Assembly (NCBI GenBank): GCA_018697195.1
Contig: CM031864.1
Coordinates: 22,257,943-22,321,942 of the forward strand
Origin: Certhia americana
Taxonomy: Eukaryota > Chordata > Aves > Passeriformes > Certhiidae
Direction: 5' to 3'
Length of the DNA: 64,000 bases
Shown here: in pieces, positions 1 through 64,000 of the stretch
How the letters are laid out: each line of letters begins with the position of its first letter
Position numbering within the stretch: position 1 is the first letter of the stretch
The notes under the pieces: model-generated
What the model was told of the DNA's origin: nothing
The model's database searches: none
Seen by the model: only the letters and a program-made list of their open reading frames with translations
Position numbers and translations under genes: made by a program

Positions 1-116
1 TCCCACACATCTCCCCCCCTTCTCAGCTCCTCAGGGAATGGCTCGCACGTCCTCAGTAGCGAAGCAACCAAGCAGGAACCAGCATCAAAGAAAGGGAAGA
101 AGGAGACGCCACCTAC

Positions 117-255
117 CTGTCCCAAAGGCTTTGGCCACCAGCCAGGCCAGATTACAGGCGATTTTCGCTCGGGAGAAATCATAATGGTCAAAGGGTTTGA
201 TGGCAGGAACAATGAAAGTCTTCCTCATCTCCTTGGCGTCTGCGGCATCCCCCAT
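117..255 (-). CDS. CAMSAP2: CAMSAP2 first coding exon (partial gene, rest lies left of window)
   Basis: Read on the minus strand, an ATG at 255 opens a 46-codon exon that starts MGDAADAKEMRKTFIVPAIK and continues through PFDHYDFSRAKIACNLAWLV to AKAFGT plus one base. It is followed directly by a GTAGGT splice donor (111-116). This is the highly conserved N-terminus of calmodulin-regulated spectrin-associated protein 2, which caps and stabilises non-centrosomal microtubule minus ends. The exon lies upstream of the calponin-homology domain, so only the N-terminal leader is visible. The paralogues CAMSAP1 and CAMSAP3 have different leaders, and the DDX59-KIF14 neighbours match the CAMSAP2 locus. 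The ATG sits at the edge of a CpG island, as expected for a first exon. Intron 1 runs off the left edge (1-116). Confidence 0.95.
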
Positions 256-1390
256 CTTCTCACAGGACCCCCGGCAATTGGGAACTTACATGGTTGTTTC
301 TCCGTCCTCCTCCTCCTCCCACGGCCGGCAGAGCCGGCTGTAAATACGCCGACAGCAGCTGAGAGCAGCGCCGGACCCAGCTGTCCGTAAAGGGCTAACA
401 CCGCCTCCCGCCTTTCTCTGCACAGGAATGTAGCCGAGTCCGAGTGCCCTCTTCTTCCTCCTCCTCCTCGCTCTTTGTCTCAATTCACTCACGCCACCGT
501 CCCTCCGCCTCCGAAGAAATGCCCCCGGCGGCCCCGGCCCCGCGTTCCCTGGGGAGACCCTGCGGCCAGGGCTGGGCGCCCCAGGCGGCCGCCAGTCCCC
601 CGGCCCGGGGCGGGAGCCGCCGGCAGGGCCCCCGCAGCCCCCGCAGGCCGGGACGCGGCCCTTCCCAGCGCCGAGATGTCAAAACGCCGGGGTCCGGCCC
701 CAAAACGCCGCACGGCCCCGCACCGCCCCAGCGGCGGTGGCCTTTGCGGGCCGGGAGCACAGCCGGCTCCCCGCCGCTGTCCGGCGGCCCCGGCGCCCCG
801 CGGCCGGCGCCCCGCTCCCCGCGCCGCTCGGCGATGCCGCTGCGGTTCTCCACCCGCGGCTGCCGCACTGGACGGGCGAAGGCGGCTGCGCATGTGCCGC
901 CAGCGCCTCCCCGCCCGGGCGGGGCGGGAGCCCGAGGGGCAGCGCCGGGGCGGGCCCGTGCCGCCCCCTCCCCACCGGGGCTGAGGGCGCCGCGTCAGCC
1001 GGGGTCGCTCGAGGTGGGTCCGGCCTCGGGTGGGGCGGCCTCGGCAGCGCGGGCAGGCCCGGCCCGGCCCAGCCCAGCCCAGCCCAGCCTGACCCCGCCG
1101 GCAGCGGCAGCGGCAGGGGGAGCGTTTCCCGCGGTCAGGGGGCGCCGGCGGTGCTGGGAAAGGCTGGGAAAGGGCGGTGTCCCTGTGCCGCGGGTCCTCC
1201 CGCCCCGGCGTCGCCGCTCTCCACAGCGTGGCCGGACGGACCCGCTGTGGTGTCGTCGGGGAAGGTCGAGATCAGCCCTGCCTGTCTCGGCTGTGCGGGG
1301 GCTGAGGAGCCGCCCGCATGCAGGGAAGCGCGGCGGGCCGGGGTCGCGGTGGCTGGAGCAGTGCGCGCTGAGCATCCTCCCCGCCCCTCC
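256..1390 (-). promoter_or_regulatory. CAMSAP2: CpG-island promoter and 5' UTR of CAMSAP2
   Basis: The sequence upstream of the CAMSAP2 start becomes extremely GC- and CpG-rich from about 500 to 1370, then drops abruptly to AT-rich DNA at about 1390. A CCCAGCCCAGCCCAGCC short tandem lies near 1070-1090. No TATA box is evident, which is normal for a broad CpG-island promoter. The 5' UTR presumably occupies the part nearest the ATG, but its start cannot be fixed from sequence. Long open frames here on both strands are by-products of GC richness. CpG islands often fire in both directions, so an antisense transcript toward DDX59 is possible but not shown. Confidence 0.8.
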
Positions 1391-1816
1391 TTTTTTAAAT
1401 TGGGTCTATATATTACTTTGAGAATACTGAGGTAGAAAAATGACAAAGCCTTAAAATGGTTCAGGGCCTGGTCACATAATCATTGTAACAGCAACAGGAG
1501 CAGCGATTTGCCCTAGAGACCATCTCCTGTCTTGCTTACAAGTACCTGGGCTGTTTTTGGGAGCTTACAGAATCACTGTAACAGTGGGCTGCGTGGAGGG
1601 AAGCATTAGTCACGCTTGGAAGCAGTAAGTGCGTGATTAATGACTCAAACAGAACTGGATGGGTTGGCTTCCGAGTGCGGGTGTGAGGGTGCGGCCGTGT
1701 TGGTGAGGGGAGGCTGGCGAGAGGCTCTGCCTGCCTCGGCACGGACACGGTGTCAGCGGGTGGGAACCCACACGTTTCGGCAGCACAGAGTTACTGTGGA
1801 TAGATTGTTATTGTCT

Positions 1817-1919
1817 GTCTGTCTATCTATCCATCGGTCTGTCTATCTATCCATCGGTCGGTCTATCTATCTATCTGTCTATCTATCTATCTACCTACCT
1901 ACCTACCTACCTACCTATC
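1817..1919. repeat. TCTA/TCTG/CTAC tetranucleotide microsatellite
   Basis: About 100 bp of interrupted tetranucleotides: TCTG, then TCTA with interspersed CCATCGG variants (an 18-bp higher-order unit seen twice), then TCTA, then a run of CTAC units, ending at CTATCTAG. The mixture of three related units suggests an old, evolving array likely to vary in length. Confidence 0.95.
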
Positions 1920-2267
1920 TAGTTTGGGGTGATGTCTAAGTCTGCCCTTCTTCCTCTAAAGAATAATTAGACAAAGTCTAAGCATGACATTGTAAGATTT
2001 CAAACAATATTCCGGCCAGACTGTTATTTCTTTGTGTTTCAAGTGGACCGTGAATTGATCTGCACGGAGATTTTTCCATTGCTGTGTGGCTTTGTGTGCT
2101 TCTAGCACTTCAGGTGCACAGTGAGACAAACATCGTGATTATGAGGCAAGAGTACTTTACAGTTTTACTGACATGTATCTATATTTATTTGTAATGAGTA
2201 AATGAAAGGGTTTTGAAGGTCAACGTTTGAAGAAATTGTTGCTGAGTACTCCCCATACACTCTCTGG

Positions 2268-2392
2268 GATGGGATTCCCAAACTGTCATGCATACCACTC
2301 ATAAGTGGTGCATACCGAGCTACAAAACCAGGAGCTGCTGTGGGCAGTCCTCAGCAGAACAGAGGAGAGGAGAAAAAGTTGAGAAATCCTTG
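2268..2392. mobile_element. Probable hAT-type MITE relic (MER5-like)
   Basis: The left end reads GGGATTCCCAAACT and the right end reads AGTTGAGAAATCC. The reverse complement of the right end (GGATTTCTCAACT) matches the left end as an imperfect ~14-bp terminal inverted repeat. This resembles the GGTTCCCAAACT-like termini of non-autonomous hAT (Charlie) elements. At about 125 bp the length suits a MITE. No clean 8-bp target-site duplication was seen, so the assignment is tentative. Confidence 0.4.
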
Positions 2393-4439
2393 CTTTATCA
2401 GGCTAAGGATTGAAATTCCCAGATCCTCTGCAGCAGAAACAGTAATAATAATAATACCAAATTAACATACAGGTGCACTTGGCAAATGTTATCTATTAAG
2501 AAAGACTATATGCTTGGTTTCCAACAATTAATATCTGCACATTTTCCTGAATTAAATTTTTATGCATACTTTGGAAATAAGTTACATTAGACACTTCACA
2601 TTATTTTAACTATTTTTACGCTGCCAGTAGAACATTATTTTAATTTTTCCTGCATATTTAGTAACAAACACCTGAAATTCATAAGCTTTAAAACCTCAAA
2701 TGATTAGAGCTAAGAAAAAAAAAAAAAAAAAGAACTATGTTCCAGATCCCAATTCATTTATTTCTTATATGACTGACAAATTACCTCAAAATTAGATCAG
2801 CCTATAGACAACATGTATAGAAAAACTGTAGGACCATTATTTAATTATAATGGAGTTTTTTGTGGGTGCAGCATTTGTGCTGATGAAACCTGTTCAGAGT
2901 CACCAAACAAAAACTAAAAACGCTGTCTTGTGGTAACTGCAATCAAATTGGAGTTTCACTTGCTTAGTGCTCTTAAAAGTGAATGCATGAATATAAAATC
3001 TAACATAAGTGCAAAGGAAAACATCACCACCAGTTGCTGGAGTTCCTGTGCCAGTTCTTCTACTTTTGCAAACATGCCAAAATGTCATCTTGCTTATTGC
3101 ATTGTCAAAATATCAACAGCCAACATGGAAAATGATTAAAATCTGCTCTAATTGCTCGAAGTAAATAAACAGGAAAACTGAATGGGGAGTCATCCCTTTC
3201 TGCTCTGATCCTGTTTATACGTCTTGAAATATTTTAAATAGTGATAATCTTTCCTGTACGCAATCTTTCTGCTGCACAGTGTTTTATACTTCAGCATTAA
3301 TTCCAAGCAGAAAGACAAAGTATTAAAACATGCATCTCACAGATTTTTTTTTTTTACCTTCTTCCTCCCTTCCTTTCCCTTCCCTCTACCCCAAATTAGA
3401 ATCCCATTTGACTAGTTTTATCCTGTGATTACATCATAAGCCTGATTGTTCACTGTCATGTCGCTGTCATTTGCACAGTGGGTGTATGAAGCCTGTAGGG
3501 AGTGTTAGGCAACAGGAACCAATATGACCATGAAGCTGTGAATAGTGGTGTGGATGGCAGTTGTTGCTAATAGTTCTAACCTTGGGAGATAGTGGAACAA
3601 GTCATGACTAACAATTTCATGCATTTTTTCCACTTGTTCTGAAGATTCACTTAGCTATGTTAGAGTAGGAGCCTGTAGACTAATTTCGGGCTAGCACTAG
3701 ATTACAGTGTTCAATCAGAAATAATATTTCATGCATAGTTTCTTCCTTCCTTCTATCACTTGATGATAAAGGCAAAGTAAAATATTTTAAATTGGAAATA
3801 CCATGACTGTTTTTGCAGTGGTACTGTCTGTAGCCAGACTGGCTGCTAGTGAACAGCCAACTTACCAGGAGGATAGTAAAAACATTCCCACTTCAGATTA
3901 GCTGGTTGTATTAGGGCAAATCCACAAACACAGCAGTTCACAGCAACTACTCTGCTGTGAGGTTGGAAATAGACTTGGAATAACACCGTGGGCTTATTAT
4001 CTTTAATGGCTGTTATCAAATTTGCCTAATTAAGATGATCCCATCTGTTTTCCAGAGCTTAGAGGATATCAGTCATGATAGAAGTGGTTTGGCTGAGGGG
4101 AGGGCTGCACCCTGTGGCCTGTAACCTCTGCATTGAGGTTAGATGCACGACTTGATGTGGAGCTGTCAGACTGGCAATGTACAAACCAAGAACCAGTCAT
4201 GTCCCAGTGGGATCCCTGAGGAATGTGCTTGTTGACTTCAGCAGGTTTGGTGTTACATACGTGAGGTTCAACAGCTAGTCTATAAATCATTGTGTGAGGT
4301 TGCAGCCTAAGGATGACTTATGAAATGGAATTGTTGATATTCCAGCCTCTTAAACCTTGATATTAAATATATTTCTTTATAGGTAGTGGTAAAATAGTTA
4401 TGAAATAATATTTTTAAACAGCAATCCAGCCAGTTATAA

Positions 4440-4830
4440 GCAATCTGGGAGACTCCTGGAGTGTGTAGAGATATTTTCCTGGTCCAGGTATTACATTGAA
4501 CCAACCAGAAGAGAAGGATTACAGGAGCTGGTGCTCACCGATGCAGATGAGCTCACTAGAGAGGTCAAGACTGGTGGCATTTTGGCCTGCAGTGACCACT
4601 CCCTGGTGGAGTTGGTGAGGATTGTAAGCCTGGAAAGGAGCTAAGTCAGCTTAAACTTTGAAAGAACAAACTTCCAGTTGTCCAGGAGTTGGTGAATGAG
4701 ATTCCCTGGGAAACTGTCCATAGGAACAAAGAAGCTGACCAGAGCTGGCAGCTCTTAAAAACACTTTTCTTAAAACTAGGTGATCCAACCAGGCTATTCT
4801 ATGATAATCAAGTGAATGATTGTCTGAATG
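4440..4830 (+). mobile_element. Old CR1 LINE fragment (ORF2 region)
   Basis: A block beginning GGAGACTCCTGGAGTGTGT and continuing with the characteristic order of CR1 ORF2 text: a CCAACCAGA-like stretch, then CAGTGACCACTCCCTGGTGGA, then a GATTCCCTGGGAAACTGTCC-like stretch. It is heavily diverged, with stops and indels in every frame and no 3' tail. This is a dead internal remnant in sense orientation on the plus strand. Boundaries are approximate. Confidence 0.6.
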
Positions 4831-7800
4831 ATTGAAGTTCTTTGCCATTGTTATTAACATGCATACATGTAGTTTCGGCAAGCTAGCAGTTTTCTCAGAG
4901 CATGATTTTGGAAGGGAATGTGTTCTTCCAGTTTCAGGATGATACAAAAGTACAAGAACAGTTACATAATTACTGTCTCTCAAGTTCTTCCATTAATTTG
5001 TAATCAGAAAGTGCTGAGGGAAGAAAACAGTTTACCAACTTTATACATTCAAATAGTCATGAGCCAAAGAGAAAATAAAGGTTTGTATGACATTTTACTT
5101 GAATCATCTGTGATTTTTTATATAATTAAATCTAAAAGAAGAAAAATTGGAGTAATAGGTAATTTAGCTCATTACTGTTACTGAAATCTACACAATAGAA
5201 AAGCTGCTCAATGAGAATCAAATGTGGTATCGAAGAGTCACTTATACTTGGGAGCTTACAGAATCACTGTAACAGTGATACTTGGACACTACTGGCTTCA
5301 TTTTCTCAGCCTAGGTTTGACCTTTTTGAGGTCTGCAAAGGGAAAAAAAATAAAAATCATCTACATCTTCCCCCCTGCCCCATTTCCACTGGGTCACCAA
5401 CCAGAAAACAGGTCAGTGGCAAAACCTCTAATCTCACTTAACACTTAGGACTGGTTGGTTTGTTTTGTCTTTTTCTCTGGTTACTTTAGTGTCTTCTTAT
5501 CTGAGATTTTGAAATTTTCTTCTAATTTTTAAAATCTGATTTCCACAATGGCTTCTTTTGTTTTCTTCCCATCTGGTGGAATTGCTCTTGTTCTAGGGGG
5601 TTTTAGATGAGCTGTCTTTCCACATATGCTGTGCAATTACTCGCTAATTCCAGGGTTTCTTCTTGACATTTCACCATTGCCAGGTTGTCTGTGAAGAAAA
5701 AAATACACTGCTATTACTTGTAAATTTTACTATAAACTTTAAAACCTATGGAAAAGGTCCTACCCTCTTTCATTAAGTGAGAGATCTGCACTATATTTTT
5801 ATGTCCACCTAGTGCCTGATGTTTTTTCTGAGGGTGATTTTTAATGAATATAATCTTTAAATGGCTTAGCTCCACTGTAAAATAGAGGTATGGTGGGAAA
5901 GTTGCATTCAGAAAAATACTTTGTACAAAAATAAAACACCATGTTATTATTGCTGTTAGGTAATGCTTTATTTGAATCGCAGTTTAGAGGAAAATGGACA
6001 TAACTCTAGTTTTCAAACTGTATATTCAGGTAAAAGAAGTTTAAATCAGTAAGACTTTTTCACTAAGCATGAATGAGAGTGAATACAAAACTGTGCACTT
6101 CTTCATGCTGTGACTGGCTTTTTTTGTGCTGCTTCCACATGTGAAGAAAGATCTGAACCTTCATAAAAGCTCATTTGTTTTGTGCATATACATCATTTAT
6201 TAGAAGAGCATGAATAGACTTCAGTTTACCATGTTTTGGCCCTGCTTCCAGTTTTTACTGAAGCTCATGTGTGTCTGAGAGCAGCAGTGTAGAGCAGAGA
6301 ATGCTATGTTTGAACAGTAAATTTCTGGTATCATTTCATTGCAGTGAAATTCTTTTTTTTTTTCAAACGTGTAGTAATGAAGATGAATGAGGAGGAGAAA
6401 GCAAAGGAATAGAATAGAAGATTATCCAATTAAGATTTTTTTTTTAATGTCTTAATAATAATCCAAATTTTCACTGGTACTTTTAGAAAGTTTCCGTTTC
6501 CCTTAAATTGCTGAGAAATTGCATGTTATTGAGGTAATTTTTTTATTACTTTAGGGAACAGGTATACATAGCTGGTAACTGTTTAATAATCAGCCATGGA
6601 AAGTGTATAGCAAAGATTTTTATTGTAACCATTTATGTATGCATGGCAAGGTCATCACAACCTGAGTGTATAGAACTCTGTTACATTTAATTCTCTTTTG
6701 GCATAACTTAAAATGTTTATAATACTTTCTTTACAGGGTAGCTTTACAGGGTGTTTGCCTTATGATTCATTTGAAAACATGTTCAAGATAGAAAAATATA
6801 TGGGATGTTTAAGCCATGTACAGAACAATTTGATTTAAGTACTCCTCCGATTTTAATATATATTAGAAACATGGGAAGAACAACAATTATTTTAATACTA
6901 GCCTTAAACCAAATGTGTGTGTGTATATATATATTTAGCAATAAAATATTGGCCCCAACAAGGATTTTTTTTAAGTTTAGGTTAATCCTATGTATTGCTC
7001 CCATTTGAAATCGCTGGTGCTACAGACATGATTAAATATGTGTATATATAATTGGATTTCTGGATTAAAGCTGTCGTTCAGTTTATTTGTACTTGAAGAA
7101 AAAAAAACCTGGGTGGTTTCTTTTTTGTAGAAAGTTTCAAAAGAGACATTAAGTACAAAAGTTTACACATCTGTCTGGTTGTGATGTCCTCCTGTGGTAT
7201 TCTTGCTCTACAATATTCATGGCTCTGTTAAAGCCTGGAGTGTTATCTCTGCTATGTCACCTGGACAGGGAGCAGTCACGGTTCCACTTGCTGGCACAAA
7301 GAAATGTCCATCATCTTCACGGGTGTTGGAAACAGAACTCTCTCTTTGATCACCAGTGTAGTTGAATATGGATGCAGGAAGGAGGTCCTGGTGCTGACCT
7401 TGCTGTTCAGGCCATGTGTGAGCCCCAGTTGTGATGGCCACTGCCCTGGAAGCAGCCTGAGACAGACAAAGTACCCCTGGGGCTCCCACTTCACACAGGC
7501 AGAAAGTCCCCCATAGTCCAGGGTTTGACAGCCACAGTTGAGTTCTTATGGATGATAATTTACTAAAGGAGTGGAGAATCAGCCTGGGGGAGAGGATTCT
7601 AGCAGGCACTGTGTTGAATCAAGGGCATCATTCCATGAAACAACAAAAGTAGCACCTGGAGATTTTTTACAAGGAGGGAAACTTGCTCGGGTTTATACGT
7701 ATTCCCTTTGATCTGGCAAGTCTCTGTGTTTGTGTCAAACTTTTTCCTCCTTTTTCATTTGTTCTTAACAGAAATGAAGCAGTTGCCAGATTGGAGAATA

Positions 7801-10800
7801 TAGGGCAACAGAATGCAATGTGCCAGTGTGTGATACAGACCCAGCTTGTCTGGATGAGTGAGTATTTTGCTACACATTGGGTAACTGTTGAAATGGAACA
7901 CTTGAAAGTCTCTGATGCAGCTGGTAGCCTGCACTTTCAGAAGAGGGAAAAGCAGTAAGTCATGGTCACCAAAAGTGTTGGGGAAGCAATACCAGCCTCA
8001 GTAAGAAAGTGTGTTCAAGATAGAGGGCATGCAACCATGCTTTATTCTCTTTGCCACCAAGGTCTTTAGTGGTATAGTATTGGTTTAATTAGGAATGCTA
8101 CTTGACTTTTTTGGGTAAAGAAATGAACTGGAGATGGAATAGTTCAGTAGAAACAGAAAAAAAGTCCAAACCACATGTTATTTATGTTATATGTCATAGG
8201 ACTTCTAGTCAAAGATGAGCATACCATGGTGCAAATGCTGAACAAACTGATGAGCCATTTTAGTTCAGAGTGAGACTAATACAAGTTTTACGTATTGTAA
8301 GACTAGGCAAAGGGTAACAACAAAGCCTTTGATTACTACATTGCTCTGATTTTGCTAAGAGAGCCCAGTCCCACAGAAATATCCTCACTGCTGCTAGAGA
8401 ACAGGTTCCTCATGTATCAACAGAAGTTTAAGAGCCATCTGAATGGAGATGGTGTGTCTGTGCTTCTGCTGGCTCTTTAATCATTAAAGGACAACATGTC
8501 ATGCTTCCCAGGGCCAACACCCTCTTGTAACCACTGACTCCCTTTGTGGTTCCTTGCAGAGCAGACAGTGTCAGTAAAACAGGAGCCTTTTGGCAGTCTT
8601 GCCTTTTTGCTCCAAGTTCCAGTGCATGCAAACTCTCCAAGAATGGGAATGTCTTTATACACCCAGCCTGTTAGCTGAATTGCAAATAATCTCAGATGAA
8701 CTGTGGTTTCATAGACTTGTGTAATTTTGATTTGTCTTGAACTGTAGGGTAGGTAGAGCTATTTTGGGGGGTAATGTGGTCTAGGAGGGAAAACCCAAGT
8801 TAGGAAAATCAGCAGAAACTTTTTTAAGATAATCTGTCTCTTTTTCTGGCCCTGTTCCTTCTAGTGTTTCCTTTGAAATAACCTCACCATATATATTAAG
8901 GAAAGTTTATAATTTATTGATATTTATGATATTTATATGTTGTGATTATTTCTCTTAGTTTTGAGTTGCTGGGAGGTTTATTCCTCGTAGGTGTAAGCCA
9001 AATCCACCACTTCCTTTCCACTACTTGGGCAACTATTGTAGCCTTCTTGTTTCTTGACACTTGGCTATTACCTGATAGAAAGCTTCCTTAGCTTGATCTT
9101 GCTAGTTGCCACAGAAAAGAATATTGCTTTAGCCAGGAACTCTACAAAATGACCTGGTTGTAGTGGGTCAAGAGGCAAAAAAGAAATGGGTACACTGAAA
9201 TTGGACTTTTGTGTTGTTCAAAACTTTGAATCATTAGTTCAAAACCAAAACGAACCTGACATAATTTCACATTGAAATTCGGGGCTAAATGTTAAATAGC
9301 CATTTTTTTTCACAACCTGGCATTAGACTCAGGTCAGCTGAGTTGTATTAAGAATTAGCACAGATTTATTCCACTGAGTTGTTTGGCAGATAGAATAAGG
9401 AGTGTTTCATATGTATTTCATACAGTCTACCTTAAAAAGAAAATACACGTCAGTGAAATCTTGACCATACAGCACAAAGTCTCCTTTCACACTGCAGTAC
9501 TTCAGACTTATTTAATACCCAAGAGCTGGTAAACATAAAATTATCTGGGGTGCAAACTTGATAACCACAAATTTTCTTTCAATAAATCAACTAAAAAATA
9601 CATGAAGTGCTTAAGTGTTTACCATATTTAGTGTAAATTTAATTTATTGCAAAACTCAAAAATGTATTTTAAAACTTGTAATCTGAATTCTTTTGAACTG
9701 GGTATCATGCTGGAATTTTTTGCCACCAAGTTACAGATCCCAGAAAAATAAGGTTTGCATGAAACGTTCTTGGCAGATCTCTCTTGGAACAGCACAAACA
9801 ACACTGCTTAACAAGGAGGCATTCATTATTTCTGTCTTGTTACCCTCTGCTATTACAGTCACCAGCTGTAAGGTTACTGGCATCTTTGAATCTTCCTAAT
9901 AAAAAGCATGGGGAGCAGTCATTCAAGGATGAGAATGAGAAATATGTTGCATATTTCAGGTTTTGCTTTTGTTTTTTAATAGCTATTGTGCTTTATCAAG
10001 CTGAGCTAATGCATTGTCTGCATGTTCTCACAACAAAGTTTAAGAAAGTAACAGTTTCAGAAGGACAAACCTTCTTGGTCTCACTTTAGGGGTCTGTGAT
10101 CCTTGAGTGTGCAGTTAAAAAAAGTGTTTTGCCTTTCAAAACTAAAGCTACCTGGTATTTAACTTTTTGGTTAAAAACATCATGGATAAATGGCCTTCTT
10201 GGTGACCATACATTTCTATTGCATTACAATTCTTTTGGAAAAACTTTTAACCACAGTTGTAGCTTTTTTTTTAGTAAACTAAGCCACAGGTCTTGTATCC
10301 TCTATTTTGCTTAGCAGTCATGTATGATGGCTTTTTTAGCACCTGACAAAGTCCTGTGCCAGTGAAATTAGTACCAGATATGCCACAGGTCTGTAAAATT
10401 AATATCTGAGCCCTGCAGTATGAGTTGTTAGAAAAAAAAAAAATATCCACAATGTGTATTCCTAAATTAAGACTATTAAGACTGTATTTCATATTCTTTA
10501 CACAAAGTGTGATGTTTGAGAACTCCAAAAATCTGTAGACTGGTGCTCAACAGAAACAGTCACTTGGAGCTGTGGTAAAGGCTGACATCAAGGAAACTTT
10601 GGGGACCTGGATCCTGGAGCTGTGCAGGACCAAGCCTAGTGCTGGTAGAAAGGCCAGGAGCTGGAGGGATCCCATGCTGGGGAGAGGCTGCCCGTGGCTT
10701 CCAAAGGCAATGGTCACAGCTGGCAGCCACTCTGCAGCAAGGACACCCCGAGTTACTCTTGCAGCAGCAAGTGGTTTTTTTTTAAAGTGTAGTTGTAGCC

Positions 10801-13800
10801 CTTTAGTGACTTTATGGTGAGGGATTCAACTAAGGCAATTTAATCCTTCACGCAGAGACAGAAGGAGCACCAAATGTAGTGTAGGGACGCATGAAGGCTA
10901 AACCCAGTTGTTAATACTGGCATCAATTTTGACAAGAGAACTGATAAAAAGTCTGGTTTGTAGCAGCTCTCTTGCGTGTATTCCAGGCCTTTCTTGCAGT
11001 GGTTTCTGCTGCCAAAACTAGCAGTGCTGGTAGGAGCTCTAAGAAAGAAAAAAATTATTAGCCATTTACTCAAAAGGTTTATGCCATAAATCTTTTCTTA
11101 AGTTTGTCACAGTATTGGATTTTAACTCCATGTTTCCTTCATTACCTGTGAATGCAATCTACCTACTATATTTGTCATACTTGCTGATTAATTAGAAAGG
11201 TCTTCATCTCTTAAATTACATGATTGTAAAGAGAGTTTATTGATGGGCAGGTGGCAATGCACAGGTCATCTGACAAGCTGGAGCTCAATGATTCCTGAAT
11301 TGCTTTTTTTCTCTCTTGTCCTTTTGCGTGAGACCCCAAAGGAGGGGGGAAAAAGGGTTTACTTTCAGTAAGTGCATGTTGTGTAAAGGTTATCTTACTG
11401 TTAGAATAGATGCCAATCTCTTTCACCTCCAAACAGACTTCTTAATTGGAACACAAATATATCCTCTCAGAAAGACAAAGAGATTAACACAAAAGGAGAA
11501 AATTTTAAATTCTTATTTCTAATTACATTGCATTTCAAGATTTATTTAATCCTGTTAATTTCCACCTGAACTCTCTAACAATCTGGGTTATAATTTGCTG
11601 CCTACTGAAGTCCGTAGAATCTGGCAATTGTGTTTGCAATCTTTTGATCAAATCCTTGATCTCTAAGTCTCAGAGACCTAACAGAGGTTTGTAAGTTTAA
11701 ATTAGTTTCAGTGATTCTCATACCCTAAAATCATTCCTTTTAATTGCAAGAAGCTGGACTATCTCGTACACAAAGATTGGCAATTGTAGTCACTGTAGTT
11801 TTTATAGCTGTGCTAACAGTATGGTGATACTGAATTAGGGAGAGGAGTACATTTTCAAAGTAAATATTATATGCAGTATTTGAGCATATAATCACATACA
11901 TTAATTATGTTGATAATTTTTTCATTAATTGCCCTATATAGAGTTATTTCCCTATGGACTAGTGGCATTTAATGCTGAAGCTTCAGGGCAGGATTGCTGT
12001 TATTTGTGGGGTTTTTTCTTTTTCTTTTTTAAAAAAATATTTTTATACCTCCTTAGTAATATGCTTTAAGAATTCAGATTTAATTAGATTATTTTTTAAA
12101 TGCAAATTTTACTATAGATTTCTGCAGAGACTTAATATTGATCAACATTTCCTTAGAATGAGGAATTCTCATACAAAGAGAGTGCTCAGGAAGCCTGAAA
12201 ATATTAGTTCAAGTCTTTTTTTACTGATGATTTACTTTTAAAAACCATAGGATTTACTTGTTTAGATTAAACAAAATTAGAAAAACTAAGCCTCAGAATA
12301 AATATACTGCATGCAATACCTGTACAAAATCAGGACATTTTGTATGAATATGAATTGTCTAGTTAATGGTTAGCCACCCTTATTTGTTTTTAGATTATCT
12401 GGATTTTTCCTTTGTGGTTCCTTTAAAGCTGCAATTCAGAAACCGGTGGAGTAATTGACTTGCTGGTTCCTTCAATCAAAAAACTATTCTTTACATACAC
12501 TTTGGATTAGAGCTGCAGTTGATTACCTACCTAAAAATCTGATGAGTGTCTTCAAAATCCCCAAACATTAAGAAAGCAGAAAAATATTTAGTTTTATGGC
12601 CTCAGGTGGAGCAGACACAGGCATCAATCCCCAAGTAAACATCCTGTGGCTTCCATGCTTCCTGAATAGAAACACATTTTCCCTCCTTTCCACCCAAGCA
12701 GTGGATATTTTATTAACTCAAATTATATGTATTCAAGTGCGACACACTTGATAAGAAACAAACCTAGAGAATAATTTTTTAGTCTTTAATTGATGTCTTC
12801 ATAAACTTAATGTTCTTCATTCATTATAAGGTTATTGAACAACAACAGTAAGGCTCTGGAATTCCCTAGTTTAGAATAACATAACTTGGGATACATATTG
12901 AGATATTCAAAAGAATTAATAGCTCAAAGAAAACCCAAAGCTGTTCCTCTTGATGTGATTTTAGACACATTTTCATTGTCAGATCTGTCAGTCCTGGCAC
13001 CTGCCACCTGAGGGAGTGATGCATGAGGTGCTGGTTGGACTCCAGTTTGAGTCCATTCTCAGCAGATTTGCATATGATGGGAGCTCACTCAAGGTGGAAA
13101 ATTCAGACATTGTGTGAAGATATTTTGGCTACAAAGGAAACTTCAAAAGCTCAATATTAAAATGTTTTGGACAGTTACACTTTGTGTTGGTTTTATCTGT
13201 TCCTCAAATCCCATGTGGAACTTGAGAAGACCTTGCCTGCCAGAGGTGTGCAGAGGTTTGGTTCTGGGACCATTTGGTTGAGGTTGGAATTAACGGGGTC
13301 ACTGCATGGTATCACTGCGGGGAGCTGAGGTGGATGCTACAGTCAGGCAGCTCTTTGCAATGCTTGTGATGCTGTCTCTGAATTAGTACATGGAATGCCT
13401 GTTCCTTATGGATTTACTGAGCCTGGGAGTAGAGAAATTTCAGTCTTCTGCTTTAACCCAGCCTGGTTATACTGAAGTATTTATTATTTGCAAGTGATGG
13501 GAAAGGTTGATTTATGCTTCAAAAGAAAGGCAGTGAGACATTATGGGACAAATGCCTGTTTTCGAACTGAGGGCAGGAAGCCTTTCTGTATATTTGATAT
13601 ATAAACCTTGAGTGAATATGAAAAAATCGTGATATAATTTAAAATAGTCCACAAAGTGGGATACTTACTATTAATAGTCTGTTTGTTATTGTTTTCATTA
13701 TTTCTTTTGACTTTTAATCAATAGTTACTGTCTTTGTTATTCTAATAGAAATTGGCATAAAGTTGGAATAATCTGTTGCTGTATATTTATGTAGTAAATC

Positions 13801-14663
13801 TGTGAGCATGTATCGGTCATTTTGTACACATGGGGTTGTGTGTGTTGTTACATTTCTGTAGCTCCTTGTATTTACTTTAGAAGTTACTCTAAAGAGACAC
13901 TTTAGTTATATAAGGATTATATTTGTGCAGGGGTTTTTAATAACAATACATGTTACCTTCCTGGGCAGCTATTGTACTCATGAGTGTAGGCAAGATGGGA
14001 ATATTGTAAAGTCTTGGTGTTTTATCAACTCCATTAAATAACAATGTAATCATACAAAATACAAATGCTACACTACTGCCATGGAAACCTTAACACTTTC
14101 CTTCATGACACCCCCAGATAAATTGTCCAAAATGAGCAAAAATTACTGTCCATAATTGCTCATGCTTTTCTAGCAGGACTTAAATCTATATTTATTCAGC
14201 CAGCACTTGAATTAACTAGTTTTTAGGAAGAAAAATATGAAGACAAACCCCTTTGTAGCATATCTGAGAGCATCTTGTCTGGGACATTTCATGTACTCTA
14301 AAGGTACAAAAATTGGAATTTAAAAATCTTATTAAAATGCCATTCACCTCAGATCTGATTAGCAGCATCAAGAGCTGAGAGAATGGGCATTAAATTTACC
14401 AAGGCATCTCTTACATATTTCGTCATTCTGAAAGAAAACTTAGGCAAGTGACTGAACTAGAACATATATGCTTTACTCCAGGAAAAAAAAATTCAGTGAG
14501 CACACAAAGTACAATATCTGCTTCAGAAGAGGTGTTGTTACATCTATACTTACTTTCTTCACCATGTAAAGAATAACCTACTACATTCTGTGGGAGCTTG
14601 CACTACTTTTCAGCTGTGAGTACTTTTTATAAACCAAGTTTAGATTCTTGTTGGAAGAAATAA

Positions 14664-17401
14664 TGAACTATCAATAGTTGTCCAGCCTTTATGAGCCACT
14701 CAAGGTACAGTAGCTCTATTGTTACCTGTTATTAGTCATCTCTTTTTCAGAGTGTTGAGTCTACATTTGTTTCTTGCATGGAAGCCCTTTTATGACTCTG
14801 AATATCCATAGAGTCCTTTTCTAAAACTTCTTTTCAATCTCTACTGTAGTCTGTCTCACTCAAGAGGAGAACTTCCTACCAGGCAACTTTGTTTTTTTTT
14901 TTCTTACTGCTGTTACACACTGAAAAAAAAAAAAATAGAAAAAACCTGATGCATATCGGATGTTTGCATTTTGGTTCATGGACTGTATAGGAGATGAAAA
15001 ATCTCATATCATATTAGATATTGTTGCAATACTGGTCTTTGTTTAGCAAATGATGTTTTGAATTCCAGGAAATGACCTTGTAAAAATGGAAGTAAGAAAA
15101 GGAAATTTGCTTGTGTTAGGCTGGGAAAATGAAGAAAGTTAGTGCAAACAAAGGGGAATGACAGAGGCTGAATCAGAGAAAGGTGGGGACTTTCACAGGA
15201 ATGTGTGGAGTGTGGGGAGAAGGTGCCTGACAGTTTTTCAGTCTAGTGATACCCACTTCCCAAATACTCAATAATCTTGTGAGTTCTACCAGAACTGATT
15301 TTTTTTTTTTTTAATTAAAAATCTCAGCAAGACCAAGCCCCCCTATTTGTACTTTGTATTGCTACTATTGTAGCAGAATACTACAGAGAAATCCAGGGTA
15401 CTTTAAGACAGACCATGTTTCATGTGTGACTGGACTTGAATGTCATAGAGTGCTGTAGGCAGCTGCTTGAAAGCCCCCAGCTTTTTGTCTGTGTTTTCAC
15501 CCTCCTCTTACTGGCTCCTCTGAACTGCCATTAAATAGTTCTTCCAAAGGGGCTGTTAGGATGTATGATTTTCTCTTCAGCAAGAAACGGTGATGGTGGT
15601 AAGTCACCAACAAAAGTGGTGAGGCAGAAATTAAATTCCCCGTTAACGTGGATGCTTTCAGGTTAATGGGATTAATGTTGGAGTAGAGAGAGGAGCTAAG
15701 GTTTAGGGCATTTGGAGTGCCTGGGAGTATATCAGTACAGAGAACTCCCTGCAGGATATCTTTGCCATGCACCACATCATTTTTGGTTGTAGGGTACACT
15801 TTTACTTTTGCAATACTCTGGTCCTCCTGCATGTGCTCGAATCCTAGATCTGTGTGAAACAGTGACACCCCCTATGACAGGTCGTGATGTTATAAGGAAG
15901 TACCCTGGACAGGTTGACTGACCTCCTTCTGGTGACAGGAGTCTTTGCAAAGTGAGGGAGTGGCAGTGACCACCCTGTTCACAACAGCCAAGAAGCTAAA
16001 AACCTACGCCTGTCCTTTATACGCAGCAGAACTCACATCTAATCCCAGTACGTTTCCATGAACTTTGGTTACTTCTCCTGGGCAGCAGCTTGCATCTGTG
16101 GCGTCCTCGCAAAAGCACAGACTGTCCCATAATCTGAAGTGTTTCCTGCCATAGGGTGAATGTGACTAATGCTTCTGCTGTTCTTCGACGCCTGGTAATG
16201 TATAGCTATGTGTCGGAAAATACTCTTATTTCCTGTTAGGAAGGAACACTTGGGCAAGTCTGAAAATAGATAAACAGCATCTAGCATGGGGCAATGAACG
16301 GGACTTTTTTCTTTGCATACCCTTATAGGCTCCCATTTCGCGCTGCTGGGAATGCTTCTTCATTTAACAAATGTGTGTCTGTGGCACTCCTGTGTCTCTA
16401 GGATCACTTGGCTGGAACTGCAGGAGGGCTGGAATGCCCCCTGCAGAGCCATTACGGCTGCCAAATGTGAATATGTACATTTTCATATGATTGTTTGTTT
16501 GATCCTTAGTATCCTTTACAGAGCCTACCACAAGTACGGAAATGTATCCCCTCGAAACCCAAAGAGCAGCTAGACAACCAAGCTCGAAGTGAAGGTTCAA
16601 AACTTTTTAGAAAAACAAGTACCTTGGTCCACTCTGACATGTTCCCTGCACCTCAGACCTTGGGCAGGTTGGCAAAGCCTTGGAAGACTAGTATGTCCAT
16701 CGGGATGCAAAAAAGGAAGGATATAGGACAATTCAGATTCACCCGAATTCCCAGATAGCAAGAAACTAATAAAGATCACTCAGCAAACTGTGCTGATTCC
16801 GCTCTGCACTGGTCGCGGGGGAGATCACGAACCACCCGCCTCATGCGGCTCACACCCAAGAAAAGTACTGAGCATGTAGATTACTTTAGTCACAAGAAGT
16901 GAGGAATCGTCACAAACAAAGATCGAATTCGGATAAAGTAATATAACCGCATATAACTTTCAGCCAATGAATCAAATAATTTTCGTCTAAAACGCATGAT
17001 GAGTTAAAATTTTGATAAATTGGCATTCGTCTTGATTTGGGAATACCACTCACGCACGGCCGGCCGTGCGCACCTCTGAGACAAACAATCAATATCTCTC
17101 TCGAAATGTGCTACTTATTGCTTTCGTTGCACCTGGCAACAGACGCGATTTTAGCTGCTAACAATCGCGCCTGCGGTTCCCGCAGACAAGGCCGACGCCC
17201 CTGCGGCAGCAGCTGCCGGCAGCCGCGGGGCCCCTCCCCGCCCGTGCGAAGCGCAGAGGCCTGCCCGCGCCGTTGCTCCGCGGTCCGCCGCCCCTGCCCG
17301 GCGGAGAGCGCGGAGCCGCCCGCCCCTGCCAGGCCGCGGTCCCGCCCCTGACCCTGCGGCAGAGCGCAGATGCAGTCCCGCCCGTCGCCCGCGGTCCGTG
17401 T
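14664..17401. repeat. Direct duplication, copy 1 (about 2.7 kb)
   Basis: This block starts TGAACTATCAATAG and is repeated head-to-tail from 17402. Shared landmarks in the same order include the GTTGAGTCTACATTTGTTTC stretch, TTTTGGTTCATGGACTGTAT, GTAGGCAGCTGCTTG and GTGGATGCTTTCAGG. Near the end both copies share GCTAACAATCGCGCCTGCGG (about 17155). Its last 240 bp are GC-rich and contain pieces of the ~50-bp minisatellite seen in full further right. The block ends abruptly at the junction 17401/17402. A 123-codon open frame on the minus strand (15868-15497) is not preserved in copy 2 and resembles no protein I know. Confidence 0.9.
17040..17401. repeat. Truncated duplicate of the DDX59 CpG-island edge and minisatellite
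   Basis: The GC-rich tail of duplication copy 1 carries CGCGGTCCCGCCCCTG-like and CGGCGGAGAGCGCGGAGCCG-like units that match the minisatellite at 19890-20215. It stops in the middle of a unit (...GCGGTCCGTG) and switches directly to the AT-rich start of copy 2. That is the pattern expected where either a duplication breakpoint or a failed assembly join falls inside a hard GC repeat. Confidence 0.75.
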
Positions 17402-19895
17402 TGAACTATCAATAGTGGTCCAGCCTGATGCACAACTCAAGGTTTACAGTAGCTCTATTGTTACCTGTTAGAGTTCAGTCTCTTTTGCAGAGTGTTGAGT
17501 CTACATTTGTTTCTGCATGGAATAGGCCCTTGGGCCTCTGGAATATCATAGAGCTTTTCTAACGTTCTTTTCAATCTATGACTGTAGTCTGTCCACTCAA
17601 GAGGAGAATTTCTACCAGGTAACTTGGGTTTTTTTTGTCTTAATTGTTACACACTGAAAAAAAAATAGAAAGAAATCCCTGAAACATATAGGAGGTTGCA
17701 TTTTGGTTCATGGACTGTATAGGAGATGAAAAATCCATATCATATTAGATAGGTTGCAATACTGGTCTTTGTTTAGCAAATGATGTTTTGAATTCAAGGA
17801 AATGACCCTGGTAAAATGGCACCGAGAAAAGGAAAGAATTTGGTTGTGTTAGGTGGGAAAATGAGAAAGTAGTGCAAACAAACGGGAATGACAGAGGCTG
17901 AATGGAGACAAGGTTGGGGACTTTAGCAGGAATGTGTGGAGTGTGGGAGAAGTTCCTGACAGTTTCAGTCTAGGGATGCCACTTCCCCAAATACGCAATA
18001 TCTTGTGGAGGTTCTACCAGAAAACTGATTTTTTTTTTTTAAATAAAAATCTCAGCAAGGACCATAGCCCCCTATTGTAATTTGATGCTATATGTGCAGA
18101 ATACTACAGAGAAATCCCAGTGACTTTAAGGACAGACATGTTCAAGTGTGACTGGACTTGAATGTCATTGAGTTGCTGTAGGCAGCTTGCTTGAAAGCAC
18201 CAGCTTTGTGTCCTGTGTTTTCACCCTCCTCTTACGGGCTCCTCTGGACTGGTCCTCTGGACGGCCATTAATGGTGCTTCAAAGGGGCTGTAGATGTATG
18301 ATTCTCTTTTAGCAAGAAGTGGTGATGGTGGTTAAGTCACCAACAAAAAGTTGGGAGGAAGAAATTAAATTCCCCGTCATGTGGATGCTTTCAGGTTAAG
18401 GGATAAGTTGCAGTAGAGGAGGAGATAAGTTTAGGGATTTGGAGTGCCGGAGTAATCAGACAGAGAACTCCCTGCCGGATATCTTCCAGCACCAATCATT
18501 TTGGTTGTAGGTATACTTTACTTTTGCAGATACTCTGGTCCTTTTTCCTGCATGTGCTGCGAACATGTATCTGTGTGAAAAACAGTGACACCCCCTATGA
18601 CAGGTCCTGATGTTATAAGGAAGTACCCTGGAAAGGTTTGACTGCCTCCTTCTGGTGACAGGAGTTTCTTTTGGCCCAAAGTGAGGGAGTGGCAGTGACA
18701 CCCTTGTTCACAACAGCCAAGGAGCAAAACCATCGGCACTTTGCAGCAGACTCACATCTAATCCAGTACTTTCCAGAATTGGGGTTTTCTGGGCAGCAGT
18801 GATCTGGGCTGTCTGCAAAGCACAGACTGTCCATAAGTCTGAAAGTGGTTCTGGCCCATAGTGAAATGGATAAATTCTGTGTTCTCAGACTTGTATGTAC
18901 AATAAGCTATGAGTGGGAAAATGCTGATTTACTGTTGAAAGTAACAACTTAGTCAATTGAAATAGATAAACAGCATTCATTAGCAGGTTGGGGCAATGAA
19001 CGACCTTTTTCTTGCATACCTTATGGCTCCATTTTCGTGCTGCTGGGAATGTTTTCTTCATTTACAAATGTGGGTCTGTTGGCATCTGGGCATCTGTGTC
19101 TGTAGGATCAACTTGGCGGAACTGCAGGAGGCTGGAATGACCCTTGCAGAGCCGTACGGCAAAATGTGGAATATGACAATTTTAATGTATGATTGTTGTT
19201 TGATCTTAGTATACTTTCAAGCCTAACAGCAAACAAGAAGGGGAAATGGAACCCCTGAAACAAAAGAGCAGCTACCAAACAAGCTCTAAGTGAGTTCAGG
19301 TGTAGAAAACAAAGTACTTGTCACAGCTTGACAGTTCCACTGACTCAGACCTATGGGAGTGTTGCAAGCCTTGGAAAGAAGGATGTTCTGATATGGAGCC
19401 AAAAAGGAAGGATTTATAGGAATGCAGGATTTCACAGAATTCCAAGATAAGAAGAAACAATAAAGACAACTCAGCAACTGTGCGGAGTCAGCTCGTGACT
19501 GGGTCTGCGGGGGAGATCCCGGACCACTGCCTCATGGCCCACAAAACCAAGGAAACGACGAGAAAATAGATTAATTAGAACAAGAGTGAGGGAAATCGTT
19601 TAACAACAGAAGAGGAATTCGATAATAAGGAGGAACCATGGAACTTGCAGACAATGAAACCACTAATGTCGTCTTGAAAGCGATGAATAGTTAAAAGTTT
19701 GATAAATTGGCATGCTTGATTGTGGATAACACCACGCACGCAGCTTGCGCAACTCGAGGACAAATAATATATCTCTCGATATGTGAATTATTGCCGTGTG
19801 CACCGGGCAACGAATGCGATTTTAGGCGGCTAACAATCGCGCCTGCGGTTACACGAGACAGGCGAAGACTGCGGCAAGCAGCTGCGCAGCCGCGG
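17402..19895. repeat. Direct duplication, copy 2 (about 2.5 kb, indel-rich)
   Basis: This is co-linear with copy 1 (14664 pairs with 17402; the GCTAACAATCGCGCC landmark recurs at 19828). The two differ by many one- to few-base insertions and deletions, often at short homopolymers, and by a local extra segment near 18240-18262 (CTCCTCTGGACTGG followed by TCCTCTGGAC). Substitutions are fewer than indels by eye. Copy 2 runs without a break into the full minisatellite and the DDX59 CpG island. No genes are recognisable. Confidence 0.9.
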
Positions 19896-20215
19896 TCCCG
19901 CCCCTCGCCCGGCGGGAGAGCGCTAGAGCCGCGCCCGGGCTCCGCGGTCCCGCCCCGGCCCGGAGGAGAAGAGGCGCGGAGCCGCACCGACCCGGGACGC
20001 CGGTTCCCGCCCCGCGGCGGAGAGCGCAGAGCGCCCGCACGGGCGCAGGTTTCCCGCCCCTGCCCGGCGGATGAGCGCGGAGACGCCCGCGGGCCCGCGG
20101 TCCCAGCCCACGCCCGGCGGAGAGGAGCGGAGCGCCCGGCCCGGGCGCGGTCCCGCCCCTGCCGCGGATGAGCGCAGAGCCGCCCGCCCCGGGCCGCGGT
20201 CCCGCCCGAGCCGCT
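19890..20215. repeat. GC-rich minisatellite, ~45-55-bp unit, about 7 copies
   Basis: Degenerate units begin CCGCGGTCCCGCCCC and continue GCCCGGCGGAGAGCGCGGAG, then CCGCCCG, repeated roughly seven times. Individual units vary by indels (GAGAG/GATGAG, CCCAGCC/CCCGCCC). Each unit carries CCGCCC/CCCGCCC boxes that could bind Sp1-family factors, so the array may be part of the promoter. GC richness leaves long open frames on both strands that do not look like protein. Confidence 0.85.
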
Positions 20216-20633
20216 GCCCTGCCCGCCGGGGGCCGGGCGGGAGCGCCCGCCCGCATTTTGTGCGGGGAGGCGGGCGCGGCCCGGCGGCAGCGGTTCGTGA
20301 GGCGGGCGGGGGGGGGAGCCGCCGGACTCCGCCTGCGGCGGGCGGGCGAGGTTGTCGGGCAGAAAAGGCTCCGCGCCGCATCGTCTCCCGTGGGGTGGGT
20401 GGCACTCTTGCGTGAGAGCAGGTTGGAGAGGCTGTCGTGCTGCGCGGGCCCCCTCCGAGCAGCGGTCTGTCAGCGCTGTACTCAGCGTGAGCGCTCCCTC
20501 GCATGCAGGGGTGCTGAGCGCAGAGAGGTTCTTGTGGGAGATGCTCCTTAGCGGCAAACATGAACGCACCTCCCCCGTGATCCGTGACTGCTGGGCCGGC
20601 AGCAGCGGCGGAGCAGGCGGGGCCTGCCCCGGG

Positions 20634-21052
20634 GAGCTCTGCTCTGCTCTCTGCTCTTGCTTCTCTGCATATCTGCCTTCTGCTCATGCTCTGCTCTCTG
20701 CTCTGCTCTCTGCTCTTGCGCTCTGCTCCCTGCCTTGCTCTGCATTCCCTATCTCTGCTCCTGCTCTCTGCTCTCTGCTCTCGGCTCTCGGACTCTCTGC
20801 TCCTGCTCTCTGCTCTCTGCTCTGCTCTCTGCTCTCTGCCCCTGCTCTCTGTCTGCTCCCTGCTCGCTAGCCTCCCCTGCTTCTCGTGCTCTATGCCTCT
20901 ATGCTCTCTGCCTCTGATCCCTGCTCTCGCTCTCTGCTCTTGCTCTATGCTCTCTGCTTCTTGCTCTTCGCTCCTGCCCTGCTCCTGCTCTCCGCTCTCC
21001 GCTATCCGCTCTCCGCTAGCGCTTCGCTCTACGCTCTCCGCTCTCCGCTCTG
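20634..21052. repeat. CTCTGCT heptanucleotide array (~420 bp)
   Basis: A long pyrimidine-biased run built from CTCTGCT/GCTCTCT with interspersed CTTG, CCTG and CTCCG variants. The right end drifts to CTCTCCG. The complementary strand has a continuous open frame rich in Ser, Arg, Glu and Gln (within 21167-19923), which follows from the repeat having no stop in that frame. The run sits in the DDX59 promoter region, just upstream of the proposed donor. Confidence 0.9.
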
Positions 21053-21964
21053 CCGCGGCCGCGGCTGCGCCCAGGTACACAAACACAGCTGTCTGCGCAC
21101 ACACATAGCTTCGTGTGTTTTTAAAAAACTCCCGTAAGAAGTTCGTAGAATCTGGTAGGCACAGCACAATTTGTTCAGAATAAAATTACCGTATTTTTTG
21201 TACTTTTTTACTGATAGTACGATAGCAAACGATTGGTGAGCATATCTGATGCTGTCAGAGACAAATACTGACAGTTTCAGAATATAAAAGGGGGTTATTT
21301 TTGAACACTTAATTTGGTTTGTATTATGGTGTATATTTGTCAAACTGATCGTGTTAAGTCTTTGCTTGTTTCTGGACACCATAAGCAAGCAGAGCAGGAC
21401 TCAATCTCAAACAAATCTCAAAAGTTTGCACACTTAAAATTATAAGCTGACTTAAAAAGAACAACAAAAGGAGTGACCTTGGATGGAACCTGTATTGAAT
21501 TTGACATTCTTTCCAAAACTGATTGTTTTATTAGGTTTAGGTTGGTTGGGTCTTCTTAGAAAAATGTTTGCATCTGTGGTTTCATCTTAGAAATGGGTGA
21601 ACTCTACAAGGATTTAAATATGACTGACTTGCAAAATGGATACATTTCCACACAGTAAAGCAAAGTGTTTTACTCAGCTGCAAAGACTTAATACTGACAA
21701 TTAACTGTAGATAGATCTCTATATTTGTTCCATGCTTCCACAGTTATTTTAAAATATTTCTTGACATCTACATCAACATTGTTACATTCAAGATAATTTT
21801 AAAACAGTGCTGATTCTAAATCTTTTCAGGGATTGAGAGGTGATTTCTGTGTTTGCCAGTATTTGCTAGACTTTTTTTAAATTTTTTTTTTTATTGTGGT
21901 AGCAGTAAAATGTACCCTTTTCAATAGTAATAGTTTCTAACAACTGTAACCATTTTCATTCTAG

Positions 21965-24900
21965 TGTACTGAAGCATGTTTTTACCACGATCTGTTAAAG
22001 TCAAGAGGACTGCTGATGAGGACAAAAGTTGTACAGCTAAGAAAAATAAACTGTCTTCTGGAGGATCTTTGCTAGAGGAGGCCACAGAGTTCCAGGACTG
22101 TAAGTCAGTTGGAACAGAAACTTCTGCTTCAACAGACAATTCAAGTGAAATTATACAAGAACACGCAGAACCTGCAGCTTCAGACCTTGGTGTTGCTAAT
22201 ATACCATCGGGAAAGGACAGCCAAAGTACTGAGGATGGTGGCTCTTTGGAAGAACCCATAAAATCCTTCAGCAAATCCCAGCGCTGGGCAGAGCCTGGAG
22301 AACCTGTGTGTGTTGTGTGTGGCCGCTACGGGGAGTATATCTGTGATAAAACAGATGAAGATGTTTGTAGTTTGGAATGTAAAGCCAAACACCTTCTGCA
22401 AATTCAAGCAAAGGAAAAGCAGCTAACATCTGATCAACCCACAGATTCTCAAGCAGAAGCTCACCTGCTGAACACACCTTATTTCTACAAAGATCATTCT
22501 TTTATTTTAGGTTTGCAAGATGAGCAGGTTGAGAATCTGAAACTCCAGCTGGGTATTGCTGTCCAGGGCCAGCAAGTTCCAAGACCTATTGTAGAGTTTG
22601 AACACTGTGGTTTTCCTGAAACTTTAAACAATAATTTAAAGAATTCTGGCTATGAAGTCCCAACTCCCATCCAAATGCAAATGATCCCTGTTGGACTATT
22701 AGGGAGGGATATTCTGGCTAGTGCTGACACAGGCTCTGGAAAAACAGCAGCTTTCCTGCTTCCTGTTATTATGAAGGTTTTGAAAGAGGTAATGAAACTT
22801 CAGATGGTTATAGAAAGAAGTTTGCAGCTTTGTCTGTTGGATTTCCAATGTAATGGAGAATGTGATTGCAGTGTTTTTCATTGACCTTCAGTGATTTGAC
22901 TTTTGATTGATCAAGCATTTGGTTCTTGAAGGGAGGAGGTGCTGATTATTTTTAATGCAATTGCATGTTTTTTCACTTTGGTCAGGAGATGAAGCAACTC
23001 TATCAATATTACCGATTGAACAGTTCTTGCTTGTTGAGAAAGTTAATTCAGTTCTTTGGTAAACTTCCTAAATGACTTAAAATAGAAAGTGAAAATAATT
23101 CCAGGCCCTCTGTAAGTTCTTCCTGTATCTTCATATATCAAATGGCTCAGAGAGATTTCTTGGAATTTGCATAACTTCACAGAGTAATTTCTCTTGGAAT
23201 ATGCTTGGTTGACTGTCAAATAATTGAAGAAATTTGGGGTAAAAAAATTTCTGAAATCCTCTAGTTGCACAGTCTCCACTTTTACAATGTGGGAAAAAGA
23301 ATTAAGAAAACTTCTGCTTTGTAAAGGCATGAAAGTATGATTAGAAGCAATGGCAAATAGTATTCTGTACCTTGTGTGTGGTTCAGAACTGTTTTTTGCT
23401 TTATGGGTTTTATTCAAAAAGAGAGGCATAAAAATATGTTAGAGAATTCTGGACAGGAGTCTAGTGATGCATTGCACTGTTTAGGTACATTTCTAGAATG
23501 TATATACACACCAATGTGTTTAAGCGTTTAAATGAATAATTGGAAGATTCTTTTAAGTAACTCTTTTATTCTTTGAAGTACTCTAGCAACTCCTAAACTC
23601 TACTTTAAGAATGAAAGCGTTATGTAGAAGTAGGTAAGAAAAGCTTTATACGCTCCAGTAGTTCCTCTGTCTGATTATCATTAAAGTCTGTGAGACAGAT
23701 AGATGTTTATAATTCAACAAATGTGCAATATTAGAGTCTCAATGAAAAATGCATCTGTACCCAATCTTTCCCATTCTTCATCTTCAGGGTACTTCAGGAT
23801 ACCACTTCAGGGTACAAGTTGATGTATATATGGAGAAGTAATTTTATTTTGCTGCGTAATATAATTCTCATTTTTAATGTAAGATTACTTTTTGAAAATT
23901 TGAAATTTGAAAGCCTTTTATCTAAATAATAAAGCAATTCTGCATTAATCAGGTTTTTCCTCTCCCTTCTAGACAGAAGCTCCTTCTGCTGTTATTTTGG
24001 CACCAACGAGGGAGTTGGCAATTCAGATCGAGAGGCAGGCAAAGGAGCTGATGGCCGGGTTACCCAACATGAGGACAGTTCTGCTGGTGGGGGGTCTGCC
24101 CCTGCCCCCGCAGCTGCACCGGCTCAAGCAGAGTGTGAAGGTGAGCACTGCCTGAGCTTGGAGAGCCACCCTGTCATCACATTCACAGAAAAGGAAAATG
24201 TGACTGGGGACACCTATGAACACACCAGGGTGGCTTTCTCTAAGGTGAAACATTTGTTACCTCCTGAAAATCTTAGTTACACAATTTTAAAGAAGCTTTT
24301 CCACTTCTGATTAAATATCTAATAGCTTTTTTTTGCTTTGTTTTTAAAAAGTTTCATGTGTGAGATTGCTGCTGTCAAAGACTGAAATATGCCAGTATTT
24401 TACACAAGGAGTTGAAATTGAGAGGAAGAAGTAGTTTGTTTAGAGACCTTCATTAGAGTTTTAAAAAGTTCATTTCCTCTTAGGGCTTCATAATTTAGAC
24501 TTTTTCTAGAAGTTTTCTGACTTACTTGAATGCAAGTAATTTCATGTATTACTGCCATTGTTATGTATGTGATGGAATTTTATGGTTTTTCTAGGATGGT
24601 CCTCTGTCCTTTCGTGGAATTTCTTACTCCTGTGGGCTTTTTTCCTCCTTATTTTTTTTTTTTTTCAGGTGATAATAGCAACACCTGGAAGACTTCTTGA
24701 GATTTTAAAGCAAAGTTCTGTTCAACTGCATGGCATAAAAATCGTAGTGGTGGATGAAGTAAGTTTTTATTTATCAGAACTCTATTACCTATGCAGAGTT
24801 CCTGGAAGAGTACAGTGGGTGGCTAATCTCACTTACTAAACATACAGAATGTTTGTTATAAAAATACAATGTATTTCTTAGGAGACAATTTTATTTTTTG

Positions 24901-27900
24901 ACACAATTTAAAGTGTGTTTAAACAACACATGTTCTATTGCTGTAAATGTTAAGGTAGCTGACAGGATAATACTGTTAAACCAGTGTGAACCATTTGTTT
25001 TTCATTTTCTCACTTAGCTTTTCTTCTGACTGTAAATACTCCTGCATTTGCATTGTTACATGTTACATTATGCATCTTCTGTCAGTTTAAGTTCAGGATC
25101 CTGCTGTTCATGGAAAAAATATGATACAAATCTAATATTTTTCATGTAGGTAGATACCATGCTAAAAATGGGTTTCCAGCAACAAGTGTTGGATATTTTG
25201 GAAGACATCTCTCATGATCATCAAACCATACTGGTGTCAGCCACAATTCCAGTGGGCATTGAGCACTTGGCAAATCAGCTTCTGCACAATTTTGTCAGAA
25301 TTACAATTGGAGAGAAGAATCTGCCGTGTTCCAATGTTCGGCAAATTATCTTGTGGGTAGAAGAACCATCTAAAAAGAAAAAACTATTTGAAATACTAAA
25401 CGTAAGTTTAATATTTTTCTCATAAAAACAATTTATAAAGTGATTCATGTCTTTCCACATCTCTGTCAGGTTCTCATCTCACAATCAGGAGAAATTGGAT
25501 CCATGCTGTTGATGAAAAGCCAATGGTTGTAATCCCTTTTTAAATAAACTGTTTAATTTTACAGGATAAGAAGCTCTTCAAGCCTCCAGTGTTGGTGTTT
25601 GTGGACTGTAAACTAGGAGCAGATCTGTTGAGTGATGCTGTTCATAAGATTACAGGATTGCAGTGCACAGCTATGCATTCTGAAAAATCTCAGGTGGAAA
25701 GAACAGACATACTACAGGTTTGTGCCTGCTCAAGTTAAGGGTGTTTTGGTAGATTTCAAATGGCCTTTTTCTAAAATGTGGCTTCTTTTAAATGACTGAA
25801 ATCATAATTGACTGCTTTTCTGCAGTAGTACCTGAGGTATTGCTGGGGGGGTGCATAAGAGACAGACAGGACTAAACGAAACTGTAGATAATAATCCTGT
25901 TCTAAATGTAGATAAATACAGAGACTGTTTCCCAGATTATTTGAAATGGGGATTTAAATAAGCATTTAGCTGTAGGTGATAATTTTTAGAATTAAAATTG
26001 TGGGTTTGATCTTTCTTTGGTTATCTCTCTGAATTATATTCCTGTTTAAATCAAGAATACAGGGAGCCATTCTCTCTTCTGCAATAGAATAATCCCACTG
26101 CATGTGTTTCTACACCAAATAACTAGCTGTTAACCTATGCTTGGAGAGGTTCAAAATACAAATAAGGAAAAAAAATTAATTTTGGTTTGTTCTTTCCTCA
26201 CCAGGGATTACTTCAAGAGAAGTATGAAGTTATAGTAAGTACTGGAGTCCTTGGACGAGGGCTTGACCTTGTCAATGTCAGACTGGTGGTGAATTTTGAT
26301 ATGCCTTCAAGTATGGATGAATATGTACACCAGGTGAATAAATAAATTGCTGATGCTTTATTTGAAAAGTACATTGAAATGTGACATTCACCTGTGGAAA
26401 TTTAAATGTAAACAGAAAGATCATTTTCCTCTTCAGAATTATTTTTTATAGGAAAGGAAAAATGGTTCTGGTTATCTCTTCTGAAAGTCTCTTATGTAAA
26501 TTACTCAAATCAGGAATTCCTGTTATCTCCTATGTAAGAGTGTCTTTAAATCCCTTACTTTTGCAGTGTTCTTCTTCCTGTTTTGTACTCTCTTATATCA
26601 TTTTGTGTCTATAGAAAACAAAGTTTACCAATTTTTTTTGTGTGAAGAAAGGCCAAATGCCCCTCTTGCAGGAGCAGCTCATCCGCAGTGTGGGATATGC
26701 ATTAATAATCTGGAAGTCAGTCATGAACTTGATTTATTCTCCTCTTTCTAGTCGAGCAACTCCTCTGGTATTTTTTTTTCTGTGGATTTCCTGCTTTAGC
26801 AAAGATGATCTGCGAGTTGCCCATGTGTGTTTATGTGCACAGTCCCCAGCCCTAGTTTAGCTGGCACAACAAGAGAACTCGTTCTTGTCCTCTTTGTGGT
26901 GTGAGGAGGACACAGTGCTACTGTGTGCAGTTCTGAGAACATCAACTGTGGGAAAAGGCAGCAAACTGGAGGGAGTCCAGGTGAAGTCAGGGGGCTGGCA
27001 CACGTGGCATTTCGGGACAGGCTGAGGCAACTGGGCTTGTTTGGGCTGCACTAGAGACTTAATTGCTCTCTTCCATTCGGGTGATTACAGAGCAGACAGA
27101 GCCAGACTCTCCTTGGAGGTGCCCAGGGAAAGGACAAGAGACAGCAGTTGTAACTCTCTGCAAAGGAAAGTGTGGCCTCATAGCAGGGAGAAGGGATTTT
27201 TTTGGCAGGAGGAGTCAGGCAGTGATGGGGCTTTTGTGCTTCAGACACTTGAAACAAGGCCCTGAGGGAACTGACCTGACTTTGAAGTAAACCTTGTTCT
27301 GAAAAGATGAGGAGGACTTCTGGACCTCTGGAAGTTATCTATTGTCATGAACTCCTCAAGTAGCCTATGTTATTAACTGCAGTATTCCCCTCTTGTTTTT
27401 AATTATCTTTCTGCTAAAGTTTCAAGCATGTAGTAAGTAAATAAAAATGGTTCTTCCTAGCATCCAAACTATACCAGTATTAACATGTTAGCTGTTCCTA
27501 AATAGAGGGTAGATTTGTAAATTTTTTTCTAATTTCTTCAGGCATTTTAGATAACATTGGTAAATAATTTAAAGTTACTAGGATGTTGAAAGTAAAGGGC
27601 ATTTTTGTGGCCATGCTGGCACATATTGTGCTTGATATCAAGTATAAGTATTTGGCATCTCTATAGTTTTTTAAGGCCTTTTGTTTGGATCAGATTTACT
27701 GTAAGCCTTTGCCTATCATCTGTACCTCATTTCTCAGTATCAATATTGGACTTCTAGTATGTCCCATAAATATCATAATTTTAAATGCATTTTAGCTACA
27801 GCTTCAGATCTACATATCCTGAATTCAGGAAGTTTATTGTAAGTATCTTTGTGCTTAGATGATGTGAGAGTTTTGGCCCTGTCACTTAGGTTTACCTGCT

Positions 27901-28253
27901 GTTTTGTAACAAAAACCCACAAACTTCTGAGACTATTTGAAGGACTTCAGTTTAGCATTCTAACTTAAAATGAATTTGTGCTTTTTCAGGTTGGAAGAGC
28001 AGGGAGATTGGGTCACAGTGGAACTGCAATTACTTTTATTAATAACAACAGCAAGAAGCTCTTTTGGGATGTTGTGAAGAGAGTGAAGCCCACAGGCACC
28101 ATTCTTCCCCCACAGCTGCTTAATTCCCCATATCTGCATGACCAGAAGAGAAGGGAACAACAGAGACTGAAACAGTTCCAGAATAGCCTTGTAACAGGAG
28201 ATAATATTATGGACATTGTTAAAAAACACAACAAAAATAATTCTCAGAGGTAA
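21965..28253 (+). CDS. DDX59: DDX59, zinc-finger HIT / DEAD-box RNA helicase, complete coding region
   Basis: Seven coding exons: 21976-22788 (exon begins 21965), 23973-24140, 24669-24758, 25150-25401, 25565-25717, 26205-26333 and 27990-28253. All are phase 0 with GT-AG introns and encode 622 aa (human protein about 619). Residues 112-135 form a zf-HIT-type cysteine cluster (C112, C115, C123, C131, C135). Helicase motifs follow in order: Q motif near 225-237 (GYEVPTPIQ), motif I ADTGSGKT 250-257, Ia PTRELA 282-287, Ib TPGR 332-335, II DEVD 356-359, III SAT 387-389, [11 protein letters not shown] 504-513 and VI HQVGRAGR 534-541. DDX59 is an ATP-dependent RNA helicase; human loss-of-function causes orofaciodigital syndrome with impaired Hedgehog signalling. 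Motif II has Val where the human protein has Ala. The ATG is the first in its exon, 11 bases after the acceptor. Confidence 0.97.
26915..27350 (+). mobile_element. CR1 LINE 3'-region fragment inside a DDX59 intron
   Basis: It carries the recognisable order of CR1 ORF2 C-terminal text: CTGTGTGCAGTTCTGAG, GAGGGAGTCCAGGTGAAG, GGACAGGCTGAGGCAACTGG, AGCCAGACTCTCCTTGGAGG and TGCCCAGGGAAAGGACAAGA. The frame is broken by indels. It lies in sense orientation in the last intron (26334-27989), between exons encoding helicase motifs V and VI. Edges are approximate. Confidence 0.7.
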
Positions 28254-28560
28254 TAAAGGCATATTTATAGGCAATTGTAACTACAATAAAAGGGTGATTA
28301 AAAATAAATATGAAATTTTGCGTTGTATATTGCATTTTTAAAAGAAATTTGTACAGTTTTTTAAGAAGTCTCCTTTTTATCTCATTTTTATTTTGAAATG
28401 CAGGGTATTGTGTACTTGAATTACTGTAGTACCTAGTAAAAGTACTCCAGAACCCTTTTTCAAAACCAGTAGTCCTTGCTGGCTAGAAGAAAAAAAATTA
28501 GTGGCTGATGAGCCTCTGAAAATTTCTTCCTGTTAACTTAAATAAAATCTTCCACTGGTA
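28254..28560 (+). terminator. DDX59: DDX59 3' UTR with candidate polyadenylation signals
   Basis: The stop codon TAA at 28251-28253 is followed by AATAAA at 28285-28290 and a second AATAAA at 28541-28546, with an overlapping TAATAAA at the stop itself. Which is used cannot be decided from sequence. Confidence 0.55.
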
Positions 28561-30030
28561 ATGTTTCTCCATGTCCTCAGTATGCTCTCTTGGGGTTGCT
28601 TAAGAACATATATGCAAATGTTGTTTATAAACAGTACTGAAAAATTAGTTTGTCCATTAGTGCCTGTAGACCAGCTGGAAGTTCTGCTGATGGACTTTGC
28701 AATACCAGAAATAATTTGTATTAGTATAACTTCATGGAAGAGAAATAAGATAAAACCTATAATTTTGATTTTATTGAATCAAAATGATGTCTTCTTTAAA
28801 GATGGAATTCCTTGGTTTTTCTGTCTCATTTGAAATAATCCACTCCTGCCTGTAAAATGTTTTTGTGTAACTCTCCTGCAGACCAGTTTGTATTTTACAA
28901 ACCACAAAGTTTTTATTTTACTAGTCATGTAACATAGTTTCCTGTCTCAAACTGGATTGACCAATAAATACACTGCTCTGAGATTTTGATACTTTCCTCA
29001 CAAGTTGTGAGCTATGAAAACTGTGTAGTCATGGGTAAATGGATGTGATTGCACGAAGTCTGAGAGTACTCTGAGAGCTACTACTTAAAATTGTAGCATT
29101 AAAGGAAACTTCTGTTGGAGCTGTGGCTAAATGATTTCTTCTACATCACTTGCTCTCATCTTGCTTTCCTTTTTTCCCCCTGACCATGCACTGCTGTTGT
29201 TAATGATATTGCAGCTTTTGAAGGATCAAAGGCAGGTGACTTCTTGTTGACTTGTAACCATGAATTAATTGCAAGTCTGCAATGAGCAGATACAAGAGGG
29301 AAAAAAATGCTTTCATATACTGATACTTATATAGAGCTTTCGAAAACACAAAAAACATTTACATGTAGAAAGACAGGGAGTATATTTTACAGAGTTGTTT
29401 TTTTTTTTTTGTACCCTAAAGTAGTATCTTTTGTTACTATGTGTCTCTGTACCAGAGAGAAACTAAAATAACATCCCAAAGATGCATTGATAGCCATCTT
29501 TAGTTACTAGTCCTGGTCCATACTGAGTTATTTATTGCATATCAAAATCCTGAAAATAAAACTTCTTTCCATGTTCACAGACCTCCTATTCAAGGTTAAC
29601 TTTGTTGTTCTATTGGAGTCTGTTAGCTGTGAAACACAAAGAGTGTAAATGTGAGTGAATGGAGACGTGATCTGGAATTGCCTTAATTTGGAAATCATGG
29701 TAGATCATTTGGAAGCAATATCTATGGTCATCTTTGTTGCTAAATAGTTAGATTGTTCTTTTTACCAACTGGTGCTTCTTTGCAATGCTTGATTTACTTT
29801 CTGAAACAAATCATAGAACTCAATAAATGAAGTCAAATAGCCTGTTGTTGGAAGCAGTCATTCCAATATAAAAGAATTATTTTTTTTAAATATTGGAGGT
29901 GAAACAGGTACTATTGTTCTTAATGTTTGGGAACACATACTGCAGTATATGTAAGGAGCTCCCCATGCAGCAAAACATAACTCACACTGCACATAAGCAT
30001 CATAAAAATTTTTTTGCTTTGTCTCCCCAG
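28561..30030 (+). other. DDX59-KIF14 intergenic DNA / KIF14 5' flank
   Basis: About 1.5 kb of AT-rich DNA with no CpG island and no protein-like open frame. At 30009-30030 a strong polypyrimidine tract ends in CCCCAG, so an exon beginning at 30031 is likely. That makes the KIF14 ATG exon a second exon, with an untranslated exon 1 somewhere upstream. A candidate donor (AACAG followed by GTACTA near 29910) exists but is unsupported. No obvious promoter was found. Confidence 0.45.
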
Positions 30031-33000
30031 ATTCCTTACAAAGCAGCAATTAGAAATAATCCTTTAGGAAAGGTGCTGTACTTGTCAACGTCTGGGTTTT
30101 AATTAGCTGGAAGACAAGATGCCTATTTATACAGTTCCTGCCAGGAGCCCTGCTGGGACACGATGCACAGCCACTTTGCAGAAACCTTCCTCACACGATA
30201 CCCTGGCCAGCAGTAAAGCATCTGGGCAGCAGCTGAAGTCACAGGTTTTGGGACAAAAGGATGGTCTGCCTTCATGTCCTCAGAATAAGGCTGAGGAAGT
30301 AAATCGGACCTATGTGATTTCAGCTTGTGGAGAAGTGAGTGATGTGTCAACTTCTTTTAAACTGGAAGGCAGATTAACACTCCAGAGGAGAACTGGAGCA
30401 AGCAAAAAATCGGTGTCTGATGACACAACACAGAGTAAAGAAGAGCTACAAACAGAGAAAAGACTTACTCTGCAGAGGCGTGTGAGGACTGGCTCCACAG
30501 AGAAGAGTAAAATTAATCAGAATATTGTGCCTAGAAAAGGAAATGATGACTGTGATGCACAAGGAAATGACAAGATTACACTTCCACAGAATATTAGGGG
30601 TACAGATGGTGTTAAGATAAACTTGAAGTTAACTGAGAGTCAGCCAAGTACCAAGTTGCAGCATAACCTGAACAGCAAAGATTCCTTTGGTTTAGTTGGT
30701 GGTGTCTGTGAAAATGCTATCAACAGGTGTTTAAAAGGTAAGATTAGCACTGCTGACACAAAGTTTCAAAATGAAGTTCCTAAATCGGAGCAGTTTGTTA
30801 CCTCAAAATGTACTAATAGCCTGTCAGGAGAGCAACTGAATGAAAAAGGGAATATAAATAAGCTAGTTGGAAAACATAAGGTACAGCACTTGATGATAAA
30901 ACACAGCAGCTTGGAAAGACCAAGAACACCAGCAAAAGCTTTAACAGAACGATTTAGACTTACACCAAAGAACAGCACTTCTCAAGATCAACCATCTCTC
31001 AAACTGGCCTCGAATGAACTAACGCCTCATGTGCAAATTTTAGCCAAGAAAATACCTAGTGTCTCCAGCTCTCTTCCTGTGACTGCAAGTTCAGAAACAG
31101 AAGTGACCACAGAAACCTTAGCTATGAGCACCAGTACTGGGGAAGATGTTTTCAAAGTGAAAAACAGCAAAGTGATTGTAGCTGTGAGGGTGCGGCCCTT
31201 CAGCAGCAGGTTTGTATCCTGGACTTATTTCTGGTGCTTGCAGTGTGTGTTGACTTCTACTTTGTACTTGTTATTTCATCATTGATCCTATAAGGATATA
31301 ATACATTCTTGGAAATTAGCTGACACTTCATGCAACTCCAAGATGGATTTTATTAAGAAACCGAATTGACTTTATTGGTGTTAGAGTCTATTTTTTACAC
31401 ATTCATTAACAGAAGTGTTTTGAATCTTAATACTTCGTATGTTCCTCAAATGGATATTTTTAGCAATGATCACTGATTTTTTCATTTCATTTATTAGGCA
31501 GTAAAATTACTAACTTAAAGCATGTCACTTATATTTTTTTCTTTTCCCACATTTTCTATTCAGAGAGAAAACTGAAAACTCGTTGCCTGTGATCTCCATG
31601 AGCGGTTCAGAGACAATTGTACGAAATCCATCCACAAACCAAGTTTACAGCTTCAGCTACGACTTCTCCTTCTGGTCTTTTGACAAGGATCATCCTAATT
31701 TTGCAGGCCAAGCAATGATTTATAAAACTTTGGCACTGCCACTACTCGAAAGAGCTTTTGAGGGATACAATGCTTGTCTTTTTGCTTATGGGCAGACTGG
31801 CTCTGGGAAGTCATACACGTAAGTTTCTAATAATAATTGTTAAAATTCTGCCAATTGGTATGCAGTGTTAAGTCATGAAAGAGATTGAATGGGACAGATT
31901 TCAGAGGGATTGAATTGTGTCAAAAGGTTGTGTATTTTAAAAATAATTAAACCAGTATTGATAGCAATTAAGCAAAATTTAACTTTGGAATATTTTTAGG
32001 TATGTGACCCTGACTTCTTTCTACTCTTAATGGAGAAAATAAAAACTTTTCAGAGATTTTAGTGAAGGAAAACCTTTATTAATGCAGAGAGCTTGTCAGA
32101 CTCTTCCTGTGCTGTTTTTCACCACTGTTTGTTATTTTGTGCATGAAGTGGCATAGTAAAGTATAGCATGTTTTTTGGAGAAGACATTTAAGAGATCATT
32201 ATAATTATGGTCCTTATGCTTCAGAACTTTAAATAAATCCAGATGCTTGTGGCACTGCTTACTTGAAACCAGATCTTTGCACAAAATAATTCCAGATAAG
32301 TAACATATTTAGGGTTTATAACCGATTGTGTATTCCTTATTTATATTTTGAAATAGAATGCCTAGTGAACTGTTTGGTTTCCAAACATACATCTATTAAA
32401 GTTAGTTTGAGTTTTATAGTTCCTATCAGTGTGCTATAGACTTTAATAAAGGTGGTTGAGGACCAGAAATATTTCTGTTCGATTTACAGTAAGTATAGAA
32501 CTTACACAGAATTAACTTCCATTTCAAGTGAGTGAACTTCCATTTTAAGTGGATGAACTCAGTTTTTACTTACACTGTTGTTTTTACCTTAGCCTAGAAG
32601 AAAGATAAACTCAGGGTTGCAACTGTTATCCTCTTTGTAGGTTTGTTGGGTTTTTGTTTGGATTTTTTTCTTTCACTTTTCACGATATAACTTACCTTCA
32701 TCCCTTTGCATTTTGAACAAGGCTGAAATTAGTATCAGGGTCCTCTGGTCAAGTTCACACAAGTTTCTGCTGTGCAGCCCTGGGTGTCTCTAGACTGCAG
32801 GTGTGTTAGTCAAGTGCACTGATGTGCTGCTGTGGCAGAACTCAACAGGAAACAACTGCACCAGAGCTGGAGACAGGTGGCACTGGAAGTGTGCAGAGAA
32901 TGTAAAATTCAAGCATGTTAAGATATTGATCATCTCTAGGTTTAGACTCTTCAGCTGCTGTAGAGTCTTTGTTTTACTTGGGTTTTCAGGCTATTTCTCA

Positions 33001-36000
33001 ATGGATGGAATAGAGATAGTACTTCTGGGTATCACCTTGTCCAGCTCCACACTTAGACAAGCACCGATTTAGATCAGGTTAATTTCTGTTTCTTATTGTT
33101 GTATAACTTAGAAGCTTGTGGCATGGCAACTGCAGAGCTGTACAGTTAATGTTAAAACTCTGTGGAGAGCTACAAAACTAAACCAGCAGGATTTTTGTGA
33201 CCACAGGATGATGGGATTTGATGAAGACCAAGGAATAATTCCAAGACTTTGTGAAGATCTTTTCACTCAAATAGCACAAATGGACAAGGAACAGGTGATA
33301 ACGCTTATGCCATTGACCTTATATTGGAATACGGGGAAAGTGATACTTTAGTTCTGATTCCTTTATTAGTGTTCATATTATTTTGCTGATTCAAATCTTA
33401 TTTGTATTCTTAGCTCTGATTAATGGGGTTCCCTAAAACAGTCAAAATCAACATTGTTTTGCTTCCTTAATGGCTGTAATGTAAGAAAGAAATATGGGCA
33501 TATTTTTGTTGCATCACTGGACTAGGATTCTTTTCTTTGTGTTGCATGTCTTACATTTTAAGATTCATGTAAGGAAAGGCAAAACCAAATCCCAGTGTGT
33601 TCCATACTTTCAGTGGAGACAGTAAAGTAGAGCTCAAAAATATGAATTTATCATTAAACATCACCTATCAAAGCAAAATACACTGCAATAGTACTATAAT
33701 TCTAGTATTCCAGCTCAGTATTCTAGCTGAAACAAAAAATAATCACCTTCACTTTCTTTGTATTTTCTCTCTGTGTTGTTGGTTGTCTGTAACAGCAGAC
33801 TTGTGGTTCAGTAGACTTTAACATTCAGTTAATCTTATTCAGGCAAACTTCTCCATGTTTAGCTGTTCCAAATTTCTTTACTGCTTTATATTTGAATTCT
33901 AGACTTTGAATCCTGTGAACATCTAGTATGCAAATCCTCCAGCATTGATAGACACTGAAGAATTTAAGAAAGCTATTTATTGCTGAGTTTGGCTATAGAG
34001 TATAACTTCTAAAAAATACAGACCTTTTTTTATTCCTTTGCTTTATGCATTGTAAGGGATTCTGTTGCAGTGAATTGTCTTGAGTCTTGTCTTTTGGATT
34101 CCAGTGCTTTAGGGGCTTTGCTGCAGTCTTCCTTGTCTCTTAAAGTTCTATTCTTTTTGAAATTAGAAAAAAGACCCAGACACCTTCAGAGAAAAAACAT
34201 GTGTTTTCATGGAAGTGTTGCTGTGGTGTTTTTGTTTTTTTAATTGCTGTATGTAGAATCAGGGTTTACCTTTCCATTAGGTCATTCAGTTCCATGTCAG
34301 GATGTTGGCAGCATGCCTTCAATCTATGCCTTCCCTGTAACAAATATCCTGCTGTGGGAGACACAATCCTTAAGGGAAAGAGATGAGTGCAGGTGTAAAC
34401 AAAACAATGTTTCCATGTACTAAAAACCCAACGCTGAAACTTCTGAAGTGCATATATACATATTTTTAGTGCTTTATAGCTTCCATCTGGGAATGTCTAT
34501 GGATGGAATTCAAATAAATTGTATTTTTGGTCTCAGCAGAGGTGTTACAGTAGATAACCTTTAAGGGTCCCTTTCAACCCAAACTGTTTTATGATATAAT
34601 TTTTCTTGGAAAGTCACTTCAACACAAATGTTTATAACATTGAAAATCATCATCTGGTAGTCCAAGTTAATTTTTCAAACAAAGGATGATGAATATGTAT
34701 TGTGGACTATATTAATAACCCTTGGTTTTTTAGGTTTTGTATCATCTTGAAATGAGCTTCTTTGAAGTATACAATGAGAAGATTCATGATTTGCTTGTCT
34801 TTAAAGCTGAAAATGGACAGAAGAAACAAGTAAGTTGCTCACAGAATCGAGTATCTGCATAACTGCTAAACAGTGGCATTTATTCTGAAACAAAAATGCA
34901 CAAATGGCAATGATAATTGTTTTTTATCTGAGTACCTTAGTTGTGAACAATGGGATTCAAGTAAAAAAAACAAATAAAAATATCAAAATATCACCACATG
35001 ACTTAAAGCAAAATGCTTGTCACTGGAGAAATGCTTAGTGAAGCTGAAATAGAAGCAAAATGATTTAGTAGAATTTATCAAAATAGTTCAAATCTCCCCT
35101 TATCTGCAAAATGAAGATGATCTCATCAGCCTTTTTATGAAGTCTCCTAGGATAAATCTAAATCTTCAGCTTATAATAAGAGTCTTCTGTACAATATAGT
35201 TGGAGTTATAGCCCTGTAATTTGGATGGAGTTTTCTTTTTTTGTTGCCTGTTTGTCTCTTAAGGAGCTGGAGGAGGGGGGAAAGAAACAAGATCGGCCTG
35301 ATTAACTAGTTAAGGATCACTAGTTAAACCAGTTTAGCTAGTGTTTAGTGGTTATGTAGTAGAATATGTAAAACCATAAATTAAAGAAATCTGTCTTAAG
35401 TAGTGTATGTAAGGAAGGAATTTATTATGTCTGGTTTATCAAAAAAAAAGTACTTCCTGTGCTTTGACAATGAACACTATCCTGGCCACTTGTGCATAAA
35501 TTGAATATTAGTTTATGATAGATGCAACAGATGGTATGAAAAGATGATATGCAACATCCAACTTGCTGTTGAAATAAGTCCTTTAACCTAAGCTTGGGAC
35601 TTTGGTGGACTTGTTATAAACAAATTAAGAATCTACTGTCTTCTCTAAAGTAGGAGGGCTTTCACTCTGAGTTTTGCCAGTGATTTTGGGGTAAGCTACT
35701 TAGAAATGTAAAAGATTTATGTAGTAGCATTTTTTAAGATATTCCTGAGTACTAGATCTAATTAATACACTCCTAATAATTTTTATTTTGAAATTATTCT
35801 CATCAGCTTCGTGTAAGAGAACATCCAGTGTTAGGACCATATGTGGAAGGCCTGACAGTGTAAGTCCTAACTGTACTTATTTTAACAGATGTATGGTGTA
35901 ATCCTGAAAGGATATCTTGAGGCTCTATGAAAGCTTCTGTACTCACCAGTAAATTAAGCAAGATCCCAGTGATATGTAGTTTTAGAAAAATGCATACCCA

Positions 36001-39000
36001 TGACTAGCTTGATGTCTTTTCTTCATTGCCTTAGTAAAATCTAGAAGTGTGGAAGTCTCAAGACAGCTGCAGCTTTCATTATGTATTTGTATTCTGTTTG
36101 TAACTGGGAAAATGTTTCAGAACTCAGGCAGTAGGGAAATCTATAGAAAGGAAATTGTCTGAACCCAAACTTTACTTTTTTCCCCCACTCTAGGAATGTT
36201 GTCCGTTCTTACTCTGATATTCAGGTAAGAGTGTTTTTGTTTACTAAGAGGGAATACAATTATTTCTGCTTGCTGCTTTTCTACTTACTACTGAAAAATA
36301 AATGCCATGGATGTGAAGCAAATGTTTAACAGCCTGTCCAGTAGTCTATGATATTTCAGCTGATTTTGTAAAAGAGTGATGAAGACTAGTCCTGGATAAT
36401 GGAGCTGAGGAGATTTGTACAGTCAAGCGTCACTGTTCACATTGTTGTTTCTAAACACAACTATAACTTGTGTTGTTTCTAAACACAACTATACTTGTGT
36501 TGTTATTAACACAAACTATAAGAGAGGAATTAACTGTATTTGCAAATCTTCAGTTAACCATCCAAAGTATTGTTTGGTTTCATGTCCTGACTTTTGTCTT
36601 TTACAGAGCTGGCTCGAACTAGGAAATAAGCAGAGAGCAACAGCTGCTACAGTAATGAATGACAAGAGCTCTAGATCTCATTCTGTCTTCACCCTTGTCA
36701 TGACACAAACCAAGGTATTGCTGGGTTTGGTTTTTTTTTCATCTGTTCAAATCTGGTAGTAAAAACTTCTTTTGTGTGCTGCCTAGGAATTTGTGAGAAT
36801 ATACTTGAAGATCTTTGATTAAAGCACAGGGCATTTTAACGTGGCTTTCTACACCACAAAACTTGTTTTATTTTATATGCTTTGAGTAGATTCTGACGTC
36901 TTTGTGCTCAGTATATTTATAGCAGCAGTATAAATATGTCTAGGCTGACAGATCTAGGAGTAGTTCCAAGCTTTTCAGTGTGAGTTTTGAGATATAACAG
37001 GAATCCTAATTGAGGCCAGATTGAATTTCACACTGCTGCCAACCCATCTTAGCTTCTAAGATGGTTAGGCTGTGCAAGGTGTGTGGCTGTGTTAGGTTCC
37101 TGCAGGCAACAAGCTGGGGCACTGGTAGGAGATGTGATTTCTGCTCAGTTTTAACACACTTTACTGAATAAATGTTTTCTTGCTTCGGGATGTCTCTTCC
37201 CCAAGTGTCTCCAGGATATAGGGATTACAATTAGTCTGATTTACAGATGCTTAAAAGACAAAACCTGATTTAGTGACGTGAGCCTGAAGACAGAAATGGA
37301 ATAGGTAGAGCTCCTCAGGAGTCTACAGACTCAGTTTTCTCCATTGACAAATGACTTGTTGGTTTGGTAGTTTTGGTTCTTGATTGGTTTAGTTTTTTGT
37401 CCCAGTTTCCTGGATTTTCTCCTTTCTTCTCCTCTTTGCCACTCTCAATACTGAATGATTGATTTTTCTCTATCATAGCTGGTCTTGATCTTTTGCACCA
37501 ACTCCTTAACTGATCTTCATTGGTCGAAGTCAGTAACAGCTTACTGATTTGCATGTTTATTGGATAACTGCAATTGGATTGACTGCAGTCAAACTTTAGA
37601 CCCATACCCCTAAATCTGTTGGGTTTACAATTTATTCTTGTGCAGTTATTCAATCACAACCAACTGATACTATGGTTATAAGTCTGATCTTAGTCTCCCT
37701 CAAGGAACATATATGAGAGTATCCTGCCAAAAATTAAATGGCAGCATGAAATTTTTATGTATTTAATATGAACAGCTTGTCTGATTTCTGCTTATCCTCA
37801 GGCTTTTTATTTTGCTCTGAGTGCCAGCATCTGCCCTTTCTTTCCAGGTAGAATTTGTGAATGAAGAACATTGTGATCGTAGACTCACCAGTCACATAAA
37901 TCTAATTGATCTAGCTGGCAGTGAGTGCTGTACAAAGGCTCAGACCACTGGAGAAAGGCTGAAGGTAAATCGAGTGGAAATCTGTGGAAAAGGCTTGACT
38001 TCTAAGAACACCCTTAAACTCCAAAGTGTGGTCACCTAACAGGACTTTTGGGCAGGAACTGTAGCTATAAAAGGATGTATATAGCCCTTATGGTTATCAG
38101 TTTTACATCACATTTTGCCAGTGAAGCTGGGTGGCCTGAAGAAGCTGTTTGGACTGTGCAATGTGGCAGTTCTTGCTTGGAACATCACCTCTCCCTATGT
38201 TATGTGGGTGTAATGATTCTGCAGGAGGAGTGAGGGGAAACTGTGTGACTTTGGAAATCATGAATCAAATTTGAGTTGGGGCTTGCCCCTTTTTGTGGCA
38301 TCCAATTAAATAGATTTTTCTAATAAGAGACTTTATTTCAAGCTGCCTTCATAAGTTTGATGATTCTTAATACTACTTATTTTAAAGGCAGGGTCTTTGT
38401 TCTTTCCAAATGAAGATATTCTTGCATCTTATTTTTTTAATAACTGGTGATATTTAATATGGTACAGCTGTAGCATACATTAAACAAACATAATTAATCA
38501 ACAGTACAGTTGATAACATCACACCAGAAACTGCAACTGGATTATAATTTTTTTTTCTTTGTGTAGGAAGGTGTGAGTATCAATAAATCACTGTTGACCC
38601 TTGGAAGGGTTATTTCTGCATTGTCTAAACAAGCTCAAAATGGAAAGAAAACTTTCATTCCTTACCGGGAATCTGTCCTTACTTGGTATGTACATTATAT
38701 AGACATGGAGGCTTTCTGAGACTGTGCTTTTCTCATCTATTCATGAGGGACCTCTTTCTATCCTTTCTCTCCCTCTCTCTCAAATGACCTGTGGAGGGAA
38801 GAAATATGCCTGTTGCATCAGATAAAGGCCAAACAGGAGTTGGTTTGTGTTTTAAGTAGCTAACAGTCCCTCTCAAATAAGTAGCAAGACCCTGGGTGTT
38901 TTGTATTTTATCTGTTCCAGTTGGAAGTACTGAATTTTTCTGTTAGTGTGAGGGCCAAGGATTGACTGGTCCTCTCCTGTCCAATGAAGGCTGTTAAAGG

Positions 39001-42000
39001 AAAGTCTTGGTGGCAATTCCCAAACGACCATGATTGCTACAGTGAGCCCAGCTGCCAGCAGCACGGAGGAAACCCTCAGCACCCTGCGCTATGCCAAACA
39101 GGCTTGTTCAATTGTCAACATTGCTAAAGTAAATGAAGATGTAAATGTCAAACTAATCAGAGGTGAGATTGACATCTGCAGTCTTTCAGGGTTGTCATCT
39201 GCATGTGTGTTTAACTTACTTCTTAGAAGAGTTGTTGCTACTAATATTCTGTTGTGTTGGCTGACCTCTTTGTCAACTAGACTAATACAGCACTAATATT
39301 ATTGCTCTTTGGGAGCTTTTTAAATTTCCCAAAATGCAGGTTATATCTTAGGCTACACTTAAGAACCAGAATTAGGGAAAGGTGTTTAGTTATTAAATAA
39401 ATAACAGGATTAATTTTGTTCTATTGTACTGAACCGTATTTTGCCTTGATTTTTTACATGTACTGTATTTCTGGTTTGTCTAACGTAGAATTAAAAGCAG
39501 AAATTGAAAAACTGAAGGCAGCTCAGAAAAGTGCTCTGAACACTGATCGTGAAAAATACAGGCGTTATTTGCAGGAAATAACATCTCTGAGGGTAGAATT
39601 GCACCAGCAGGAGAGGAACATGGCAGAAATGCAAAGGTCAGGCACTCATTAATGTCTTAATTTAAAATGGAAATGGTAAAATTTATATGCTGTGATTTTT
39701 CTCCTAATACGTTATGTTATTTTCTCCATATATTAAGGGCCTGGAAAGAAAAACTTGAACAAGCAGAAAAAAGAAAATTGGAAGATATAAAAGAATTGCA
39801 GGTACTTTTTTTTTATATAGGACATAGTACAGGAAATATAACCTCAGCAAACCTTGCTGAAGAATAAGAGTAGCTGTAAGATTTGGTTTCCTTAGTACTC
39901 ATCTTTTAACAGATTGCTGTGACTTCTTAGAAAAATTTAATGTAGATATGTGAATGCATAAAGTAAATTGTTTTTAATGCAGAGCTCTTTTTTTAATCTA
40001 GAGAGCTGGGATTGCATTCAAAATGGACAATCATTTACCAAACCTTGTCAATCTCAATGAAGATCCTCAGCTTTCTGAGGTGCTGTTATATATGATCAAA
40101 GAAGGAGAAACTACAGTTGGAAGGTGTACACCAAATTCAAAACATGATATCCAACTTTCTGGAGTGCTGATTGCTGATAACCATTGGTTTGTAGTGTTCT
40201 TTTTGTATTTTAAATTTCTTCTTGCCCTTCCCTCTCTTTTGGAGTCACTCTTCCTTCTGGCAGTAACAAAATACTGTTTTCTAGCCAAGAAAATGGATAT
40301 TTATGTAGGGGTATTTTTTGTACTGCTCAATGATTAAGGCAACTACCTTCTGTTCCCTCTAGAAATCTGTTAACTGAGGTAGTTTAGTTTCTTTGTTAAT
40401 TTCACTCATGTAGCAAGGTTTTATTCTTCTGTATTTCTATATGAATAAGACCTGATCAAATAATGCTGTGTGATAGATAAATGTTACTTGAAGTTCAGTG
40501 GAAAAGTGAAATACCTTGGCAGTTCTTAATTTAAGAGATATAGACAGCAGCTTAGCTGTACTGCAGAAATATTGCTTGAAGTGCATTCCATGCAACTGAT
40601 CCCTGAAAAAATGCTGCACAACATGTAACTAATCAGTTACTAAAAACATGAAAGTTATATTATCAAAGAAATTCTCAGATGGCAGGGTATTGCAGTAATT
40701 TTCTAGCAGTGGATTCCTAGATATAAATAGAGGTTCTCCACCAAAATATAGGTTGTCATTCATTAATTATGTGTGTTGTACCTAAATAGTATGAAGACAA
40801 TTCACATCTAGGAAAACAATAACATCTAAAGCCTGTATTTTAGTCTATTAAGAAACATCACTTGCAATTATATGAGCTGCTAATGCTGCAAATGTTTCTT
40901 GTTTTCAGTGTTATTAAAAATACTGTTGGCAAAGTAAGTATTATTCCACTCAGAGAAGCCAAGACATATGTAAATGGGAAATGCATTTTGGACCCAACAA
41001 TTCTGCATCATGTAAGTAATTGATCTGGTAATAGTAATTTGTGCATGTGTGGGTTTCTTTGCTTTGTTAATATCTCAGCTTCAGGCTGCAGATTTTCTGA
41101 GAATGCTCTGTAACAATAAATATTTGTTTCTTCCTCTTTGCTTTCTAGCTTCATGTGTGTGTTTAAGCAGTAAAAATTTACTCATAAATCTGAAAGTTTC
41201 AGCAGAATTTTTTCCCCCCAATAGGGTGATCGAGTGATTCTTGGAGGAGACCATTATTTCAGGTTTAATCATCCAGCAGAGGTTCAGAAAGTTAAAACAC
41301 CTTCTTGTGGGACTTTGTGTTTGCATGATGGTCCAAAAGATTTTGAATTTGCAAGAAATGAGCTGCTTGTTGCACAGCGAACACAGTAAGTACTGATTCT
41401 TCTTGTTCTGAAAATAAGCTCAGTTGTCAATTCAACCACGCAATTAGTTTTAGAATTAATTGAAGATTATTAATAATTTCACAATGGGGAAAGGTGGAAA
41501 ATGGCAACTCCATTTGTAATGGAAGTCACATAGTTGGCTGAAATGATGTATACCTCTAATGTTCAATCACCACAAGCTACTCCAGATACAAACAATGTAG
41601 ACCACTATTTGAGCAACACTGAGCTCCAGGACTCCTCAGAGTAGTGCCTCTCTTTAATTATGTTTCTCTCCAATCCTGTGATGAGTCTGAAAATGACTTT
41701 TGATGTTTTAAAGAGATTTAAATCTGAAAAGTAAATGCCTTAGGAAAATGAGAAGAACCCAAAGTAATAACCTTAGTCTTCTGTGATGGTGGAGAATTTG
41801 AGAGACAGTGAAATGTTATTTGTACTTACTTCATTATGTGGTATTTCATTATTAAACCACAAGACTCATTGTTTTAAAACTTAATTTTGCATCTTAATGT
41901 GATTTAGTGAGTTTCCATTGCAGTCTTTAAATTTGTGAAAATGATTTTTTTAATAACATAAAAATGGAAATTAAACTTTGAAATTCTGGAATGTCTTCCA

Positions 42001-45000
42001 TATTTACATTAGAAGTGTCTATATTTTGCCTCTGAAATCAAAACCATGTAAAGTATGTAAGTTATTTTGTTAAAAAAACCCCTTAAACCTTCATGACAGA
42101 AAAAAGGTTATCTGTATGCATCTTTTATAAGAGATAAACAGCAGCAATCTAAATGTATGATTCTGGTAGGCTTGAATCAGAAATTGAAGAAGCACGACTC
42201 AAAGCCAAAGAAGAAATGATGCAAAGTGTCCAAATAGCAAAAGAGATGGTTCAACAAGAACTGACCTCACAAAAAGAAGCATATGAGAGCAAAATAAAAT
42301 CCCTGGAAGCAGAGGTGGTAAGTTGCCATCGCATCATTCCATGAAATGCATCAATAAGGTAAACCACCAACTGTAGTATCTGGTATCTGTTTGTTCGGTG
42401 CTTGGTTTACACTTGGTTTGTATGGTTTTGGGTTTGTTTGTTTTTGTCTTGTTTATTATAGCAGCATGTGAGAGAATGTAAAGCCTCATTGTTAAAAAAA
42501 ACCCCAGCTTTAGTAACAGAAGAAGTTGTAAAGTAGTTATCCCCTTCAGAGTTACTCCTGGGATTGTAACTCATAAGCAAAGAAAAATACCTACAGAATC
42601 TACCTTATTGCATGAGGCTTTTAAATCACTATACTGGTTTGATTAATACAGGGTTTTTTTTTCTTTCCAAGCTTTTCATGCTGCTTTGTAGTTGGCGTTT
42701 TCAGTACAGTTGCAACATGCATAAGTTGGCATAGAATAGGACATGATAAAACAATAATGATGTATCTCATGTCTTACATATTCTATAGAAGACCTAAAGT
42801 GATGCTTGTGAACTGGGATTGCTGATGTTGGGCTGTGTAGGTCACAGAGGCTGCAAGTTTTAAATGTATTGAATATCTGCCTGAAGGATGGGTCAGAAAT
42901 GCTGTAGAAGGAGTATTCCTCCTCTCACTTGTCCTTTTTGATATTAGAGAGAAGAATCTCGTAAGAAGCAAATTCAAGAACTGAATAACCAAAAAGCCAC
43001 GACTAAAATACAGGAGCTAGAGAAGGCAAAGAAAAGCCTTGAGCTAGAACTCCACTTCAATAAGAAGCGTTTAGAAATGGAAACATTAGCTACCAAGCAG
43101 GTAATTGAACAAAAAAAAACCAAAACAACCTAAGGCAATAAACTCTGGTTTGGTAGGGGAGCTTTTTTTGGTTTGGTTTTTTAAGAATCAATTGTTGTAA
43201 AGGAAATGATTTAAAGTAATTCTATGTGATTTTATGCAGAAGAACTGATATTTTGTTTGCAACCTGAGTATAGTAATGTATTAATGTTGGGGATTAACTA
43301 ATGCTGACCTTATTTCTTAAATAATTTGTAGATGGTTTTGTTCCTGCACCAAAATTTAGCAGCTGTTGCCTCTGGCAGAAGTTATTACTCCAGATATTAA
43401 CATAATTAATAACTGAGTCTTGGCTGGTGTTCATATATATCTGACTGCTGCAACAAATACAGCTTTTTAAAAAAGCTGTTCCTTTTTAATTCCAGTATTT
43501 TTTTTGAACATTGCAATATGTAAGCCAACCCAGAGAACTGTCAGTTTGAAAATTATTTATTTTATGTTAGTATAGAAAATGTCCAGTATAAAATTAATTC
43601 TGTGAGTCTTTAAAATGGCAGGAACAAAAAATTTAGCTACAACAAACAGCTTTAAGAGTTTTAGTTTTTTGTTGGTTTTTTTTTTTTTTTTACCATTGCC
43701 CATTTTCCCCCAGGCTCTAGAAGACCATACTATTCATCATGCTAAGATAGTGGAAGCTTTGGAAGCTGAGAAGCAGAAAATTGCTGAGGAAATACACAGC
43801 CTTCAGAAGAATCATGGAAGTGGGAATAAACCAGTGATGAGTATGTGTATGCATAATTTTATAAAGGCAAAGCTGGCTTCTCTTTTTCTCAGTGAGCATG
43901 GGTGATGGGTATTGATACAGGAACTTTTTCTGTTACTCTAATACTTCTTTAGTGATCCTGAACAAGAAGAGCCTTGTGGTTGTTACAATCCCTTCTATTC
44001 ATCAGCTGTATGTATTGGACTGTGTTAAAAGCTCTGTTTAATCTCACTCAGGGTGGTTAGGTGGACATACCTGTAGTCTGTATTTATTCCAGTTACTTAA
44101 AAGTCCTTCCTTGTCTGTCTCCACTGGTCAGGCGTTAATTCATTGGAGAAACTGGAGTAACAGAATTAATTTTCTTCAGTTTCCTATCTTGGATTAATAA
44201 TTATAATATAGTGTTTGGTCTTACGCCTCTGTTTCTGAAATACCTTTTACCCAACCATTTAAAATGGTTATATTCCTGGAAGAGTAATGTTTTCCCAGTG
44301 TGTTGGGAATTCCTGGAACTATTGTTGGCTAAATTACCTTTTTGCTTTTGGGTTGTGATTTCTTTTCTGCCATTTACTTTTTTTAACCCTAAAGTTGTTG
44401 CATCGCATGGTTTGGTTCACTAAATCAGTATGTTTTATATTCTTTATTAGTTCCACTGAACTGGAAGTCTCTGAAGCTGTCTGTGATGATTAAAGAGGCT
44501 AATGCCATTAGCAATGCATTAGGGAAAAACACTGTTTTCTGCAGGTCAGTATTTGAGTTACTTAATTATAATGTGTATATGTAATGGATATATAATATCT
44601 GTATACATATTTGGGGATGGATTTCGGATGTGCAGTGAGCTGTTGGTGTTTCTTTTAACAGTCTTGTGCAATTAAGCATGATAAACTTACTTTCCAAACT
44701 ATTATTAGTTAAGTGCATAGCTGAGCCTTGTTATTTTGAAATGTGAATTTCTAATTTGAATTTTAGATCAAAACTTTAGAAGTATGATGTAGACAATTTT
44801 GAATTAAGTCTGCTTTGGAGGTGACTGTTCTGGTGCCCATGTCTGTCTTACTTTGGCTCACGTATTAAAGTGGTCCTAAAGCACAGTAACTGTGTGATGA
44901 ATGTCTGAAGAAATTTTTATGTTTGCGTCACGTTTTTAGTCTCTGTATAATCCTACCCACAAGTATATTGTTTATTTTTGCAATATTTGTGTGTTTTTTG

Positions 45001-48000
45001 TCTTGATTTTTGTCTTCCATTCTTAAACTTTTTCCACTTCTTAGGCGTGACAAAATTGATGATAAAACAGGGGCAGCATCTTCTGTTCAGGTGCAGGTTC
45101 GTAACATCAAACTGGGAATAACAACTTTTTGGAGCCTAGAGAAATTTGAATGTAAACTAGCAGCAATGAAAGAACTCTATGAGGTCAGTAACAATTGAAT
45201 AAGAACCACTAGAAATCAGTAATTTTTTGTCAAAGATAAGGTTTTGATAATGCATACAGGAGAAAAATCTTGGTGGCTTTTTGGGCTGTATATCTTAATC
45301 AGCAAGGCACATGACTACTTTTCACTAAAAACATGCAGATGCATTTGTCCATCAAACAAAACAAATACAAAAAGAAAAGAAATTACTTTATTCAGGTTAT
45401 TTTGTAGTAAAAAAAGAAGTAGTAAAACAAGGACTGTTTTGTGGTTCTTCTGGTTGTTTGATTGTTTTATGTAAAAGTTCTTGTAAAAAGAACTTGAATT
45501 TCTAAAGGTATCACTTGACTTTTCATTATAATGCTCTGTTTATCCATATGTTGACTACTTTATCCTTTCTTTTTCTGTTTAATGCTCTTCCTCTCCTGTG
45601 TTTTCTTTATTTTTTCAGAGTAATGATAGAAATAAAGCTGTTGTTGATGTATTTTATGATCCTGAAGATGAATGGGAACCTGACCTTTCAGACAGCTCCA
45701 TTTCCTTACTTTCCAGAAGAAGGTAAAAATAATTTGTAGCTATTCGTCTATGCTTAAAACAAAGCAAAAAATTGTGTAATTATCTGAATATGCTTTTGTT
45801 CCACCCTCATACACTGTGTCATCTGGTGAGACTTGTATTCACTCATTCTCTTGGATTTCCTCCATGGACAAGAAAAAAGAACAAAAGTTGTATGTAGAGC
45901 TCTCCAAAGCATCAGAGCAGAGTGAAATATGTAGTTTTTAATGCTTCCTTCCCACTTCTATACTATCAAAGCATTGTTTGTAAGGAGTAAATTGCATATA
46001 GTCTGGGACCTTGTATTTGAAGTTTTAGCCTTATAACAATATTTACAACTGACTCGCACATTTGTGCAAGCTGTAGCTCATCATGGAAATGCTTGAAGAG
46101 GAGAAATGCTTTTCTTTTCAAGGTTTTTAATGTTCTTTTATCATCCTTTCTTAGAAGTAGAAGCTTCATGAAGAACAAGAGAATTTCTGGATGTTTGTCT
46201 GAGATAAAATTGCAATCTATTCAGAATAAACAGACTTCCTATATACCAGGTACTTGCTAAATGGCAGAAGACCTTTCATTTCATACTGAGAATTTGAACC
46301 TCCTACATGCATAAAACATAGGTGCTTCTGATAGTTCTTTAAAAACTGGGTTGGAAAGCAAAATTAACACTGTCCTGTTTATGATACCTTCAAATTTATA
46401 ATGTCAAGCTGTTAACAGTAGGAGTTTCTGTATTTTGGATTATCCTTTCTTAGGGCACTTTATGAGCCTAATTTAAGAAATTTATCTAAGTTTCTATCTA
46501 AATATCTAATTTATCTAAAACACTACTCTGCTTCTGTGTGGGTTAACTGGAGAAAGAGGCTGAATCCTGGTACAGTAATATGGAGACTTCATTTACTTGA
46601 GTTGTTGCTATTCATTCAGTTACTGAGGTTTCCCCACGTTTTTGGCTAGGATTTGCAACCTCTTTTTTCCTGAAATATAGGATGCTGTAGTCCTCCAAGT
46701 ATTTGAATGCATTCTGTTATTTTAATTTGGTAGGATTTTATTTTTTATTTCTCTGTAGAGTTGGTTCTTGAAACAGATATATTCATGTTAAAGAATTCTG
46801 CTATAGAATTTGTGTTTATACTAACAGAACTTACAAACTATTTAGAACATTTTACACATTTTTTCTCAATCACTGTCTTGAGTAGGTGAATGTATAAAAG
46901 TCATTAATAAGACACGCCGTCTGCTCACTCCTCTGAAGAGTTTAATGCAAGTATTTTTTGCTTCTACCTTGTACAGGTTCACTGAACAAGTCCAGCATAT
47001 GCTCAAGCATTTCTGAATTATTTCTTCCTGGAATTTGCAAGGAATCTATAAGTTCAGCTTTAGATTTGCTGGAACAGAATCATGAAGGAGGAAAAAGTAT
47101 AGCAGATAGTCTCCTAACTAATTTGTTTATAATTTTTTCTGGAGCATCTGCCATTTCAAAAGCCTATGAACAGCAAGATGAAGAATGTCAGGAAAACTGT
47201 AAGTCTCATTTTCATAGTGGTTTAAATATTCCTAATGACTTGTCTTTCAGGCACACAAGCATTCATGTGTTTGTCAGTCACAAGAATTAATGTTCCTATG
47301 TTCATTTGCAACGGAGATGGATCTGATAGAACTTTTTCTCTTGTAGTTTTCTCTCTTGATCGTGCTGCTCAGTCCTACAGCATCAGAATTATCTCTGCTT
47401 TTGACCAGATTGTGGTTATAAGTAAACTCTGGCTTAATAATGTCCAAAAGTGTCCTGGATCTGGAAAAGTTGATGAAGAAATGAAACAGGAAATAAAGAA
47501 CTTGGGAGGTTATTTACAGTTGCTGTTGCAGGTAAAACATATTAAAGAATTCATCTGTGTATAGAAAACTTCTCTGCGTTAACGTAGTATTTACTAAAAG
47601 CACTTTAATGTCCAATGTGTGTAATCACAAACCAACACACTGAAGAAAGATAAATAGCCAAGGCTGCATTTCTTTTCTGGCTAAGCTGATAGTTCCATGT
47701 GCTAGTGGAGAGTAATGCAGACCTTCCTGTGCCTAGGCCCTGACAGAAGCATTGGTTCTTACTTGTAAAATGGTAAAATTAAACACCTAATAAGAGCAAA
47801 TGATAGTTTAGGCTGTCAGCTCTATGAAGTGCTGCTGTTTATAAACTCATAAACCAGGGGCCAGTGAATATTATTTTTGCGCATACTACAGCCTTGTGAA
47901 TCTTTTTTTTTCTTTTAAAACTATGTGATATAATGGTATTGTTGCTCTGTGGTTGCAAGGCATAATTTTTTACCTGTGATAGGTAAGACATTGGAAGCAG

Positions 48001-51000
48001 GAAGATATAAAGCTGAAAATACCTGAGTATTGTGTGTTAGGAACTCTTGCTGTACAGAAAGTGTGTATTCTTTGACCAGAGGTGCTTTCTGGCATCAGTT
48101 AAAGATGTGCCTTTGTTTCCCAGGGGTGTTCTTCAGATATATCCTCAATGGTAACAGAAGCATGGAGCAAAATAAACCAAACAGTAAAACAAACAATGAA
48201 ATACATAGGACACTGGGCAGTAGTCACAACAGCTGATATTTCATTTCCTGAAGAGAACAACATTCCTGCCTCTAGTCTACAGGTGAAGAAATGTTTCTTA
48301 GAAATACTGATTATGAATAGTAATTCTAGTGTTGAGGTCACACTATCAGTAACTATACTCAGGAGCAAATTGTTCCACTTCACCAACTGAATTAAGTATA
48401 TTTAGAGTTTATATAATACTTCAAATTTAGGATGTAAATGGATGTATTAATACTCTTGACTTTTTTTTTTCCTTAAAACCTACATCCTTTAAATCTGTAT
48501 AAGTTAAACCTATGAAGAGAAAGAAGCGTATGGTACTTGTAGGACTGTACCTGCACTGAGATTGTACAAGTCAGTCTGTTTCACTGAAATTCACTGCTTA
48601 TATTTTAGTAATCTGTGTCTTAATGCCACGTTGAATTTACAAAAATCTGAACTGAGCTCCTAAGGAAGTGGTCCAAGGAAGACACGTGTCTGAATAGACC
48701 TGCACTGAATGATTTGCTTGAAACAGAATTATTTTTAGTCTACTGTAGAAAATCTGTTAATTCAAGACCACATCAGTTTCTTTAACAATTGCATTTTGAC
48801 TTTTGTTTTAAAAGGAATTTGTACTTGCCATTTATAATGGAGTAGGCTCAGGACTGGAGTGTCTCATTGATACTGTACATGAGAAAGCAAGAATAGTACA
48901 AAAAGAACTTGTGAAACAATGTCCACAAAATGAGGTGAGATAAAATTAAGATTAAAAACTGCTGCTATATCTTGGAGACACTTGATCATGTTTGGGTTTT
49001 TGTGCTTGTAATTGTGAAGAAGATGATACTGTAGGGAGTTACACAAAATAGAGAATAAAGTATAAGGAATAAGCAACATAGTTAAAAATATTTCTTCAAC
49101 TGTTTGGAAATTCCAGTAGGGAAATTAGAGTACCCCTTAGAAACACACCACTTTCTAAGTGGGTAAGTCCTTTTGACAGACAGCAGCCTGGCTGAATTCC
49201 CAGAAAATACTTGGGAAAGACTGAAATCTTCTGAGTGATAACTTGTTCCTTTCAAGGAAACAAAAATTTCTTCCTACTCTGGTTTTCGCTGTTGTCATTC
49301 TTAATCCTTCAGATAGTAGTGAAATCATCCAACATATTTTATTTCAATACCTTTTGCTTAACTCCCAAATGCTTTGTGTTTCCAGCAAAAGGAATGGAAC
49401 ACTCTGCTTTCCAAATAATACTGTTTACTTGCAGCAAATTCTTAAGTATCTGCATGATTTCTGTACATGCTTGTCTCTGGTGCAACTACTGTGAAGATGG
49501 AAGGAAAACACCAGAGCTGCCCCTGCCACCTAGAATGATAGTGATGCAAAGTTACAGGACAACCTTTCTTTAAGAATAAGTGAATATTTAAGAATAAGTG
49601 AATATTTAAATATGTTCATTTGATCCTCCCATACTAAGGGGTTTAAAACCTTGCAGGTGTAATTAATGTTTTCTTCCAGGTAATATTTTCTTTGAAAGAT
49701 TGCATGTTTGGTTGCAGAAAATGTTATTATTTTTTTGAGTATTTCTGTCTTTAGTATGTCAGTGTTTGTTCTTTTTCTTTTAATGTACTTGGACTTGAAG
49801 TGTACTATATAATTAGAAGATTTTTTGTAGATTCAAAATCGAATAAAGGACAACGTGGTGGCATTAGCCAGATTCCTTGAAAATAGCATGTCTTACTGCA
49901 GAAAGGTAAGAGATGTTTCACAAAATGTGTGCTTTGAGTCTGATATTTAAATTGTAAGGATGCATTTATCTAAGAAGAGGAACATAAATGTATGTGTGTG
50001 TATGTATACATACCGTATATTTATGATTGCATGATAACACTTCCTGTCATATCATCATTCCTGTGCCTGGAATGCTAACTTTCCTTGCTACTGTGTTTAC
50101 ACTCAAAGCTCTTTTTTTTTTTTTTTTTAATTTTACTTAAGATAAAGAATTTCTGGACGTGCATATATCTTCCTATTTGTGTTCATCTTGAACAGGCTAA
50201 CTACCTGTTGTGGGTTTTTTTAAGTTGAAAGACTAGCTTTGCTAGTGTAATTGTTTCATAACTGCTGTTATAGTTTATGACCATAGTTACTGGTATTTTG
50301 AATTAAAAGCCAGAATAGGTGTTTTATCTTCTAAGAGCAACGCATTTTCTGGATTTTCTTGTTATTTGCTTTTTTTTTCCCTAACCCTGTGAACCACATG
50401 CACTTCTTTTCAGTGCTGTCTTATATGACATAGCATTGATTTGATTTTGTGTTTCAGCATTGGCTTGATCTATGTGACTGAAACCATAATAGGCATGTTT
50501 AGTAGTTAATATACTGTGATGTATTTGATTCTCTTTAAATTGCACTTTATTAATACAGAAAGAAACAGAATCTCATTTGCCAGAAGACTCTCTATATCGA
50601 GAAATAAAGAAGAGCACTAAGATTGCTGTGAAGTATTTGGAATTGGAGCAGTGCCTGACTGAAATCTGTCAAATTGTCTCTTCCATGTTACAAGGTATTT
50701 AGCTGAGTTACCACCTGTAACCTATGGGCTACAGGAGACTTGCAAAGCAGGGGAGAGGGCTCTTTGGTATCTGCAAAATGCTGCATTTGATTCTTCTTGT
50801 TTCTGTTTCTCATAGGGTTGTACAGAAACACCAGCCCTCTCAGGAGCTTTGCAGAAAATATTTCTGTCATTGCCGGATATTTTAACAACTATTTCAGTTT
50901 ATTTGCCTTGTCTTCTACAAACAGCCCTATCCAGAAAATGCATGTGCCTTTTATGAACCTGGATGAATTGGACTCTCTGGTTGATTCCCTTATTATGAAT

Positions 51001-51177
51001 TTTGAACTTGAACAAGGACAGCCATCACTGCAATCTCAAATTGTTTGTAATGAAACTACTGGGACACGAGGAGGACAGGTTGAAACAGGTCAGGTTGAAT
51101 TTGCTTGTAAATGGAACAGGATTCCTGAAAGCACACAGACTTCAGAGCTTTCTCCTGGTAGGATAGAATGGGTATAA
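30031..51177 (+). CDS. KIF14: KIF14, mitotic kinesin-3-family motor, complete coding region
   Basis: 29 coding exons give 1,636 aa (human about 1,648): 30119-31209, 31564-31818, 33207-33294, 34734-34829, 35807-35859, 36194-36224, 36607-36714, 37848-37964, 38567-38685, 38990-39162, 39489-39636, 39738-39801, 40002-40186, 40909-41011, 41225-41385, 42170-42317, 42948-43100, 43714-43840, 44451-44544, 45045-45183, 45619-45722, 46155-46249, 46977-47198, 47347-47531, 48124-48282, 48815-48934, 49831-49905, 50559-50694, 50816-51177. All junctions keep frame with GT-AG introns. KIF14 is a plus-end microtubule motor that works with PRC1 and citron kinase at the central spindle and midbody in cytokinesis. 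The ATG at 30119 opens a long exon whose NRTYVISA motif (62-69) is shared with human. The protein ends in GRIEWV (human RIQWV). It lies 1.9 kb downstream of DDX59 on the same strand. Confidence 0.98.
30119..31209 (+). CDS. KIF14: KIF14 N-terminal extension exon
   Basis: One 1,091-base exon encodes residues 1-363 plus two bases. It is a low-complexity, Ser/Thr/Lys-rich, probably disordered region, as in other KIF14 proteins, where this part binds PRC1 and F-actin. A short basic motif LTLQRR occurs twice (86-91 and 116-121), and the same duplicated motif exists in human KIF14. The exon ends in AVRVRPF, the first beta strand of the motor, so motor and extension share an exon. Running past the donor at 31210 meets a stop at 31285. 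Confidence 0.93.
31564..39162 (+). CDS. KIF14: KIF14 kinesin motor-domain exons
   Basis: Ten exons encode about residues 364-710. Visible motifs are the P-loop [10 protein letters not shown] (440-449), which binds ATP; switch I NDKSSRSH (556-563); and switch II DLAGSE (595-600). ESVLTW spans the exon joint at 38685/38990, and [12 protein letters not shown] marks the end of the motor fold. All catalytic residues expected of an active motor are present. The exon encoding [10 protein letters not shown] (36194-36224) is only 31 bases, a microexon that gene finders may miss. The acceptor before 38990 has a purine-rich end (CCAATGAAG), weaker than its neighbours. Confidence 0.96.
34545..34600 (+). 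mobile_element. CR1 LINE 3'-end remnant in a KIF14 intron
   Basis: A ~55-bp stretch contains GATAACCTTTAAGGGTCCC, TTTCAACCCAAACTG and TTTTATGATAT. This resembles the highly conserved 3' terminus of avian CR1, where GGTCCCTTCCAACCCAAAC is followed by short ATTCTATG repeats. It is 5'-truncated, as most CR1 copies are. Confidence 0.6.
36442..36521. repeat. Threefold ~27-bp tandem repeat with internal palindrome
   Basis: Three adjacent units of the form TTGTGTTGTTTCTAAACACA followed by ACTATA(A)C sit about 85 bases upstream of the exon that carries switch I (36607). Each contains TTGTGTT...AACACAA, able to form a small stem. The third unit is diverged (TTGTTATTAACACAAAC). Confidence 0.8.
39489..43840 (+). 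CDS. KIF14: KIF14 coiled-coil and FHA-domain exons
   Basis: Exons 39489-39636 and 39738-39801 encode a charged heptad-rich segment (about residues 711-781, [17 protein letters not shown]) typical of a coiled coil. Exons 40002-41385 (about 782-930) encode the forkhead-associated domain. It is recognisable by [36 protein letters not shown] and [17 protein letters not shown], the last two being the usual FHA core strands. FHA domains bind phosphothreonine peptides; in kinesin-3 proteins this one also packs near the motor. Exons 42170-43840 (about 931-1073) return to long Glu/Lys-rich coiled coil. Confidence 0.94.
44451..51177 (+). CDS. KIF14: KIF14 C-terminal exons (citron-kinase-binding region)
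   Basis: Eleven exons encode about residues 1074-1636. Conserved landmarks are [33 protein letters not shown] and the basic [17 protein letters not shown] segment, which may be a phosphorylation or localisation patch (inference). They are followed by FLPGICKE and a long helical tail, then the final GRIEWV. The human C-terminal half binds citron kinase, which recruits KIF14 to the midbody. The last exon (50816-51177) holds 119 codons and the stop TAA at 51175-51177. The middle of this region is less conserved than the motor, as expected. Confidence 0.95.
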
Positions 51178-52004
51178 AATGTTATTATCAAGAAATTAAA
51201 GAGAACTTTTTTGTATTGCAGGATATCACAAAAAGCTAAAATTTATTGCTAATATTAGTGAGTGAGTGGGGGGAAAGTAAAGTGCCATGTTTGTATAAGT
51301 ATCCTTATATTTCACCAAAGAAAAAAATACATTGCTTAAGAGGCTGTCAAGCTTCAAAATGTAATTCCTTTTATTTGAATAGTCTATTGCTACCTAAGTT
51401 TATAAGAAATAATTCGATTTTTAAAAATTTTTGCTTCACCTCAGCTGCATTATGATCTAGTAATGCTACTGCAACTTGAAAGTTTTTTTATGCCTTTTTT
51501 TAAATAAGCAAAAAACTTTGTATTTATTTATGTAGAGGAAAACATAATGGAAAAATTGGGAGCTAGTAAAAGTACTTTACAACCTTATTTGATGAATGCT
51601 TTATAAAGTGTTTTTTTAGTTTATTGAAGAATCTGGGCTTAAGGTATTGATAATGCTGTTCAAAGTGATCTGAAGTAAGTTTATGTTGGGTTTTTTGCTA
51701 GTGAGTTATCTTTTGATTGCTGAAATAATTCTCTCTCCTATTCATGTTGGAATAGAAGCATATCTGTTCCTAAATAACATACAAATTATCCCTGTTTGTA
51801 GAGAGCTTCCCAATCCACTACTTGCCTTTGCTTGTTATCGTTGTTTAATGTCTTACTTTTGTTCTGCTGTCTGAAGTTAACAGGAAGGATGGAAATTAAT
51901 TTGGATGGGTTTTAAGAGGCCTGGACTGAGCACAATTTATTCACAACAGTGCTGAGAAATTCATTAGGTAAAACCTTAGGTTTTTTCCTATACATCAGTG
52001 CATC
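51178..52004 (+). terminator. KIF14: KIF14 3' UTR and downstream flank
   Basis: AT-rich sequence follows the stop. An ATTAAA at 51195-51200 is the nearest polyadenylation-signal variant. No canonical AATAAA was found close by, so the 3' end is uncertain and may lie further right. No other gene-like feature is visible up to the ERV relic. Confidence 0.4.
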
Positions 52005-52700
52005 TGTCAAGGTTTAAGCCCAGCTGGAAATTAAGAACCACACAGCCACTCCCTTTCTCCTCCACCAATGGGGGTGAATCAGAAGGGTAAAAGTGAGAAA
52101 ATTCCAGGCTTGAAATATAGACAGTTTAGTAGGGAAAGCAAAAGCACACACAAGCAAAGCAAAGAAGAAATTAATTCATGGTCTTGCTCATGGGCTGCAG
52201 AGGAATCTCTGGTCCCATGCCTGGAACGTCTCCCCTGCTCCAGCATGGAGTTGTGGGTCCTGCCCACAGACTGCAGTTCCTCTTGAACTGCTCCAGTGGG
52301 GGTCCCTTCCACAGGGTGCAGTCCTTCAGGAGCAACCTGCTCCAGTTTGGGTCCCTCACTGAGTTACAAGTCCTGCTAACAAACTGTTCCACCATGGTCT
52401 CCTTTCTCCACCTGTTCACAGGTTCCTGCCAGGAGCCTACTCCATCATTGGCTCGCCCTGGCTTTTCCTCCATCAGGCCTACCTGTGCCAGTGTGGGCTT
52501 CTCCATGGGCTGCACGTCCATCTCTGCTCCCACATGGACCCATCCACAGGTCCCAGTCTCTGACTTGTGCTCACACTGGAGTTCCAGCATGTCCAGTACA
52601 GCAGCACAGAAACAGCAGCAATGCCCCTGTGCAGTCCCTGGGCATCACCACTGCTGTCCTCAAAATGTCCCCAAGCACAGCAGAGTGAGGGAATCAGCAG
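52005..52700 (-). mobile_element. ERV LTR-related segment with internal ~45-bp degenerate repeats
   Basis: Read on the plus strand it begins TGTCAAGGTTTAAGCCCAGC, and for about 180 bp it parallels the LTR that starts at 52882 (AACCACACAGCC, GGGTAAAAGTGAGAAAA, GACAGTTTAGTAGGGAAA). After about 52180 the two diverge. This one continues into degenerate repeats around GGGCTGCAG...TCTCTGCTCC and GGTCCTGCC...CTGCTCCAG (about 52185-52560). Such minisatellite-bearing LTR regions are common in bird ERVs. Short open frames here are not retroviral genes. The boundary at the right is uncertain. Confidence 0.6.
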
Positions 52701-52881
52701 CACAAGAGCAGGGAAAGCAAAAAGCAGCCGTAGATGAGCACTACACTAATGTTCTGTAAGGCATCAAGCCCAGGAATCTGCCCAAAGCAGCCAAAGAGCA
52801 GTAAAGGCTATAAATTCCATCTAACACATCTAACACATTATCTTGAAACTTCTGAGCCCCATGTTGGGCATCAAAAGGAAC
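52701..52881 (-). mobile_element. ERV internal remnant with decayed primer-binding site
   Basis: On the minus strand, just inside the LTR at 52882-53448, lies TGATGCCCAACATGGGGCTC. This matches the lysine-tRNA primer-binding site typical of class-II (ERVK, betaretrovirus-like) elements, with changes that look like CpG decay. About 150 bp of leader follows. No gag, pro, pol or env is visible; the interior is deleted. Confidence 0.65.
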
Positions 52882-53448
52882 TGTTGTGATTTAACCCCAG
52901 CTGGTAACTCAGCCTCACACAGCTGCATGCTCCCTGCCTTCCAGTGGGACTGGGGAGAGAAGTGGAAGGGTAAAAGTGAGAAAAATCATGGGTTGAGATA
53001 AAGACAATTTAATAGGGAAAATAAAAAATCACACATGCAAGCCAAACAAAACAAGAAATCAGTTCACTACTTTCTGTGACCACACAGGTGTTCAGCCATT
53101 CCCAGGAAAACAGGGCACATGTAATGGTTACTTGGGAAGACAAATGTCATCACTCCAAATGTTCCCCCATTTCTTTTTCTTCCCCTCTGTGTACTGAACA
53201 TGATGTCACATGGTTGGGAATGTCCCAGCTGTGTCCTCCTCCCTTCCCAAGCACCTCCAGCCTCTTCATCAGCATGGCAGTATAAGAAGCAGAAAAGGCT
53301 TTGGCTATTGTAACTTCCCCTCAGCAATTTAAAAAAAAATAAAAAAAAAAATCTCTGTTTTATCATTGTGTTCAGCACAAATCCAAACCATTGTCCTATA
53401 CAAGCCACCCTGAAAAAAATTAACACCACCTATGCCAAAACCAGCACA
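52882..53448 (-). mobile_element. Class-II (ERVK-like) LTR
   Basis: Bounded by TG at 52882 (TGTTGTGATTTAACCCCAGC) and CA at 53448 (CCAAAACCAGCACA), giving about 567 bp. The primer-binding-site relic next to the left edge shows that the element reads on the minus strand, so this is its 5' LTR. I recognise this type as common in songbird genomes, from memory and without a database search. An A-rich stretch at about 53330-53351 interrupts it. No clear 6-bp target duplication was found (TGCATC on the left of the whole relic, GCTTCC on the right). Confidence 0.7.
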
Positions 53449-55434
53449 GCTTCCAAGGTGGATATTCATGGCTATAATCTTTTCTTCTGAGGGAAGTTGT
53501 TTGACATCTTGAGAATTTCAGTCTTTGAGGACATGCCAGGTTCTTGGAACTCTTTTATGTGAAAAGAGTGCAGTAAAATCAATCATAATTTTCTTTTGAA
53601 GATTTTAGTTATAATTGATGCTTTTATTCAGTGATTTTCTGCTTTTCTGATGCAGAGGAACTGGGGAAGGTAATTATGCTGAATCAGTAGCCCACACATG
53701 TATTTCCTAAAGATTAGTGCACTGAAGTACTTTCCCAAAAAGTGTCTAGCTATGCAGTCCTGCCACCAAAAATACTCAGCACTTTTTCCTGTGGCTAATA
53801 ATTTCCTTCTCACATGAGGTGTGATGCTTAATTTCTTTCTAACTGTACAGGCCTTTGCAAGTTTGCTCAAGGGTTAAGAAAAAGTATGTTCAGTTGTTCA
53901 GATTTTTATGCTTTAACAATGAAGAGAAGCCTGATATATTTCTGCTTGTATAAATGTATTATTTTGTATTTGGCTGAAGTTTTAAAAACATAACTGGTTC
54001 TTCTGTGTTGTGTATCTAAGCATGGGAAATGTAAAGAGTAAAACTACATCATGTATCTGATCATTGATTTTTACAGCTTCAAGTGTAAATTCCTTGTTGA
54101 TTTTCTTCAGTTGATTTTGAGACCTTCCTTTGTCACTGAGGGTATTGCTTTCTTGCTCAAAATATTGTAGTGTGAAAATATGAGATATTAGTAAGAGGTG
54201 TTTTCTGTAGCTCACAAGAGAAACAAACCAAAAAATTTCTTTACCTACCTAAAATTTCTTTCCTCTACCAAGACGCTTTAACTTTGCTCAACTGACAAGA
54301 CACATCTATAGACTGAGTGCTCATGAAGTAATCTATGCCTATTAATGTAAGAACAGTCAATGCCTTTCAGTTTCTGATAGTCAAGATTATGGTGTCATGT
54401 CAAGTGTTCATTGCAAAATTAGATTTGGGTGTTAGTGATGTTCCACTTGCTCCCATGAGTAATCACCTTAGGTTTTCTTCTTGTATTTAATGAGAAGCAT
54501 TGCTTAGAAAACATAATTGAGACTGTGTTTTGTTAAGAGATTTTTTTTTTCCTTTTCTATAACTGAAAACCAAGTTTTTCACAAACTTAAAGCTCAAAAC
54601 GACTGAGTTTTTAGTATTTTGGAAACTTTGGAAGTGACCATGTAAACTAATGGGTTTTTGACAGGCTTTTAACTGAGGTATTGGAAGGGCCATCTTAATC
54701 ATGAAATTTAGCTTTTGCAGGATAAGTCAAAACGTTCCAATAATTTCCTTCTGCTCAGTTTGGGTTTGCTGGTTTTGAGTGGGTTTTTTGTTTGCTTTTT
54801 CTTCTTCTCTATGCTAACCAACCATGTCTAATCAACATCAACACACCTAGCTGAGGCCCCAGCCAGCTTTGGATGTGAGATACCATAAGGTAAGGTATAT
54901 TTATAGCTGTTGGCTAGTATATCTAGAAATTATCAATGCCAAGGAACTGGCATCGCAACCAATATTTATTAAAACACCTTTCATTAGCAGTTGTTAATGA
55001 AATTAATATGTTTACTTCCAGCAGGTAACTGTACACAAAGTGCTTTCCCTTACTCCTTCACACTTCACTTGCCCCCACACGTAAAAATCACTCACGGCTA
55101 CAAGGCTGGAGCAACAACTGTGAGCTTCTGACACTGAAGTGGAGGCTCAGATTTGCTTTGATGAGACTTTGATATGCCAGGCACCACAGCATGTACTCTG
55201 CCTCTTTTTGGCTGCTGTTTTCTAGCTACTGTTTCTTCATCCACAGCCGCAGGTACTCGTAGAACCATTCACACACACTTATACAGACAGAACTTTTATG
55301 GTTTGAGCTGAAATTTACCCTAGTAGCTGAAGTCATGCTTCTGCTAAAAGCACTAGATTTGACCTCGAAAAACTTTGAGGTTCTCAAATCTACAGCCTTC
55401 ACCTCCATGACTCTGAAAGAAACTGAGTTTAATG
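53449..55434. other. Intergenic AT-rich DNA
   Basis: No coding exon, RNA gene or recognisable repeat was found. Short open frames on either strand lack similarity to known proteins and have no flanking splice signals worth calling. Confidence 0.5.
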
Positions 55435-55558
55435 TGTGTTTTATGTATTGTATATCTTAGTGAAGCCTCATCTTTCCTGGACCACAGCTGTAAACTAATA
55501 GCATGGAAGTTAGTCTCAAGCACAGAGAAAAGGGGCCATTAAATGTCAGATTAAAAAG
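55435..55558 (+). repeat. Inverted repeat, left arm (124 bp)
   Basis: It runs from TGTGTTTTATGTATTG to AAATGTCAGATTAAAAAG. Its reverse complement occurs at 59593-59717 with, by eye, a single one-base indel (AAGTTAGTC against AAGTCTAGTC) and no other difference. Nothing inside resembles a known repeat end or RNA gene. Confidence 0.95.
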
Positions 55559-55674
55559 GAACGTGTGGGAAGTGCTATGAAGAAATATTTGGACAACTGA
55601 CTGAGATGTGATGAATTTTCTTTGTTATATGTATTGATGTGGTTTGTGGGTTGTTGTGTTGGTTTTGTTCGGGT

Positions 55675-55678
<4 letters not shown>

Positions 55679-55705
<27 letters not shown>
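55679..55705. repeat. 27-nt poly-T tract
   Basis: An uninterrupted run of T, preceded by GTTCGGGTTGCC and followed by GGTTGATTTTCTTTTCTTTTTTC. It could be the complement of a retroposon poly-A tail, but no recognisable element is attached. Confidence 0.9.
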
Positions 55706-56630
55706 GGTTGATTTTCTTTTCTTTTTTCTTCAGGAAATTATTCTTCAGTCAGCTTTCAGGTGAAAAGTAATTGGAACTCTAGGTACTTGACCCATGGGTC
55801 TTAATGACTGACATAAAAGGAGGGCAGCTTTGTTTTTATTTAAATGTAAAGTGGGGAGACAGGGTACTCAAGAGTGCTGTGCCCTAGTTTAATATGCAAA
55901 TGTAAAACTAAGAAAAATCTAACCAATGAAATACATTCTCTTTACAATAGAAGTTGTTATAAGAAATTAATAAGAAATAGTTATTTCTTCAGTTCCATAC
56001 TTTATTTAAAAAATTGTATTAATTAGTTAAAAAGACATAATGATTCTGATCTCCCAGTGTTAGCCTATCTTTATTGAGACACATTGTGTGTAAATGAGCT
56101 TTTAGAAGAAAGTGCAGTCTAGCTATGCTTTTTAAAGAATGTGTATTAGTCTTAGAAATTAAGGGTAAATAAGCTCTTCTAGTACTTGCTTGTAGATTGT
56201 TGGTGAAGGAAAAACAGCAAGCTACAGTTTATATTTAATTTGATCCAGTAATGGCATCTGCAGGCAGAAGAGGAGATTACATCTGATTTACCTCTAAAAA
56301 TACAATCTGTTATTTTTGGACGGGAATTTGTCATTCTTCATTTAAGTGAAACTACTGTGATTTGATGAATTCTGTCACTTTTGTATGTTTTGCAGCTTTT
56401 ATGATTTCAAGGTGGGTATTTTCTTTGGTTTGTTTGGAATTTTTTTTTTTTTTTTAAATAATATTATTTTAGGACAGTGCTTTAATTCCCTTCCTAGCTT
56501 GTGATCTGAGAGGGATTATGCCTTTTCGTAAGAAAGAACTGTGCTTTTTTTAAGTCTTGATTTTTAAATTTTCTGTATTTTAAAAAACCAAACAGCCAAC
56601 TTTTCTTAATTTTATGCTCTTTTAATGACC

Positions 56631-56676
56631 AGGAATTGGTACTTGTATCAAGAAGGAATTGGTACTCGTATCAAGA
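56631..56676. repeat. 23-bp tandem duplication
   Basis: Two adjacent units of AGGAATTGGTACTTGTATCA followed by AGA, differing at one base (TTG/TCG). This is a recent small tandem duplication. Confidence 0.9.
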
Positions 56677-57239
56677 TTTGGTTGTTCTTGCATTTTTTTC
56701 CTGCCCCATTTTGTTCTTGTTGTATTAGTATGTTTATATTCATGCATAGGTTTGGCTTCTAGGACAGGAGTCTGTTTATATAATCTAATCAATATTCATG
56801 TGATTTGATTATTGCAGTGAAAACAGGCCAAAAGAGATCTTCTGATCTAATGCTTCATCAACAGCTAGCACCTCAAACATCATAAAAATAATATTTCTTC
56901 AGGTATCTTTCAATGTGAGCTTGAGTGGTTCACCTCCGTCTGTGAGGGAATCTGTTCTAGGGCACCCTGCCAGGATGATGATACCAATGAGATACTCCCA
57001 TACCAACTGGTAAAAGTCTCACTGCCAGAGCTGATTGTTTGACTCTCTACCCACAACCGTTTCCCATTTATTGACACTTTGTATTCTCTAAGCGATTTTC
57101 ACTCTGCCACTTGCTAGCACTGTCCCTGAGCAGCAGAAAAACAGGGACGGTAGCGAAAATATGGACACTTTTATAGCTGCAGATAGATTTTTTTTTTTTT
57201 TTCCTCTTGGTTTAGAAAAGTTCTGCTGGCTATGCCCTG

Positions 57240-57430
57240 TGTGTTTCCCGAAGAAGGGGAATTTGGTGCGGTGTTTTTCCCTTCCCTGGGGTCGGGAGCT
57301 GTGCGGGATGGAGCCGGTGCCGGGGATGCGGGGTGCAGGCTGTGCTGCTCCCGCAGAGCCGCTGGATGGCGGTGCTGCCCAAGGCGAGGGTGCCCGGAGG
57401 AAAACCTGAGCCTTTGAGAGGTCCTGGGGC
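57240..57430. other. Small GC-rich island in intergenic DNA
   Basis: About 190 bp of distinctly higher GC and CpG content than its surroundings (GGTCGGGAGCTG, GGAGCCGGTGCCGGGGATGC). It may be a small CpG island, a distal promoter for an unannotated transcript or a fragment of a GC-rich repeat. Open frames on both strands match nothing I know. Confidence 0.35.
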
Positions 57431-59592
57431 CCAGAGAACAACTTTCCTGATATATAGCCCCTTAGTTAACTATATGACAGCTTAATTAACTATATTACAG
57501 TATAGCTGTAATGTATGTACAACAACATCTATTATCTCACACTTATTTTTCACATTATTATCTCACTTTTTTTTTTTCTTTGTTAGTTTAGATTTTTTTT
57601 TCTTACAAGTTGCTATTAAGGGGAAAAAAGCATCTAATTTCGTTTGTGCAAAATACAGTACAATAATAATTTTTATCAAAATTGTGAATAAATTCCAAAA
57701 ATAGCATGCCTATCTCTATAAGCAGTCTCAAGGAACAGCTTTTCCTGTCATGTTCACATGAACAGCACAGAAAAGAAAAAGCTCAGGTTTAATACTGGGA
57801 TATTATAAAGCTAGGAGAGATGATGGCTAGTAAAGCAAATTTTATGTCAGTTTAACTTCATTCTGAAGTCACTTCTAATTACCACTTCAAAATGTCTATA
57901 AAGAAACTAATGTTTTGCTGCACAGGAGCTTGGATAATTCCTTTATTCCCACTTGTGTCCTCTACAAGTCACATAATGGGTTGAGAATGAAACTCAAAAG
58001 GGAACTCAGAAATTCTGAGTTTGGAAATTCTGACTTGGAATTTTCTGTTGTAACTGGAAATATCTTAGGATCTTTTGCATTTTAACAAGTGAACTTGGCA
58101 AATATAATCGTTGTAAATTTGTTGAAATTGTGAAACCAAGGTTTCTTAGGGTTTATGTTTGCATTGAGTATGAGACGTATTATTGGGAAAATCTCTTAGT
58201 GTCTGTAAGGAAACTCAATAATAAATAATGATTTATTTAGTAACTCTTTTAAACTCCCCTGTTTAAAATAATCCAGAGTGCTTGTTAGCATGTTTTATAT
58301 CATAATTTCAAACTGTATCCAAAGGTCTAAGAAGATTTGAGATAAGCTATACTTGTCTTTCTGCTCACCTTGAGTATGCTTTTTGTGAAAGTGAGGTACA
58401 TCAGATGGAGAGGAAGAAAATTTTTTTTAATTTTGAAAGAGAGGGTCTTTGTTTAATGAGCAATCCACATTTACCTGCAATCTCAGGTTTTCAATAAAAT
58501 CATAGAAATTGGTATGGGGCAATCCAACCTGGCAATTATTGTGCTTACAAAACTTAGACCACAGGTTTAGTAACTATTTTGTTAACTGTGTTTTGATAGC
58601 ATGGGATTCTTCCAGAATTGTTTTGTCTACATTTTAGTGGTGTTGCAACGGAATAAAGGAGTTAGCCCATTCTACAAGTACATGTGAAATTAAAGCAATA
58701 GTTTTAAAGCTGTCTTAACCAACCTAAAACCCAATTTGTTTTTCAAATAATGAGCATTATTAAATATTATATGTTTTGCAGAGAGATCAGTTAGACCAAC
58801 ATTGGATGCATTTCCTGATGTTTGTATCAAATCTTGCACTAAAGTTGTGTGGGGGATTTTTTTGGTTTTATTTTTTCTTGGGTTTTTTGTTTGATTTTGT
58901 TTTTCAGAAAGCCAGAAGTGTAGGTACTTTTCTTAATAGATATATTTTAAAGAGAGGATTTCTCTTAGCAGAGTATTAATATACTTGGACCATAATAACT
59001 ACAGCTTGACCTCTCCCCTTCTGATGCTCTTGAGTCATGCTAAAACTATCTCCTGTTCTGCAGCTGGAACTGCATGAAAATCTACAGTGTTCCTCAACTA
59101 GTAGATCTCCAAGTGCTTTGAAAAGGTGAGAAACTCTTTGTCATTCAACAGACAGAGGAGAAAATATTCAAATAGGTTAGGTGGTTCCTATTGCTCTGTT
59201 GCAAGCAAACGAGTGATCTTCTTACGAACAGATCTTACTGAAGAAATAGATTCTTCACTTTGGGGGGATCTGCTTAGCTGGAGTGGTATTTTTTAACCTC
59301 TAGGGAACAGACTATGTATAAATTGTTTTAAGAATTCAACTATTAATGTCGTGCATCCTCGGTATGCTGAGATAGATACCATTACAGCTCTGTAAAGGAA
59401 CTTTGTGAACTACAGCCTGGTAGAGACAGACATCCTGGTAAAAAGTAACAGGAAAAGTCTGCTTTATCCCTTGAACTTAGGAGTGCTGCCTTAGGTCAGC
59501 CCTGCAGTTTTGCCTGCCCATGCTTTTTAATATTGATGTTAGTTGAATACATGTGACTGTTCTTTCAGTACCTAGAACTCTTGAGGGACTGG

Positions 59593-59717
59593 CTTTTTAA
59601 TCTGACATTTAATGGCCCCTTTTCTCTGTGCTTGAGACTAGACTTCCATGCTATTAGTTTACAGCTGTGGTCCAGGAAAGATGAGGCTTCACTAAGATAT
59701 ACAATACATAAAACACA
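59593..59717 (-). repeat. Inverted repeat, right arm (125 bp)
   Basis: Near-perfect reverse complement of 55435-55558. The flanks do not match beyond the arm ends and I saw no target-site duplication. The 4.0 kb between the arms contains no transposase-like frame. Confidence 0.95.
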
Positions 59718-62700
59718 TTTCTGACACATTGCCCTGGCAGCCCTGTATTGGTAGGTTCTGCTGTCCAGGGAATAAAGATCATTCTCTGCTCTGTGCTTTA
59801 AGACAGTGCTGTCCTGGGAGGGCATTTACAGCATTCTCTGCTCAGAGAAGTGAAGACATCAGTGAGATGTTCTTCACAAATGTTGTGTGTTAGCCAACAG
59901 CATAGTAGCTTTTCTCCTCAAGTCTCAGATAATTTGGGTTTCAGAGGAAAATAGGATTCTAAATATGGAAGAAGAAATCCTGTAGAGAATTTGTTGCTCA
60001 CAGTATCTAGAAAACTGTTTTGTAAATAGTATTGAAATTCATCCCCGTATTTTGGCAACATCAAACATTGAATACAACCAGATAAACCTAGAAATAGGTA
60101 CTTATGGCTAAAATTACAAAGTTTCTTTGAGGCTAAGGTAGAATGTGACTGAAATATTTCTTTGCCTTGTCTAGATGATGGAATGTGGGAGCCATGTATT
60201 TGAGCAGGATGCTGATATCTTTTACAGTTACAGTGTTAGCATGATTACTACTTAGCAGAAATTCCCCTGTTATAAAATGTCTTAATTTCCTATGTCTTTT
60301 ATAAGGAAGGAGTCATCTGCCAGGGATTTTCAGCAGGAAATTAATAATTCATAGGCAGTTCAGTGCACCAAGTCCATTTCCTTCTGGGCTGTATAGTCAC
60401 AAGAGGATGTACTTTTGTCACTATGGAATTGAAAATATAACTCTGAATGTACAAAGCTGGCTTTTGTGTTGAATAAGATAATTATACTTTGACAGTCACT
60501 CTTACTAATTGTAACATTTGAGTATTTGCTGCATAAATTTCGGGTCATGTACATTTCTTTTGACCATTTCAGTGCTCTTTTTATGATCAAAAGAAGTCAA
60601 AAAAAGTCATATTCACTTAGAGTAGTGGTTTAGGACCAGGTTGTTAGCTTCCTGTTTGGTTTTTCTAAGCATGACCCGTGATGCATTTCTGTGGTAGCAT
60701 GTTTTTATAAATAAAGACTAATCACATTATTATGAGTGTGCACATATATGTTTTCTATTATTTCTGTACTCTTAAATGTCACTCTGGCCAGAGCACACTG
60801 GTATATTCCATCTTCATGGGATGTTTAATTATAAGTTGATAGTGCCTGTACTTCCTTAACGTGTACTTTGCCTGCTGTAAGCTGATTTTTACCCCTTGAT
60901 TTTCTTGTTAATTTTTTACATGAGTAAAAAATCAAATTTTCTCTTATAATGTAAATGGAAAATCAGATTGTAAGAGTAGTTTGGAAAGGGAGAAGCTTTT
61001 TTAGTTCACTAATGCAGAGGCTGCATCAGGAATTTGCTTAAGTAAAGATGTTTGCTATTATTTAGATTTTATAAATGCTTATTATTTGGTAGACATTTTC
61101 CAATTTTAGAGGAAATTTATGTCCCAGGGAATTTAGAACTGAAGACATAGGGGAGAAGAGGAGGAATTGAATTTGAAAGTTATTTTTAGGGTCTGAGAAT
61201 TAAAATTCTTTTATTTTATAGAGACACTATTTTTAAATGATGCTATTGTTCCTAGAAATGCTATCTAGAAGAATGAGTTGTATCTGTTTTGAGGGGAGGG
61301 GAAAAACAAACCTCATCTCTGATATGATGAATATGAGAAAAGGTAGGAAGGTTAATAGCTATTAAAATAAATAGTAATTTTATTGTATTTACCATGTCTT
61401 TCATAGGGTTAGAAAACAGTTACATGTATCACATGACTTACATGATTTGATTCTAAATTCAGAATTTCCACAGCATGTTTACTGTGTGTGTTCTGTAATG
61501 CAAATACAGCACAGTCATCTATTTGCCAAAAAAATCCCCCAAAAACATAAAAATAGATTTTATGATATTACATGATAACATGCATCACATGAACAGCATA
61601 TAGGAGCTCTCAGAATTCTGGTAATAAAAGAGATTTAAAATGAAAAACTTTCCTTGACATTTAGAGAGTTGACGCTGTCCTATTAAATAAAGGATAGAAT
61701 TCAAAAGTTAAGCAAGTTCCATGCCAGTGGTAATTGTGGACTACTGTATAAATTGTGCTGTTAGAAGTTCTGTTTTGTAGTACAGTAATTATGCTGAGCT
61801 CTTTCTTTTGCTTGTGGATCAACCTGAAAATTGTTGATGTTGTGTAAATAATAGCAACTCTGGGCAAATACACCTTTTGAAGCCCTATAAATAACATGTA
61901 CTTGCAATGTAATCTTGGAAATAGCAGTGCCATTCTATGGAAATGATAAAATTCTACAAATGCCACGATAGGCATCTAGTTCTTGTAAACCCATACCATT
62001 TTAAAATACACAACTCTTTATAAAAGAGCTGAATACAATTCTTCAGTGGTGTGACAGCTGCATAAATATGAAAGCTGCTGAACTGGTGTATTGTAATGGA
62101 AAAGTTTACAAAACCTGCCATGTTCTGTGGGTGCACAAATACCATTTCATACTAAAGGGACTCTGACTTCTGAATCTATTTGGCTATTCTGAAAACCTCC
62201 TTGCAAGGTCAAAACTGACACTGCAAAGAGATGTAGAAACTGCACTTAATCCTTCCAAGTGGTAGCTTGAAGTAGGCAGGCTCCTGCTGAAGTGCTTTCC
62301 TTGATGCCAGGTTGAGTTGGACACTTGTGGCCTGTCACCACAGGCTGAGGCTGTGTGACACAGCGAGCTGGGCCACGTACTCTGGCGCTGCCACTCCTCC
62401 TCCAGCAGCTCTCTCTTGGCAGGTTCAAAGGTCGTTTCCAAAATCTATGGAAACGTGTTCCTTTGATATCCTTCAACATGGTGGGGAACTTGCAATTTTC
62501 CCTGCTCTGTTTTTAATTCACTGATGTTATGACATCTGAAACTGCAGCTTTTTGGATGTGAACAGGCATGAGGCTGACAAAAGCATGAACTAAATGCAGC
62601 AAGGACTAGAAAATGAGTGAGCAAGAAAGCAAATTGCAGAACTGCCTGCTCACTTGTTGTGGTGAACAAATATTGCTGCAATTTAGGTACTGAACAAATT

Positions 62701-64000
62701 AGACTGCTCCCTAATCCTTCAAAACTTGCAGAATTTGCACATCAGGTGAGCTGGAGATACATACAAACAGTGGGGTGCCCTCAGTCCTTGGTTTAGAATA
62801 AAACTCAAATTCATGGTAGCAATAATGTCAATGGTAAATAAACTTATTAAAGCAAATAATAAAATTATAGGAAATCTACCATGAATCAAAACATAGCTGC
62901 TTATATTTCAGTTAGTGAAATTTGGTATGTTCTATGTATTTACATATTCTGCATTTTTAGTGTAATTCTATTTTTTTTTTCCATGAGGATGAACAACTAT
63001 ATATACAAAGAGATTCCTTTTAAAGGATAGGGTATAAAACTATTTATATTCTAGTTTGTTTTAAGGATACAGTACTGTAGGTCTACTGTTGATCTCAAGT
63101 TTCCTAAAATTCACATCTATGGTATTACTTAGAGAAAGCAGAAGGGAAATTCTCTTAATTTAAAACTGCACACCAAAAAAAATCAAAGTTAAATTTTGAA
63201 CAGTTTTGATATAAAAGGCCTGTGGATATTTTGACTGTTGCTTGATTTAAAAAAAAAAAAAAAGTAATTACAATAGATTTTTGAAAATAAAATAAATAAT
63301 ACAGTGCTCCTCTGACATTTTTTCAGACGAACAATTTTTCAGGAAGATTACAAGGCTGAGTAGTCAGTTTTTGAGAGGTGGAGTATAGTTTAGTTGGTGG
63401 GCCTGCTGTGATTGGAATTGATTAATGGGTGTTGTGATAAGCATAGAAACAGATCAGTGGCAGCTTATCCTGCTTTCAGCTGTCACAGCTGTGCCTCTTC
63501 ACTCTTCTTCTGGCCCTATCACACTCCCTGGCAGCCTTTAAAGTACCTCCTTCCCAGTGGAATTTCTGCAAATCATCTACTCAAATGCCAAGATACCCTA
63601 GAAGCAGCTGTGTCTGAGAAAATTTGTTCAGGCTCACATATTTGTTGTGATGAAGAATATTACGTTAGAGAATCCTTTCCTCCTGCAGGAGGAAGCATGC
63701 TGTGCCATACCCTGAAGAGAGAGTTAAATGATGACTCTGATGGGCAGGTGGGCTCCTTAGTCGAGAACTTTCAATGCTGGCTGGAACAGGAACACAGTTT
63801 ACAAACCTGCTGGCTAAGAGATATCACTGCTGCTGCTTGACAGTTGCAATAAATAACCCCTGAATGTTAATTTTATTGCTAATGGCTTGAGAGAAGCAAT
63901 GTTTTACATGCTTAAAACCCCGGTAGCTGCTTTTTTTGTTGTAATGTTGAAAAGATTTTTCAAATGCAGTTTTTACAAGTTCTGAATGTGCTTTGAAAGT
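59718..64000. other. Intergenic AT-rich DNA to right edge
   Basis: No gene is recognised. A poly-A run lies near 63249-63263. A 142-codon open frame at 63412-63840 opens with TTG rather than ATG, has no in-frame ATG until near its end and is followed at once by CAATAAA; it is discussed as a finding. A small GC-richer patch at 62270-62420 has no recognisable content. Confidence 0.5.

Follow-up and report, generated by a model that had tools for sequence, protein, structure and literature searches.

According to Ko et al. (2022, PMC9516828), false duplications may be found on a single scaffold, and in some cases incorrect gap filling has linked them. In a bird, PBJelly has been described to overfill 236 gaps, with added sequence more GC-rich than average (PMC7757076). 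In the DENTIST benchmark (PMC8848313) the fills of PBJelly had 88.61-95.17% mean identity on simulated reads, and for three tools other than DENTIST the inserts had a mean identity of about 88-97% with reads simulated from three genomes. Here we analyse a tandem repeat lying upstream of a DDX59-type gene in a stretch of 64,000 nucleotides from Certhia americana, hereafter the window. While the repeat does exist in the assembly sequence, in the genome it is most probably false; with a probability of about 0.95, it would be a false tandem duplication of the "homotype" kind, introduced during assembly from noisy long-read ends, either by gap filling or by plain concatenation of contig ends. At least one of the copies would then consist of poorly corrected long-read sequence.

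Layout of the repeat and its flanks

Comparison of the window with itself by BLASTN gave a single long direct repeat, 14664-17370 against 17402-20030, with 79.4% identity over 2816 columns, where the two copies are co-linear, abut exactly and are offset by 2738 bp. An earlier note, made from the letters of this DNA, had described head-to-tail copies meeting at 17401/17402, with copy 1 ending inside a GC-rich minisatellite and copy 2 restarting in AT-rich sequence, and this layout is confirmed throughout (Table 1). No N base occurs anywhere in the window.

Table 1. Features of the repeat and its right flank, in window coordinates.
Feature	Position	Strand	Description	Confidence
Copy 1	14664-17228, then minisatellite up to 17401	+	Upstream of the DDX59-type gene	
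Copy 1, left part	14664..16004	+	Judged clean contig sequence, the end of the left contig	Moderate
Copy 1, right part	16004..17401	+	Judged a noisy rightward extension ending within the GC-rich minisatellite	Moderate
Join	17401/17402		GC-rich minisatellite directly meets the AT-rich beginning of copy 2, with no Ns between	
Copy 2	17402-19897	+	Judged a noisy re-reading of 14664-17228	
GC-rich minisatellite	19890..20207	+	Unit of about 50/104 bp	
GC-rich island and CTCTGCT-type array	20208..21053	+	Possibly within the noisy fill	
Open frame with DDX59-type coding exon	21973..22881	+	Contains zf-HIT and the first part of DEAD; serves as clean right-hand control	

On the right, adjacent units of the minisatellite after copy 2 differ by 13 and 9 indels versus 7 and 5 substitutions, so that the noise may continue through it, and the halves of the CTCTGCT-type array differ by 19 substitutions and 18 indels. 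Beyond them the coding frame is open over 303 codons, with zf-HIT and DEAD matches in Pfam; these two domains in one frame, together with the earlier note, are the basis on which we presume the gene to be DDX59. Another frame in the window matches KIF14 chains in PDB, from which the name KIF14 is taken. Among the five frames tried with Pfam, 27969-28250 and 30107-31282 gave no match, and the DEAD match of 25150-25422 is below the family cut-off. In its genes and its composition the window is bird-like.

Indels and substitutions between the copies

In the global alignment of 14664-17228 with 17402-19897, excluding a 173-base end gap, there are 170 substitutions and 240 indel events, 154 of them missing in copy 2 and 86 extra, which together make about 16 events per 100 bp (410 in 2565 bp). 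The earlier claim that the copies differ by one-base indels rather than by substitutions stands for its first half, as 174 of the 240 indels are of one base, while substitutions are also plentiful. Which class is larger depends on the scoring. With five global schemes the indel events outnumber the substitutions in the left part as well as in the right, while BLAST scoring, in an alignment reaching further into the minisatellite, reverses the balance (284 mismatches vs 185 gap openings), and the indel:substitution ratio changes from 1.4 to 0.65 accordingly. Under every scheme, the ratio is far above that of real variation, for which short variants of chicken provide about 0.1 indel per SNP (1,343,782 indels vs 13,708,560 SNPs; PMC4136736). 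Moreover the share of one-base events found here, set against 45.33% of indels in the same chicken data, favours a false duplication.

Substitution spectrum and its direction

The substitutions in the global alignment have a transition:transversion ratio of 40:130 (0.31), or 2:18 when only isolated ones are counted. They are also directional and strand-asymmetric, with 39 T>G vs 11 G>T and 42 C>A vs 11 A>C, which is unexpected if two copies diverged alike. T>G plus C>A exceeds G>T plus A>C in the left part as in the right, whichever of five schemes is used and whether it is run forward, reverse-complemented or swapped, with p from 4.7e-4 to 1.7e-3 on the left and from 7.2e-7 to 5.2e-3 on the right, where the runs are not independent of each other. 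From left to right, the forward class rises from 29 in 1340 bp to 52 in 1225 bp and the reverse class stays nearly flat, from 9 to 13, as expected if the tail of copy 1 is noisy from the opposite strand.

It is a tentative and rather doubtful idea that such an imbalance might be a platform fingerprint, which reveals uncorrected single-molecule patches and read orientation from two overlapping copies alone. In PacBio Sequel chemistry the dye pairs sharing a colour are C/A and T/G, to which the imbalance is possibly linked; among the papers listed in our literature searches, titles and openings of abstracts gave no source for such a link or for this substitution bias of PacBio reads. Where other false duplications are suspected, the directional test is a cheap way of checking them that needs no reads.

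Uneven noise along copy 1

The differences between the copies jump from 12.2 to 20.2 per 100 bp (about 1.7-fold) near position 16004 of copy 1, with an interval of 15934-16159 within 2 log units. None of 300 uniform simulations matches the observed likelihood gain, change-points being tried every 20 bp in the simulations and every 5 bp in the observed data. To the left, where copy 1 and copy 2 differ by 66 substitutions and 97 indel events in 1340 bp, the CpG observed/expected ratio is 0.11, similar to the flank, and the CpGs are few, with 4 unshared in copy 1, 8 unshared in copy 2 and 2 shared. To the right, in 16004-17150, copy 1 has 23 unshared CpGs vs 9 in copy 2, while in the short stretch 17000-17150 the ratio is higher in copy 2 (1.50 vs 1.31).

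Markov scores, used as support only, show a similar turn. Copy 1 scores better than copy 2 in the left part (t 1.3 to 2.2), with an advantage of 0.031 and 0.039 bits per base for orders 4 and 5, which is about level with, or slightly below, the lowest of the seven calibration blocks for the respective order (0.032 and 0.038); in the right part it scores worse in five of the six models (t -1.2 to -2.4), the sixth giving t +0.1. This polarisation covers copy 1 up to position 17150, or 17164 for block scores, beyond which copy 1 runs into the GC-rich minisatellite. Altogether the CpG and Markov scores moderately suggest a copy 1 that is clean up to about 16004 and noisy beyond.

Simulated read noise and neutral divergence

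Simulations were run 60 times per setting, with five read-noise and three neutral settings. Read noise gave indel:substitution ratios of 0.79-3.00 and transition:transversion ratios of 0.20-1.09, where only two of the five settings (PBSIM3 ratio 22:45:33) are independent of these data, while the 33:31:36 ratio of the other three was derived from the observed left part, so that their agreement is partly built in. Neutral divergence (n=180) gave 0.03-0.35 and 1.10-4.50. With 97:66 (1.47) and 18:48 (0.38) in the left part, the copy differences resemble the simulated read noise, not the simulated neutral divergence.

The resemblance is not complete. Relative to copy 1, copy 2 has 66 substitutions, 36 extra and 61 missing events in the left part, that is, fewer insertions and more deletions than the 22:45:33 CLR noise, which averages 54-66 extra and 36-40 missing. 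In the right part, the transition:transversion ratio of 22:82 (0.27) is just under both two-read simulations (0.32-0.85 and 0.30-0.98), and the indels are lopsided, with 93 missing vs 49 extra, where the two-read simulations give about equal numbers. A platform bias could yield both features of the right part; uniform noise would not.

As for the platform, one-base deletions fall within runs of at least four bases in 8 of 116 cases, vs 10.2% of bases lying in such runs, though long A/T runs drop several bases in copy 2 (a run of 13 A becomes 9), which is invisible to the one-base count. PBSIM3 reports that homopolymer bias is absent for RS II and Sequel CLR, with a deletion bias for ONT (PMC9713900). 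The homopolymer pattern makes ONT less likely as the source, and the most probable one is partly corrected PacBio continuous long reads. A single chimeric read was dropped as a candidate, since a missed SMRTbell adapter leads to an inverted repeat, not a direct one.

Origin of the repeat

Taken together, the indel:substitution ratio, the excess of transversions, the directional substitutions, the noise change-point and the open coding frame just outside fit the earlier suspicion of an artefact, in which overlapping ends of unpolished long-read sequence were joined without merging; they support it but do not prove it. The accurate left contig would have ended at about 16004, probably because the GC-rich minisatellite and the CpG island that precede DDX59 were hard to sequence or assemble, and would then have been lengthened rightwards to 17401 by thinly covered, barely corrected long-read sequence. 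The right contig, presumably accurate from somewhere before 21.97 kb, would have been lengthened leftwards through the island, re-covering about 2.7 kb of the same ground down to 17402. Both extensions may have been too noisy for their overlap to be recognised, so that they were abutted, not merged; they resemble oppositely oriented reads from a platform biased towards T-to-G and C-to-A changes. The true locus would then have one copy and be about 2738 bp shorter.

This false duplication might have been made by a scaffolder or merger that concatenated the unpolished ends of two long-read contigs, where depth falls to a single read, without gap filling, a variant to which we give a considerable share, somewhat under half, of the probability stated at the outset, not an addition to it. 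It yields the same succession of noisy tail, abutment and noisy head, and polishing is commonly missing where the coverage of a contig thins out at its ends; scaffolders, however, usually put Ns between joined contigs, and otherwise the variant is indistinguishable from gap filling by the sequence alone. Two-sided gap extension also normally leaves Ns, and their absence here counts against it.

The differences themselves bear on the remaining explanations. Two haplotypes of one individual placed end to end (a heterotype false duplication) are the main source of false duplications according to Ko et al. (PMC9516828), who tabulate heterozygosities of 0.22-0.95% in three VGP assemblies, but about 16 events per 100 bp far exceeds haplotype divergence, and the indel:substitution ratio, the transition:transversion ratio and the directional substitutions are unlike those of alleles, so that we consider this extremely unlikely. 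Hardly credible either is that the sequence upstream of DDX59 was truly duplicated in tandem long ago. This would account for co-linear copies and their precise abutment, while neutral divergence, with transitions over transversions, few indels and no direction, is far from what is seen: 0.31 for transitions to transversions, 1.4 (0.65 by BLAST) for indels to substitutions, 39:11 for T>G, 42:11 for C>A, and an internal change-point. In fact the 180 neutral simulations never exceed 0.35 for the indel ratio nor fall below 1.10 for transitions to transversions. A clean copy next to a noisy one would also result from a genuine duplication in which all short reads mapped to the first and so left the second unpolished; as this explanation does not account for copy 1 apparently turning noisy near 16004 and stopping within the minisatellite, it requires two coincidences and is very unlikely.

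Consequences and comparison with known assembly errors

The finding is mostly a warning. The repeat should not be counted as a lineage-specific duplication. In this assembly, the sequence that flanks DDX59 on its 5' side and lies close to its promoter, from about 16.0 to perhaps 21.05 kb, should not be relied on for work on promoters, CpG islands, minisatellites or conservation.

Among the known errors, the DENTIST benchmark (PMC8848313) offers a likeness in its low-identity fills, though it concerns the identity of fills, not duplicated flanks. The overfilled or two-sided gap extensions of PBJelly (PMC7757076) are similar in their GC-rich additions in a bird, but here no Ns remain. The closest likeness is to the VGP homotype false duplication (Ko et al. 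2022, PMC9516828), in which read errors create the duplicate. That class is defined by read depth, while our case, without an N gap between the copies, is judged from sequence only; by their spectrum, the differences here appear to be errors and not alleles or neutral divergence, and the kind of error is one already known.

The repeat and the spectrum of its differences

When the window was compared with itself by BLAST, one long direct repeat appeared, 14664-17370 against 17402-20030 (79.4% identity, with 284 mismatches and 185 gap openings under BLAST scoring), which confirms the head-to-tail duplication described in an earlier note. As that note also had it, a GC-rich minisatellite adjoins AT-rich sequence at 17401/17402, where the copies abut; N bases are found nowhere in the window. 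In the global alignment of copy 1 (14664-17228) with copy 2 (17402-19897) there are 170 substitutions and 240 indel events: relative to copy 1, copy 2 lacks sequence in 154 and has additional sequence in 86, and 174 of the 240 involve a single base. The further claim that the copies differ mainly by indels depends on the scoring: it holds in five global schemes and is reversed with BLAST, the indel events per substitution ranging from 0.65 (BLAST) to 1.4 or more (global schemes).

Transitions make up 40 of the 170 substitutions, and 2 of 20 among the isolated ones. For 12 chicken breeds, passages of a published survey give 1,343,782 short indels, of which 45.33% are single-base, against 13,708,560 SNPs (PMC4136736). 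In our simulations of divergence and read noise (60 per setting), three neutral settings, which we picked with an indel ratio of 0.1 to 0.15 and two thirds transitions, gave 0.03-0.35 indels per substitution and a transition:transversion ratio of 1.10-4.50, while five read-noise settings, three of which borrowed their error ratio from the observed left part, gave 0.79-3.00 and 0.20-1.09. For the left part (copy-1 14664-16004 against copy 2), the counts are 97:66 and 18:48, respectively; the right part has a transition:transversion ratio of 22:82, slightly under both two-read simulations, where substitutions were unbiased. The differences between the copies do not have the spectrum of evolution.

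A jump in noise and a direction of substitutions

In a change-point analysis, the differences per 100 bp step up from 12.2 to 20.2 at 16004 in copy 1, with 15934-16159 as the supported range and a likelihood gain reached by 0 of 300 uniform simulations. Such a rise would be expected if one copy is noisy and the other clean on the left, and both are noisy on the right. CpG is rare in the flank, and copy 1 has an observed/expected ratio of 0.11 on the left, where copies 1 and 2 carry 4 and 8 unshared CpGs; in 16004-17150 they carry 23 and 9. The ratio is 0.48 in copy 1 and 0.24 in copy 2 for 16004-16600, and 0.75 and 0.55 for 16600-17000, the order flipping in the last 150 bp (1.31 and 1.50). 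Moreover, Markov models trained on the window outside the copies prefer copy 1 on the left (t from 1.3 to 2.2, 100-bp blocks); on the right the majority of them favour copy 2 (-2.4 to +0.1). In calibration at orders 4 and 5, a clean block was ahead of a noisy copy by a mean of 0.046 and 0.054 bits/base, and two noisy copies lay apart by about 0.02 (s.d.); with 0.031 and 0.039, the left part is at the low edge of the clean-versus-noisy range, and the right part gives -0.059 and -0.057, copy 1's tail scoring as if noisier still than copy 2. Together, CpG and Markov scores polarise copy 1 with moderate strength as clean on the left and noisy on the right. If copy 2 alone became noisier on the right, the difference rate would go up as well, yet copy 1 would not then be the worse-scoring copy.

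Read in the direction copy 1 to copy 2, the substitutions include 39 T>G against 11 G>T (p 9e-5) and 42 C>A against 11 A>C (p 2.2e-5), while the remaining four substitution pairs have no significant direction. The imbalance persists in five scoring schemes and with reverse-complemented and swapped inputs, tests that are not independent, and it argues against two copies evolving alike, because these would show no direction. The forward class (T>G and C>A) grows from 29 in 1340 bp on the left to 52 in 1225 bp on the right (44 on reverse-complemented input), and the reverse class from 9 to 13. This pattern fits a second noisy read in opposite orientation, since errors in such a read fall into the same class when viewed from copy 2. 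In the alignment on the minisatellite side, some columns of which are common to the main one, C>A is seen 6 times and T>G 3 times, and neither of their reverses is seen.

Source of the reads and extent of the noise

T/G and C/A are the pairs with a common colour in two-colour SMRT chemistry, though a literature search found no source for this pairing; we infer such a platform for the reads. One-base deletions fall in runs of 4 or more in 8 of 116 cases, against 10.2% of bases, without enrichment in long runs; this fits continuous long reads (CLR) better than ONT, going by the homopolymer behaviour outlined in passages on PBSIM3 (PMC9713900). Pointing the other way, a run of 13 As is 9 long in copy 2. 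Compared with PBSIM3 22:45:33 noise passed through the same aligner, insertions are fewer and deletions more, a mix that speaks against a plain raw CLR read; partly corrected long-read sequence is a possible source.

To the right, substitutions number 7 and 5 and indels 13 and 9 between neighbouring minisatellite units, with 19 substitutions and 18 indels in the CTCTGCT array, so that the noise may run on through both to about 21.05 kb, although repeats also vary by themselves. The sequence is clean by 21973: a 303-codon frame encoding zf-HIT and the beginning of DEAD stays open from there, although some 60 indel events would be predicted in it at the copy-2 rate (about 7 per 100 bp).

Other features of the window
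Feature	Position	Strand	Remarks
GC-rich stretch	1-2000		70% GC in first kilobase, 59% in second
TCTA/GTCTGTCTATCTATCCATCG microsatellite	1814-1921		within the GC-rich stretch
DDX59-type helicase and KIF14	21973-31819	+	in tandem
Open frame	30107-31282		no Pfam match
Open frame matching KIF14	31514-31819	+	motor exon; match to PDB KIF14 chains, E 6.8e-34
Tandem repeat TTTAAGAATAAGTGAATA	49569-49609		perfect, 18 bp, 2.3 copies, 100% match
Isolated GC block	52001-53000		51% GC, neighbours 33% and 37.5%; long open frames on both strands
Inverted repeat	55435-55558 and 59593-59717		125 bp, 99.2% identity, one gap, ~4 kb apart, downstream of KIF14 motor exon; recent copy or young repeat family

Origin of the duplication

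The suspicion of an assembly artefact is supported by the non-evolutionary indel and transition:transversion spectrum, the directional substitutions and the noise jump at about 16004. Most likely the duplication is not biological but an error of a kind already known, and we put the probability of a single true copy at about 0.95. The duplication is explained most economically if a gap lay at the GC-rich island upstream of DDX59 and both of its flanks were extended by long reads of thin coverage: the extension from the left would be 16004-17401, that from the right would go back to 17402 over the same 2.7 kb, and the abutted ends would have escaped merging because both sides were noisy. Unpolished contig ends simply concatenated would look the same as gap filling and lead to the same single copy; we give this route somewhat less than half of that probability. 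Evidence against the artefact reading comes from the gap count under BLAST, the shortfall in calibration, the transition:transversion ratio of the right part and the long A run. The direction of T>G and C>A is a reads-free test for false duplications, and the sole point of interest beyond a known kind of error.

As passages of Ko et al. state, incorrect gap filling can connect false duplications, and read errors cause homotype ones (PMC9516828). Overfilling by PBJelly is a candidate parallel for the proposed two-sided extension: in published excerpts it extends ends across the gap length without bridging, with 236 overfilled gaps in a bird-of-paradise and additions of above-average GC content (PMC7757076), and its inserts had a mean identity of 88.61-95.17% in simulated-read tests (PMC8848313, in part).
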